Shown: piece after piece, positions 1 to 64,000 of the stretch
How the letters are laid out: the number at the start of each line of letters is the position of its first letter
How positions within the stretch are numbered: the first letter of the stretch is position 1
Source of the DNA: Cafeteria roenbergensis
Lineage: Eukaryota > Sar > Bigyra > Bicosoecida > Cafeteriaceae
Direction of reading: 5' to 3'
Assembly (NCBI GenBank): GCA_008330645.1
Contig: VLTN01000019.1
Coordinates: 485,958-549,957 of the forward strand
DNA: 64,000 nt
Made by a program: the position numbers and the translations under genes
Notes under the pieces: generated by a model
What the model was told of the DNA's origin: nothing
The model's database searches: none
What the model saw: only the letters and a program-made list of their open reading frames with translations

Positions 1-904
1 TCGCACCGGGGGAGGAGGCGCGGCCTGGGGCGCGGGAAGGGGAGCCCCTGTGTCGGCAGAGCCCCCGGCTGCCCCGAAGGGAGGCGACTCGCAAGCGGAG
101 CAGCCCAGTGGCGCCGGCCTGTCGAGCTCGCGGTCGGCGGCGGAGCTCCCGCCCCTCCCCGGGGTGCGCGGCGCGCGCGCCGCCCCGCCCGCGGTTCCCG
201 GCGCAGACGGGGCCGTTCAGCCTGCCGACCACACTGTGGCGGACGACGTCCCGGAGGTGGACGACGAGCCCGAGGCCTCCGAGGTGTCCGACGACTACGC
301 CGACAACTTGGAGGACGACTTCATCAGCATGGACGACGAGGGCGCCGACGGACAGAGCGACGACGAGGCGCAGGCGGCGGGACCGCAGGGTGCGGCCGGC
401 GGTGCGGGTGCGCAACAGGCCGGCCAGCCTCCTGCGCGCAGCAGCGCGTCCGGCCAGGACGACGACTTGTTCGAAGTGGATGACGAAGAGCTGGACGCGG
501 AGGTGGATGGCAACCGCAGCCCGCCGGCGTCCCCGCAGCCAGCCGGGGGCAGGAGCTACGCTGCGGCAGCCATGCAGGCGGTCGACCCGCCAGCGGCCAG
601 CGGCGCCGCTGCGGTCGTGGACGATGTTGAGGAGATGGACGACGTGGGGTTCGACGCCGAGGGCATGGACGACGGGCTCGACGACATTGGCGACGGGCAT
701 GACTTGGAGGCGGACCTGGAGGCCGGTGACGCCGGTGACCTCTCGCTCGGAGACTCGCGCTCGCTGGATCGAAGCTTCGGGCACGCGGCCGCCCCCGCTG
801 CCAGAGCAAGCGACGTCGTTGACACGTCCTTCGTGGCCGGCGACGCGTCGGGCGACGACTTGGACTTTGACAACGTGGAGTTCGACGCCATGGAGAATTT
901 CTGA
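1..904 (+). CDS. C-terminal part of a highly acidic protein (5' cut by window)
   Basis: The frame is open from base 2 to the TGA at 902-904, with no ATG before the window edge, so the start (and any upstream exons) lies outside. The visible roughly 300 residues are low complexity: a Pro/Ala/Ser stretch, then repeated Asp/Glu clusters (DDYADNLEDDFISMDDE near the middle, and several EEMDD and DDIGD runs). The protein ends in an aromatic-acidic tail, DFDNVEFDAMENF. No enzyme motif, membrane segment or signal peptide is visible. Such tails are often protein-binding segments of cytoskeletal or nuclear proteins, but I do not recognise the family. The next gene starts 338 bp downstream on the same strand. 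Confidence 0.6.
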   Translation, partial: RTGGGGAAWGAGRGAPVSAEPPAAPKGGDSQAEQPSGAGLSSSRSAAELPPLPGVRGARAAPPAVPGADGAVQPADHTVADDVPEVDDEPEASEVSDDYADNLEDDFISMDDEGADGQSDDEAQAAGPQGAAGGAGAQQAGQPPARSSASGQDDDLFEVDDEELDAEVDGNRSPPASPQPAGGRSYAAAAMQAVDPPAASGAAAVVDDVEEMDDVGFDAEGMDDGLDDIGDGHDLEADLEAGDAGDLSLGDSRSLDRSFGHAAAPAARASDVVDTSFVAGDASGDDLDFDNVEFDAMENF

Positions 905-1241
905 GCCGCTCGATTCGCGAGCGCGAGCATGTCTCCCGCCCCCCCCTCCCTGCCGTGAATGTGGTTGTTTGAGTGTCTGTGCCCCGCGCGCTTTGCGCGC
1001 TGGCGTGCGTCGCCAATCTGCGTCCCTCGGAAGGCGGGCGGTCCCAGCGCCCCACTCTGGCACCAAGAGAGGCACAGGCCGGCAGCACACGTCCGCAGGG
1101 CCGCCCGGGCACGTCGCCCCAACTCCAAGGCCGCCTGGGGCCAGCCGCCTCGTAGGCCGGCTGGGAACACCGCCGGCAGAGCCAGCGAGTCCGCACGGCA
1201 GCCGCAGTCCCGTGCCAGCCACAAGCAGCGCCCCGGGCCCC
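905..1241. other. Intergenic spacer
   Basis: The spacer lies between the acidic protein and the next + strand gene. It starts with a pyrimidine-rich stretch after the stop (a C-rich run near 941-952) and a TG-rich segment (958-975) that could serve 3'-end formation. No ORF in it has a convincing start or composition, and I see no TATA-like element before the ATG at 1242. Confidence 0.5.
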
Positions 1242-2672
1242 ATGCGGGCAAGCCTTGCTGGCGCGGCTGCGCTCCTGCTGCTTGTTTCTGGGTGTGCGGG
1301 CTTGCCGCCGTCGTACCTGCGTCCCCGGTTCGCGCAGACTCGGCGCCATGCGAGCGAGGCAACTGGAGCAGCGCTGGCGCGGTCGCTGCTTCCGGTCACC
1401 GGCGGCGTGCCGTCCACGAACGGTGGGCCCATGGCCGCGGTTGTGCGCAAGAAGGCGATGAACAAGGCGCCGGCAGTCGGCGTGGCGGACATGCTGCGCA
1501 TTGCGCCGCAGTCCCCGTTTTCCTGCAGGGGGCCGTACATCGTGACCAACAAGGACGACAACAGCCCTTTTGCGCAAATCAGGCTGATCAGCAACATAAG
1601 CAACGATATTAGTGTGTCGTGGGAGGTGAGAGCGCTCGCTGCTCGCATCGTCTGAGCGCCCGCCTGCCGGCGATCCGGTGGGGCTCAATTGATTGGAGGA
1701 GCGCTCTCTGTTGTCGGCGCCTCGCAGGTGGACGTGACCTCGGCCGGTGACAATCCGCGCCCCCTTACCAAGAGCACGCACCAGGAGAACGCGGCCACCA
1801 AGGAGTGGGAGGTGGCGGTGCGGGACGGCAACGGCACGACCATGTACGAGTACGCGTACAAGCGGTTCAACCCAGCGCTGGGCGCGCAGCGCATGAACGT
1901 GACCGATGCGAACGGCGTGATTGTCGCCTTTATCGAGTACGTGACTCGCTCGGAGCTGCGCGTTCACACGTGCATGGACTCGGAGTCCACGCTGGTGGGG
2001 GGCACAGTCGGCCCGGCCGACCAGCCCACGCCGTCCCCGGCGCCCCCCAAGGGCAAGGCCGGCGCCAAGGGGGCGTCGCTGCTTCAGCAGGGCGCTTCGC
2101 CTGCGCCCAACCCCGAGGTGACGCCGTCGCCCGTGCCACGGCGGAGCGCCTCGCTCACTGGGCCCTGCGCGAGGCCGCGGGAGACTGCCCGCCTCACGCA
2201 GTCGTGGGGCGACAGCGCGGCGCACGCGTGGACGTTGCAGCGCTTCCAGCGCGTGGAGGGGCAGCCCCCCCCGGCAGCAAAGAGCGCGGGGGCGAGCCCC
2301 AAGCCATCCCCCGGCGCCGCTCCGACGGCGGCGGCGGCGGCAGCAGCAGCAGCAGCAGAGGCTCGTTTCGCGGAGTCTCGCGCCTCCATGCGTGCGCACC
2401 AATTTCTGCACGACGACTACGACGTGATGCTGCTGCTGGAGCTCGCCGCCCTGGTCAGCCACGACGAGGCGCCCTGGTGCCTCGCCGTCACCAGCGCGTA
2501 CGTTGTCATCATCGCGTGCTGCGTGCTCATCGTCGGCATCGGAGTGGCCTGGATGCTGAGCAGGCCGGCCACTCGCCGCCGCAGCAAGCGAAAGCGCCGC
2601 CGCCCAGCCGAGTCCCAGGCTGACAAGAGCCGCCGCGCGTTGGAGGAGGCGTTCCACGGCAAGTCGCTGTGA
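1242..2672 (+). CDS. Secreted/type I membrane protein, two exons, unknown ectodomain
   Basis: Exons are 1242-1625 and 1728-2672, joined in phase 0 across a GTGAG...CGCAG intron, giving 442 residues. Residues 1-20 are a signal peptide (MRASLAGAAALLLLVSGCAG). The ectodomain (about 80-210) is beta-rich, with segments such as SPFSCRGPYIVTNKDDNSPF and DANGVIVAFIEYVTRSELRV. Its alternation faintly recalls tubby-like/scramblase-type (LOR) folds, but this is only a guess. A Pro/Ala linker follows, including poly-Ala from a GCN repeat near 2328-2360. One membrane helix (about 380-403, LAVTSAYVVIIACCVLIVGIG) is followed by a strongly basic tail with RRRSKRKRRR, the expected cytosolic stop-transfer charge. 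It is most likely a plasma- or endomembrane surface protein. Structure and topology are well supported; function is unknown. Confidence 0.72.
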
Positions 2673-2877
2673 TGTTTGTCAAGTGCATTGTCTTGCGTGC
2701 CTGTCCTGTGCGCGCGAGTCTCACCTGCGTGTGGGGTCTGCGTCTGCTTCCAACTGAGCCGTCAATATGACCGTGACCCCGGCTCATAGTTAAGTCGAAT
2801 ACCTCCTGTGCGCTGCGCCTGGCGAGCCACACCTGCAGGCTTTGCGGTTGCGGGCCGCTGGTGCCGGGCAGCCCGCC

Positions 2878-4611
2878 ATGGCCCAAAAGGTGGAGGTGGT
2901 GCTGCAGCCGCTGTACGCGCCGCAAGCAGGGCGAGCGGGCGCGGTGTGCAGCCTGCTCAAAATCGACGACGCAACTTTCCTGCTCGACTGCGGCTGGGAC
3001 GAGCGCATGGGGTCCGAGGCCCTCGAGCCCCTAAAGAAGTGCGTCGTATCACCCGCGCCTAGGGAACGCTGGGGCGCGCAGGCCGAGCGCGATGGGGTAA
3101 AGCGCCCCGCTTGCCGGGCGCCATTGCCAGCGTGCCCCTCTGCCCTCCCGCTCCCGGCCCTCGACCTCGACGCCAGAGACGCGAGTCGCCAACGCCCTTG
3201 CCTCCGCGACTCACCGCAGGGTTTGCGATGCGGTCGACGCTGTGCTGATCTCGCACGGTGATGTGGAGCACTGCGGCGCGCTTCCGTTCCTTGTGGCAAA
3301 GGTGAGAGCGAGATCCATTTTGCGCGGCCCGCAGGCCCCACAAAGCGCGACTGACGGCGCTCTGTGGCGCTTCGCAACATGAATTGCTGTACCCTCCACA
3401 AGCTCGGTGCCGACACCCGCAGTGCGGCTTGAGGGCGCCAGTGTTTGTGACGGTCCCCGTCCACAGACTCGCGCAGCTGCTGCTGTACGACCTGGTGTCG
3501 GCCAAGGGGCGGACGTACGCAGCCGACGACTTGCCGGTGACTCTCGACCAGGTGGACGCGTCCCTTCGGCTGGCCGCATTCGGGGGGAGCTGCCGCGCGC
3601 TCCGATACCGCGAGGACGTCACCGTGAAAGGCGTCACCATCATGGCGGAGGCGGCCGGGCGCACCCTCGGGGGCGCCACGTGGTCTCTCTCGCGGCTCAC
3701 CGAGCGCGTCGTGTACGCCCACGGCATCGGCACCCACCGCGGGCTTGCCATCCCAAACTGTGCATTCATTCCGTCGACCTCCTCCTCCGCCGCAGCGGCG
3801 CCGGCTCGCGACGTCACGCTGCTGGTCACGGAGTGTGCCGCGTCAGAGGCGGAGCCCAGAGCGCTCACGGAGCCCCCCGTGGCAGTCAAGGCCTCCGAGG
3901 TGACTGCTCAGCTTTCGGCCGTCGCGTCGGCTGTCGAGGCCGGAGGGGCTGCCGGGGCTGGCGGCGGGTCCCAGAGCAGCAGCAGCCGCAGCGCGTCCTC
4001 CGCCGTCGCGGGCGTGGAGGCCCTGGCAGGGGCCATTGCCGAGACTTGGCGCCAGCAGGGCAACGTGCTCGTGCCCGTGGACAGCGGAGCGCGCCTGCTC
4101 GAAGTGCTCGTCGGTCTGGAGCAGAGCCCCGCCCTCGCAGCGGCTCCCAAGGGCATCGTCGCCGTGCTCTCTCCCGTGGCCCCGGCGCTCATGGGCCACG
4201 CCGCTGCCTTCCGAGACTGGTCCCTTGCCAAGCCGGGGGTCAACCCGTTCTCGCTGCGGCGCGTGCGCATTGCCGCGACGGTGCAGGAGCTGGGCCGGCT
4301 GCCGCCCCCTCTCTGCGTGCTCACGCCCTGCCCGGGCATGGACGAAGGCTTCTCGCGGCAGCTCTTGCCCATGTGGGCCGCCGACGTCCGAAACACTGTC
4401 ATCATCACGTCGCCGCCCCACCCCGCCTCCCTGGCCGCACGGATGCTCCGAGGCGAAACCCAGCGACGCGCCATTGCTGCGGCCGCTGGCGACCTCGCTG
4501 CGGGCGCAGCTGCCGACAGAGTCATTGCCCGGTTCCTCGGCGCGTCACCCCGCCTCAGCGCAACCCGCACAGGCGACCCCGCCTCCTCGACCACGAGCGG
4601 CGGCGGCGGTG

Positions 4612-4653
<42 letters not shown>

Positions 4654-6455
4654 TTGCCGAATCGGGTGGTGCGGAGGCCCCTCCCCCAGGGGCAGCGTCC
4701 GCGCCCGGCGCCCCAACGGACGTTGGCGCGGAGTCCTTCGCAGTCCCATATCTTGCTGCCCACACACGCAAGCTCGAGGGAGAGGAGCTGGAACAGTGGG
4801 AGCGGCGCCGCGCGCTTGAGCGAGCGGCCAAGGACCGCGATGAGGCGGCCGCCGCCCGTCGCCGCTTCGCAGCCGAGCGCGCGCGTGCGGCCGAGGACGC
4901 CGCCTCGCGGGCCGCAAAGGAAGCGGAAGACGCCGCATCTGCAGCCGCAGCCGAGTCCCAGCCGTCCTCTTCCGGGCAAGCAGCAGCGGCGGGATCGTCC
5001 ACCGCCACTTCCTCTTCCTCGTCCTCCTCGTCCTCCTCTGCTGCCTCCTCCGCCTCAGCCGCGGCTGGCAGGGGCCAGACGTCGGTCGACCCGAAGGTGC
5101 TTTCGCGCGCAGCGGCAGCTCGCGCACGCCTCGGCCTCCCCCCGCTGGCTCCCGCCGCCCTGGCCCGAGCCATTGCGGGAGCGACCGCTGCCCTGCCCGA
5201 CGGAGCAGGCGCCCTTGCCCCCCCTCCAGTGCAGGCCCGCTTCGGGGGCCTGCTTCCCCCGCAACGCTGGAGCGACCTTGGCGCCGAGATGGACATGTCG
5301 GCTCTGCGCGAGAGCGACAAGGAGCAAGACCGCCGCCGCCATGCCCAGCCGGCAGGTGCGGCAGCGGCAGCGGCAGCAGCAGCAGCAGCCGCTGCTGCAG
5401 CGGCAAGTGCTGCCGCTGCCGCGGCCGCCGGAAGCGCTGCAGCCGGGGCCCACGTCCTGGACCCTGTTGCCGCCCGCCTGGCCCTGCGCCTTGCGCGGCC
5501 GGAGCTGGGCGGCGCGGGTGCCATCGGCGGACTCACGGCCGCGTCCACGCGCGACCTCTCGCTCGCGGAGCCGCCCGCGGAGCCCGCCACCACGGCCTTC
5601 AGCGTGACTGCGACGACAATCAAGTGCCGCGTCGGGTTCATCGACCTCAGCGCGCGCGTCGCCGCCGGTGGAATCGCCGCCGTCGCTGCAGCTCTCGGCC
5701 CGCGAGCCGTGGCGGTGCTTGGAGGGCCCAGCGACAGCGGCGACGAGGCCACAAAGGACGCCGTCGCTGCCACAGCAGCAATGGTCCGCGCGGCCCTCGG
5801 CGCGGGGTCGTCCGTCGTCGTGGCGTCGGATGGCGCAACTCTTCCGCTGGGGTCCGGCGCCGGCATGCGCAGCGTCCGCATCGCCCCCGCGCTCTTCACG
5901 TCGCTGCAGTTCAAGGAAATCGGCGGGTGCGAGGTGTCTCTTGTTCGCGGGTACAGCGCGGGCGCAGCCGATGCCCAGGGGGCGGACGGCGAGCGCCGCG
6001 GCGCAGACGAAGGCACTGTGGACATTGACACGGCGACTGCCACGCAGCAGCTGCGCGGCCCACCCAACCGCTCCTCGCGGGGCGCCAAGACCGTTCTCGG
6101 TGCCCTCTGGGAGCCGGCTGTGTCCGGTGCAGGGCAGGCGGATGCCGACGCTGAGGACGAGGACGAGGAGGCGATGGTGGCTGCTGCCGGAGCGGCAGCC
6201 GCGTCGCTGCTGGATGTGCCGCTCGAGGCCCGCGAGCCCCTCATCCTGCACGCAGGCCCTCTCCCGCTGCGGTCGCTGTTTCGGGCGGTGGCCAGGGGAG
6301 GTGGGGCCAAGCCGTCGCTCGCGCCGGGAGTGGTGCGGGCCGGGGGGGCCACCGCGGCCATGCCGGGTCAAGGCCGCTTGCTGCTGTCCGGCACCCCGGG
6401 CGCAGACTTTGACAGGGTCAAGGCAGCCGTGCGCGGCTTGACGGGGACTGTGTGA
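2878..6455 (+). CDS. CPSF2: Cleavage and polyadenylation specificity factor 100 kDa subunit (CPSF100)
   Basis: Exons are 2878-3038, 3220-3301 and 3423-6455 (donors GTGCG and GTGAG, acceptors CGCAG), giving 1,091 residues; the human protein is about 780. The N-terminus, with LLKIDDATFLLDCGWDERM, is the diagnostic metallo-beta-lactamase start of CPSF100. Exon 2 encodes AVLISHGDVEHCGALPFLVAK (about 61-81). Active CPSF73 has HxHxDH here; this copy reads HGDVEH, so it is the inactive scaffold paralogue, as is usual for CPSF100. APVFVTVPVHRLAQLLLYDLV and a beta-CASP-like region follow. Excess length comes from Ser, Ala and Glu/Arg-rich insertions (about 470-700), including poly-Ser from an AGC repeat. 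The C-terminus (EPLILHAGPLPLRSLFRAV) fits the CPSF100 end that pairs with CPSF73. It acts in the nucleus in pre-mRNA and histone-mRNA 3' cleavage. Confidence 0.9.
4612..4652 (+). repeat. In-frame AGC trinucleotide repeat (poly-Ser) in CPSF100
   Basis: An almost pure run of AGC codons adds about 14 consecutive serines in a non-conserved insertion of CPSF100, between the beta-CASP-like part and the charged helical segment. It is expected to be length-polymorphic and tolerated because it is in frame and outside the fold. Confidence 0.85.
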
Positions 6456-6567
6456 GGCGCCTGGCAGCCTCAAGTTGGTTCGGTGCCGCTGTTCGCGCGG
6501 CTTTCGGGATGGGTTTGAGCGCGAACACACGGGCACGCAATAACATGAACGGTGCGCGCAGCTGCCG

Positions 6568-6959
6568 TCATCCGCACCCAGCATACGTCTCGACGGCCGC
6601 GCTGAGATCCCTCAGGGCTGCCTCGGTCCGCTCCGCGCTGGCTCCGACGCCCTCAAGCGAGTCCAGGACGCGGTGGTGATTCTGCAACATTTTCCCGACC
6701 GCGTCGGAGCGCTGCCGGATGCCACGAAGCAGCCTTTCGCCCGAAGCCGTCGTGCAGCGAGCAGCAGCCAGCCTGACTGCCGCCGTCTTGCGGCCTGCGT
6801 GGCGCGGTGGCGTCAGAGCGGAGGCGCGCCAGGCAAGGACGAGCGTGGAATCAGGCGCGCGCTGCCGCGGGCCGCGGCCATCTCGAACGCCTTCCTGTGC
6901 CACTCACTCAGGGACGCGTCATACTCCGTCGCGTCGGCGCCTTTGCGCGGACCGTCCAT
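6568..6959 (-). CDS. Small coiled-coil protein, two exons, unknown family
   Basis: Proposed exons are 6908-6959 and 6568-6794, joined by a GTGAG...CGCAG intron of 113 bp with a plausible branch-point sequence (CTCTGAC) shortly before the acceptor. The split Ser codon keeps frame and gives 92 residues. The N-terminus is MDGPRKGADATEYDASL. From about residue 34 the protein is one amphipathic helix with hydrophobic heptad positions (ERLLRGIRQRSDAVGKMLQN, then RVLDSLEGVGASAERTEAAL), as in small subunits of trafficking, SNARE-regulatory or Mediator-type complexes. I cannot assign it to any of these. The gene is convergent with CPSF100 (112 bp between stops) and divergent from the phosphoesterase (129 bp between ATGs). 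Evidence is the matching splice signals and phase plus the helical pattern; no homologue is recognised. Confidence 0.55.
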
Positions 6960-7088
6960 GCAGGCAGCGCTGGGTTCCGTCGGGAGTGCGCAGCAGGCTT
7001 GCGCGTGTCTCGACGGCTGCAGCGACCCATGCGCTCTGCCAGTGGCCAGCACCCGCCGAGCTGCTGCTGCACCACCCCGCGCATCACC
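6960..7088. promoter_or_regulatory. Compact bidirectional promoter region
   Basis: Only 129 bp separate the start codons of the small coiled-coil gene (-) and the phosphoesterase (+). Both 5'UTRs and both promoters must lie here or overlap the coding sequence. I see no TATA box; the sequence is G+C-rich like its surroundings. The role is inferred from gene orientation alone. Confidence 0.4.
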
Positions 7089-8497
7089 ATGGCAACTGCC
7101 GAAACGTGGCTAGGGGACGCTGCCAGGGAGCGCCTCCGTGCCCTCACGGAGGATCCGACTGCGGCGTGGGCGGCGGCAGTGGAGGCAGGCGCGCGGAGTG
7201 ATCGTCTTGCCTCAGACGCGCTCATTTCCGAGGCGACCGCCGGCGGCTTGCGCTTCGTGTGTATCAGCGACACGCATGGGAAGCACTTTGCGTTTCCAGA
7301 GCTCCCTGCTGGTGAGGCCTCGCTGCGCGTGGCAAGGCCCGGGATGACCGGTGACGCAGAAAGCGCAAGAGTTTTCGGGCGGCAGCTCCAGTGCAGCCGT
7401 CGCACATCAAGCGCCCCGCCCCCTCGCATGGCCCCACCCGTGCGCGCACTGCATTGCCCGCCGCAGGCGATGTGCTGATACACGCTGGCGATTTCTCGAG
7501 GCGGGGCGGCCCTGACGAGATGATTGACTTTGCAAACTACTTGTCAAAGGCCGCTGCCAAGTTTAAGCAAGTGATCGTTGTTTCGGGCAACCACGAGCTG
7601 ACCCTCGATCCCGCCATGGCCGAGAGATCGGGGTGTTTTCGAGAGGGAAGCTCGGCGACTGGCAAGGGCGGGAGTGCGCTTGACTCCCCGGAAGCAGTGG
7701 CGAGGCTGCTGCGGCAGCACTGCCTGTTCGTGTCCGGGCACGCCGTCGACCTGCCCGTCTCGCTTGCGGCAGCTCCGCTGATGCCCTCCCGAAAGGAGAT
7801 GCGCAAGGCCACCCGGGGCAGCGCGAGGCCTGGCCCCGACAGCTACCGGTTCGTGGAAGCGGGGCTCGCGGCGCCCGGGGTCGTGGTGCACGAGCCGCCC
7901 CCCGGCAGCGCCGGCGCTACGCAGTACGGCCCAGAAGCCTCCGCGGCACCCCGGCCGCCGGCATCAGCTGAAGCCGCAGCCGTGCCGGCTGCCGGTGCCG
8001 CTGCAGCGGCTGCAGCTGCCGACCCGCCGCCGGCTGCGCCCGCGGGAATCCCTCCCAAGCCCGAGGGCTACATCCGCGTTACTGGCTACCCTCACCAGCC
8101 CTTGTTCTGCGGCTGGGCCTTCAACGTGCCCAGAGGCGAGCCCATCGCCAAGATTTGGAGGGAGATCCCGTCAGACACTGACGTGTTGATCACTCACGGG
8201 CCGCCGCTCGGGCAGGGCGACCGCTGCTGGCGGGGGAATCGGGCCGGCTGTGTCGACCTCCTGTTGGCCGTCACGGGCAGGATCAAGCCCGCGGTTCACG
8301 TGTTCGGTCACATTCACGAGGACCCGGGAATTTCCACGGATGGCACAACAGCCTACATCAACGCAGCCGCTGTGAACCTCCGCTACGGACCTGCCAACCC
8401 GCCCATTTGCTTTCAGCTGCCCTTGCCTGCTGCGGCGCTGGCTGGCGGAAAGCCTGACACAGCAGACTTCCCGGTGGTTGCCAGGCGTGCGACGTAG
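7089..8497 (+). CDS. Calcineurin-like metallophosphoesterase, MPPED1/MPPED2 (UPF0046) type
   Basis: Exons are 7089-7311 and 7467-8497, giving 417 residues; the split Gly codon is restored exactly at GDVLIHAGD. The ATG has a strong context (caccATGg). All five metallophosphoesterase blocks are present and in order: D61-T-H63 (CISDTHGKH), GDVLIHAGD83, GNHE115-118, ITHGPP with H318, and GHIHE with H356/H358. They supply the usual two-metal ligands. The spacing and the sequence DTHGKH...HAGDFS match MPPED/UPF0046 proteins, which hydrolyse phosphodiester substrates including cyclic nucleotides in animals. An Ala/Pro-rich insertion (about 190-270) between GNHE and HGPP makes it longer than MPPED proteins of about 300 residues. 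A soluble enzyme is expected; no targeting signal is clear. The natural substrate here is unknown. Confidence 0.87.
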
Positions 8498-8750
8498 CGG
8501 CCGCCCTGGGGCGTGGGGCGCGCTGGCCCGGGTCCCATGCGGCGGCAGTTGACATTGTTGCTTGAGACAGCGCAGCGGCCGCTACGCATGCACCGTTTGA
8601 GGGAGCGATAGACCATAGCGCCGAGCTTGGCGGACCGGGGCACGCACGCATTCGCAAAATGCACTCAAATGCAAGACGAGCTCCACAAGGCGCCCCTGCC
8701 AGCACCCCCCCACTCACGCCTGCCAAGAGGAAGCGGCGCGGACTCCGGTC

Positions 8751-11700
8751 TCATGCCAGCAGCAGTGCGCCGACCGAGCCGTGCAGCGCCGTCAGGAACT
8801 TGTCGCGGCACTGCGCCACCGACTCGTAGACCGGCAGCTCGATCTGGAAAAAGCAAGTGTGCGCAAGGGGCAACGCGGCGCCGCCGCGCTGCCGCATTGC
8901 CGTCTCGCCGATGGGGCTCAAGACGAAGCGATCCGACTCGTTCCATGCGCCAGCCGCTGGCAGGCGCGACCTGCCCCAAGCGAACTGGATCAGCATCTCC
9001 CGCTCCGCTTGTGTGAAAGTCTCCACCGCCTGCCAGAAGATGCGGATCGCGGGGTGGCTGGGCGAGAAGGGGTTGATGTAGCGGGTGTGCCTCCGCAGGC
9101 GGTCGATCTCGATTTCGTTTTCGCCTGCGATGAGCGTCTCGAACTCGCGCCACGTCAGCAGGCGGAGGGCGCTGGGGGGCACCACGCGGGCGATTCCCCT
9201 GCGCATGGCCTCGAACGCCCGCTCGTGCTCGGTCAGCCGCGCCTCGAGGGCGTTGCGTGCGTGCTCCAGCAGCGCGCGCTTCGTGGCGGCGACGAATCCG
9301 GGCACTGCAGCGGCAAGCGCCGAAGGCACCTGCCCCGCACGCGGCTGCGGGAGCGCCACAGGAAGTCCGTCCGAGCGGCGCACGGAGAGCGGTACCCTCC
9401 CGATGAGCTCCGGAATGGGGTCGTCCTGCCCGCCGTCCGCCTCCTTGATCTGCTCCAGCAGCCTGTTGAGAGTCCGGGAGAAGCTGGAGTCCACCACGCT
9501 GAGGTCCACGAGCCGCGGCTTGCGGCCCAGCAGGCGCTTCCACGAGTAGGAAGAGAGCTTGAAGTCCTCGGGCTTCTCTGTCCGGATGGCGACCCCCATG
9601 ATGATCCCCAACGCCTCATACTGCTGCATGGCGGCCCTGGAGGTGGCGGCGGGGTTGGGCATGAACAAGCCCACGCCGCCATGCGCCTCGGAAGGCGCGG
9701 GCGCGGGCATGAACAAGCTGAGCGACGCCGTGTCGAAGGCGTTGTCAACGGCCGTGGTGATGGTGTCGCGGAACAAGCCGCCGACGTCGATCCCAGCCTC
9801 GTTGACGGTGCGGCCACGGGCGTCAAAGTTTTGGAAGCCCACCTGGAAGAGGCGCCCGCGGTCCAGACCGACCTTGAAGCTTGCGTCGGCCCAGTCGTGG
9901 ATGAGGCCGGCGAGCTGCGCCAGCACGCACTTGGAGCGCGCAGGGTCGGTCTGGCCGGCGTCCTTGCTCTGCATGGCCTCCCCCTGGTGGATCCAGATCT
10001 TGCCGGGGTGGCGGCTGCTGTCGGGCGCGACCGAGGCTCGGAGCGCTTGGTCCAGGATGGGCTTCTTGCAGGCCGGAAGGCAAAGATGTGAGAGCGCGCG
10101 AATGTGCGACCCGAGCGTCCAGTCCCGCCCGGAGCGGCCCAGCGCCGCCAGGGCCCGGATGCGGACCTCGTCTTCGGCGCCAGCCGCGGCGGCAGCCTCC
10201 ACCGCGGCGTCAGCGCGCACCTCCTCGGCCTCGGCGCCCTCGCCCTCGGTGTCGTCATCCTCGTGGTCAGACGTGATTGCGTCCAGCTCCACGTACGGAA
10301 TGGCCTTGGCGAGGAGAGTGTTGAGCTGGATCACGAGCATGGAGCGCAGCACCACGCCGAAGCCCAGCATGCCGCAGACCTTGGCGGAGGCCTGGCGACG
10401 CAGCTTTGGGAACTCGGCCATCAGGCCCGTGTCCCTCATCACAGCGGTGATGTGCGTCGACGTGAGGTCCAGCTGCTGCACGTCTCGTTTGGCTGCTGCG
10501 CGAATGAGGAACCTGGCGAGCTCCTGGTCCTCAGACACGCGCCATGACGTCATGGCAAGCTGCGCCTGGCAGACCCGGTTCCGGTGCACCGTCGGAACCG
10601 AGCCCCCAAACGGCGGCTTTCCAGAGGCAGCCTGGAACACGGAGGCCATGAGGCGTTCGGGCAGCGGCCACCGGTGGCGCATGGCAGTGGCCATGCCCAT
10701 GAGCCAGGACAGCTGCTGGTCCAAGTCGGCGGGGGGCCACACAGCCAGAGTGGCCATGCCGTGCCTCCCGGCCCTGACCGACGCAGAAGGCGGCGGCAGC
10801 GTCTGCGAGTGAACCGAGTCGCTGTTGCAAATCCCGCCGGCTCGCCGAGCGAGAACGGCGAGCTGGAGGGTCTGAAGCAGCCCGGCAGGCTGCTCGGCCT
10901 GCTCGCCGAGGCGCAGCATCTCGCCCTTGACTGAGTTGAACAGCAGCTTGCCGGTCTGCAACAGCTGCTTGGCAGGGCCCTTGCCACCCTTAGCCAGCAG
11001 CTCCGGCGTTGCCAGCAGCTGCGCGAGCATGTTCACGGCTCGACCCTTGAACTTGCGCTTCGGCTGCGCGATGTGCGAAAGCAGCGCGCCCACCACGGAC
11101 GACGAGTGGAGCGCCCCCGACGCCACGATCTCGGGGCACGCCTTGGTGACGAAGGACCACAGGAACGCGCCGAACTCGAAGGACGACTGGCCGGTGAAGC
11201 CGCCGCTGCCGCTGCTCGTGGACACGGGCCGCCGGATCGGCGTGACCCGCACGCGCCAGCCCCAGTAGCGCTTGTCAAGGCCTTCTGATGCCACGGACTC
11301 GGCGCTCGGGAAGAACATGGAGTCGATTCGTACCGTGTCCCCGTGCACCAGGACTGGGTCGAAGACACTCCCTCCGTCGGCCGCCTTGCCCTTCAGGTCC
11401 CTGAGCGGCAGCGCCATGGCCCCCTGCGGCATGCACACCTTGACGCTTGCTTCGGGCGGGATGGAGCATTCCTTGTCGAAGTGAAGCAGCAGCGCCATTG
11501 CCTCCGGGAACGAGGCCTCGGACGCCCACGCTGCGTTGGCGGGGAAGGCATGAAGCGACTGCAGCACGACCGCGGCCGCGTCATCGCGCTCCGCCTCCGC
11601 CGTGGCGGCCTGCCCCTCCAGGCCGCCAATGTTCCGCGCGACTTCTGCGACCAGGCCATGAGCCAGGCCGGCCCGGCTGAAGCCGCCGCTGCTGCCTGCG

Positions 11701-14700
11701 CTTGCCTTGCCTCCAGCAGCCGCAGCAAGCGCAGCTCCGCCAGCCGGCGAAATGGACGACACGCCTGCGATGAGCGAAGTGCCCAGGCCTGCCAACAGCC
11801 CGGTCAGCCCGCCAGCTGCGGCGGCTGCTCCGCCGGCAGCAGCGCCGGATGAGGCCGCCGCTGCGCCCGCCCTTGTTTCCGCGCTCGACCCCAGCAGCTG
11901 CGTGCGGAGCGCAATCGTCAGGGTTTCTGCCAGCTCCGAGAGCGTTGCCCGGTCATCGTCTGTAGAGCCGGCGCTGATACCGGCGGACCCGGCCCCGACG
12001 CTCTTGCCTGCTGCGCCGCCGCCCTTGGAGCCAAGCTTTGCCGATGAAGTGGTCGACGACGATTCGTTGATGAGCTGGAAGAGTCGCAGCGTCTCCTCCG
12101 TGCTCAGGGGCAGGCGGCTCGCGCTCCCTTCGGGAAGCGCTGCCTGGTAGGCCCGCAGCACCACTGCCAGCGCCCGCCGACTCTCCATGGCGCAAATGCC
12201 AGCGTCCACCATAGTCATGGCCACGACAGCCGCGTCGCGCGTCAGCAGCGGCGTTCCAGCCACCACAGCAGGAGTGGTGAAGGGCGTCTCCAGGCGCCCC
12301 TCCGCAATGTGCGAGCTGGAGCCGCCCGCGGACCGTGCGGTCGACGACCGCACTCGCGTCTGAGAGCGAACGATGATGCGCGCGCCGGACCCAGACTCCC
12401 AGTAGCCGACGTCGACGCAGAGGAGGTCGGCCCCCCTAACGCGGGACAAGCCACCCTGCACCACCACCCCCAGCTGTGGCATCTCCGGCGCGAAGACGCC
12501 GGCCTTGCCGTCCAGGCCAATCGCGCCCCCCTTCCAAAACCCAGCAGCGGCGGGCGCAGCCGCGCTGGTCGCCCGCGCCGCGTCCCACCCGCTGGCAACG
12601 GTCCGGGACACCGTGGAGATGCCCTGCAGCGCGTCCTGCCGGGCCAGGCTCGCGGCCCGCCCAGCGCCGAGGCCGCGGCTCGACAGCGCCCGGGTCGAGC
12701 TCCGCACGCCCGAAGGCTGCCTCACAACTGAGCGCACCGACGCAGCGCCTGCAGAAAGCGTGGCTTCCGCTTCGTCGTCCGACGACGTCGGCACGACACG
12801 ATCGGAATCCTGGGCGGCATCAACGTCGGCGATGACCTGCGCCGCGAGCACCTTGGCCGACGCAGCAGTCATCTCGATGAACGCTTTGTCGTCGGCGCGG
12901 CCGCCCGACGTCGCATCCAGGTCGTCATCCGACTTGACGAACTTGCCGGTCGTGGGCACGTCCAGGCCACGGAGCGCCCCGAGGATGGCGCGCTGCTGGT
13001 ACGGCGCAGCCCGGCCTCCACTCAGCCACTCGAAGGCCTCGGCTTCGCCACCGTTCATCAGCTCCAGCGCCGCCGCGCAGAGCCGCTTGTCGACGCCTGT
13101 CACCGACGCCATCGCAGTCGCCTGCGTGTTGAAGCGGGACTGGGTGGTCACGCCGCTGGAGCCCGACCCTTGGAAGACGGTGGAGCCCTCCGCCTTGGCC
13201 GGGACCGCCATCCCCATGGCAGCTGCTGAAGCCGCGGCCTCCGCGCGGGCCTCCGACATCTCCGAGCGGCTCACGACCTCGTCCACGCGCTTGCCCAGCA
13301 TGGACGCGACGGCGATCGCCACCGCCAGCCGGCCTCCTTCGCGCGCGGCCCTGGCACTCGCCGCCTGGATGGCGCGTCCGGGCGCAGACACGGCGGGGTT
13401 GGGCGAGCGGATCAGGCCCGTGATGTTCAGCCCGCTGGGGCAGAAGAGGCTGCCGCCGTTCGGCTGGCTGAGCTCCAAGAGCCACCTGTGCAGCGTGCGC
13501 CTGCGGCTGTGCATCGCTGCTGTTGTTGACTCCGCGCCGACCTGTGCCGGCCGCAGCGCCACGCTCACCAGGGGCTTGAGAATCGCTCCCGTGAACGGGT
13601 CTGGCTCGCCCTGGGACTCCGCGACCACGCAGGCGACGAGCGCTGGGCCGACATTGCGGTGCTCCAGCAGGGACGGGACGGCCCGCATCGCGAGCGACTG
13701 CAGCTGAGCGAACCAGGCCAGGGCCTGGAGCGCGCCGGAGTCGCCGAAGCCGTCGGGGTTCACGAGCAAGTCGCACTTGGGCAGCCGGAGCGCCGGTGCA
13801 ATGGCCCGCACGATGCGAGCAGCGAGGGGCGGCGCGGTGGTGGCGGAAGCCTCGCGCCGGGGCGGCGCGGCGGTGGCGGGAGCCTCGCGCGGGGGCGGCG
13901 CAGCAGCAGGCACGTCCCACCCGCTCGTGCTCGTGCCGTCGAACCCGGTCCACCCTCCCATGGAGCCGGTCCACGCGCTCGCTGCGCCGTCGGCGTCAGA
14001 ATCGGAGTCCTCCTCCTCGTGTTCGGCGGCGCCGGCGCCCGCATCAGCCTCGCCAGCAGACGCAGCGGCCTCCAGCTCCTTGTTGCCTGGCGTTGCACCA
14101 GCTGCGGAGGCGGCTCCGGGTTGGGCAAACGGGTTGGGCTGCGTGATGCCCACGTCGTCGAAGGGCGACGTTGCCTCGGCCTCCAGCTCGTCGTAGTCGG
14201 GGTCGCCGATCATATCCTTGTCCAGCGCAGTCTGCGCAGGCATGCTGCTCATCTTCTGGAGCGACGGCGGCATGGACCCGGACAGCTGCTCCGCGACGTC
14301 AAAGGCTGCGAGGATGTTGCCGCCCAGGCGGAGCTCGCCCTCCTTGGCCTTGAGCTGAGCCGACTTGAGGCGTGACGCCGGCGCTTCGAGCGGCCGGTCC
14401 ATCAGCTCCAGCGCCGAGGTCGGAACCACAATGATGTCGCTCGGCACCAGCACGACCCTGCCCACGTCGATGACGCCGCCCTCTGCCTGCAGCGACCCGC
14501 CCATCAACGCCGCCGGGTCCTCGCCCACGGCGGCCTCCGAGAACATGACCACAGTCGCCTTTCCCGGGCCAGGGCCGAACAGGCCCACGGCCTCGAGGTC
14601 GACTCCGGCCACAGGTGCCGGGTCCGCCAGCTCCGGCATCTCCGCGGCTTCCTCCTCCTGTGCCAGCCCGGAGATGGCCTCGGTGGTGACAAAGTGACCG

Positions 14701-17700
14701 TAGAGCGACCTTCCCATGCCAACGATGACTCCGAATCCGTCGGCGTCGATTCCAGAGTCCTCCTTCACGCGGACCCGGGCGCCAGGACGAAGGGTCTCTC
14801 GAGCGCCACTCACGAGCGCGAATGCTGCGGCAGCGCGGTGCACGTCCACGGCGTGCACGCCGTGGGCTGCGAGCGCCCTGGATGCCTCCCTGCCGCTGAG
14901 GACGCGCTCGCCGCTGGAGTCCAGCGCGTGCGACTCCACGTCCTCGCTGTCCGCCACGGCACGCAGCGCCGGGGCGATGCGGGAGAACGATGCGGCCACG
15001 GCACGCCAGACTGCCAGCCTCCAGCTCGACGAAGCGAAGGACAGCTCCGCCAGGCACGCCAGCAAGCAGGACGAGTCTTCCTGCTGCGCGCGGCCCAGGC
15101 CGATGTCGCACGGGGACGTCATGATGCCCGAGTGGCCGCTCATGTTGCTCCCGGAGGGATCGCTGCTGCGCTCGGGCGCCACGTCGGCGCAAAGGGCGGC
15201 GCCGGCCTTTTCCAGCAGCCTGGCGGCGAACTGGCTGCCAGCAGGGAGCTTGAGGGGCGAAGCGTAGCTTGCGCCAGCGCAGGGCGAAAAGGCGTCCACC
15301 GCACTTGCAGGGGTCCTGCTGGTGCCGAGGACGCTGCTCGTTGCGGCGTCGACGCGCTGCGGAGGCATAGTCCCGCACACGTAGCCGAGTGCAAGCAGGG
15401 CCGCGCGCCTGCACCTTGGAGAGTGGCCCGACACGTCGCGGCCCAAGTCCCAAGCACTCCCGCGTGGCGGCGGGGCGACCCAGCGCGCGAGGAGGCAGAC
15501 CATCCGCTTGTTGCCGAGGATGCAAGCCCCAGCGGGCGACTTTGCGGCCGTTGCGGCCACTCGCAGAAGAGCTGCTGCGCGACCCTCCATCTCCATTGGG
15601 TCGCACCTGGGGGAGCCAGCCCCTCCGGCGCCAGCTACCGAAAAGGACGCCGAAGTTGCCGCCTCCAGGTCCCAGGAGAGCGTGGCGGCCGCAGCGATGC
15701 GGGCCACCACAACGGGCGCGAACCCGCGCGTCGCTCGGAATGCCGCGGCTGACTGAAGGAGGGCGAAAGGCCGAGGGGCGCGCAGGGCTGCAAGATCGGC
15801 GCCCCGAGCCACCCCCACACCGTCGGCAACGACGTCCACGGGGAACGCCTTGGACGTGTCTGTCCCGTCGTTGCGGCCGTCTGCGCCGGTGTCTGCCGCG
15901 CCAATCGTGCGCTTGGCCGCGGTTCCCTCGTGCGCGCCGGGCCCGACAGCCTGGCACAGGCCGCGCAGCATGAGCATGTCCAGGACCGAGGCTGCCTGCT
16001 GAGCCAGACGCGTCGTCTCGGCAATGTCACCGAGCCGTCCGGCGAACCCGGCCACCGCCCGCGGTGTGGCGGCGCGGCGCGTGGCGGTGCCTGAGAGCGC
16101 GCTGCCCGAGGCAGCTTTTGCTGGGCCGTCGGGCACCACGTCGACCTTGCCGTCCCCGTCGTTGGGGTCCGAGCTCCATTCCTCCTCGTCGTCGACCGCC
16201 TCGACCGCCCCCGCCGCCCCTCGGCGTCGACCCGAGGCCGAGCCCAAGGCCACCGTCCGCCTCACGGTCAGTTCTTGCGTGCCGCGGCTCGGGCTGAAGC
16301 CCCGGCCGCTCCACAGGTGCGAGAAGAGCGCGACCAGCTGCGACGGCCCCAGGGCGTCGGCCACGTCGGACAGGGGGCGGAGCAAACCGCGAGCCTCCAG
16401 CCAGGACTTTGCCGCGGCGGTGCTGCCAAGCAAGGAGCTTGCCGACTGCGCCAGGAGGAGCACGGCCCGCCGCTTGGGCAGGCTCCCGTCAAGGAGCATT
16501 CCACGAATGCGCCACAGCGGCCACAAGCTTCCGCCGACCTCATACTTGCTCGCGCCCGTGTCACCGCCCTCGTACATGCGAGCGACGGATGCGGCCCAGT
16601 GAGCCTCCATAGCGCGCGCGTCCTGCAGCCGGGCCTGCACGCTCGCGAGGCGCTCGAGCGACTGCCACAGGCCGGTGGCCAGAGGCAGGCACGCGTCCTC
16701 TGGTCGGCCCTCGAAGCACCACGCTGCCAACGACGCAGATGCGATTTGCCGCAGCAGGGTTCGGGCCGCAGGCGAGACGAGCCACCGCCTCCGCTGACGG
16801 GCGAGGGCCTCGCGCGACTCGGGGCTTGCCTGCCAACACTGTGCCGCTGGCGACACGGCCATGCCAGCGGGGGCGCCAGAGGCCGACAAGTCCCACGTGA
16901 TGGCGTCGACCTCCACGGTGTCGCGCGGCTCGCGGGCGCCTTGGGACGCGGCTGCCGAAGCTGCGTCGCCAGCGCGACCTGCAGGAGGGCTCACGGCGGG
17001 GGCCGACACCAGCGCCACCGACACCATGTCCGCCAGGGTGTGCAGGAGGGCAGCCATCGCTCCGCGAGCGACCATTTGGGAGTGCAGCGGCGCCCCGGAG
17101 AGCATCGCCAGAGGGTGGGTCTCGCCCTGCATCCGGCCTCCGGGAGCGACCTCTGCAAGGCAAGCGGACGACGCGCACCGCGCCGCCGCCGACACGCCCG
17201 TCGCCCACCAGTCCTCGGCCAAGCCGTCCTCTGTCGCGGCCAGCGACGCCGAGTCGGTGTCGTCGTCGGAGGTGCCGCGGGAGTGGAACGAGGACGTGCC
17301 TCCCGCCGCGCTCGCTGCGCCGGCGCCACCGGAGCCGCGCGGCCTGCCGCTTCGCTGCGGCGTGCGGGACTTGCCGGTTCGCCCGCGCCTGTGCTGCAGG
17401 CGGGCGCCCCCGGGGCCTGCCCGTGGCGTCTCCAGGGCTGGAGCCTGTGCCAGCTGCACCGGGCCGCCTGCGCCGGATGCGGCAGCAGTCGGGCTTGCTG
17501 CGCCCGCCAGCGCGGAGTCAATGGGGTCCGCGCCGCCCGCAGTAGCCGGCCACGGCAACTCGTCCTCCTCCAAAACCTCGTCGGCAGCGGCATCCGCGTC
17601 GTTGTCCTCCATCGCGGAGCTGGGGTCTGGGTTCCGCGCGCCCAGGCCAGACCAGCTGTAGCAGAACGTGCCGCTGAACGCGGGGAGGAGCAGGGACACG

Positions 17701-20700
17701 GCGTCTCGCATGGCCGCGCCCGCCGAGATGGTGCGGGGCACGCCCACCCTCGGCGGCAGGCCCTCGGCTGCCAGCTGAGCGTCCGCTGTGGGGTGGCTTG
17801 GCGCCAGCACGATTCGGCACAGCGCGTCCATCGCGGCCATGCCCCCCGCGCGCTGCGTGGCGCGCACGGCCCGGACGCGGAACAGCGCCTTGAGCGTGTC
17901 TGGCGGGGCGCTGGCGCCGGTGAGCAGGTACTCCTCGATGGTCATGCCCACAATTGTGGTGAGGTGCTCTGCTGCCCCCGAGCCGGGCCTGCCGCTCGCC
18001 TCGCCCCGAAGCACGCCCGCGATGGAGCGGGAGGCGGGGTCGGTGAGGGCCGCCAGGGCTCGGCGCACGGACGCCTGCCAGGAGGGCGGCGCGGGGGTGG
18101 CGCTGGGCGAGGACGCGTCGTCCGGCCGAGAAGCGTCGGCCCAGGCTGCCCCTCGCGGGGGCGGGCTTGCGAGACGAGAGCTTGCCAGGAAGGCTGCCTT
18201 GAGCGCAGCGCTGGCCTCCGAGACCTGGTCTGCGCTGGTCGGGTCTGCGCTGGCGATGGCGGGCTGCAGCTGCACCAGCAGTCGCGCACGCGCCTTGAGC
18301 GCCGCCACGGCGTCAGGGCGAACGTCTTTGCTGAGCTGGTGCATGGTGACCTGGATGTTGTCCAGCAGCTTGGCTAGTGCAAAGGTTGCCGGGCAACAGC
18401 AGGACTTGCCCGACGACTTCTTTGACACGAGCCCCGAAGCCACCGAGCGGGCGTCCGCCTGCACCCACGGCCCGCCGTGCCGCAGGAAGGCTGCGAAAAC
18501 AAGGCGATCGGTGGCTTTGTTGCGCCAGCGAGTGCGACGGTCCCGCTTGGTCAGCCCGAGCACGGACCGGAACCAGTCGCCAGCCGGCCCCGCGCTGAGC
18601 TTGAGGCACTCACTGGGCGGCATGATGCTCTCCCCGGCGGCAGCTGAGGAGGCCGTGGCGTGGCCCGCGCCGGGAACGCTCGCGCCCATGGCTGCTGCCA
18701 GCGCGGCGGCAGTGTCGTCTCCATCCGCTGCTGCCGCCCCGCCCACGTGGGCGGAGTCGCGCACGCCGCCCACGGCAGCTGCCAGCGCCATGCCGCTGAG
18801 GGATCCGTCCTCTGGGCTGGGAAGCAGCCCAGAGGAGCGCCAGTCGGCGAGCCACTCGGCGGCCGTTGCGTCGCCCAAGCAGCGCCTGGCCAGCAGCGCC
18901 CCGGTCGGCCTCTGCGCCGGGTCCTCGGCGAGGACGGCGCGGCTTCGAGCGCGCTTGGCGGACTCCGAGTCCTGCTCCGCGGTGCCGGCCATCGCTGCCA
19001 CCGCTGCGCGGTTGCCCCCAACCCCGCTCGCAGCGCCCGCCTCTGGGTCAGAAGCCGCGCCACCGACCGCAGCCTCGTCGGAAAAGTCGCCAAACTCTGG
19101 AGGCGGCACCACCATGGCTGCGCCCTCGCCCTCGGGGGACCTCGCCTCCAGGGGGTTGGAAAGCGGGTTCCACGTCTGGAAGCGGCGGAGGAGAGGCGGT
19201 ACGGCGCCTGAGTCTCCGGGGTCGCGGAACGGCCCGCCAGCGCGGTCCAGCGAGTCCGCAAGCGTCTCGGCTGGCGAAAGGACGCCGTCGCCCACGGCCC
19301 GGCGGCAGCTCCCCATGGAGGTGCCTGCCCGAAGGGGCGTGGCCGCCTCGTCCTCGAGCGCAGAAGAGGTGCCGCCAAGGGGCGCCATCCCCTTGGCGAA
19401 GGGCGCCGCCCGCAGCCAGGGCAGCAAGTCGCGCTCCTGCCGGCCGAGCAGCGGCCCGCTGATGAGGACGGCTGCCATGCGGGAGGCTGCCCACGCCCCA
19501 AGGCGCACGAGCTTGTCGACCCACTTGCACGCGGCAGCGAGCTTTCCGCGCCCGGCGGTCGGAACAGCCTGGAGCAGCTCGTCCCGCAGCGCGGAGGCGT
19601 CGCGAAGCACGACCAGCAGCCGCGGGAGGCACCCCTCGGCAACGAGCGGGACGCGCCAGAGCCTGCACATGGCGACCACGAGCGAGGAAACGGCGCCTCC
19701 GCAGCCCGTGGACCGTAGCCTCGCCATGAGCCCGACGCCCTCGTCAGCCGACGCGGACGCCCCCGTCGCGACAAGCCGGCGGACGCGCTTGAGCCCCGCA
19801 GCAAAGGCGCCTGCTGAAATTGGCGCCACGATGCGGAACGCGTCAATCGCCGCCACGAGAGAGGCGCGAGACACAGCCGCGTCCTGCAAGCCATCGGCTC
19901 CCACCGCCACGGCATCCGTCACTGCGCGCTTGGCCACGCGGATGCAGAACGTGGCGACGATGCCGGTGAGAAGCTCTCGGGCGTCCGCAATGCCGGTGCC
20001 TTCCGCCTCGTCCTGGTGCTCAATGTAGTCCCAGCCGCTGGCTTCCGCAGGGGGCGGCATGGCAGCAAGGATCTCCTCCTTGCTCGGGTAGCCCTGCTTG
20101 TCCTTGGCGCTGTCGGAGCCAGCCACGGCGCCCAAGTCCCTCACCGAGGCGCGGATGCGGGCGACCACCCCACGTGCCGCGCTGGCGGCAGAGGGCGCGA
20201 AGGTCTCGCCATCGCCATCGGGCCTGCCGGCGGCAGCGCCACCCTGGCCTGCGCCACTTTCGTCGCCAAACAGCTCGCCGGCGCCACCAGAACCCCCCAG
20301 TACCGCCTCGTCGGTGTTCCACAGCCCGCTCATCGCCGGCAGGCTGCGCACGGCCACCTGCAACTGTGCGCGCAGCTCGAATCGCTCGGGAGTGACTGCG
20401 AATGCTCCGGCAGCAGCAGTGGCCGAAGGCATGTCCAAGAACACGCCGGTTCCGTCCGAGTCGGCCGCGGTGGCGACGGCGTCCACAAGCGCAGCCACAG
20501 TGTTCGCGGCGTCTGCGTTCGACTTGACCACCTCGGCGGTCTGTTCGGACGAGCTGGCCGCGCGGAGGAAGGCAAACGCTGCCGCGGCAATCGCCGACGG
20601 GGCAATGCGAATCAGTGACGTTGCGTTGGACTTGAGCGCGCGGGCGGCCGCATCGGCGAGCACGGGCGGCACATCCACGGCCATGTCCACGGGGCCGACG

Positions 20701-23096
20701 AGCTGCCTCGCGGCGAGCACGACGGTGTCCTCTGCCAGCTCGGAGCCAGGCGTCCCCACGCCCCACGCACGGAACATAATGCCCGAGAGCGCCATGATAG
20801 CCCGTGTGGGGCGCCGCAGGGACGCGATGAGGCTCAGCGCCGATGCGTCGTCCTTGGTCAGCTCGGCAGCCCTGCGCACGTCGCCCATGGCTGCCGCGAT
20901 CGCCACCACACGGGCTCGCGACGGCAGGAGGCCAAGGGGAGAGGCGCCTGTGCCGCGAATCGGCACAGCCGCGACCGCCGGGTCCACGCCAGACGCCACG
21001 GTGCAGAGCATGGACCCCTCCAGCAGGAACACGGCCGAGACGGCCACGTCCTCCATGCGGACCAGCTCCTCGGAGGACACGCCTCTGGGGTCGTTGCATG
21101 CCTGCAGACCCTCCGACGCGATGTCGATGGCGGCATCCAGAGTCTCGGCGCACAGCTCAAACGCGAAGGGGGCCTCAGTCATGCCCTTCTCGAGCACGCT
21201 CCCAGCGGCACCGCCTTCGCCTTCTGGCCGAGCGGCGGCAGCCAGCACTCTGAGGATCGACTGCGCCGCGTGGAGCGGCGAATCGTACTCTGAGGGCAGG
21301 TCGAAGCCGGCAGAGCTGGCACCGGCCGCGAAGGCGGCCAGCTTGCAAGCGTCTTGCAGCGCGCGCAGCGACGCGTGGGGCAGTGCCGACGCGGGGAGCG
21401 GCTGGGCGCCCTCTGCCGCCGGGCGCGACGGTCCGGACCCGGAAGCGGGAGGCGACGGACGGCGGTCCACGGGGTCCAGCGGCCCTGAAGGGTCGTGGCA
21501 GCGAAGCAGCGCCTGCACCAGCCGCAGGACCAGGCACACCGACCCGCTCATGGTGGCCAGGCGCGCAAGCAGACCGAGAGCCTTCCCGCGCGCCTCGGCT
21601 GAGAGCGGGGTCATGTTGGAGCCGCTGCCCGCAACGTCTGTGGCGGCCACGGCGCCACCCGCCGCCGCCGCCGCCGCCGCCGCGCCAGCTGCCTCACGGG
21701 GGCCGCCGCTGCCCGCCTCGAGCAGCGCCGCCTCGGCCGAAACAAGCTGCGACGTCCCGGCTGCCTGCTCTGCGAGCCAGTCGGCCACGAGCTGCAGGGC
21801 CACACGGGCAGGCGCGCGCTGGTACACGCCAGGCGACGGTGGCAACATGCCCCCCGTGGGGTCCGGCGCAGCATCCATCCCTCGCTGCGCCCGGGCCACG
21901 GCAGCGGCGGAGCCGAGCGCTTGCGAGGGCCGGCGGTGCAGTCCCCTGTCCATGACGTCGAGGTCGACGCCCCAGAGCGAAAGCTTCCAGGGCCGTACTT
22001 CGAACGCCGCAAGCTCCTTGGACTTGCGAGCCGCCCCGCCCGGGCCCTGGGGCGCGAAGATGCACGGCGCGAGGTTGCGGTCGCCAGCCCCCACGTGGAG
22101 CAGCAACACGCTGGCCCAGCCCTCGCTGTCCGCCGTGCGGGAGCTGTGCTCCACCAGCTTGCGCCCCGCCTGGGTGTTCTTGAGACGGACGACAATCTGG
22201 TCCGGGCTCTGGTCCGGGGTCGGGGCGACGCGCGTGACGCCAACCCACTGTGCCGCGCCGAGCCGCTGGCCGCGGCTTTGGAGGAGGAAGGCGCGAACCT
22301 CCAGGCCGACTACGGCGGGCCGGGAGAGGTGGATCGTCACCTGAAGCGGCTCCAGCACGGTCGTGTCCAGCGGCCGCGGGAAGCCGAATCCCACCGCGCT
22401 CGGGTGCTCCCCGCGGATCGTGGCAAAGCTGAAGCGGCCGCAGGCGTCCAGCACAGAGCTCAGGTACCCCGACACAGTCGCGTTGCTCACCTCAGCAGTC
22501 CAGTGCAGCGTGTCGAGCGGCTTGACGACCGCCGGCGCGGGCGACCACTGCCCAAACCACGAGCCTGGGCTCACGGTGTCCTCGCGGGCGCCCCAAACAC
22601 GCTCCACTTGCGCCACGACACCGTCCAAAAACGCAGCGCGGCTCGCAGGGTCCGCCGCGTCGGCCTCGTCGTCCGACTCGGCCTCGTCGTCCGAGCTGTC
22701 GAGGTCGGGCTCCTTGTGGGCACCGCGCGAGGCCACCTGGGCGCCGCCGCAGTCGCCGCTCAGCAGCGACTCGAGCATCGCGAGCACAACAGACTCGTCG
22801 CCTCGCTCATTCACTGGGTGCTTGGTCCGCAAACGCGGAGTGAAGGAAGCTTGGACTGAAGATCCCGAGCTTGCGGTGGGCGCGGAGAGCAGCCGCCGCA
22901 GCTGCCGCTGGAGCGCGCGAGGCGGGCAAAGCAACCGGTCGGCGACCGTTTGAAGCGCGCCCCCCTTTGCGGCGGGGTGCTCGGGCCCCAGAAGCGTGGC
23001 GCCCTGCGTCCTCGCAATTTGCTCGGACGATTCCCATGCTACCAGAGGCAATGCCTCCAGCACGTGAGCCCCGTCCGGGTTCTCCACCGCCTGCAT
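8751..23096 (-). CDS. Giant HECT-domain E3 ubiquitin-protein ligase (HECTD4-like)
   Basis: A single uninterrupted 14.3-kb reading frame gives 4,781 residues from the first in-frame ATG (23096). The frame stays open for another 48 codons upstream (to a TAG at 23241-23243) but has no ATG there, so an upstream exon cannot be excluded. The last ~370 residues are a HECT domain: LFQVGFQNFDARGRTVNEAG, ALGIIMGVAIRTE, FETLIAGENEIEID, FWQAVETFTQAEREMLIQFA, and the thioester Cys in LAHTCFFQIELP, 33 residues from the end, the usual distance. The remaining ~4,400 residues are Ala-rich helical solenoid with acidic low-complexity linkers. A GARVRVKEDSGIDADGFGVI segment near residue 2,770 resembles a small beta-barrel reader module. 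Size and HECT sequence (GVGLFMPNP) recall animal HECTD4, but orthology is not proven. It would transfer ubiquitin from E2 to substrate via the Cys; substrates are unknown. Confidence 0.88.
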   Translation of the reverse strand: MQAVENPDGAHVLEALPLVAWESSEQIARTQGATLLGPEHPAAKGGALQTVADRLLCPPRALQRQLRRLLSAPTASSGSSVQASFTPRLRTKHPVNERGDESVVLAMLESLLSGDCGGAQVASRGAHKEPDLDSSDDEAESDDEADAADPASRAAFLDGVVAQVERVWGAREDTVSPGSWFGQWSPAPAVVKPLDTLHWTAEVSNATVSGYLSSVLDACGRFSFATIRGEHPSAVGFGFPRPLDTTVLEPLQVTIHLSRPAVVGLEVRAFLLQSRGQRLGAAQWVGVTRVAPTPDQSPDQIVVRLKNTQAGRKLVEHSSRTADSEGWASVLLLHVGAGDRNLAPCIFAPQGPGGAARKSKELAAFEVRPWKLSLWGVDLDVMDRGLHRRPSQALGSAAAVARAQRGMDAAPDPTGGMLPPSPGVYQRAPARVALQLVADWLAEQAAGTSQLVSAEAALLEAGSGGPREAAGAAAAAAAAGGAVAATDVAGSGSNMTPLSAEARGKALGLLARLATMSGSVCLVLRLVQALLRCHDPSGPLDPVDRRPSPPASGSGPSRPAAEGAQPLPASALPHASLRALQDACKLAAFAAGASSAGFDLPSEYDSPLHAAQSILRVLAAAARPEGEGGAAGSVLEKGMTEAPFAFELCAETLDAAIDIASEGLQACNDPRGVSSEELVRMEDVAVSAVFLLEGSMLCTVASGVDPAVAAVPIRGTGASPLGLLPSRARVVAIAAAMGDVRRAAELTKDDASALSLIASLRRPTRAIMALSGIMFRAWGVGTPGSELAEDTVVLAARQLVGPVDMAVDVPPVLADAAARALKSNATSLIRIAPSAIAAAAFAFLRAASSSEQTAEVVKSNADAANTVAALVDAVATAADSDGTGVFLDMPSATAAAGAFAVTPERFELRAQLQVAVRSLPAMSGLWNTDEAVLGGSGGAGELFGDESGAGQGGAAAGRPDGDGETFAPSAASAARGVVARIRASVRDLGAVAGSDSAKDKQGYPSKEEILAAMPPPAEASGWDYIEHQDEAEGTGIADARELLTGIVATFCIRVAKRAVTDAVAVGADGLQDAAVSRASLVAAIDAFRIVAPISAGAFAAGLKRVRRLVATGASASADEGVGLMARLRSTGCGGAVSSLVVAMCRLWRVPLVAEGCLPRLLVVLRDASALRDELLQAVPTAGRGKLAAACKWVDKLVRLGAWAASRMAAVLISGPLLGRQERDLLPWLRAAPFAKGMAPLGGTSSALEDEAATPLRAGTSMGSCRRAVGDGVLSPAETLADSLDRAGGPFRDPGDSGAVPPLLRRFQTWNPLSNPLEARSPEGEGAAMVVPPPEFGDFSDEAAVGGAASDPEAGAASGVGGNRAAVAAMAGTAEQDSESAKRARSRAVLAEDPAQRPTGALLARRCLGDATAAEWLADWRSSGLLPSPEDGSLSGMALAAAVGGVRDSAHVGGAAAADGDDTAAALAAAMGASVPGAGHATASSAAAGESIMPPSECLKLSAGPAGDWFRSVLGLTKRDRRTRWRNKATDRLVFAAFLRHGGPWVQADARSVASGLVSKKSSGKSCCCPATFALAKLLDNIQVTMHQLSKDVRPDAVAALKARARLLVQLQPAIASADPTSADQVSEASAALKAAFLASSRLASPPPRGAAWADASRPDDASSPSATPAPPSWQASVRRALAALTDPASRSIAGVLRGEASGRPGSGAAEHLTTIVGMTIEEYLLTGASAPPDTLKALFRVRAVRATQRAGGMAAMDALCRIVLAPSHPTADAQLAAEGLPPRVGVPRTISAGAAMRDAVSLLLPAFSGTFCYSWSGLGARNPDPSSAMEDNDADAAADEVLEEDELPWPATAGGADPIDSALAGAASPTAAASGAGGPVQLAQAPALETPRAGPGGARLQHRRGRTGKSRTPQRSGRPRGSGGAGAASAAGGTSSFHSRGTSDDDTDSASLAATEDGLAEDWWATGVSAAARCASSACLAEVAPGGRMQGETHPLAMLSGAPLHSQMVARGAMAALLHTLADMVSVALVSAPAVSPPAGRAGDAASAAASQGAREPRDTVEVDAITWDLSASGAPAGMAVSPAAQCWQASPESREALARQRRRWLVSPAARTLLRQIASASLAAWCFEGRPEDACLPLATGLWQSLERLASVQARLQDARAMEAHWAASVARMYEGGDTGASKYEVGGSLWPLWRIRGMLLDGSLPKRRAVLLLAQSASSLLGSTAAAKSWLEARGLLRPLSDVADALGPSQLVALFSHLWSGRGFSPSRGTQELTVRRTVALGSASGRRRGAAGAVEAVDDEEEWSSDPNDGDGKVDVVPDGPAKAASGSALSGTATRRAATPRAVAGFAGRLGDIAETTRLAQQAASVLDMLMLRGLCQAVGPGAHEGTAAKRTIGAADTGADGRNDGTDTSKAFPVDVVADGVGVARGADLAALRAPRPFALLQSAAAFRATRGFAPVVVARIAAAATLSWDLEAATSASFSVAGAGGAGSPRCDPMEMEGRAAALLRVAATAAKSPAGACILGNKRMVCLLARWVAPPPRGSAWDLGRDVSGHSPRCRRAALLALGYVCGTMPPQRVDAATSSVLGTSRTPASAVDAFSPCAGASYASPLKLPAGSQFAARLLEKAGAALCADVAPERSSDPSGSNMSGHSGIMTSPCDIGLGRAQQEDSSCLLACLAELSFASSSWRLAVWRAVAASFSRIAPALRAVADSEDVESHALDSSGERVLSGREASRALAAHGVHAVDVHRAAAAFALVSGARETLRPGARVRVKEDSGIDADGFGVIVGMGRSLYGHFVTTEAISGLAQEEEAAEMPELADPAPVAGVDLEAVGLFGPGPGKATVVMFSEAAVGEDPAALMGGSLQAEGGVIDVGRVVLVPSDIIVVPTSALELMDRPLEAPASRLKSAQLKAKEGELRLGGNILAAFDVAEQLSGSMPPSLQKMSSMPAQTALDKDMIGDPDYDELEAEATSPFDDVGITQPNPFAQPGAASAAGATPGNKELEAAASAGEADAGAGAAEHEEEDSDSDADGAASAWTGSMGGWTGFDGTSTSGWDVPAAAPPPREAPATAAPPRREASATTAPPLAARIVRAIAPALRLPKCDLLVNPDGFGDSGALQALAWFAQLQSLAMRAVPSLLEHRNVGPALVACVVAESQGEPDPFTGAILKPLVSVALRPAQVGAESTTAAMHSRRRTLHRWLLELSQPNGGSLFCPSGLNITGLIRSPNPAVSAPGRAIQAASARAAREGGRLAVAIAVASMLGKRVDEVVSRSEMSEARAEAAASAAAMGMAVPAKAEGSTVFQGSGSSGVTTQSRFNTQATAMASVTGVDKRLCAAALELMNGGEAEAFEWLSGGRAAPYQQRAILGALRGLDVPTTGKFVKSDDDLDATSGGRADDKAFIEMTAASAKVLAAQVIADVDAAQDSDRVVPTSSDDEAEATLSAGAASVRSVVRQPSGVRSSTRALSSRGLGAGRAASLARQDALQGISTVSRTVASGWDAARATSAAAPAAAGFWKGGAIGLDGKAGVFAPEMPQLGVVVQGGLSRVRGADLLCVDVGYWESGSGARIIVRSQTRVRSSTARSAGGSSSHIAEGRLETPFTTPAVVAGTPLLTRDAAVVAMTMVDAGICAMESRRALAVVLRAYQAALPEGSASRLPLSTEETLRLFQLINESSSTTSSAKLGSKGGGAAGKSVGAGSAGISAGSTDDDRATLSELAETLTIALRTQLLGSSAETRAGAAAASSGAAAGGAAAAAGGLTGLLAGLGTSLIAGVSSISPAGGAALAAAAGGKASAGSSGGFSRAGLAHGLVAEVARNIGGLEGQAATAEAERDDAAAVVLQSLHAFPANAAWASEASFPEAMALLLHFDKECSIPPEASVKVCMPQGAMALPLRDLKGKAADGGSVFDPVLVHGDTVRIDSMFFPSAESVASEGLDKRYWGWRVRVTPIRRPVSTSSGSGGFTGQSSFEFGAFLWSFVTKACPEIVASGALHSSSVVGALLSHIAQPKRKFKGRAVNMLAQLLATPELLAKGGKGPAKQLLQTGKLLFNSVKGEMLRLGEQAEQPAGLLQTLQLAVLARRAGGICNSDSVHSQTLPPPSASVRAGRHGMATLAVWPPADLDQQLSWLMGMATAMRHRWPLPERLMASVFQAASGKPPFGGSVPTVHRNRVCQAQLAMTSWRVSEDQELARFLIRAAAKRDVQQLDLTSTHITAVMRDTGLMAEFPKLRRQASAKVCGMLGFGVVLRSMLVIQLNTLLAKAIPYVELDAITSDHEDDDTEGEGAEAEEVRADAAVEAAAAAGAEDEVRIRALAALGRSGRDWTLGSHIRALSHLCLPACKKPILDQALRASVAPDSSRHPGKIWIHQGEAMQSKDAGQTDPARSKCVLAQLAGLIHDWADASFKVGLDRGRLFQVGFQNFDARGRTVNEAGIDVGGLFRDTITTAVDNAFDTASLSLFMPAPAPSEAHGGVGLFMPNPAATSRAAMQQYEALGIIMGVAIRTEKPEDFKLSSYSWKRLLGRKPRLVDLSVVDSSFSRTLNRLLEQIKEADGGQDDPIPELIGRVPLSVRRSDGLPVALPQPRAGQVPSALAAAVPGFVAATKRALLEHARNALEARLTEHERAFEAMRRGIARVVPPSALRLLTWREFETLIAGENEIEIDRLRRHTRYINPFSPSHPAIRIFWQAVETFTQAEREMLIQFAWGRSRLPAAGAWNESDRFVLSPIGETAMRQRGGAALPLAHTCFFQIELPVYESVAQCRDKFLTALHGSVGALLLA

Positions 23097-23517
23097 GGGG
23101 GCCGCCTGCTGAGATAAGGGCGCCTGGAAGCTCCTGCTTGAGGCCGCAGTCTCCTGGCACAAGCCTTGGCGCGCTCGGCCGAGCTGTGATGCACCGTTCT
23201 CGGTCTCGTGGCGCTTTGCTTGCCGCTGGGCAAATATTTCCTAGCCATCGACCCTTGAACACAACATTCGAGCGCGCGGCCCTGGCGCCGGCGGGCGAGA
23301 CGCAATCGCTGATTGCAGTCGGGACCCCCATGTGTGATGCTCCGACGCTCAAGTGTGCAGGGGCAGGAAACGGCGGCACGAACGAGCATAGTTTTTGGAA
23401 GAGGTGGGCTGGGGGGGGATCGTGGTGCGGGGAGAGTTGGCGGCGGCCCCGAGTGCGGCGCACGCAAGCCACCGCGGCGAGAACACGCAATACAAACCAC
23501 ACTGGTGGCCCCCCCCG
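23097..23517. promoter_or_regulatory. Spacer upstream of the HECT gene
   Basis: This 421-bp segment separates the ATG of the HECT gene from the stop of the next - strand gene. It must carry the HECT promoter and 5'UTR and the 3' end of its neighbour. Bases 23097-23240 are open in the HECT frame without an ATG. I see no TATA box and no donor of the GTGAG type that would define an upstream HECT exon. Confidence 0.4.
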
Positions 23518-25080
23518 TCAGTCCTCAGAGGAGGACGACGCAGAGGATGACGAGGAGGAGGAGGAAGAGGACGACGAGGACGACGAGGACGACGACTCTG
23601 ATGCCGAGGAGGATGCAACTGACTCGGCGTCCTCGTCCACAGCGCCAACAGCGCCAGGCTCTGGGAGCTGGGGCTGCGCGGCGGACGCTCGGCCGGCAGG
23701 CTCCCCGCCCTCGCGAGATGCAGGCGAGCGAGGCATACGAGACTGCGCACCCGCAAACGCAACGACTGCCCACGCCCACCAAGCCCTCCCATCTGCAGAG
23801 CGTGGCTGGGCCCAGAGCGCCCCCGGCAGGGCCACGGCGCCGGCTCCCTCCAGGGCCCGCGAGACGCGCGCTCTGGCCTCGGCACTGCACCCTGGCACGC
23901 ACACGAGGCAGCCGCAGGCCACCGACGGGGCTGTGCCAGCAGCCGCGCCGCCGAGTTCCTCTGGGTCCGAGGCCACGGCACGCAGCCACGCCACCACCTT
24001 GGCCGCAGCGCCGGACGGGTTGGGCGGCGGCTGCGGGGCTCCGACGACAGACTGCCTCGCCCCTCCCCCGGCCGCGTCGTCGAGCGCAGCCAGTGCCCCT
24101 GTGGGCGGAAGCACCACCACAAAGAGCTTGTCAGCGCTGCCGTCGCCGCCGCTGCCACCGTCGCCGCCTGCAGCCGCCTCCAGCCCGACCGTGGAGGGGG
24201 CTGGGTCGCGCAGCAACGAGAGCATGGTGCCGCTGACAGCAGGCACCGTCGCCGCGGCGGCCTGCAGCGCTGCGTCTAGCGCTTGAGCGCCGCCTTTTGC
24301 TGGGGGCGCGGCGCCGTCTCCTCCTGGCCCAGCAAGCGCAACGCCGCTGCTGACGGCGGCGCCTCGCGGGCACGCCCTGCCGATGGCGGCTGCCACATCG
24401 GCCGGAACCGCCGCGCCGCGGCCCACAAAGGCGGAGCGGGCGGCCATGCAAAAGGCCGCGTCGTCGGCCACCGAGGCGGCAAGCAAGTGCCTGCGGGAAG
24501 CGCCGGCTGCCTCCCGAGCCTGCTGCCTGGCTGCGGCGACGCCCGCGCGAACGGCCTCCTTCGCCTCCGCCTCGCTCTTCGCAGACTGCTCAAGGGACCC
24601 CACAACGCGGGCGACTGCGGACGCAACGCAAGCCGCGCGCAACAAAGGGCGGGGAGCGTCTCGCGGGCGCCTGAGCAGCAGCGCCGAGCGCAAGCGCACA
24701 GCCGCAGGCAGGGCGCGGCAAGGCTCGAAGCCGTGGCCTCACAGTCGCCGGCAAGCACTCTGAGCGGCCCGTCGCCTTTGGGGTCCCCAGACTGGAGCCC
24801 ATCCACGGGGCGCGCAGTGATGCCGGAGCGGCAGGCCGCGGAAATGGCGGCGCTTGTCTTGGGCGCGCTCCTGGGGCCAAATTGCTTCGCGAGCGCTCGC
24901 AAGTCGTTGCAAACCTCGTCCGAGAACGAAACCGAGTCCGCCACGGCCGCCACAGCACCTGCGAGAGACGGTGGCGCGGCGGGAGGCGGGCGAGCAAGTG
25001 GCACTGCAACGCCGCCATTCGTGGGGAGCCGGATCAAGCGGCCAAGGCTCACGCTTGACGACCTCGCCGGCGCCCGACAT
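23518..25080 (-). CDS. Unknown protein with Ser/acidic C-terminal tail, three exons
   Basis: Exons are 25053-25080, 24743-24958 and 23518-24614. Both introns (94 and 128 bp) are GTGAG...CGCAG and in phase 1, giving 446 residues starting MSGAGEVVK. The first exon is only 28 nt. The predicted chain has a helical N-terminal half (DEVCNDLRALAKQF; SLEQSAKSEAEAKEAVRAG), then an alternating hydrophobic part (DKLFVVVLPPTGALAALDD; ACGCLVCVPG; WWAWAVVAFAGA) suggesting an alpha/beta domain. It ends in about 25 serines followed by Glu-Asp, encoded by a purine/pyrimidine-asymmetric tract near 23521-23610. No catalytic motif, signal peptide or membrane helix is convincing. The acidic Ser tail would be a natural casein-kinase-2 target, which is inference. 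The gene is divergent from oligopeptidase B (138 bp between ATGs). Confidence 0.6.
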
Positions 25081-25218
25081 CGCTAGGCCGGTTCCTCGCT
25101 TCCGAGCGGCGGATCCGGGGGATCGCTGGCCCCAGTGGGCGACGGCCCGGTTGCCGTGCGATGGCCCGGCGGCAGCTCTGCTCCGCCTGGAACGGCGGAC
25201 AACGCCAGCTTGGCCGAC
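25081..25218. promoter_or_regulatory. Compact bidirectional promoter region
   Basis: 138 bp lie between the ATG of the 446-residue gene (-) and the first in-frame ATG of oligopeptidase B (+). No TATA-like element is visible. A shared promoter is inferred from gene orientation and spacing. Confidence 0.4.
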
Positions 25219-28200
25219 ATGGCCGCGCTCATGCGAGCACTGGGTCACTGCATGCACCTGGCTCGCAACATGGCTGCCGTTGACCCCTCGGCTCTCGGAA
25301 CGCTTGCCCCTGCGCTCATGAGCGCCTGCGTTGGCGCCGGAGTCGCCTTGAGCACGATGCGCAAGCGCGCCTACACCACGCCACCCGTCGCGACCCGCAA
25401 GTCGCACACGGTGCGGTTCGGGGACGATGGCAAGGACGTCGATGGCCGCCCAGCCAAGGGCACGGATCGCTCCAAGCTCATGTCTCCGCCCCGCGAGCGA
25501 GACGACGACCTGTTCTGGCTTCGGTCCGACGACCGCAACGACGAAAAGGTCCTCGACCTGGTGCGCCATGAGAACGAGTACGCTGCACGCATGACTGCGC
25601 GCACGGCGCCCCTGCGGTGAGTCAGCCCGGTGCAAGGAGGGCGAGGGGTCGCGCTCAAGGTGTGCCACAGGCCGCAGCGAGCGCCGGGCTGCGTCGCTGT
25701 CGCTCGAGCCAGAGCTGGACCGGGGCACCCAAGCCTACAGCCGCGCCATGTGGTCCATTGCTGCGCAGTGACACCCTGTACAAGGAGATGCTGAGCCGCA
25801 TCCAAGAGACGGACTCGTCGGCGCCTTGGCTGAACAACGGCTGGTACTACTACTCGCGTACGACTGCTGGGGCCTCCTACGGCGTGCACTGCCGCAAGCC
25901 GGCTCCTCACGGAGCAGGCAGCGTCGGCGTCCGGTCGCCGGGCAAGCCCGAGTGAGCGCTGGTGGCGTTCTGGCTGCCTGGCGCTGCGCGCTTCGACCGG
26001 TTGACGTCGATGCAGAGGAGGCCGACTGTGCCGCCGCCCTCGGCGTTGCAAGCTCCCCGAGCTCGCATCGTCTCAGCTGCGTCAGCGCTGCGCGGCCGAC
26101 TCGCTGCCAAGGCCGAATAGCTCGCGCGTGTGCATGCGGTGTCGCTCTCCCTCCCGCTCTCTCGCTGTCTTGGCGAGTTGCCCCGCTCGGAGCTCGTCCT
26201 CCCTGCTGGGCGGGCAGGCCAGCCATGCCCCCCCCCCCCACCCGCCTTGCCCCACACCCGGCTCGCTCTCGTGCTTCGCCACGGCGCCGCAGGGACATTC
26301 TGGAGGAGGAGCAGGTGGTGCTGGACGAGAACGCTCTGGCGGCAGGCAGGGCCCACTGCGACGTCGGGGACTGGGAGCCGTCCCCGTCCGGCGCCCTGCT
26401 CGGCTACTCGGTGGACTACGACGGCGACGAGTCCTACACCATCCACGTGCGCCGGCTGGCTGACGGGGCGGAGCTCGAGGACAGGCTGGAGGGCACAATG
26501 GGGGAGATCGTGTGGGGCCGCGACGACTCCACGCTCTTTTACACCACCCACGACGACGAGTGGCGGTCCGACAAGGTCTGGCGCCACGTCCTGGGCCAGC
26601 CCCAGGAGGAGGACGAGCTCCTCCTGAGCGAGACCGACCCGCTCTTCTCCGTGAGCGTCTCGCTCTCCCGCAGCCAGCGCCTGCTCGTGCTGGAGTCCGG
26701 CTCGATCGAGACGTCGGAGGCCTGGATCGTCGACCTCGACGACCCTGCCGCGATGGACGGGGCGGCGCCGGACCTCGCCTCCCTCATGAAGTGCGTGGAG
26801 CCCCGCTCGCGGGGCCTCCGGTACTCTGTGACCCACCGAGGGGACGGCCTCCTCATCGTCCACAACGACGGCGGCGACAAGAAGAACGGCGAGCTCGTCT
26901 TTGCGACGCTCTCCTCCCCTGGGCGGAGCCACTGGCGCGCCCTCGTTCCGTACGACGACGCTGTGGAGATCAAGTACGCCTCCGCGTTCCGCTCCTACGT
27001 CCTGCTCAAGGGCAGGCAGGCCGGGTCCCCGCAGCTGTGGGTCCTGGCGGGGCCGGCCGTGGACGAGTGCGCGGCTGCGGCAGCGAGCGCGGCTGCGGCC
27101 GCGAGCGCGGCGCCGGCGTCGACGCCGTCCCCCGAGCTGCTCCGCGTCCCGACCAAGGACGCCGTTTACTCGCTCGGCCCCGGCGGCAACAGGGACTTCG
27201 GCACCACGCTCCTCCGCATGCGCTACTCCAGCCCGCTCACGCCCTCGCAGGTGCTGGAGCTCAGCGTGCCCGAGGCCCTGGCCAGCAGCGGCTGCGGCGT
27301 CGCTCGGGAGGGCGGCCGCGTGGTCAAGGAGCTGTCCCCGGCCCAGGCGTCCTCCCTCGTGGCCCTCGTCAAGCAGGCCAGCGCCCCCAACGTGGACACC
27401 TCCGCCTACTCCAGCCGAAGGGTCTACTGCCCCGTGCCCCGCGCCGAGGGCTGCGACCCCGACGACACCGTGCTGGTGCCGGTGTCGCTGGTGTGGAGGC
27501 CCGACCGCCACGCCGGCGCCGGCCCCACCGCCGACGCGCTTCCCGCCGGCGTGGTCCCCTCGACCGCGGCCGCCGCCAGCGAGGCGTCTGGCGCCACGCT
27601 CAAGGCCCCCCTGCTGCTTTACGGCTACGGCTCGTACGGCATCTCCATCGACCCCTCCTTCTCTTCCTGGGTGTTCTCCTTCCTGGACCGCGGGGGCGTC
27701 TACGCCGTGGCGCACGTGCGCGGAGGCGGCGAGATGGGCCGCGGCTGGTACGAGGACATGGGCAAGTTCCTGACCAAGAAGAACACGTTCAGCGACTTTG
27801 CAGCCTGCGCGGAGTTCCTCACCGCCGCGGGGTGGGCGGACAAGAGCCGAATCGCGATCCTGGGCCGCAGCGCCGGCGGCCTCCTCGTGGGCCGCTCCCT
27901 CACAATGCGGCCGGACCTGTGGGCCTGCGCCGTGGCCGACGTCCCCTTCGTGGACCTTATGAGCACCATGCAGGACGAGACCATCCCGCTCACCACCGGC
28001 GAGTGGGAGGAGTGGGGCAACCCCAACGAGGCGGAGTTCCACGACTACATGCTCCAGTACAGCCCGATGGACACCATCCCGGCAAAGGTGCGCCTGCCAA
28101 ACGTGCTGCTCACCGCAGGCCTGCGCGACCCGCGCGTGCAGTTTTGGGAGCCGCTCAAGTTCGCCCAGCGCCTCCGCGCCGCCTCGGAGGAGGGCAGTGG

Positions 28201-28321
28201 CAATGTCCTCATGAAGACGGACATGAGCTCCGGCCACTTCTCGGCATCCGACCGCTACCGCTACATCCGCGAGCTTGCGTTCGAGGTGGCATTCGTGCTG
28301 GACAGCCTTGGCATGGCCTGA
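25219..28321 (+). CDS. Oligopeptidase B-type serine peptidase (family S9A)
   Basis: Exons are 25219-25616, 25769-25951 and 26293-28321, giving 869 residues. Both junctions restore codons inside family-typical text (APLR/DTLYKEM and GKPE/DILEEEQVVLDENALA). The beta-propeller lid follows the usual order: WYYYSR, a DENALA block, SPSGALLGYSVDYDGDESYT, then propeller blades. The alpha/beta-hydrolase domain has LLLYGYGSYGISIDPSFSS and the nucleophile S720 in GRSAGG, with D806 in GLRDPRV and H842 in SSGHFS. The 86- and 36-residue spacings match bacterial oligopeptidase B (85 and 35). The enzyme cleaves short peptides after Lys or Arg. The ~90-residue N-terminal extension before PPVATRKSHTV and two Ala/Pro insertions make it longer than the usual 690-750. 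The extension could be a targeting region; this is not certain. Another in-frame ATG at 25231 is possible. Confidence 0.9.
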
Positions 28322-28775
28322 GGCACGCTCGGCCGACGGCGGGCTGTGCAGGACTCTGAGCAGTCAGCGCGCCCAAACCCCCTCGCTGTGTGATGCGCGG
28401 CGCTCTGGCCCGCAGCCGGCAATGCCTCAAGCGCGACCGTCGCACGAATCGCGCGCAGCAACCCGGCACCTGCTTCTCACACGATCCAGCCCTCTCGGGC
28501 AGGCCGCCCACACTTGCGCGCAAGCGCATCGCGCTCGCACCGCTCGCAGGGCCGGCCCCGAGTCCACCGGGCTGCGCGACTTTCCGCCGTTGGCGGCCGC
28601 GCTGCTGGCGGTCCGAGGCAGAGCTCGAGCGGACCTTCACGAAGCACCAGCAGCAGAACCCCGCAGCATCGGCACGGGGCCAAGGCTTCGCGCCGCGTTG
28701 CTTCCTCTCGGGCGCGTGTGCCGTGCGCCGGGGGGCGGGGGGGAGGCGGAAAGAGGGACATAGCTCCGCCCGGCT
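28322..28775. other. Intergenic spacer
   Basis: 454 bp separate the oligopeptidase B stop from the 16-nt first exon of the next gene. No ORF here shows coding character on either strand; the apparent long frames are G+C-driven. It presumably holds the 3' end of one gene and the promoter of the next. A G-rich run (28729-28746) lies 30 bp before the ATG. Confidence 0.4.
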
Positions 28776-31100
28776 ATGGCTGTCGCCCAAGGTGCGTGGG
28801 CATGCCGAAATGGGAGCTGTCTCGCGTCGCAGTCACCCTTTCCTGGTGCCGCCAAGGCAGGCTGGGCTCATCGCATCGGCAGTCACTGCGTGTGTGCGGT
28901 TTGACTTGTCCTCGCAGATGCGACCGGGGTGCCGCGGGAGTGGCTGGTCCAGCTTGGCAGCGGGTGGTACGCCTTTATCGGCACGAGCGGCGTCGCGTTT
29001 GCCCTGGCGACCACGTACGCTTGCTCCCAGTTTCTGCATCGGACCTTGGAACTGTCGCGTGCTGCGAAGCGGTCGCGCTCCGTCGCGGCCCGCAGCGGCG
29101 GCTGCACCACAGAGTACCGAAGGCTCATGATGGGCCTCTCGACAGTTGCCTTGGCGCTGCGAACGCTCTGGCACCTGGACCCGGCATCATTTGAGGGCAT
29201 ATTGCCGCGCGCAGTGAGCTTCCTCTTGCTGCGGGTCCCGCAGTGCGTCCTGTTCCTCCAGGCGCTCTTCGTCGTGGCCTTCACGTGAGTTGCCGTCCGC
29301 CTCGGCGAAGCCCGCTTCCCCAATCCCCTCGCGCGGCTTTCGCCGTGCCCGGCAATGGCTTCGCCGCGTGCCCATGCCATCACATGCAGCCGCACCACCT
29401 CGGTGGCGCCGCTCCTCGTGCTCCTGCCGTCGCTCTGGGGGGTCTGCTGCCATGCGAGCGGGCCGGCGAGTTGCACAGTTTCCCCGCGACGCCTTGCCTC
29501 GGCCCTCCCTCCGCGCAGGCGGCGATTCACCATCTCGATGCTCAAGCTGTCCAGAATCAAGTCCAAAATCACTGTGGGGCGGTACAAGTACGTCTTTGCC
29601 GTCGTGGCGGTGCTTCTCGTTGTCGCCGTGGCCTGCGGCTTCGTCGGCTCGCTCGGAACGCTTGCCACTCCGCTTCACCTGGCCGAGCAAGGCATTTTCG
29701 CGTCGGTCGCCGTGTTTACCACAACCGCGGGCTTTGTGTTCGCCAGAGGCTTTCGCGCTGCGACGAGCTCCACGGGGGCGCCCAGTCCGGTGGCCACGCA
29801 GTCCCCGTTGACGTTGCCGCCCGGTCGCTCCAAGGCGCTCCCGGCGCCTCCTCGCGCCGCAGCGCAGCCCCCGGGTGGCGCGCAGGCAGCCGCTCCGGCC
29901 TCGGATGCAGCTGGCGCCGTCACTCGCGCCGCCTCTGCGCCCGACGCCGCCAGCGACGGCGTTGGCGGGGACGGGCGATGGGCCAACCCCATCGTGCGCC
30001 TCTCTCGCTCCTTCCGGATGTCGTTTCGGTCGTCCAGGAGCATCTTCTCGTCTGCGTCGGGCAGCGGGTTCGGTTCGGGCTCGCCCACGCAGGCCGGGCA
30101 GGGGCAGTCGGTGCGGGCGCGGCGTGGCTCCAGGATGGCGGCGCAGATGCAGGGCGCAGTCTTCGTCGGCATCGCAGGGGCGGTGGGTATGGGCGCGGCG
30201 CTTGCGTGGTCCGTGGCCACCGGCCTGCCGACTCCGCAGGAGTGGCTCTCGTTCACTGCGCTCTTCCGGGCCCTCGAGCTCGTGCTGGCCTCCTCAGCCC
30301 TCTACACAGTCGCCAGCGCGAGGAACAGGCTGGCCCGCCCCGTGTGCCCCTACCACCTCCTGGACTTTGCCCTCTGCGTGTGGTGGCCGCAGTGCCCCTG
30401 CCCGCGCAAGAAGCGCTTGCGGCCGCACATCGCAGGCGAGGCGCCCGGCGCTCCCGCCGCCGTGGAGGCTGCCGCCGCGCCGCTGCCTCTTCGCGCTCCG
30501 CAGAAGCAGGAAAGGCCCTCGCTGGGACGAGACATGTCGTTCCGCAGCAGGCTCCAGCTGCAGGTGCTGGCTTCGACCGCGTCTCCCGCGGCAAAGCAGC
30601 CGCGCGGTCGCGTTCCCCGCTCGCGGGCCTCGCGGACGTACGGGCCGCAGGGGGCGCTTGTCCCTGATGCGGACGCTGGGGGGCAGTCTCTGGCAACGGC
30701 GCAGCTGGGGCCGGCGCGCGCTCAGCTGGCCTCCAGAGACGCTCGCGCCAAGTTTGCGCGGCCCGCGCCGCCGCCCAAGCCGAGCAACCGCGTGCCAAGC
30801 GCGCTGGCCGCCACCGCGGCGGAGCCGTCGACCTGCCACGCGCAGGGCGCCGACTGCTTGCCCGCAGACTCCCAGGTGGGGGCTGTTGGGGGCGGTATTG
30901 ACGATGCGGAGTTGCTCGACGGCTCCGACCGCAAACGCGCTCCGAGCGGCACTGCGCTCAGCGAGAGCGACGGAGCAGGCAGCAGCAGCGACGAGTGCGA
31001 CTCGGAGAGTGACGGCTCGGACTCCGACTCCGCCCGCGGCACGAGGCTGCCAAGGATGCCTCGTGTCTCGGTGCTGAGCTGGACGGCGGAGAAGAGTTGA
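28776..31100 (+). CDS. Seven-transmembrane protein, orphan
   Basis: Exons are 28776-28791 (16 nt, MAVAQ), 28918-29284 and 29519-31100, joined by GTGCG/GTGAG donors and CGCAG acceptors, giving 654 residues. Both split codons (Asp6, Thr128) are restored. Hydrophobic segments lie near residues 22-44, 75-91, 103-127, 152-172, 185-203, 340-362 and 370-393. There are seven, with a long Ser/Pro/Ala-rich loop of about 135 residues between the fifth and sixth and a ~260-residue disordered tail rich in acidic Ser clusters near the end (DSESDGSDSDS). Basic residues flank helices 3-4 (TRRFTISMLKLSRIKSK). The count suggests a GPCR-like or TOM1/THH1-like receptor, but I see no DRY, NPxxY or other signature. 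Function is unknown. The tiny first exon is supported only by splice consensus, phase and its ATG. Confidence 0.68.
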
Positions 31101-31372
31101 CGGCGCGCTCCCCGCGCGGCGCGGCAACTTTGTGTCTGTATTTTCGTGATGGGCATGTCGGCTGGCAGGCCAAAGGAAAGCCTGAGACTGGTGTCTGTCA
31201 TTATTCTCGCGGGCTTGCTTGCGCCTGGGCGCTGGCACTCGTGTGCTGCCGCAGAGCCGAACACGCCATTCGCAGCTCCACAGTGCTGCAAGTCACTCGC
31301 GCGCACAGCCCCCCCGCCCCCGCGCGTGCTCCCGAGGAGCCCCGCAAATCCGATTCGGAGACTGGGCTCGCG

Positions 31373-32977
31373 ATGCTTGCGCTCAAGCGGGCCCGGCGGT
31401 CGGCCATTTGGGGCCTGCGCCACGCGCGGCGGTTCGCGTCCGCTGCCGAAGCCGCACAGGCGGAAAGCGCGGCCCTTGCAGCCGTGCGGCAGGTGGTGGA
31501 ACCTGTCACGGGTCTTTCCTTGGAACAAGTTGGAATGGACGTGAGCGTCCGGGCGAAGGGGGCCTCGCTCCCGTCAGCGACTTCGGCCGCCACCGGCGGC
31601 AAGGGACCGAGCTTGGTTGCCTCCATCGAGCTCTCTTCGGGGGCCTACCCGGAGCGGCCCGCTCTGGAAGCCGCCGTCAAGGGCGCCCTACTGTCAGTGG
31701 CCGGGCTTCCGCCGTCTACCGGCGTGGAGGTTCAGATGAGGCTGCGTGCGCCGCGCGCAAGGCCGCACGTCACTGAGCTCCGCCGCAGGGCGACCATGGT
31801 GACTGACGGGCTGAGCGAGGTCACGTCCATCATCGGCGTGTCTAGCTGCAAGGGCGGCGTGGGGAAGAGCACGGTGGCCCTCAACCTGGCCTACAGCCTC
31901 GCCGAAATGGGCGGCAGGGTGGGCCTGTTCGACGCCGACGTCTACGGCCCGTCGCTGCCCAGCCTGGTGCAGCCGGAGGACACCGCGGTGGTCCGCCTCG
32001 CCGACAAGGGCTGGCTGCGCCCGCTGTCCCACCACGGCGTCCGCCTCATGTCGTACGGGTGGGTGGCTCCCCGCGGCGACGACGGCGAGCGCGGCGGCGC
32101 CGCGATGAGGGGCCCCATGGCTAGCAGCGTGGTCCAGCAGCTGTCGCAGCTCACCGACTGGGGAGCCCTCGACGTGCTGGTGGTGGACATGCCCCCGGGC
32201 ACCGGCGACGTCGTCATCACCCTGGGCCAGAAGCTCGCCTTCTCAGGCGCCGTCATCGTCACCACGCCGCACCCGCTGGCCCGCGTCGACGTCCGAAAGG
32301 GGGTGGAGCTGTTCCAGCGCATGCGCGTGCCCTCCCTCGCCCTCGTCAACAACATGGCCTACCTCCGCCCCTCCGCTGCCGCGCCTGCGGTTCACCCGTT
32401 CGGCCAAGCAGCCGACGAGCTCGCGGCGCTGCAGAGTCGCTTCGACATCCCGGCTGCAGCGTCCGTCCCTCTGGACGCCGCCCTGGGAGCAGCGCCCAGC
32501 GAGTGGCCCTACCGCTCGCCGGAGGTTCTCGACGAAGTGGGCGGGCAGAGCTCCCGGCCCTTTGCGAACCTGGCCGACTCGCTCGCCCGCGAGCTGATGC
32601 GCCGCGAGCACAGCGCGGCGATCAAGGCGAGGCGGGCGGAGACAGCGCGGGATGCAGACGGGACGGACGCCGCAGGCCGCGGCGTCGCGTTTGTCGGCGG
32701 GGCCGGCGGCATCGAGGCGGGCATTGCGCCCGGCGGTGACGCAATTGTTGTGCGCGCATTCCGCGACGACGGCGCGGAGCAGCACGCCGTGGCGGCAGTG
32801 GCCGCTCGCCGGGCGAGCCTCGCTGCGGATGCTGGCGCGCCTGAGGACGTGCACGAGGGCGTGACGGCGCTGGCGTGCGCACCCGAGGGGAACTACGCCG
32901 TAGCAGTGCGCTTCAGCGACGGCCACGAAGCGATCCTGCCCCTGGAGGAGCTGCTCCGGCTCGGCCGAGGCAGCTGA
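31373..32977 (+). CDS. HCF101: HCF101-type P-loop ATPase / Fe-S cluster carrier (Mrp/NBP35 family)
   Basis: Intronless, 534 residues from ATG 31373. The frame extends upstream without an ATG, but the family alignment begins just after this one. Domain order is that of HCF101: MIP18/DUF59-like (about 38-130: RQVVEPVTGLSLEQVGMDVS), then a Mrp/ApbC ATPase with the deviant Walker A CKGGVGKST (159-167), DADVYGPSLP, MPPGTGDVV (from 273) and VVDMPP, then a C-terminal DUF971 domain (GNYAVAVRFSDGHEAILPLE). The Mrp/NBP35 CxxC is absent: the VNNMAYL block (about 326-332) runs on to HPFG without cysteines, as in plant HCF101. HCF101 moves [4Fe-4S] clusters to targets, photosystem I in plastids. The N-terminus MLALKRARRSAIWGLRHARR is basic, amphipathic and lacks acids, so a mitochondrial location is likely; this is inference. 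Confidence 0.9.
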   Translation: MLALKRARRSAIWGLRHARRFASAAEAAQAESAALAAVRQVVEPVTGLSLEQVGMDVSVRAKGASLPSATSAATGGKGPSLVASIELSSGAYPERPALEAAVKGALLSVAGLPPSTGVEVQMRLRAPRARPHVTELRRRATMVTDGLSEVTSIIGVSSCKGGVGKSTVALNLAYSLAEMGGRVGLFDADVYGPSLPSLVQPEDTAVVRLADKGWLRPLSHHGVRLMSYGWVAPRGDDGERGGAAMRGPMASSVVQQLSQLTDWGALDVLVVDMPPGTGDVVITLGQKLAFSGAVIVTTPHPLARVDVRKGVELFQRMRVPSLALVNNMAYLRPSAAAPAVHPFGQAADELAALQSRFDIPAAASVPLDAALGAAPSEWPYRSPEVLDEVGGQSSRPFANLADSLARELMRREHSAAIKARRAETARDADGTDAAGRGVAFVGGAGGIEAGIAPGGDAIVVRAFRDDGAEQHAVAAVAARRASLAADAGAPEDVHEGVTALACAPEGNYAVAVRFSDGHEAILPLEELLRLGRGS

Positions 32978-33604
32978 TGACAATGACAGCTGCGGGGGGC
33001 GTCGGGTGCGAGTGGAGAGTGCGAGGGGTCGTCCTCCCGCCTTGAGCGCGCTCAGCTGGGGGCTCGGCTCGGACTGCGCTGGTGGGCGTGCGGCTGCGGG
33101 GATGGGGCCCCTCGTGCGTGCGCGGCCGCCCTGCGAGCCGCAAGCGCTGATTGGGCGGCTGTGAGGGCAAGATGCTGAAGTGATCGGTTGCCGCCGGCTG
33201 CCTGCCTTGGCGCGACGCGCCAACGCGCGGTGAGAGGCCTCGCCTCGGCACTGGCGCCTCTATCGCAAGCGCTCGCTCGCTCAACCGCACGCAAACTTCC
33301 ACACAAACAAGTCCGGTGGCGAAACGCCCGGGCCCAAACCTTGCACCCCCCCTCTTTCATCCCTCAGCACCCCCCCCCCCCCCCCCGTCTGGGTGGCTGT
33401 GCTCCGCTAAACAGCACCCGACGCTCCGCTGCGGTGGCGAGACCGCCAGCACGCGAGCCGACACAAATCGGCCGTCTGACGAGCGCAATCGAGCCACGCC
33501 GGACGAGCGCGGCGCCACTTTGGCGGCGGCGTCGCGAAGACAAGCAGTGGCAAGGGCCAGCGCTCCGGCCGCGACCAGGGCGCCGGGTCTGGGGGGCTCC
33601 GGGC
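32978..33604. other. Convergent intergenic region with poly-C tract
   Basis: 627 bp between the stops of HCF101 (+) and the SPRY gene (-). It should hold two 3'UTRs and polyadenylation regions. A 17-base C run occupies 33370-33386. No ORF on either strand has a plausible product; the apparent ones are Arg/Pro/Ala shadows. No canonical AATAAA was seen. Confidence 0.5.
33370..33386 (+). repeat. Poly-C (17) homopolymer
   Basis: An uninterrupted run of 17 cytosines in the convergent spacer, probably prone to slippage and to sequencing error. On the - strand it is a poly-G run downstream of the SPRY stop. Confidence 0.85.
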
Positions 33605-34977
33605 CTAGGCTGTCGCGGCCTTGCCCAGACGCGCGCCGACGGGCTCCGCGAGTTCGACCAGCGAGTCCGATACCTTGCCCCAGCCGTTACCCAGGCAGAG
33701 GTGCACGCAGCTGGAGCCCGAGAGAGAGATTGCCGGAAGCACGCGCGTCTTGTCCTCCGGCGTGATGAAGATCTCGTGGGCCATGGCCCCGTTGCGGTAG
33801 ATGGACATCTTCGTTCCGGGGCGGTCGACCACGACCCCGATGGTCTCCCCGCCGGTGATGGGTGCCCACCCCTCGAGGGCCTCGCCCTTGCCGTCCGCGG
33901 GGGCCTCAGCGAACACTGCGCCGTCGAGCAGGCTCATCGCCCAGCTGCCGTCAGACTGGCCGATGCCCTGGCCCATGCTCTCGTTGAGTGGGAGGACGGT
34001 GGACACGACACCCAGGCGGATTGTACCCCTGGGCACGCCTGCGGGAAGCTTGACCTCGAAGCACGAGCGCATGTCCGACGCAATGGGCAGGCGGAAGGCG
34101 ACTGAGGCGAGCTTGGAAGTGGCGCGCAGCTTAAGGCCGCCCTCGATCGTGGCGGTTCCGCTCAGGATGCGCACGGTGCTCTCCAGGGACGGCTCGCAGC
34201 CAGGCGCAGCCTGCATGCCCGAGCGCGCCATTGTGAACAGGCGCATCGCTGCGGGCTCCGAGGGGGACTGCTCGCCGCCGGAGCGGCTGGCCATGGGGTC
34301 TGGAACCGCCTCGGGGGCGCTGGAGGCGCCGGCAGCCGCGGCAGCGGACTCGAAGCGGGAGGCAGCCGCCGCGGCGGCGGGGCCCGGAACGATCGGGTTG
34401 GTGTTGTCTGCCGACGGACTCGCCTCCGCTGCCCCTGGCGACTTGGGCTTGCTGTGGACCATTTCTACGGCGGGCTTGTCGTCGCGCGTCGCGGGCCGGG
34501 CCGACGGGCGCCGCCTCACCCGGCGGCAGGGGGCTTTGCAGCAGCTCTCAGCAATGTCGCCGCAGGCGCAGCGGCCGAAGGTCAGGAACGCCACAACCGC
34601 GTAGAGGATGACCCATGGCCAGAATGTGAAGAAGCTGACCGCCGCAAACATCTCCCCCGAGGTGATAGGCCTGCAGTTCTCGTTGGTGTGCGAGCAAACC
34701 TCCACCGTGCTCGAGTTGCCCAAGTGCTGCGCCGAGACGACCCGCCCCACCAGCGCGAGGCCCGCCGCCGCCTTCAACAGGACTGCGAAAGGGCACGCGA
34801 TCACGGGGGTTCGCGCGCAGGGCGATGGAGTGCTGGGAGGGGGATCGCCGGGCTCGCCGCAAGGGCACCGCAATCTCCGTGCAATGGCGCCGCGTTCGCC
34901 TCGCCCGCTGCGCGAGCGCCGGGCTCGCAGTGGGGGCGGGGCGCCTCGCAGCTGGCAGCTCGCTCACAGGGACTCAT
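33605..34977 (-). CDS. Single-pass membrane protein with CX6C ectodomain and SPRY domain
   Basis: Exons are 34968-34977 (10 nt: MSP plus one base) and 33605-34782, joined by GTGAG...CGCAG with a restored Phe codon, giving 395 residues. Without this exon the frame has no ATG before the membrane helix. The N-terminus is a signal peptide, MSPFLLKAAAGLALVGRVVSA, cut before QHLGN. A short ectodomain holds C33-SHTNEN-C40-RPITS. A membrane helix (about 51-72, FFTFWPWVILYAVVAFLTF) and a Cys-rich juxtamembrane stretch (CACGDIAESCCKAPC) follow, a likely palmitoylation site. Then come an Ala/Pro-rich linker and a SPRY/B30.2-type domain (about 240-395: TIEGGLKLRATS, TIRLGVVST, GETIGVVVDRPGTKMSIYRNG, LPAISLSGSSCVHLCLG). 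SPRY domains bind proteins or peptides, so this looks like a membrane-tethered adaptor. The divergent neighbour shares its N-terminal module. Confidence 0.8.
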
Positions 34978-35155
34978 GGCCGCTCCGCCTCGGGCTCGCT
35001 CGCCCTGGCTTCCAGAAAGCCTGCAGACGTGAGCGAAATTGGCACGATTGCCGCAAAAACTCGTTGGACTCGACGCTGCTTTGCCGCCGCTGGTCGATCG
35101 CCAGCGCCGGCCCTGCGGTCCTCGGCCGGCCCAGCACCTGCCGGGACGCGGAGCA
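34978..35155. promoter_or_regulatory. Shared promoter of the CX6C-TM gene pair
   Basis: 178 bp between the ATGs of the SPRY membrane protein (-) and the 75-residue protein (+). Because the two products share an N-terminal module, co-expression from this segment is plausible. No TATA box is visible. The assignment rests on orientation and spacing. Confidence 0.45.
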
Positions 35156-35598
35156 ATGGCGTCGGCGCGCGCTGCTGCGTGGGCCCTGCTCCTCGTGTGC
35201 CTCTGGCACGCTGCCAGCGCCCAGTACTTTGGCAACGGTGAGGGGAGCGCGGGCCGCACGGGCGCCCTTGGCACCCCAATGTTCGCCGCCCACGACCGCC
35301 CGCGCCGTGGCCCCTGCCCTCCCCGCCCTCCCCGCCGCAGCGACGGGGACGATTGTGTGCACGCATGACAATCCGGATTGCCGCCCAGGTGAGCCTCAGA
35401 CGGGCGGAACAGCTCGCGCGGCGCGGGCCGTTCCGCAACCGGGAAATTGACTCGCTCCCGGCAATGTCTCCCAGCCGCCTGCTTGCCATTCCCCGCGCAG
35501 TGACAAGCAGCGAGCTGGGGGCCGTCGTGTCCGTGATGACGGTGATTCCGTGGATCGGGCTTTGCGCCGCTGCCGCGTTTTTCACGTTCGCGGGATAG
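35156..35598 (+). CDS. 75-residue CX6C-TM mini-protein, paralogue of the SPRY protein N-terminus
   Basis: Exons are 35156-35237, 35341-35388 and 35501-35598; both introns (103 and 112 bp) are GTGAG...CGCAG and in phase 1. Residues 1-22 are a signal peptide ending AASA. The mature part is QYFGN, a seven-residue link, C34-THDNPD-C41-RPVTSSE, then a membrane helix (about 48-70) that ends FFTFAG at the stop. It aligns without gaps over about 54 residues to the SPRY protein N-terminus, with about half of positions identical, including SAQ, GN, both Cys of CX6C, CRP, TS, E, PW and the F-TF end. The short ectodomain would be luminal or extracellular with one disulphide. Each exon is short but the frame is restored twice, and the paralogy independently confirms the model. 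No known family is recognised. Confidence 0.8.
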
Positions 35599-35820
35599 TC
35601 CACTCGCTCGCAGCGACCGGAGGGCGTGGGATGGCGGGTGCTTGCGTCTCCCCCTTTCCGCCCTTGGGGTCTGCTGCACTGCTTAGAGTGTTCGGGGGTT
35701 GCTTGTTCTGCGACTTTGCGTATGTGTGTGTGCACGGCTTCCGCTGCACAACCAGTCAGACGTTCGGGGCGCCGGGCACGCTCCCCGCTCACGACCACTC
35801 ACCCTCCCCTGCACCACCCC

Positions 35821-38800
35821 TCACTCTGGCGGGGCAACGAGATCCAGCGCGCCGCTCGAACCACCAGCAAGCAGGTCCACGTCGTCGGCAACGACGTCGT
35901 CGCCAGCGTGGCTCCCGCTCCCGCGCGGCTGCCCCGCCTCCGACGCGTGCTCCACGTCGTGCAGCGCCTCGCGCGTCACGCGCTCCGCAACCGCCCGCTG
36001 GTAGGCCGGGTCGGCCGCGCGCGCCGCCTCGGCCTTGGCGCTTGCCGTCGCCTCCGCCTGCGCCGCTGCCCACGGCCGCACGCGCTTCGAGTCAGGGATG
36101 TCCGGCCGCTCCGCCCGGGCGCGCGCGTCGGCGGCGAAGCGGTCCGCGCGGATGCCGGGGTTGGTCGCGGCGGCCCCGGGGCCGAGCGAGTAGTCGACTG
36201 GCGTTGTGGGCCGCATGCCCCCCACGATCGGGGACCCCGCGCGCCCGCGGCTGCGGGGCCTCGACGACGACGATGTGCCGGGCCGCGTCCCGCTCGACTT
36301 GCGGCGCATCGGCGCCGCGAAGCCGCCCTCCGCCAGCATGGACGCCTCCTCGAACAGCGCCGCCGCCTCCCGCACAGAGGCCTCGTGCCGCGACGGCCGA
36401 CGGGCCCCCCGCGGGGGAGTCCCGGCCCTGCCTTGCGCGGATCCGCCCCTGGCGCGCGGCCCGCTGAGCGACTCCGCACCGGCCGCGCCTGAGCTCGACC
36501 CGCGGACCCGCCGCCCGATGCCGGTCAGGCTGCGCTCCGCCAGCGCCGCGTCCAGGCTCTCGGCGTCGATCAGCCCCGCAGGCACTGCGGACCCCGCCCT
36601 GACCGGCACGTCCGCGCCCGAGCCGGCAGCCACGCGGTCAAGCCCCTTGTCGATCACGGCCCGATCCGCGGCAGGGGTCGCTGCCGCAATCACCGCGGCC
36701 GCCTCTGCCGCGTCCAGCGCCTCTGTCGCGTCCCGGCCCTCGGCCCGCGCCGCTCGGGCGGCCGCTTCCTCCACAGCGCCGCCCGGTCTCTGGCGGGGGG
36801 CGGGGCCGCCCCCGGCCCTGCCCGCCTCCGCGCGAGTCTGCCCCCACCTCTCCACGTCCTGCCCTCGCTGCCTGGCGCGGTCGCCCGCTGCGCCGCGCCC
36901 TCTGGTCGACGTGGCGCCCATAGTCGACGACAGCCGCTCACGGGGTCCCTGCGTGCCCGACCGGCCGCTGGCCCCGGGATCCATGCCCGATGCGGCGGCG
37001 CGGCTCATCGCAGGGAGCAGCGACGCCGAGCCCGTGGCCGTGGCCGCGGCAGCACCCTTGCTCCGGCGCCCGCGCGGCCGCGCCTTGAGCCGGGCCGCCT
37101 CCCACTGCGCCCCCGAGCTCACCAGCGCCGCGGGAGCCAGCCGCTGCGGCTCCGCGTACACCTGCGCCGATTGAGACGACGACATGGCAGGGAGCGACGC
37201 TGTCGACGACGCGACGCCCCGGCGCCCGCGCCTGCTGCCGCCGGCGTGGGCCTTGGCCCCGAAGTGCTCCTCCCGCGCACCGCCTGCGCCCTCCGACCGC
37301 CGCGCCGAGCCTGTGAAGGTGGCGGGGTGGCCCGTCTCCCCCGTGGAGGCGCGGGCCTTGGCCCTGGCGTCGGCAAGCACGGCGGCACCGTCCCGACCGT
37401 CCAGCGCCGATGCGGCGCCGCCGCGGAAGGCAGGCGACTCCCCCGGCTCCAGCGACGTGACCGATGCGGTCCCGTCGCCAGCGAAGCGGGGCGGAGGTGG
37501 GGACACGACCGCGTCGCTCTCCGCGGCCCGCGCGTCAGCGTCCGAGTCGCCCTCGGCGCCCTTGCCCTCCTGGCCGTCCCGGGGCCGCGGGGGCCGCTTT
37601 GAGGACGGCGCGCCCCGCTTCTTGCGCCGGGGAGGGGGCTTGCGACGGCGGCTCGCCATGGCGTCCTCCTCGGCGCGCCGGCGCCGTTCGTCTTCGATGG
37701 CGGCGCGGCGGGCCATGGCGTCGGCCGCGCGCGTGCGCGCCCACTCGTCCGAAGAGCTGATCAGACGAGAGAGGCCCTCGCTGGGAGGTGGGGCGTCCAG
37801 CGTCCCGCTGCCCTCGGTGAGCGCCATAGCCGCGCCAAGCTCAGCGCGGGCCTCCTCCATCTCCGCGCGCAGCCGCTGCGAGCGCCGGATGTGGCTGGCC
37901 ACCGCCGGCGCCGGCCGCGCCCGCAGAGGCGAGAGCTCTGGCCGTGGCTGGCGGGGCATGCCCCTGGGCACCGAGCCGTCCGCGCCCCCTGTGGAGCTCG
38001 GGTTCGCGGCCGAGCGAGCGGCCTCCTGCTGCGCCTGCTGGCGCGCCAGCTGCGCGGACGACCGCCCGCGGCTCGGAGACGTGCTCCCCACAGGGACGGA
38101 ACCGATCCCGAGCGCGTCTGGGGGGGCGCGGGAGTTCATCGACCCCCCGGCGCGCCAGGGAGCGGGCGCCGCGGCGGCCGCCGCACTCGCGCCCGCACCG
38201 GCCCCGCTGCCGCTGCCGCTGCCGCTGCCGCTCCGCGAGGCAGAGCTTGCCGCCGACAGGCGTGCCGCGGCGTCGGCCTTGGCCTTGAGGCGCGCCTCCC
38301 GCGCCCTCCGGCGCCTCGTCTCGGCCTGCTCGGCCTGGAGCGCCGCTTCGGCCGCCTTCCGGCGCAGGCGCGTGGACTGCCTTAGCTGCTGCTCCGTCAT
38401 GCGGGCCTGCTTGTCCTCGGCGACGTGCATGGGGACGCCGGCGACCACCTCCTCCGTGGCGAGGATGCGCTCGTTGCCAGTCAGCCGGCGCGCCTTGACT
38501 CGTTGCGGGCCTGTCAGCTGCAGCGTCACGCGGCCGTCAGCGGGCAGCGCCAGCGAGGACGGGTCCATCTCGGGGGAGAGGAGGCGCATCGCGGCATGGC
38601 TTCGCTGGGGAGAGGCCCGCTCGGCGAAGGACTCGCCGAGGTCGTCGCGGCGAGAGACTCCCGCCCAGCCGTCCGCCGCCTGGCTGTCGCCCGAAGGGCT
38701 GGAGGGACGGCGGCGGCCGGCGTCGCCTCCGGCGCCCATGCCCGGCTCTCCCATGCCAGCAAAGCGAGGGGGCACAGCGGCGAAGGCGTACCCGCTCAGG

Positions 38801-41800
38801 GCCCCGGAGCGAGCCAGGGCTTCGTATGCCGGAGGCACGATGTTGGCGCCCGGATCGGAGCGCTGGCCCCGCGCGCGCATGATCCCGATCGGCGCCGGCG
38901 AGAGGGACGACTGCACGCCCACGCCCCCCATGCCCAGCCGCTCTGACATGGCGGCCACGATGAGCGAGTCCCGCACCTCCTCCACGTCGAAGACCACACC
39001 CTCCACCGCGTCCACGCCAACGATGGAGCCCGCCGCGCCGTCCGAGGACCGCCCTGCAGCCGAGGGCGCCAACCGAGCCCGGGTGCCCGGCCCGCGCGGC
39101 GCCCTGTTCGGCGAGAGCGACGGGTGCGCAAAGGCAAAGGGGCTCTGCAGGGTGGCCTGCATGGCGTCCCCGCCCGGCATGGAGCCGGCGAGGCGTCCCG
39201 TCACGTTCTCGTCGATCCTTCCCATGCCCAGGCCCATTGGTGCGTCAACTTCGTCCGCAAAGGCGCCGGCGCCGCCCGCCAGCATCATCGCCTCCATGGC
39301 ATCGGCGGCCTCCCGTCCCGTCCAGCCGTCGATGCCCGCGCTGAACTGGGGCGACCCGTGGCTCATCGCCGCGGCAGCGCCGTGCGGGCCCGGCGTCCGG
39401 CGTCCCTGCAGGCCAGCACCGCCGCGGCCGGCGCCCGGGTCGCCGGCACCCCCAGCGACGCTCGGCGACGCCACGGACGCGTCGGGCAGCAGGCGGCTCG
39501 ACTCCAGCATGGAGGGCAGCAGCCCGCCGAGCGGCGACAGCGACGCCTGCAGCGCGGCCTCCACGCTCACGCCGTCGGGCACCCGGCCCACGCCGCCGAC
39601 GCACAGCGAGCTGGGCCGGCCGAAGAGAGAGTCAACCTTGGCCCACTGAGGCACGCGGTCCGCGTCGATCAGAGTGGCCTCCCCGTTCCGGTGGGCGCGC
39701 GCCGCCGCCTCCACGGCCGCTCGCAGCGCCGGGTCGCCGTCGGCGCTGTCGAAGGACCCTTCCGAGTCGCCTGCCACAATGGCGCCGGGCCTGCCGCTGC
39801 CGCCGCCAAGGGGCGCGCGAGGCGGCAGCTTCAGGCCGAGGCCCGCCGGCGCCGCAGCGGCCGCCGCCGCAGCGGCCGGCGGCGTGTCCCTGTCCTCCTC
39901 CGCCGGGACGACGTCCTCAACGGCCGACACCGTGGACTGCTGCTGCTCGAGCCCGTCGCCGGCCGCGCCGGGCGCGGACCTCGACGAGTCCGGCTTGCCA
40001 ACGGAGGAGTTGCCGCCGCTCCCCGCGGCCGGCGCGGCGCCGCCAGGCGCGCCCCGCTCGGAGAGGCCCTTGCGAGCTGCAGCGAGCCCGGCGGCGGCCG
40101 ACACTGCGACGCTGTCCTCCACGGCGGGCGGGCGCGGCGCCGGGCCCAGCAGCGCAGCCTGCGCCAGCCTCGACGTCGGCGCCGACACCAGCTTCAGCCG
40201 GGGCTCCACTGCCTGCACCGCCTGCCCCGTGAGCGCCCTACCGCTCGCGTTGATGGTGGTGCCGTGGTCGGGCACGCGGTACGGGACCGGGAGGTCCGAG
40301 ACGCGCCCGTCGGCGCAGGGGAAGACCACGCAGTCTGGCCGGACGACGTACAGCGCCGCCCACAGCATGTCGCGCCGAGGAGTGGCCGGCCCGGACGCGG
40401 CCCCGCCCGCCGCCCCCTTGGCCCCGTCGTCGGACCGCGCCGACATCCATCCGGACCCCGCGCCCCAGGCCTCGGCCTCGCCGGCGGAGGTCCTGAGCTG
40501 CGCTCCCGCCGCGAAGGCGCCTGCGCCGCCGGCTCGGCTGCCGTCGGCGTCGGCGCCGTCGCTGTCGTCGTCACTCTCGCCGTGGTCGTCGTACTCGGAC
40601 GCCAGCCCGGAGCCCGTGCCCTCCTGAATGGCGTCGGAGATGCCCCGGCGCAGCATTCCGCCGGGCACGTCGCTCACGTCGTAGTCGTCGTCGTGGTCCA
40701 CGCCGTCCGACTCTGCGTCGGACTCGGACCGCTCGCTGATGGCAGCGGGCGCGGCCCGGGCCGCCCCTGCTGCGTCCGCCTCGCCGGCCGCGCCGTCGTC
40801 GTCCTCGCCGGCCGCGTGCGGCAGCAGCAGCAGCACCGACTGCACGATGCTCCCTCCCCCCATGCCGAGGCCCCCCTGCCCGGAGGACTCCTCTCCCATG
40901 AGACGGGGGTCGCTGGAGCACAGGCTCAGCGCCTTGGCGCACCACGACTTGGAGACGCCGTCAACCTCGGGGTCGGATGCAAGGGCGGCCAGAACCGGAA
41001 GGATCCGCGCGCGCAGCAGAGGGGCCCGATGCGACTCGCGGGCCGCCAGCCGGGCCACGCACTCCACGCCGCTCCGGCGGATTGCTGGCGTGGTCATGCG
41101 GACCAGCGCCAGGATCGCACGCAGCCCCGGCGGCGTCTCTGGCGCAGCCCCGAGCGACGGCTGCGAGTCCGCCAGCCCTCCCCGCTTGCTCGACAGCGGC
41201 CCGACGCTCGGCCCGAAGCCGCTGCGCGCTGCGGCGCCAGAGTCCATCTCCGCCCCGCGGCCCTGCCCAACCAGCGCGTCGCAGCCTCGCTTGGTGCGGG
41301 CGCAGGCAGCCAGCATCTCGCCCGCCATCCGCAGCACGTGCTTCAGGAAGGCCTTCACGTCGGGCGAGCACCACGCGGCCCGCGCGACCGCGGCCTCCTC
41401 CTTCTGGCGCCTGTGCTCCTCGGCAGCCTGCCACGGGTTCTTCCCCGTGGACGAGGCGCTCGTCCGCGCCCCGGCGGGCCCTGCTCCGGAGCGGGCCGTG
41501 TCGCTCGCGCCGATCCTGCCGCTGGCCCCCAGGCCGGCGCCAGCCCCGCGGTGCTCCCCCGCCGCGGTCACGGAGCCGCGCTTCGACGCAGTGGTGTTGA
41601 GCGATTGCCTTGGCCCAGCCTCGTGCGCGACCTCGGCCGCGGCCTCCCGCACCGCCCGAAGCTGCGCCCGGGCCCGCATCACCGTGCGCACGACGGCAGC
41701 GACGCCCCCGGCGCACAGGAGCGAGATCACGCGCTCCGGCGTGCCTGCGGTGCCCTGCTGCGGCAGCACGTTCTGCACCGATGCGGCCAAGCGGACGGTG

Positions 41801-44800
41801 GAGCGGCTGCCGATCCCGACCCCCGAGAAGGCCGATCCCAGCGGCTTGCCGCCCTTGGCCTGGCTCTCCCAGCTGCCGTCCCCTTCGGGGCCCTCAGCCA
41901 CCACGACCGGCGAGTCGCCGCCGAGAGCCCTGCGCCGGATCGTGGCCGCGTCCTCCTCCTCCGCGCGGCGCATCCGCTCCTCGAGCTGCTTGTCCATCCG
42001 GGCCTTGGCCGCCTGCTGCGCGGACAGCGGCTGGTGAGAGAGCAGGTCGGCGGAGCGGTCGGTGCCCTTGATCCCCGACCGCATCACGGCCTGCAGCAGG
42101 CCGCGGGACGCAGCGGCGTCCGCCGCCCCGTCCTCGCTCGCGTCCGTCGCGGCCATGCCAAGCGGCTGCGAAGACAGGCCGGAGCGGCCCATGTCGGTCG
42201 GCCTGCCGCTGGCCGCCACCGCCGCGCCGGCGCGGATGCCGGACACGGCCTTGGCGGCGGCCTCAGAGGCCTCGGCGTCAAGCTGGTCTTCCACCTCGTC
42301 GCTGGACAGGTCCGGGTCCGGGCTGTGCATGTCCGCGGTGGAGCCGCCGGTGGCCACCACCGCCGCCGTGACGTGGCAGTGGAGGATGGCGAGGACGGCC
42401 GCGCGAGCCTTGGGCGTGAACTGGCTGCCGGCGACCCCGCCGGCACCCCCGCGCAAGTCCTGGAGGCCCGGGGCGCGAGCGGAAGGCAGCGCCGTTCCTG
42501 CGTCGGCCGCCATTTGCACGCGCTCGCGCACGGAGGGCGGCAGCGGCGGGGTCATGATGGTCCACGACCTGTCCATGGCGGCCGCGAGCGCGGGTGCCAG
42601 GCGTGCCAAGACGCGCGCGCTCAGCGGGGGCGGCGCGGCTGCGGCCATGTCGATGGCACTTCCGTCCGTGCTGTCCGCCGCCAGACCCGTTGCCCACTGG
42701 TCGCCGCCCTCGCTGGCCTCCTCGCCCTCGCCCAGCCACGTCACGCAGATGTTGGCGAGCGCCACAGCGGCCGCCTCCCTCGCAGCGGGAGCCACCGCGG
42801 GCGCCACCACCGCGGCAGTGAGCGCGTCCAGGATGTCCTCCCGGCGAAGCCAGGGAGCCAGCCTGGGGCGGCCGGACACAGTGGCGGCAACGGCCAGCGC
42901 CAGCGACGTGCAGACGCCTTTCCACGCCGCCACGCTGCGGGAGCGGGCCGGCGGGGCGCGCGGGGGCAGCGGGAACTCGGCCGCTGCCGACACCCCCCGC
43001 GAGCCAGGCCCGCCCAGCGGGAGCGACCCAATCCCCGAAAAGGACGGCTGGTGCCCTGCAGCGGAGCCTGCCGGCGTGGGAGGGATCCCGCCCGCGGCGC
43101 CTGCTCCCGACTGGGCGCCTCCGCCGGCGGCTGCGGTGGAGGACGAGGCCATGCCGCTCATGTGACCGCTGGCGGACCTCACGCGCATGCCGCTGCGGGC
43201 AGGAGCCTGCGACGCGAAGTGGGCCCAGTGGCGGGTCCAGCCTGAGGCAAACGCCGACCGCGGCAGCCCCACCAGCAGCGTGCAGGCCAGGGCAGTGCTG
43301 CGGTCGTGGGCGGAGGCGCCGAGCGCGGCCTTGAGCGCCAGGGACACCACGCGGGCGGCCTCGTGCGGGGCCGCCTCCTCCAGGTGCCGCAGGGAGTTGC
43401 CCCCGGGCTGCGTGGCCAGGTTCAGGGTGGCCGCCAGCGCGCTCTCCGTCAGCGCAAGGCGGGTGGGGATGCGAGCCATGGCGGTGGCGGGCAGGACCAC
43501 GGGCCTGGGGCCGTGCGAGGGGGGTGGCGCGTCCTTCGCGGCCGAGGCTGGCCCGGTCATCGCCACTCCCTGGGGCGCAGCCTTGGCCTGCGGCTGCAGC
43601 GACCGCGGCGGCAAGGGCGGCGCGAGATGGGGGTCGTCCTCAAGCTCCTCGCAGTCGTCGCTGGCCCACACCGTCACCCACTGCGACAGCACGTCCAGAC
43701 CGCCGCCGGAGCGGGCTGCGCCCACGCCTCCGGCCGGGCCGGGCTGCGCTGCGCCGCCGCCGCCAGCATCCCCGTCCTCGTCCCGCGAGGACAGCGCGTG
43801 GCCGCCGGCCACTTCTGGCGCCTTGGTCGCGATGGAGAGCAGACGTCGGCACACCTCCATGCCGCCGAAGATGCCCATCGTGTTGTCCTCGGACGTGATT
43901 GCGGCAAGGTGCGCGGCCGCCTCCGCCGCCGCGAGCACGGTTCGCGTCAGCATCGCACGGCACCGCGAGCGAAGCAGCAGCGAGTCGGGCCGGCCCGAGT
44001 CGGCCAGGGGCAGCACGCCCGTCTCCCCGCCACTGAGGTCGGAGGCGCCGAGGCCCAGGCTGTCGCCGAGCAGCTCCACCGCCTCCAGTCCCGCGATGTC
44101 GACCACACCGTCTGGAGGCGGGGGCCGCACGGCGGCGAAGGAGGGCTCCTGCCGGGGCGCCACGATGCTCAGCCCCGAGGGCCGCGCCTGCATCGAGGGC
44201 CCCGCCGCGCTGCCGGCGCGCCGCCGCGCCGCCTTGGCCTGGCGCTTGCCGCCAGCGGGGGCCCCGCTGTCGGAGTCGGAGCTGTCGTCCTCGCCCTCCT
44301 CCTCCACTGCAGTGGCAGAGGCCAAGGGAGACGACATGACGTCGAGGCTCCCGACGCGGTGGGCGCGACCTGCCCAGCCCCCGGGGCTGCCCGTGGCCTT
44401 GGGCGAGACCATGTACACGGAGCCCGTGTTGGAGCGCGTGAGCGCGGACGGCGAGGAGCGCATCATCACTGTCTCGGCGAAGGACACGAACGCGCGCAGC
44501 AGAGGCACTGCGGTGTTCCCCGTCGTCGCGATGGACCTGGCGGCCTTGTCCGCTCGCGCCAGGCGCGCCAGCGACACGGCGGCCCGCACGGCAACGGGCA
44601 GGTCCGGGAACAGCATCGCCTCCCACACCGTGGCCACGAGCCCGTTGCGCACCGCAGACGCGGCGATGTCCGGGCGGCGGGCGAGCTCCGCCGCGATGCC
44701 CACCGAGGCGAGGCGCACCCGCGGGTGCGGCGAGGTCGCAAACGCCACCAGCGCGTCGAGCGTGCGGCGATCGCCCACCGCAGCGGCCGCCGCGCCCGCG

Positions 44801-45591
44801 CCGTCCTTGCCGGCGCACAGGGCTGAGAGGTAGCGAGCGCAGGACAGCTGCCTGTCAGCGCTGTCGGCAGCGGGGCAGCGCTCCAACGCGCGGAGGACGC
44901 GGGCCGCGCCCATGCCGCCGGTGGTGCTCATGCTCAGCGCCGCCAGCTCGATGTCCCGGGGCTCGGGGGGGATGCCCTTCGCGAGGAGCAGCGCTGCGGC
45001 GGCCGGCCCGCCCGCGAGCGCCGCCGCCCACAGCTGCTTCCTGGCAGAGTTGCTCACGGATGCCTGCCAGAGCTGGCGCAGCATCAGCTCGGCGTCGGCC
45101 TGCATGCCGGCGGCACTGCCCGGCTCGGTGAGGTGCTCCAAGCCCTCGGCCTCCCCGATGAAGGACTCTGTCCTCGCGGCGTCGGGACCGTGTCCCGCCA
45201 CCTCCCCCCACCGGCGCGCCCTGCTGCTGCTGGAGCCGCGCGACGAGGCGTTGGAGGCGGCTCGCAGACGAGCGATGCCGGTGCGGGGGCCGGCGAGGGG
45301 GATGTGCGCGCCCGCGGCGCCGGAGGCAGACGCCGCGCTGCTGGGCATGCCGGCGCCGGCGGAGCTGACTGACCCGCCCGCAAGCTGGCCCGCCCCCGTC
45401 GCCATGGCAGGCGTGGGGGGGTGGGCCGGCGACGGCGGCGCAATCTGCGCCCCCGCAAACGGCGAGGCGGGGCCGCCCCCGACGGGAGTCCCGTCCCCGC
45501 CCGTGCGCGCGTGCAGGCCATGAGCGGACAGCAGCAGCGACGGACGGCGAGCGGGGGCCTTCCGGCGCAGCTCCGCCACGATGCCCCCTCG

Positions 45592-45630
<39 letters not shown>

Positions 45631-48600
45631 CTCCGGCGTGCCCTGGGCAATCGGCGACTCCACGGCAGGCCCTCGCTCCGCGCCAGGGCCGAGCGGCAGC
45701 GGGGAGGACGCGCCCGCGGCCGGCGGTTCCGCGCTGAGGTCCACCGACCCGCTGCCCGTGCGCAAAGCCTGGCGGCCGAGCTCCGCGGCCACGCTGCTGA
45801 TTGGCTGGTCGCTGGCGTCCACGACGCGCTGCGCCGCCTCCACGGCTCCGTCGGCTGCAAAGCCCCTGCCAAGCGCCATCGCGCTCGCCTCTGCAAGGGC
45901 CCTGCCGTCGCTGCCGAGGCGCACCATTGCCCAGAGCCCGCCCGACTCCAGCACCCGCTTGCGCGCCTCGGGGCACGCCGAGACGTTGACGAGCGCCGCC
46001 GCTGCCAGGTCCTTGGTCCGGGAGTCGTCGCAGCGGAAGAGGGCGCCGATGGTCAGCGCCGAGGCCACGCCCGCCTCCACCAGCTGCAGCTCGCGCGAGG
46101 CGCCGGGGCCGAGCTTGCGGAGGCCGCAAGCTTCGGCGTGCAGGGCGAGCTTCGCGGCTGCGCGCATGGTCTCCTGGCGGGTGGCGGGAGGCACGCCCTC
46201 GCTCCGCAGCTGGGAGGCAGCGTCGCCGTCCTCGGACGCGATGGGCACCGCCAGCGCGCCGCGGGGGCAGGTGAGGTTGTACGCCGCCTGGGCGCACTCG
46301 CGCCGGAGCAGCGTGTTCAGGGACCGCGAGTACGCTGCGATGATGGGCAGGGCCCCGTGGTGGATGAGGGGGGCGTGCGCTGCAGGGTGCGCGGACAGCT
46401 CGCACAGGGCGAGGAGGCACTGGGGCCGGAGCGCCGGGCGGGCCGACGCCACGCCGCACAGGGTCGCGATCACGCCGGGGCCCCGGAAGCGCATGGCCGG
46501 GGCCGCGGGGCCGGGGGGAGGGCGGAGCGGGAAGGTGGGGCGGATGAGCCTCTTGGCGCTGCGGGGGCGGGCGCCGGAGAGCATGGGGGTCACGAAGTCG
46601 CCGTCCGCTCCGTCGGCGGCAGCCGCCGCGCCCGCGGGAGTGGCCGCAAACTCCATCGCTGCGGCTGCCTCCCGCGCCGCCTCCAGCTCCTCGACCGCCG
46701 CTGCGGTGCCCTGCAGGGTCCAGTCCAGGCCGACGGCGGCGCGGGCCGCTCGGTCCTCGAGCCAGGCGTCCCCCGGCGAGCCGGCGGCGAGGATTGCGGC
46801 GTGGGTCTCGGGGCGGGCAGCCAGCTCGCACAGCGCTGCGGTGGCGTTGTCGAGAATGCGCGCGCGGCTGCCCTCGTCGGAGAAGGCCGCGGCCGCGACG
46901 CTGACGCCGGACCGCGCCGTCGGGCTGAGCAGCGAGCGGCCGTCGTCGCCGGAGCTGCGGCGCCGGCTGCGAAGCATCCCGCGCAGGCCGCGGCTCTCGC
47001 ACGCGACCTCCAGCAGCGCCTCGATGGCGCTGCCCTCGATGAGCGGCACCGTGGCGATGGCGTGCTGCGCCATGGCCCGGAGCGCCGCCGTGGCGTCACG
47101 CCGCTCGTGCATGGAGCCGTGCCGGGCAAGCAGCGTGATGGCCGGCAGAGCCCCGCAGGCCAGGAGGTGGTCGACGGCCTCTTCCCCGGCGTCGGTGAGC
47201 GCGCAGATGGCGCGGGCGCAGCGCCGCGTCGGCCGCTCCCCCTCGTCCACCCCGTCGTCGACCTCCACGGCATCGAGGTCGAGGCCGCCGCCGACGCTGC
47301 GGCCGGACGGCGTGCCCGCTGGCTGGGAGAGCGCGGCCTTGTGCGCAGCGCTGCTGAGCTTGCCTCGCCAGGAGGCGCCCGCCGCAGACCCGGGCGTCGA
47401 GATGCTCTCAGACCCCCCGCCAGCGGTGCCCGGCCGCTTGGACACGGCGGTGGCGTCGAACGTGAAGCCGCCAGCGCCCGCCATGGGGGAGGCCGCCGGT
47501 GCCAGAGCGTCGCTCACCGCCTGGACCATCACCTTGACAAAGCCGAGGCCCAGCATCTGCCGCCGGAGCTCCTCTCCGTGCTCGAAGAGGCTCGCAAGGG
47601 CCAGCAGGGCGCGGCGGCGGATCGTGCCGCCGGCGACGTCAAACCAGATCCGCAGCGCGGGGCCGGCGCCCGCAGCCACGAGCGTGGCGGCCAGGTGCGC
47701 GTGACGCGAGAGCAGCATGGTCGCGGTGACGGCCGAGCGGGCCAGCCCCAGCTCCTCAGGGAGAAGCAGGCCCTGGAGGCGGGCAGCGCTGGGCGTCTCG
47801 ACCGCCTCCCCGGGGGGCGCCTCCGTGCTCTTCTGGGCAAGGGAGGAGTCGTCTGCCAGCGTGTCGGAGTTGAGCTGCAGCAGCCCGCTCGCGGCGGAGC
47901 CGGCGTAGTCGGGGATGGAGTGCCCCGCCGCGAGCAGACGCCGGCGCGTTCGCCGCGCCACCGCGGCCGCCAGCCGCACCAGCCGCCTCACCACCGCCCC
48001 GTCCTCCGCGATGCCCTTTCCAACGGGGGAGTCGGACGCCGCCAGCTCGAACAGAACGCCGGCGGCCAGCTCTTTGGTGGAACGCTTCTTGGAGTCCAGC
48101 AGCCCCATTAGCAAGGGGAGCACACGGTCGACTCCCAGCTCCGGGGACGCAGTGGAGGACCCGGGAGGCAGCCGCGCAACCACTACAAGGGCCCGCGTGC
48201 ACGCTGCGCGCATCGCAGCGTCGTCCTTGGGGTCGGCGACCGGCCCGATCTCCTCCGCGTCGAGCGGGTCGGACGTCAAGGGGTGGCTCCCTCCTTCCAC
48301 CTGGATCCCAGTCCCCGCGCCCTTGGGGCTGTCGTCCAGCCTCGGCCTCGCCTGCGGCGCGCCCTTCTCGCCTTCCTGTCCCCCAACGAGAGCCTCCTCG
48401 TCGTCGCTCCCGAAAGACTCGACAACGGATCCCCCCAGGCTGGCCATGGAGGGCACGCGCTCGACCCCGCGGCCGCCGCCGCCGCCGCCGCCGCTGTCGC
48501 CAGCTGCGCCCGCTGTCTCCTTGCTCTCCTCGGAGCTCTGGCCGTCGACCCTGCTGTCGACGCGGCCGTCTCCCGCCACGGCACCGTCAGTGGCGCCGTC

Positions 48601-51533
48601 AGCGGCGGCGCCTGGCCCGAAGAGGTCGCTGCTGCTGCTGTCCGCGCTCCCGGACCGGTCCGCCCGCGCCTGCAGCATGGGCGCGCGGGCTGAGAGGGAC
48701 AGCCTAGGCTTGGCGGCCACGGCCCCGAACAGGTCCTCGTCGTCCTCTTCCCCGCGCGCCGAAGCCGAGGCTCTGGCGCCAGATCCGCTGGGCGTGCTGA
48801 CAAGCGGCGGCACGTCCGAGGCCCCTGGTGCAGCTGCTCCTGCTCCTGCTCCTGCCCCTGCTCCTGCTGGCACGCGCCGGCCGGAGCCGGGCGGGCGGGG
48901 CCTTCCGGGGGGCGGCGGCCGCTGCCGCGCCGACGTCGACGCCGCTGGGTCGCCCTTGTCCCCGGCGCCCTGCGCTGCCTCGTCGTCCTCCGCGTCGGCT
49001 TCCGCGTCGTCAGGGCCGGCGATGACTGGCGACTTGAGCAGCCGCGAAATGAGCGGGACGAGGCCGTTCTCCACCGCGGTCCGCGCAGCCGAGAAGGCGT
49101 CTTCCGGGACGGACGTGCCAAACACCGGCATGCCGGCCGGGGCGTCGACCTCGTCGTCGTCGCGCGGCCTGGAGCTGCCGCGCGGACCCCTCCTGTCGGC
49201 AGCCTTGGCCGCTTTGCTGATCTGGACTGCCCCGTCCTTGACGAACGACCGCCGCTCCGTGCTGGAGAGCTTGATCGACTTGAGGCGGCGCATCCCGCCC
49301 GGCGACGAGCCCAGGCCGCCGGCCATGCCCGCCAGCTCGGGCGCCGAGGGCGCGGCCCCGCCGGGGGACGAGCCGAAGCCTGCCTGCCGAGCCCGCGAGG
49401 GGCTGGTGGCGGGGCCTCCGACCACCATGGAGGCGGCGGCCTCTTCCTCCGCTGCGCGCGCGGCGTCTGCCACCGCCCTCGGGTCGGGGTTGGTCGGGTA
49501 GACTCCCGGCTCGCCGTCAGCCTCGGAGAGGAACCTGCTGTTGGCCACGAGCCCGTGAAGCACCTCCGCGCAGTAGCGGCGCATCCTGGCCGTGACGTCG
49601 GGGTGCGAGAGGATGGCGTGAACGGAGGCCATGGCGGCTGGCAGGAAGAGCACGTCGATGGGGCGGCCGGGCTCGGTGAGGCGTCGGGCGATGGCGCGAG
49701 CCGCGGAGGTCAGCACCGCGGAGCCGTGCTTCGGCACGCACATGGCGAACACAGGCAGCAGCATGTCGTCGTGGGGCATGCGGTAGGTGACGAAGACGCG
49801 CGTCAGGCAGAGGGCGCACTGGAACCGGACCGCCTCGTCGTCGGCCGAGCGCCAAGTGTCAAAGAGAGTCTGCAGCGACGGGCCCGAGGCCGCGATCTCC
49901 GCGCGCATGCGTGGCTGCCGCGCCAGACGGGCCAGCGCCAGCGTGGAGGAGCTGCGGAGCGCGGAGAAGGCCATTGCCGCCTCGTCCTCCTCCGGCGAGG
50001 ACGCAGCGACGGACGCCGGAGCCGTGTGCTCCGCCTCCTCGCGGGTCGACGACGACGACCCGTCAGCTGCCGCCTCCTCCTTGGCGTGCCGTGGGCGGCG
50101 GGACGCGTAAACGATGCCTGCGGTGCCCCCAGTTGGGACGCAAGAGAGAGGCAGAGCGAGCGAGAGCGCATGGCCGGCAACGCAAGCGCGGCAGCAGCGG
50201 CACGCCCAGCGCACCCGAAGAGCACCTCGGCACCGGGACCCGAGGCAACCGCACGCAGCCCTTCCCCCATATCCCGCCCCCGCCATTCCTCAGGCACGCG
50301 CCCCAACAAACACGCACGCGCACCCGGCTTGCCCTGAGCCGGCCCGACGCGTCGACGCCGCTGCCGCGGTTTGCTCACCCTCCTTGTAGTCGCCGCGTTG
50401 GCTGAAGAGGTCGCCGCCGTATGCGTGGTCGGCGATCCGGTCGCCGCCTGTGCCTGCCGTGCGACTGCCAGTGAAGGCCTTGGTCCACTCCGTCGTGGCT
50501 CCCCGCGCGCCCGCCGGTGGTGTGTCGTCGAGGATGAAGCTGTCGGCACCGGCCGCCTGCCCCTCCGATGCCGCGCTGTCGGGGGCTGGGCCGCTCACGC
50601 TCCTGGTGGACCCGTCCTTCATGAATCGATAGAGAGTCTGCGCGGCAAGGCGTTGGAGCGTGACGAGTGGGCAGCACCGGAATGCGCTGTCAACGGCTAA
50701 GGCTGGCCCGTGGGCACAGGCAAGTTTGCCCCCAGCCGAGCAGAATCTCGCAAGCGCTGAGCAGTGAACGGCGGTTGCAAACGCCCGCTTTGCACCCCTC
50801 TGCGCGCGCTGGCCGCGGGCTCACGGCCGTCAGCACGTCCTCAGTGCGGTTGTCGTCCCAGAACCCTGCTTGCCTGTGCAGCTGCCACTCCACGGCAAGC
50901 TGCTGCAGGTCCTTCATCGTGACAGGGCCGTCCAGGTCAGGCGAGTTGTGCTTGGCCCGCACAGCACTGCGCGGGTCAGGGGCAGGCGAGCGGCGGCAGT
51001 GAAATTTGCTGCGGCCGCAGGCGACGGCCACGGCACAGGCGCACCGCTGTGTCCCCCCCAAAACACGCACACGCACACCCGCATCCCCTGCAGGACTGGC
51101 AGCCCTGGATCCGCCAAGCCGCTCCCCAGCCGGGGGGGGGGCGAAAGGGGGGCTGGTCGCAGCTGCGCTGGCGCCGGGCGAGCAACATGGCGCTGGCGAC
51201 GGTTGCGTTGTCGCTCTGCTGCGCTTCAGCTCACCGAACAAACGGGAAGAGCTCGACCTTGGAATCCTTGGCCCGCATTTCCTCGTAAAGCGCGTCCATC
51301 TGCTCGGCGGCCACGGAGCGGCGGCGCCCGTGTCGTCTCTTGGCGCTCGTGTTGGCGGATGCGCTGACGAGGCTGCTGTCGGGCCCAGCGTCTGCCCGAG
51401 CCTCCGCGGCAACACGGGCCGCCTCGCCCATGACCGCATCGCCACGAGCAATCGACCGCCGACGGTTGCGGCTGCGAGCCGCCGAAATGCTGGGGTCGGC
51501 CGTCAGCTGCACGGACAGGTCGTCTGAGGCCAT
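35821..51533 (-). CDS. Giant Armadillo-type helical-repeat protein (4,998 residues), four exons
   Basis: Exons are 51235-51533, 50825-50966, 50379-50637 and 35821-50117. The three introns (GTGAG...CGCAG; 268, 187, 261 bp) are in phases 2, 0 and 1 and together restore one frame; the last exon alone is 14.3 kb. Residues 1-233 are charged (AEQMDALYEEMRAKDSKVEL; VTMKDLQQLAVEWQLHRQ). From about 285 to 3,290 the chain is mostly ARM/HEAT-like helices (CALCLTRVFVTYRM; LLALASLFEHGEELRRQ; AALVNVSACPEARKRVLESG), broken by Ser/Gly/Asp-rich inserts including poly-Gly. A conserved-looking non-repeat block lies near 3,510 (YVVRPDCVVFPCADGRVSDL). The last ~1,400 residues are disordered and basic, with one long charged helix near 4,160. 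There is no membrane segment or catalytic motif. It is probably a scaffold. The family is not recognised; several giant ARM proteins are ciliary or nuclear-import related, but nothing here decides. Confidence 0.85.
45592..45630 (-). repeat. GCC trinucleotide repeat (poly-Gly) inside the ARM gene
   Basis: Thirteen consecutive GCC units on the + strand encode a poly-Gly run in the ARM-type protein on the - strand. It sits in a low-complexity linker between helical repeats and is likely length-polymorphic. Confidence 0.85.
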
Positions 51534-52027
51534 CGCGCAGGGCAGCCGGAGACTCGCCCCTGACTCCCAACGCCTCGGCAGAACCCCGAGAGCAGTTGCA
51601 CCCAAGCGAAAGAGGTCGGTCAGGCGGCGCGACGCCCGAGGAGAGCCGCCTCAGTGGCTGCGTGTGGCCGCTGCGCCCCGCAGCGCAACCGAACTGGCGG
51701 GCCGGTCGACAACTATGGCCGCCGTCGCACAGTTAACTAGGGGTCGACTCTTTGCGCGAATCAGCTCTGCCGCGTCGAAGCTTTCGAGGCGCAGTGCGAG
51801 CGCTTGGGCCCAGCAAAGTCATGCGTGGACACCGACACGCGCCCCAAGTCAAATTTTGGGGAGGCACGAGAAAGGTTGGTATCACTCAGCTGCAAAACGC
51901 TGCCAAAAGGAAATTCACTTGCCGGGCATGGTCGCTGATTCGCGGAAACACGGTTGCAGGCACAGTTCGCACTGTTGCGCACAACCACAATGCTGGCGTG
52001 GAGCAAACAAGAGCGAATGGCTAGCAA
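51534..52027. promoter_or_regulatory. ARM-gene promoter region with a relatively A+T-rich island
   Basis: 494 bp between the ATG of the giant ARM gene and the stop of the 998-residue gene, both on the - strand. Part of it stands out in composition: 56 of the 120 bases at 51841-51960 are A or T, against roughly 30% elsewhere, including AAATTTT near 51851. No gene is visible in it. It probably combines the 3'UTR of the upstream neighbour with the ARM promoter. Confidence 0.45.
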
Positions 52028-55024
52028 CTACGTGTCAAAGAAAGCCTGTCTGCGCTGAGAAGGGCTGTCGGACAGGCTCGTGGCAAAGCCGAGAGGGGAC
52101 CGCGACGAAGCCCCATCCGGGCTCCGAGAGGAGTCGAGAGCCTCAAGGTCCGCTCGACGGAGGCCACGAGTCCTTCGCGTGCTGGGGCCCACTGGGGCCT
52201 TGACGGCCGGCAATCCGCTCGGCTGGCGAGCGCTCATTGGGCTCGGGTACGGCGACCTGCCCACCGCCCGTCGAGGGAAACGCAGCGACTGTGCCGACCT
52301 GGCGGGGCTCGGATGTCTTCCGCCAACAGATGGGCCGAAAGCGTGCAGCCTTCCCACAGCTCCCAGGCGCTCAGCCGCGGCCGGCGGGTCGCCTGCTGAC
52401 TCCGGGTCTCCTGCCCCCAGCCCCCAAGGCGCGCTCGGCTGCTCGGGAGTGCAGACGATGGACATCCCTCCTGCGCTTGATTGGGAGGGTGTCACTGGCA
52501 CGTGCCCGGCCTGTCGTCCGTGGCGTGCCGCAAGGGGGGGCAAGGCACGGCGCTGTAGCAGGCCGCCGAACGAAGCGGCCGGCGCGACTGACACCTCTGG
52601 GCGTTGCCCGGGCGAGCCCGCGCTGTCCGAAGTCGCTGACTGCGGATTCGGGCCGCCAGAGTCGTCCTTGCCGCCACGTCTCGAAGTCAGCACCGGCCCG
52701 GCTGAGTTGGGGGCATCGGCAACAGTCGCCAGGGTCCGGAGCTTCTTCATGCGCTTTGGGGTGGCCCTGCACACCGCGACAAGGGAATCCAGCACGGCGA
52801 GGACTCCTTTGGACATCGGCGCAAGGCGGCTGCTTTTGTGGCGCTGACGCATGGCCTCCACGTCAAAGTCTGAGTGGTCGTCGTCGATGGCGCTGGCAAG
52901 CTCTGTTGCGGGTACGTCGGGGACGACTCCCAGCCGCTGCCTCAGCGCCTGAGACATGGTCCAGCTTGCGTGGAACGTGCCCCAACCTCGGCGTTCTCGG
53001 AGCTGAGACCTAGCGCGATTGTGCGCTTCACTTTCATCGGCAGGAGGGGTCGCAACTCGCGCTGCAGCCGCGTGCTCGCTCGGAGGCGCCTCTGCAGACG
53101 CAGAATGCTTGATCCCTACGTCCGGATCGAGGGTCCGCACCGTGGACTCGCTGGGCATCACTGGGACAGGCGCGCTCAGCTGCGCGCTGGCATACAACCG
53201 CTGGAACTCGAGCCGGGCGCTCACGGCCGCATGCCGAAGGCCCTCCTCGATCAAGACCCGCATGTCCTTCCGGGCCTGGATGTAGAGCGGCATTGGAGCC
53301 AGGATGCTGGGCCCCTGCTTGCGCTGTTTGGTAAACAGGTGACGAACCACGCGCCCATGCACCGACCGAGGCACCTTCATGAGAAACAGCATGTCCTGGT
53401 CGGTCACTTCCCGAGCGGCTGCAACGTCTGCCGCCTGCGCGCGCGTCGAAATCGAGCGATAGTGAGCGTTTCGCCTTGCACGAAGGTAGCCCCTCACCAG
53501 CCGAAGGCGGACTGCCATCGGAGTCCCCCGGTTTGTGAAACCCACGACGACGGGCTCGCCAGTGTCGCTGCGACGAACCGCCAGAACGTCACCCGTGATG
53601 TCTGCGCCACTTCCACCTGAGCGAGGGTCGTCTTTTCGGAGCGTGCTCGCAGCGAGCACAGCCTGCCGCAAGATCCCTGCAAGGGACAGGGTCGAGTTCT
53701 GGACCACAGGCGCCCCACGCAGAGAGCTGCCACCGCGGACCTGAGGCTGGAGCTGGGGGCGCCCCGCCTCGCTCGCGTCAGAGGCCGTTGCCAGCGGAGC
53801 CAACTGCTGGCCAGGGACTCGCCCCCGCGCGACGGACGCTGCGCCCGTCCCGAGCCGGCGCATCGAAGCTGGCTTCCGGAGCGGAGCAAGCGTGGCTTCC
53901 ATAGCTCGTTGCCGAGCCACTTCGGCGCGAATGTCTTGCACCGAGGGCAGTTTGCGGAAGCCGTGAGCCATGCCGTTCACCACGGCCACCGACAGCTCCA
54001 CCCGCTTGGCATCGGCCGCAATCGTGAGCGTGCGCTCCATTGACTCCCACATGAGCAAGAGGGCAACAACGCGCTCGACGGTGATCCGTCTGTACGTTCG
54101 CGCCATGCGCTGAGCGTTCATGACGCGACGCTGATACCGACGAACCAGCTGACGAGCCGGCGAACGTTTCGTGATCAGCAGGGTGGAGAACAAACGCTTT
54201 CCGGCTTCCCGCTTCTTGGCAATCGACACCGCCATAAAGCCAACCAGGCGCAGAGCGATGAGCCGGACTTTCCACCGCCGTTGTGGCAGCGACAACTCTG
54301 CCGCGCGCTTGCGCGAAATCCATTTCCGGACATAAATCTGAAGCCTGACCACAGTCCTGTAGATCTTGCGGTGCGTCCTGGTCCCGGTGATTGCGTCCGC
54401 CAGGTGCTGCGCACGGCTTGCACCGGCTAGCAGTGCAAGCCACAGCACGAGTCGTTGGCGCCGGCGAGCTTTGACTGCGCCGTGACAGGGAAATGGGCGC
54501 GCAAAACGGACGCGGTTCTGGGCCTCACGCTGGAGAGCTTGCAGCCGGGCATGCACGCGCGCCAGCAACATGCTGGACCGACCAAGGCCTCTCTCACGTG
54601 CTTTGCGCTCCCTGAACGCTGAGCTGAACAGTGGCGTCGCGTTGCCTCCGGTCACTCGGCTTGCTGATCGGCACTGCGCGTCTACTTTCTCCTCCTTCCG
54701 TCTCAACGCCGCGTTTGCTTCTTGCCGCGCCAACGCAGCGTCTGACATGCGCGTGTCAATCAAATGGCCAACCGTTTTCCGGCTCAGCTGCCGCCGCTCG
54801 ATGAGCTCTCGCTGGTCGGCCAAAAATAACTCATAAGCACGACTCTGCTTCCACTCAACGCCCTCAAGCGGACGCGCCTTCAGGCCGTTCAGCATGGGAG
54901 CCGCCCCGCTGGACTCGCAGTCAGACGCTTCTTCGTCGCTGTCTCCGGCTGCGGCAGTGTGTACCCGGGGGGCACCGGTGTCTGCCGGGTGCCCCAGCCC
55001 ACGACTTCGCCTCGCGCGCTCCAT
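52028..55024 (-). CDS. Basic helical protein with IQ-like segment, unknown
   Basis: An intronless frame gives 998 residues from ATG 55024; the frame is open 73 codons further upstream with no ATG. The first 110 residues are disordered and acidic. Residues ~115-190 form a charged helix (AYELFLADQRELIERRQL). About 230-420 is very basic and hydrophobic (VVRLQIYVRKWISRKRAAEL; RRYQRRVMNAQRMARTYRRI), like IQ or calmodulin-binding helices. A block near 560-680 (SDTGEPVVVGFTNRGTPMAV; DQDMLFLMKVPRSVHGRVV) could be a folded domain. The C-terminal 300 residues are Ser/Pro/Arg-rich and end SPSQRRQAFFDT. No signal peptide or enzyme motif is seen. Basic IQ-type proteins are common in cilia and cytoskeleton, and ODA-DC2 is the next gene upstream, but a shared role is only a guess. 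Confidence 0.68.
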   Translation of the reverse strand: MERARRSRGLGHPADTGAPRVHTAAAGDSDEEASDCESSGAAPMLNGLKARPLEGVEWKQSRAYELFLADQRELIERRQLSRKTVGHLIDTRMSDAALARQEANAALRRKEEKVDAQCRSASRVTGGNATPLFSSAFRERKARERGLGRSSMLLARVHARLQALQREAQNRVRFARPFPCHGAVKARRRQRLVLWLALLAGASRAQHLADAITGTRTHRKIYRTVVRLQIYVRKWISRKRAAELSLPQRRWKVRLIALRLVGFMAVSIAKKREAGKRLFSTLLITKRSPARQLVRRYQRRVMNAQRMARTYRRITVERVVALLLMWESMERTLTIAADAKRVELSVAVVNGMAHGFRKLPSVQDIRAEVARQRAMEATLAPLRKPASMRRLGTGAASVARGRVPGQQLAPLATASDASEAGRPQLQPQVRGGSSLRGAPVVQNSTLSLAGILRQAVLAASTLRKDDPRSGGSGADITGDVLAVRRSDTGEPVVVGFTNRGTPMAVRLRLVRGYLRARRNAHYRSISTRAQAADVAAAREVTDQDMLFLMKVPRSVHGRVVRHLFTKQRKQGPSILAPMPLYIQARKDMRVLIEEGLRHAAVSARLEFQRLYASAQLSAPVPVMPSESTVRTLDPDVGIKHSASAEAPPSEHAAAARVATPPADESEAHNRARSQLRERRGWGTFHASWTMSQALRQRLGVVPDVPATELASAIDDDHSDFDVEAMRQRHKSSRLAPMSKGVLAVLDSLVAVCRATPKRMKKLRTLATVADAPNSAGPVLTSRRGGKDDSGGPNPQSATSDSAGSPGQRPEVSVAPAASFGGLLQRRALPPLAARHGRQAGHVPVTPSQSSAGGMSIVCTPEQPSAPWGLGAGDPESAGDPPAAAERLGAVGRLHAFGPSVGGRHPSPARSAQSLRFPRRAVGRSPYPSPMSARQPSGLPAVKAPVGPSTRRTRGLRRADLEALDSSRSPDGASSRSPLGFATSLSDSPSQRRQAFFDT

Positions 55025-55633
55025 CTTGCGAATGCGTGCCACCCGGCACGCGCTTCGAAGAGGAGCAGCGAGCGCCCAGGCGCCGGGCGCGCAACAGGTG
55101 GGTTGTTGGGCTGGGCTGCAAGCAGCGCCCGCCTGGCCGCGAACCAGAGCAGCCCAAGTGCGCCTCTCCGCGGCGGCGCCGGCGAAACATGGCGGCGGCC
55201 GTGACCGGCTGTCGCAGAGCAGGGCAGCGCCGCAGGCAGCCACGAATGGGCCCTTCGCGAGCCGTCACCGGCGGTTGAGATTCGGGCATGCGCGCTTCGG
55301 GTTGGCCGCCTCGGAGGGACGGGGCGATGCCGGACGCAACCCGTGCGCGGACCGTGTTGTGCTGCGCGTCGCCGCAGGGGTCGATTGCGCGACAAAAAGC
55401 TCGTTGCAGGGCAGGCCTCGAGTGGCCGAGGCTTCCAGAAGCGGTGCGTGCTGCACGCGCGGTGCATCTCTGCGCCGGCTTCGGGGCATGAAGCGCATGC
55501 GCCTGAGCGGCAGCCTTGTGCCACCAGTGCCGCGCACTCGCGTGACCGGCCAAGCCTGCGCGAGTCAGGGTGGCCACGCCGGTGACACGCTTGAACCAGG
55601 ATTGCTTTGCTGGGCAAACTTGAAGCACTCATT
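55025..55633. other. Intergenic spacer
   Basis: 609 bp between the stop of ODA-DC2 and the ATG of the 998-residue gene, both on the - strand. It should carry the 3' end of the former and the promoter of the latter. Overlapping frames exist on both strands, but none has family-like sequence or splice partners that I could identify. Confidence 0.4.
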
Positions 55634-58468
55634 TCATACAGCAGGCATAGGGCCCGTGGGGCGCCCACGGGAAGCCCCGTCCGTGGGGGGGCGAGGGGCC
55701 AGGCCGAGCTGACGCTTCAGCGCCGACACATCAAGCACCATTCCCTTGATTGGGGCTCCGCGCCCCCCGGCCCCGGCTGTGGCACCGCCAGGACCGATAG
55801 GGCTTGGCGGGTCCCCACTCGAAGCCCCTGCATCCCCGCGGCGCTGCTGGGAGCTGGCCGGGTTTTCGCCAAATTGCGGCCTGTGGGCCGTGCTGCGTCC
55901 CCGGAAAGACGACGTAGCAGTGAGGCGCGCCCTGGACGCGCGGGGCCCGCCAAGCCGGGCCTGCATCCCGCCCGCTGGAGGGGACGAGCTGGACGGGCTG
56001 TTGGAGCTTTCCGGTGCCGAGGCTGGCATGGACGGTGCAACCGGCCCGCCAGTTGGACCGGCACCTTGCGCCGTGCCCCGCGCAGAACCCTGGCGCGACC
56101 CCGGCGCATCGCCCATCGACGGCGGCTCGGGGCGACGCACGACCGGGCCGGAGGGCATATTTGCTGACAGCAGCGCTGCCACGGAGGCTGAGCGACCGGG
56201 CGGCATGCCCAGCTCTGAGCGGTAGCCGCCGTCGAGCTGCAGCCGGCCGTCCCCCGCTGGCTGCTTTGCAGGTCCAGCGGCCGCTGCTGCCTCCACTGCG
56301 CGCGGCGAGAACGACGCTACCGGCAGCGGCGGGGCGGCGATGCCCAGGCTGCGCTGCAAGCGGACAATCTCGGAGATGCGAGACTCCACCACGCCCAGGA
56401 ACACCAGGATGTTGGAGTCAGACACCCCCGTGGCCGCCAGCGATTCCATCGCCGCCTCGTCGGCGGCCCCCACTTTCTGGAACAAGCTATGCACCCCGGG
56501 CTTGATGCGGTCGAGCAGCCGAACTGAGGCCTCGTGCTCCGCGTCGTATGCCTGGGCGCGGCGCTCCAGCTCCTCCACGCTTGCGTCGGGCCGCCGCCCG
56601 GCAGCTCCGGCAGCATCGTCTCCGTCGTCCCCCTCCACCCCGTCCGCGAGGTCTTGCAGCGTGGCCCGCTCGTCCGGGTCGGCAGTGGCCTGCACGATCG
56701 CGTCCGTCCGCGCCCGCGTCTCAACGATGGACACCTCCTCCGCCTCGAGCTCTCGGTTCGCCTGCGGGGTGGTGGGGGACACGCGACCAGGAGGGATTGG
56801 ACGGAGGGGGGGTGCAGCCGCGGCGGGGCAGCTGGGAGGGGGGCGAGGTCGGCCTGCCTTGAGAGCCGCACGCGCACTCTCCACCGCATGGCCAGCACGC
56901 TGTTGCCGCGCTGGGCGCGAGCCGGCCGCTCTCACCTCGTTGATCATGGTCACCAAAGAGTACGACGCGTCCTCCGCCTCGGCAAAGGCGGCCACCATCT
57001 CGTCGATCGTCCGAATGGCCGTTCCCTCCTTGATGGCGGCGAAGGCATCCTCGAACTCGACCAGCGCCTCGCGCTGCTCTGCCACTTCCACTTCACGCTT
57101 CGCAATCTCCCACAGCGTCTGCGCACAGGGTCGGAACACGGGCGCGGCCCCGGCCAGAGGACGTCATGTGCTTGTGAGTTCGCCTGAGAGTGCCGGGGGG
57201 GAGCAGCCTTCCCACCACTCCAGCTCATGCCGTCGGAACTGGGTCGGGCGGCGTTCCGTCTCACCTTCGTGCTCTTGTGCTTCAGCTGGCGCTCCTGGTT
57301 GATGCTCAGGGTCCCGTGGTGGCCCTCGGCCGACCCCAGGTGGAGGAGCAGAGCCTCGCTCTCCGACTGCACTGCGTGCCTGTCCAGCATCTCCAGCCGG
57401 GACGGGGCCGACACCTGCTCCGACGCCTCGGCCATTCGCCGCTCAAACTCGCTCTCGAATGCGCGCACCTCCTCCTTGAGCGCGTGCTGCAACGCCTGGA
57501 TTTCGCGCTGCGCCGCGTCGCGCGTCTCTGCCTCGGCGCGCAGCTCCATGCTCGCCGCCTCGTAGCCCGCCTGCGGCATTCGCGGCACGGCCAAGCCTCA
57601 CCAGGAGACGACACCACGAGAAGGGGGGGATCGCATTGGAGCGCGCGCAGACAAGTGCGCGCTCTGGCCAGCCGCGGGGAGGGCGTTGGCAGGGCAGCGC
57701 GGCATCAGCTCACCCTGGCTTCGTCAACCTGCGCCTGAATCTTGTCGATGATGACCAGACGCTGCATGCGGTCCCGCCGAAGGTTCTCCACGTCTGCCTT
57801 CAGACCCTTGTTGGCCGCTTCCTGCGTGCTCAGCCGCTGCTTCTCGTGCTGCAGGCGGTATTCGGCGGCGCGCATCACCTTTTCTCTCCGCCGGGCGAGC
57901 TGCACGTCGTCAAACCCTTGCAGGCGCCCACGGGTGTCGTTAATCTTCTTGCGGGTGATCTGCACGGACACATGCCACAGGAGACGGTCAAGGCTCAAGC
58001 AGTCGGACGCTGCCCGAAGCGCCGCTTGCAGCAACGGACCGGCCGCAAAAGGTCTCCGGCGGCAGGCCGGTGCCGGCGCCAAGAGCGGTGCGGCTGCTCG
58101 CGGCAGTGAGCAATAGCGCGCCAAGGGGGGACGGGACCTGGGCGCGGGGGCGCGACCCCCGGGGCGTGCAAGCGCGCAGGCACAGGCAGCGTGTGCCCGA
58201 GGGAGAGTGCCGCTGCATCGGTTGAGCGGGTGCCGCAGAGGCCACAGCTCACCGCAAGCTTCTTCTCGAGCTCCTCCCCGCGGCGCTTTTCCATCTCGAT
58301 GCGCTTGGTGTACGTTTCGCACTGGTGCTGCAGCGCCTCGACATCTTGGGCCGGCCCCGGAGCCTTGCGGCTCCTTGCGGACGTGCCTCGAGCAGTCCCG
58401 GTCGCGCCCGCCCGGGAGCGAATGGGCGACGCCCGCCGGGAGGATGCGAAGCCCGTTACGGAGCTCAT
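55634..58468 (-). CDS. Outer dynein arm docking complex subunit 2 (ODA1/CCDC114/ODAD1-like)
   Basis: Exons are 58253-58468, 57714-57959, 57265-57570, 56936-57118 and 55634-56761. All four introns are GTGAG...CAG and all are in phase 0, giving 692 residues, close to human CCDC114 (about 670) and Chlamydomonas ODA1 (about 750). The family signature is in exon 4: LVEFEDAFAAIKEGTAIRTI followed by DEMVAAF-EAED-SYSLVTMINE, then ANRELEAEEVSIVE at the next exon start. Residues ~40-420 are mainly coiled coil (QHQCETYTKRIEMEKRRGEE; RREKVMRAAEYRLQHEKQRL). A Pro/Ser/Gly-rich tail of about 240 residues is disordered. In cilia the docking complex fixes outer-arm dynein to the doublet microtubule at 24-nm spacing, so this gene implies motile flagella. 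ODA-DC2 and its relative CCDC63 are hard to separate by eye. Confidence 0.88.
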
Positions 58469-58891
58469 GTCTCGCCTTGCCTCGTCAGCGCCTCCGGATG
58501 GCGGCGGACGGGCGAGTGACGCCTGCGCCGGGCTGCCAGCATCAACCAAGCAACGACAATGCCTGGCAGAGCAGAGACTGAACGATTGCGGCCGAGCCGC
58601 CCTCCCCGATTGGCCCCACTGCCGGGCAGCTCGTCGGGCACCATGGCAATTCAAGGTTGGCGGGAGCGAAACAAAGCCCTCTCGGGTGGAGCGGGTGGCC
58701 GTGCCGGAGAGCACGCGCGCAATCAGCGCAGTCAACATTCGCCAGGGCCAGGGCCAGCAGTTCACGGCCCGTCGCAAGCGCCCCAGCAACACGCACGCAC
58801 GTCCAAGCCGACGCCCAAGCCCACGCACACAATCAAGCGCGCGTGCACTCTCGACTCCTGTCTACCGGGGCCCCGCGCACGGGCGGCCGCC
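58469..58891. promoter_or_regulatory. Spacer upstream of ODA-DC2
   Basis: 423 bp between the ODA-DC2 ATG and the stop of the next - strand gene. It must hold the ODA-DC2 promoter. No gene is seen in it. I looked for X-box-like palindromes typical of ciliary genes in some lineages and did not find a clear one. Confidence 0.4.
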
Positions 58892-60184
58892 TTAGCCCGA
58901 CTGGCCGAGCGGGAGTGCTGCGCTGTCCTGCTTGTCAGCCGCGCCTCCTGGGGTCGCGGCTGGCCCCGGGCTGCGCGTCGTGGGCCCGTGGCTGCTGTGG
59001 TCCTCCCTCGCGGGGGCAGCCTCCGCCCCTGCCTCCGCTGACGACGGCAAAGCAGTTGCCTCCGGGAGCTCCAGGGCTGCAAGCGCGAGAGCGAGCCGCT
59101 GCTGGCTGCTGAGGCTGTCTAGCCCCGCCTCGTTGGCCTTGACGCCCAGCTCGCGCATCTTCTCGACCAGAACGGGGATGAGGGGGTGGCCCCTGATCTC
59201 CGCCACCGAGAAGAGCGGCTGCGAGCGCCAGTCGTGCACGCGCTGGTGGCCGGCAAGCCCGAGCGACTCCATCGCGTTGGCGACCAGCGAGCCGCGGTCA
59301 AACGGGCGCGCGGACTCGCCGCCGGGGCCGCGAAGGTACACGATCCGCCTCGAGTTGGCTGCCTCGTAGGCAGTGACGTTGGCCGCGAGGGAGGCCAGGT
59401 GGGCTGCCATGCGGGCCACGGCGAAGATCGAGTGCGCCAGCGACGCGAGGCAGATGCCGGCCAGGACCAGGCTCGCGCTGAACGACTCGGCGCGCAGCCA
59501 CCGCAGCGTAGCGCAGCCCAGCAGCATGACTGCGTTCGCCGCCCACACCACGCTCAGCGCAGTGAAGGGCACGACGTTGTCGGCTCCGATGCAGTTGGAG
59601 GTGAAGGGGTCGTACCGATGGAAGAGCGTCACGCGGGCAGGCGAGCCGTCGCGCCGCAGGTGCCGCCCGCTGGGGTCGGACTGGGTGCGCAGCGGCCAGC
59701 GCGAGTGGGTGATGAACACTCCGTCCGCGGGCTGGGTAACGGCGGGCTTGGCGCCGCCCTGCTGGGACGCCTGCGCTCCAGGGCCCGCTACGATAGTCGC
59801 AACGCCTTCGTGCGACACAATGACTGTCTGCGGGTCGCACAGCCCTGGGTTCGACGCGGACACCAGGATCTGCAAACCAAGCTCAACTGCGTGCAGGCCA
59901 AACACCACGCCGATCACGGCAGCCGGCGCCGCAAACACCGACGAGGCGAGCGCCATCGAGAGCGATGCAAGCACCGCGATCGAAACGACCCGAAGCGCCG
60001 CGAGCCCCGGGACTGCCGCCGAAATGGTCCGTGGAAGCAGGCGTCGGGAGCAGGCGTCCGCCCTGAGGGCCGAGTCTTCAGCAACCTGCGCGCTCACGGC
60101 CAGCAACAGACAAGCCGCGAGGCCAGCCTTGAAGCTCGCGCCCCTCGCCAGCACACCTCGCAACGTCCGGCTCGCTTCGCACAT
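58892..60184 (-). CDS. DHHC-family membrane protein with degenerate (HRYD) active site
   Basis: An intronless frame gives 430 residues from ATG 60184. A signal-anchor-like N-terminus (to about 33) and four later helices (about 62-82, 86-108, 204-226, 235-260) match DHHC palmitoyltransferases. So do three landmarks in the right order: SNPG (111-114, normally SDPG), NCIG (197-200, in the PWVGNCIG position) and TAYE (271-274, normally TTxE). Between helices 2 and 3, however, the DHHC tetrapeptide is HRYD (189-192), and the upstream Cys/His zinc ligands are gone; only the Cys of NCIG remains. The frame is open throughout, so this looks like a maintained pseudoenzyme rather than a broken gene. It probably sits in the Golgi, ER or plasma membrane and cannot form the acyl-Cys intermediate. 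The assignment rests on topology and short motifs. Confidence 0.65.
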   Translation of the reverse strand: MCEASRTLRGVLARGASFKAGLAACLLLAVSAQVAEDSALRADACSRRLLPRTISAAVPGLAALRVVSIAVLASLSMALASSVFAAPAAVIGVVFGLHAVELGLQILVSASNPGLCDPQTVIVSHEGVATIVAGPGAQASQQGGAKPAVTQPADGVFITHSRWPLRTQSDPSGRHLRRDGSPARVTLFHRYDPFTSNCIGADNVVPFTALSVVWAANAVMLLGCATLRWLRAESFSASLVLAGICLASLAHSIFAVARMAAHLASLAANVTAYEAANSRRIVYLRGPGGESARPFDRGSLVANAMESLGLAGHQRVHDWRSQPLFSVAEIRGHPLIPVLVEKMRELGVKANEAGLDSLSSQQRLALALAALELPEATALPSSAEAGAEAAPAREDHSSHGPTTRSPGPAATPGGAADKQDSAALPLGQSG

Positions 60185-60578
60185 TGTCGCGCGGTCACTC
60201 GCCCGCAGGACGCGGGGCCTTGCGCGAGCCCTTGCGACAGCCGGCCGCGCGCGGCAGCCTCCCGGGCAAGGCAGGCGCTCGCCGCTCTCTCACCGCCTCC
60301 ACGCCACCCACAAAGGCCATCACAGCCCGAGCGATGCTGCCCATCCGCCCGCAGCCCGAGGGGAGCCAGGTGTGCCGGGCCAAGGCAGCGGAGATGGGCG
60401 CCGCAGCAGGCTCTGCTGGCTTGCTGTTGTGGAGCCGAATCTCCTCCCCCTCACTCCCACCTCCGCTCTCCCACCGCGAGACGCCTGGGAAGCAGCAGCC
60501 TGCAAGGACCGGATATCGGGCCGCGGGGAAGTGAGCGAAGGAGCAGGGCCAGGCACGCGAGAGGCGCTTGTGCCGAGC
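60185..60578. promoter_or_regulatory. Divergent promoter region of pseudo-DHHC and MMACHC genes
   Basis: 394 bp between divergent start codons. It includes a C/T-rich stretch (60439-60480) ahead of the + strand gene. There is no TATA box and no other gene. A promoter role is inferred from orientation. Confidence 0.4.
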
Positions 60579-61541
60579 ATGGCGGAGCGGGCACTGGCGA
60601 AAGCTGCGGACGTGGTGCGCGCGGTGGCCCCGGCCCTGCGGGCGAGCGGCTTCGACATCGTCTTTCCGACGCGGGTAGGCGTCTACAACCGTGCCGTCGC
60701 GACGGGCGATGACTCGGACCTTGCTTTGCCGACGATGACGTGTGGCGACGACACGCTGGCAATCATCGTTGGGAACACGGCGTCGATGTGGCCGCGCTTT
60801 CTGCGCGCCTACGCCCGGTCGCCCGAAGTGCGCGCTTGCAGCCACCCCCTCGACCTGGGGTTCGTGGCGCCGGCGATGCGCAAGGCGTTTGGGCCAGTCC
60901 TCGATGCGCGGCTGCCAGCCATGGCCGGCTCCGCCCGCGAGCTTCGCCTCGTGCACGAAACTGAGCGCTCGCGAGTTGTGGCTGTAGCGAGGTTCGCCCA
61001 CGCGGCGGGCCTGGCCCACCTGTGCCCGCCAGCCTACTTGTCCGTGCACCCGGAGCACGGACCGTGGATTTCGTACCGGGCCGTGGCCGTGCTCGACGCT
61101 GACGCGAGCGAGCTTCCCGCAGCGCCGCCGGGCGGCCTGCCCAGCCCCTTCAGCGCTGAAGAGCTCGCGGACATCCGGGCCGCAATGGCTGAGGCGCTGG
61201 CTGGGCCTGCGGCTGCAGCGGCCGGCAGTGGGAGCGCGCGCTCGGAGGAACTCGACGGGTCGCAGCCCTGCCCCGCTGCGCCTGGGGGCGCGGCAGACGT
61301 GCAGCTGAGCGCGCGGGCGCAGCGTTTTCTTGCGGTGAGGGACGCCTGCGACCTCTCAGCGGGCCGTGGGCGGTTTCCTCCTGCCATGCTCGCCTATCAC
61401 TACGACAAGCGACTGGGGGCGCTGCGAGCAGCTGCGGAAGCTGCGGCGGGGTGCAAGCTGGATGCCCCCTCGGCGGCGGGATCCGCCCCAGGCTCTGCTT
61501 GTACGGCTGGGTCGCCGCGAAGTGTGGGTGGAGGCGAATGA
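60579..61541 (+). CDS. MMACHC: Cobalamin trafficking/processing protein MMACHC (CblC)
   Basis: A single exon encodes 320 residues; the start context is gagcATGgcg. The order of conserved blocks follows MMACHC: FDIVFPTRVGVYN (human GFEVYPFQVAWYN), DLALPTMTCGDDTLAIIVGN (LHLPLPGPTLAFLVLS), MWPRFLRAY, then DARLP and RELRLVHETERSRVVAVARF for the NADPH-oxidoreductase-like core. VHPEHGPWISYRAVAVLD (human VHPRFGGWFAIRGVVLL) and a C-terminal RFPPAMLAYHYDKRL helix follow. MMACHC takes incoming cyanocobalamin or alkylcobalamin in the cytosol and removes the upper ligand by reduction or glutathione transfer, feeding methionine synthase and methylmalonyl-CoA mutase. Ala-rich insertions (about 210-240) and a low-complexity tail are local additions. 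The gene implies use of vitamin B12; it is divergent from the pseudo-DHHC gene and followed by an 8-bp minisatellite. Confidence 0.85.
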   Translation: MAERALAKAADVVRAVAPALRASGFDIVFPTRVGVYNRAVATGDDSDLALPTMTCGDDTLAIIVGNTASMWPRFLRAYARSPEVRACSHPLDLGFVAPAMRKAFGPVLDARLPAMAGSARELRLVHETERSRVVAVARFAHAAGLAHLCPPAYLSVHPEHGPWISYRAVAVLDADASELPAAPPGGLPSPFSAEELADIRAAMAEALAGPAAAAAGSGSARSEELDGSQPCPAAPGGAADVQLSARAQRFLAVRDACDLSAGRGRFPPAMLAYHYDKRLGALRAAAEAAAGCKLDAPSAAGSAPGSACTAGSPRSVGGGE

Positions 61542-61691
61542 CTGCAGGCCGCGCCGCTCGCGGAACCGCGTCCAGCCAAGAGAGCTGCACGCGCGTGGAG
61601 AGGCTGCGCCGAGCGCGTGCCTCACCCAGCCCGGCCGCGGAGCCCTGCCGCGTCGCCCCCGTCGAGCTGCTGCCCACTCCTTTCCCGATGA

Positions 61692-61950
61692 GCGTGCTGG
61701 CGTGCTGGCGTGCTGGCGTGCTGGCGTGCTGGCGTGCTGGCGTGCTGGCGTGCTGGCGTGCTGGCGTGCTGGCGTGCTGGCGTGCTGGCGTGCTGGCGTG
61801 CTGGCGTGCTGGCGTGCTGGCGTGCTGGCGTGCTGGCGTGCTGGCGTGCTGGCGTGCTGGCGTGCTGGCGTGCTGGCGTGCTGGCGTGCTGGCGTGCTGG
61901 CGTGCTGGCGTGCTGGCGTGCTGGCGTGCTGGCGTGCTGGCGTGCTGGCG
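61692..61950 (+). repeat. Perfect 8-bp minisatellite (unit GCGTGCTG, about 32 copies)
   Basis: About 259 bp of head-to-tail GCGTGCTG with no substitution that I can see. It lies in the 569-bp spacer between the MMACHC stop and the SLBP stop (convergent genes). Because 8 is not a multiple of 3, every frame reads a 24-nt octapeptide cycle, and no frame meets a stop on either strand (VLACWRAG on +, ARQHASTP on -). This makes long but spurious frames across it. The flanks are unique sequence; the last copy runs into GCGGCGTGTGG. Confidence 0.95.
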
Positions 61951-62110
61951 GCGTGTGGATCTTCGCGCTTCGCGGGTGAGATGCGGCCAGCGCAAGCTTC
62001 CGCAGCGCGACGGCCGGCGTCACGCACGCGAACCAAGCAAGCCCGCCCGTGCCACCGTCACTCTCGGCACCCCCTTGGTCCTGTGCGCCTCGGGGGGGCG
62101 CCCCTGCCCC

Positions 62111-62991
62111 TCACGGCCGCCCAGCCGACGCGCCGGTCCGGCGCGCTGCGCGCCCCCGAGACGACGGCTGCGGCTGTCCCGGCACCCCGGCGCCCCAGTC
62201 CCGCTCGCGCGGCCCCGACGAGCTCCACTGCCTGTCCTCGTCGCGGCCCTGCTGGCGTGGCGGCGGCTGGCTCCGAGGCGCGAGACGCTGCGCAGGCGGC
62301 TGCTCCGGCCCATACGCCGGCGTCCACGCGGCCTCCGCAGCCGCCCAGGCAACCCTGGACGCAAACGCGTCGGCATCCGAGCCGTCGGGGGCCACGGACC
62401 GCCGGTGGAGCTCCATGCGAGCAGGCTCGTCGTCGCCGTCCGGGGCTGCGGCCGATGGCAGCGGCGGCGGCACCCACAGCGTCAGCGCGCCGGCTAGCTC
62501 TCGGCGAGCCCCATCAAAACAGCCCATGCTGGCCTCGCGGTCCCCCTCCCTGTGCCACACGGTCCGCACTGCCAGGTCCAGCCCAAGCGTGCCGGCACGG
62601 GCAAGCAACTCTGCCTCGGCAGGGTCGTCCAGCACCTCGTCCAGCGGCCGCAGCCCGCCGCCCTTGCACTGGTGCGGCGCGGCCGCGTACAACCGGGCCC
62701 TCCATGTGCGCATCGACCCCTCCCACGCCCTCTTGCTCATCTTGAACGCCGGGTCCGGCTCGCCAAGCTGCCGGGCAGCTCGCGCAGTCGCTTCTGCCAA
62801 GCGCGGCGGTCGTGCCGACGCAAGCCAGAAGCCCGCAACATCGCCGCGTAAGACAGGGTGTTGCGCGCAAATCGGTCCACCTGCTTGCGGCGCTGCGAGA
62901 CGCGATGCAAGTCCGTGTCGAGCTCCGGCGCGGCATGGCCGCCGCGGCGGCTTGCAGCCGCGGCCCCTCGGCCGCCCCTCCCTGCAGCCAT
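62111..62991 (-). CDS. SLBP: Histone stem-loop binding protein (SLBP), with a frame break or 26-nt intron
   Basis: The RNA-binding domain is clear but split over two frames. The first part (62820-62991) has VSQRRKQVDRFARNTLSYAAML, matching the RRKQIDYGKNTxxY block. The second (62111-62793) has ARQLGEPDPAFKMSKRAWEG and SMRTWRARLYAAAP, matching RQPxxPxTPNKxKKxSxRSWDxxxxxWRRxLH. Removing 62794-62819 (GT...AG, 26 nt) joins them in frame to 284 residues with only about four extra residues in the loop. That intron is far shorter than the others here and has an atypical donor (GTCGG), so a sequence indel is also possible. The phosphorylated Thr of the TPNK motif is not present (EPDPAFK). SLBP binds the histone mRNA 3' hairpin and recruits the CPSF73/CPSF100 cleavage core. 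The C-terminal ~190 residues are low complexity. Confidence 0.8.
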
Positions 62992-63029
62992 TCCCAGGGT
63001 CACTTCCGCTGCGTTAGGCCACTCTCCCG

Positions 63030-63061
<32 letters not shown>

Positions 63062-63806
63062 TCGGGAAGCTAGCCCAGTGCCGTCCAGTGACACCCGGTC
63101 TCGGTCTCAATGTGCGCAGAGCCCAGTCTCTCCAGCCAGCAGGCAGGAAATTGTCAAATGGACGCGGTTGCATGCCCCGCAAAACACGCGACGGGGCGCT
63201 CTCCGGTACGCAGTTTAAAGGAGCCCCCGCGCGCGGCTTCGATATCCGGGCGGTGTTGGCTGCGCGCTCCGGCTGCAAGCAAGGGTTCGGAACTCTGTTC
63301 GCATGTTGCGCGCGCGCGTTGCAGGCAGCACAACCAAGGCCACGGCGACCTCGCTTGCCAAAGACAAGTGCAAGGGGGAGACTTGCGAGGAAATCGAGAC
63401 TGCACCCGCACGCCAACGCACGATTGCCTCGGCTGCCGAGACCGTCGCAACGCCTTCAGCCGACGGGTTTGCCTTGCAGTGCGCGATCAAGCCGGCTCTG
63501 CCAGCGCCCACAAGAGAGAGACGCCGAGGCGAGCCAAGCGCGCCCAGACGCCGCCGGCGCACGCGGCTGCGGCTGGCTGCCCCTCGCGCCCCTGCTCCTG
63601 CGCCCGTTTCGGCGCGCGCGCCCGAGCAGGCCCGGCGCTCTGAACAGCGGAGAGGCCGCCACAAGCGCGCCTGGCCGTTGCGCAGCGCGAGCTGGTCGCA
63701 ACGCGCAAGCCGCCTGACGGCAGCCGCTCGCGCACACTCTGCGCGCCTCACCAGCGCGCTCGCTTTGGAATCGCTCCTCTCTGCGGCCGCCTGCAAAGGA
63801 TCCACG
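62992..63806. other. Intergenic region upstream of SLBP
   Basis: 815 bp that should include the SLBP promoter. It contains a CT/GA simple repeat (63022-63062). Several overlapping frames of 130-300 codons exist on both strands, all Arg/Ala-rich with no recognisable domain or splice partner, and I treat them as composition artefacts. A small gene here cannot be excluded. Confidence 0.4.
63022..63062 (+). repeat. CT-dinucleotide microsatellite
   Basis: A nearly pure CT run of about 40 bases, 30-70 bp upstream of the SLBP start codon. On the SLBP strand it reads as GA repeats, so it may lie in the 5'UTR or core promoter. Confidence 0.85.
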
Positions 63807-64000
63807 ATGCTCCCTAGCGGACGCGCGACGCGCGGCTCTCAAGAGCTGCAGCGGCGGCGACGCGGCCTGGGCGACGCATCCACGCTGCAAGCGTCCATGG
63901 CCGCGGCCGCTGCCGAGCACCGGCGCTCGCAAATGCGCCGGGCGGAGACAATGCGCGAGGTGCGCTTCGCCCCGGCCGCTGGCCACCGACCAGTCCTACC
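63807..64000 (+). CDS. Possible 5' end of a gene running off the window
   Basis: An ATG at 63807 opens a frame that stays open to the window edge (64 codons): MLPSGRATRGSQELQRRRRG, then a charged helical stretch (AAAAAEHRRSQMRRAETMRE). A possible GTGCG donor follows the GAG codon at 63958-63960. Composition is more protein-like than the frames around it, but there is no homology to lean on and the rest is out of view. Confidence 0.35.
   Translation, partial: MLPSGRATRGSQELQRRRRGLGDASTLQASMAAAAAEHRRSQMRRAETMREVRFAPAAGHRPVL

Follow-up and report, generated by a model that had tools for sequence, protein, structure and literature searches.

A head-to-head gene pair of Cafeteria roenbergensis sharing a small membrane module, carried by a SPRY protein and by a short, practically tail-less paralogue

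The genes for BTN3A1 and BTN3A2 are linked, and they encode one of the closest described parallels to the gene pair reported here. In PMC10665462, BTN3A1, a receptor with a B30.2 domain, and BTN3A2, which is without the whole of B30.2, are described as forming heteromers that control trafficking and sensing. The butyrophilins, which are vertebrate proteins, share with our two genes (gene A and gene B) a type I single-pass layout in which one paralogue carries a cytosolic SPRY-type (B30.2) domain and the other does without it. A second parallel is offered by the Shisa-like family, whose members have several conserved cysteines in the N-terminal domain. These adaptors (Shisa, WBP1L, VOPP1, CYYR1) are characterized in PMC10531659 by a single transmembrane (TM) segment. 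With an N-terminal cysteine part, one TM segment and a long cytosolic tail they resemble gene A, and analogues of the layout of the pair are in this sense already known.

To our knowledge, the receptors of the protist group to which Cafeteria roenbergensis belongs have been little studied. The species is described in PMC6972860 as a bacterivorous flagellate and as the host of a giant virus and its virophage. We analyzed the last 64,000 bases of one contig (485958-549957), hereafter the window, from a host genome of 36,303,456 bases in 167 contigs; the GC content along the window, taken in 2-kb steps, is 67-79%. The two genes are arranged as follows (positions in the window).

34977-34968 joined to 34782-33605, minus strand: gene A, 395 aa, one intron
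34968-34977, minus strand: gene A exon 1, 10 nt (ATG, two codons and 1 nt), predicted by the model only, donor T|GTGAGC
34783-34967, minus strand: gene A intron, 185 bp, GTGAGC...TTTCGCAG, phase 1
33605-34782, minus strand: gene A exon 2, with the remainder of the signal peptide, the module, the Cys cluster, the linker, the SPRY domain and the stop
34978-35155, no strand: intergenic stretch between the two ATGs, 178 bp, candidate bidirectional promoter
35156-35237, 35341-35388 and 35501-35598, plus strand: gene B, three exons, 75 aa
35156-35237, plus strand: gene B exon 1, signal peptide and SAQYFGN
35341-35388, plus strand: gene B exon 2, 48 nt, symmetric phase 1-1, the entire CX6C loop
35501-35598, plus strand: gene B exon 3, the TM helix and its PW, with the stop two codons past FFTF

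These gene models reproduce exactly the exons, the intron positions and the 178 bp between the ATGs that had been given in the preliminary description. Because no ATG precedes the module in the exon 2 frame of gene A, translation must begin in a short first exon (or at another codon), and the predicted 10-nt exon is the best candidate for this start exon. All three introns of the pair are phase 1 and of the form GTGAG...GCAG, those of gene B being 103 and 112 bp long, and their sites are completely different in the two genes: after residue 3 in A, and after residues 27 and 43 in B. According to PMC6972860, C. roenbergensis genes average 1.67-1.89 introns, so that a one-intron gene A and a two-intron gene B are ordinary in this genome. 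A scan of the intergenic stretch for promoters and terminators of bacterial type found none, the scan model being bacterial and not meaningful for a eukaryote; the absence of TATAAA from the window is likewise uninformative, since only 0.07 occurrences are expected by chance. The region 33000-35900 contains six short two-copy families of direct repeats and nine imperfect inverted pairs, none of which could be tied to gene A or gene B.

In both proteins, an N-terminal signal peptide ends in SA before Q (signal and cleavage site were judged by eye). The fifth residue past the presumed SA|Q cleavage is in each case the asparagine of an N-x-S/T sequon common to both proteins (NSS at N26 in A, NAT at N27 in B), and this conserved sequon is a new addition to the earlier description of the module. 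Past the sequon, both proteins contain a stretch of the form C-X6-C-R-P-(I/V)-T-S-x-E, whose cysteines in A are C33 and C40, and then a hydrophobic helix at residues 52-70 (means of 1.97 and 2.08 for A and B, respectively) with PW in its middle. The outer part of the module thus comprises ~30 residues outside the helix after the presumed cleavage. When exon 2 of A was modelled with AlphaFold2 from the single sequence, without an alignment, 293 of 391 residues fell below a pLDDT of 50 (mean 42.8), and the module alone reached block means of 67-78. In this model, the module forms two short strands (A residues 30-33 and 40-43) that contain one cysteine apiece, followed by one helix.

Gene B ends two residues past FFTF, practically without a cytosolic tail. 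From its stop to that of the next long open reading frame (ORF), on the other strand (35821), there are only 222 bp, which leave little room for a lost SPRY domain or for any other domain. Leaving out the 48-nt exon 2 of B keeps the reading frame and creates an NVT sequon at the joint; in-frame skipping of this exon could switch the outer loop off while adding a new sequon.

A BLASTP comparison of A and B gives 28 identities over 61 ungapped positions (60.8 bits), which bears out the proposal that a module of signal peptide, CX6C loop and TM helix is common to both genes; the 54 positions, about half of them identical, that were originally noted cover a shorter part of this alignment. As the exons of B might have been picked to fit this resemblance, we also used a model-free test, in which the 601-bp region was aligned with residues 12-72 of A by the best GT-AG fit with 0-2 introns of 60-200 bp. 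The spliced-alignment score of the region is 146, compared with a mean of 34.9 and a maximum of 50 for 200 dinucleotide shuffles, and with a mean of 36.3 and a maximum of 59 for 2096 random stretches of the same size, on either strand and partly overlapping, from elsewhere in the window. Given these maxima, chance is excluded as the source of the resemblance between A and B.

To evaluate the constraint on the two copies, we compared them by codon position. Over the 61 aligned codons, identity is 34/61 at position 1, 40/61 at position 2 and 25/61 at position 3, with codon-shuffle means of 16.3, 16.5 and 22.8, respectively; none of 5000 shuffles reaches the observed values at positions 1 and 2, whereas the value at position 3 is reached by 1605 of them. 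The same codon is used for 10 of the 28 identical residues, and Nei and Gojobori counting yields pS 0.61 and pN 0.41. Since positions 1 and 2 agree above chance and position 3 is chance-like, the codon comparison indicates that the copies of the module are old and that both are kept as proteins. Third positions at chance level in a protein that has been kept are unlike what a decaying copy would show.

The helix is identical at 12 of 24 residues (A residues 49-72) and the loop (B exon 2) at 7 of 16, so that the two appear about equally conserved in an alignment of two sequences, which measures per-residue conservation only weakly. Conservation of the helix at the level of the loop would be more than a generic anchor needs, and suggests that the helix packs against something.

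Gene A continues past the module into a cytosolic tail. CRRVRRRPSARPATR comes after the helix and fits the positive-inside rule; residues 74-103 contain a cluster of cysteines and a polybasic, arginine-rich stretch, and an Ala/Pro/Ser-rich linker leads from there to the SPRY domain (PF00622) at residues 244-369. This domain, already assigned in the preliminary description, is real by the Pfam gathering cut-off (E 9.1e-9, 35.9 bits against a cut-off of 26.3). An AlphaFold2 model of the SPRY part alone, again without an alignment, has a mean pLDDT of 36.7, and at this value and the 42.8 obtained for the whole of exon 2 the single-sequence models of the SPRY domain are unusable, too poor for a fold search on the beta-sandwich expected of this family. 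A phmmer search of PDB sequences with the SPRY part (E ≤ 1) found no SPRY chain; four head or capsid decoration proteins with E 0.45-0.47 were taken as chance matches.

The host genome contains at least 24 SPRY matches, that of gene A included. A search of the genome with the SPRY domain of A gives no close relative, the next match having an E value of 0.08. Gene A shares this domain with SPRY proteins generally. Among the 24 matches listed, A alone (1.97) has a hydrophobic segment that exceeds 1.75 and precedes the SPRY domain, in a check of visible single-exon frames, many of them cut at the ends of the locus, that may miss membrane segments of other SPRY genes. Strand and frame were set by the match, and the first segment in the visible frame of A, which partly reads into the intron, was left uncounted. 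Of the other loci, L013 has one segment (1.88), located after its SPRY domain, and the frame of L017, more than 6700 codons long, contains three weaker segments (1.62-1.75), of which one precedes the SPRY domain. Elsewhere in the genome, at locus L002, 65 bp (G000:C86:56766-56830) match the linker DNA of gene A at 80% (E 1.6e-7), probably through shared Ala-rich low-complexity sequence.

The module had been said to resemble no known family, and the database searches agree. Apart from the SPRY domain of A, neither protein has a match in Pfam at E ≤ 1, in a search whose filters drop most matches above ~0.1; neither matches NCBIfam, a library made for prokaryotes, and the module profile has no match among PDB sequences at E ≤ 10. 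In protein searches of the host genome at E ≤ 10, which score the best candidates only and could miss a very divergent copy, the module was found at this locus alone, apart from one match with an E value of 0.29 (C36:299011-299151) that is unconvincing as a further copy. With gene A as the query of the 36-Mb genome, nothing but exon 3 of B is matched besides A itself at E ≤ 10 (E 0.024; 0.011), and with exon 3 of B as the query gene A is recovered at E 3.0e-5. A profile built from the two modules and run with hmmsearch --max against six frames of the window and of the retrieved loci finds this locus only, among the matches listed. The two-row module alignment was also compared with viral contigs (19 pattern matches) and with contigs of prokaryote genomes (37), and none was confirmed; such an outcome is to be expected of a protist gene and is uninformative about other protists. 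In the library of papers searched, we found no report joining SPRY with Cafeteria roenbergensis or bicosoecids, and none on SPRY membrane proteins with a signal peptide from stramenopiles.

Comparison with the known systems reveals differences. The ectodomains of butyrophilins are of the IgV/IgC type, whereas A and B expose a loop of ~30 residues. The B30.2 domain of butyrophilins includes a PRY part, whereas gene A has SPRY without a detected PRY. Pfam at E ≤ 1, with filters that drop most matches above ~0.1, detects no Ig family in A or B and no PRY subdomain before the SPRY domain of A. Gene B, unlike BTN3A2 in this comparison, has practically no tail. As this search detected neither Ig domains nor PRY, we rejected the assignment of A and B to the butyrophilins; the likeness is one of layout, and no sequence relation was found. 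From the Shisa-like adaptors, gene A differs in its terminal SPRY domain and in a module without a Pfam match, and the outer parts of A and B have two cysteines rather than several.

The best reading of these results makes A a SPRY receptor or adaptor that crosses the membrane once and B its tail-less paralogue, BTN3A1/BTN3A2-like in layout only. As a tentative account of the whole locus, we favor an ancient duplication of a small type I membrane module whose two copies lie head to head, with B most likely the partner of A. In such a pair, the module would form a glycosylated, disulfide-closed hairpin outside the cytosol, in type I orientation. The juxtamembrane cysteines of A (through palmitoylation) and its arginines would keep the linker at the membrane, and the SPRY domain would bind a cytosolic partner. 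B, which consists of the outer loop and the helix only, would most likely enter mixed dimers with A through these two parts, and might set the surface level, the spacing or the ligand response of A, as the tail-less BTN3A2 does for BTN3A1. The partnership of the two genes is the least certain step of this account, a reasonable reading of their adjacency and shared sequence.

The preliminary description had proposed a candidate two-component membrane system, with the free copy as a putative partner, decoy or co-receptor of the SPRY adaptor and the 178 bp as a putative shared promoter. Much of its basis stands: the module occurs once on a SPRY protein and once free, both copies are constrained, and the genes lie head to head. 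Interaction through the helices, however, is not supported by the helix-face test, in which none of eight variants showed significant grouping of the conserved residues on a single side of the TM helix (p 0.10-0.53).

The same result bears on the foremost alternative, which we consider quite possible: A and B are both functional membrane proteins that do not cooperate. B would then be an independent micro-protein modulating another membrane protein, A would have gained or kept its SPRY tail after the duplication, and the adjacency of the genes would be a relic of that duplication. Third positions at chance, pointing to an old split, and the completely different intron positions are in keeping with such independence, as is the absence of a helix-face signal; yet over this long time the genes have stayed adjacent, and outer loop, sequon and half of the residues in the helix are still common to both.

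Alternatively, B might be a decoy, titrating a ligand or a partner of the outer loop of A without passing on a signal. The end of B just past the conserved FTF, practically without a tail, would suit this role, as would the scant room for another domain in the 222 bp before the next stop. Because a decoy predicts an outer part that binds a ligand, however, and so little lies outside the helix, and because helix and loop are conserved to much the same degree, we judge this explanation improbable. It is also unlikely, in our estimate, that the pair is a putative lineage-restricted heteromeric sensor, a convergent protist counterpart of BTN3A1/BTN3A2 made up of a SPRY-tailed protein and its tail-less paralogue.

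Codon usage bears on whether B is a gene at all. We used a codon score trained on the two ORFs of the window longer than 4800 codons each, which we assumed to be coding because they are so long. Gene B scores 0.18 overall, below the average of 0.25 for in-frame stretches of those same training ORFs, whose other frames average -0.29, and a score as high as that of B is reached by only 1.7% (11) of the 640 stretches in wrong frames. Exon 2 of B, with 15 codons only, scores negative whichever of the six frames is read (-0.22 to -0.58; coding frame -0.35). That B is a decaying copy or an artefact of the gene model is very improbable: its splices are predicted and its scores somewhat low, but the spliced frame is intact, the splice pairs follow the consensus, the join is without a gap, few wrong-frame stretches score as high, and the constraint falls on codon positions 1 and 2 and not on position 3.

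A module that is an orphan in the libraries searched has persisted as protein in two linked genes for so long that the agreement of third codon positions is only at chance level. Should the two proteins work together, they would show that a receptor with SPRY in the cytosol, along with its tail-less partner, arose outside vertebrates, in a flagellate that feeds on bacteria. The pair offers a small, well-defined target for the study of surface proteins.

The window contains several other features. Tail-to-tail with gene A lies a NUBPL-type iron-transfer P-loop NTPase (31013-32977, plus strand; ParA family PF10609, E 4e-64), and tail-to-tail with gene B an open frame of 4822 codons (35821-50289, minus strand) with no Pfam match at E ≤ 0.001. 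A second very long open frame (8751-23240, minus strand; 4829 codons) has a C-terminal HECT ubiquitin ligase domain at residues 4524-4820 (E 5.4e-45). A frame at 55634-57163 (minus strand) matches the central coiled-coil of ODAD1 (PF21773, E 8.7e-9), a component of outer dynein arm docking. Finally, a tandem repeat with the 8-bp unit GCGTGCTG extends over positions 61692-61950 in ~32 copies with a 100% match; with a unit of this length, a reading frame would shift from copy to copy.
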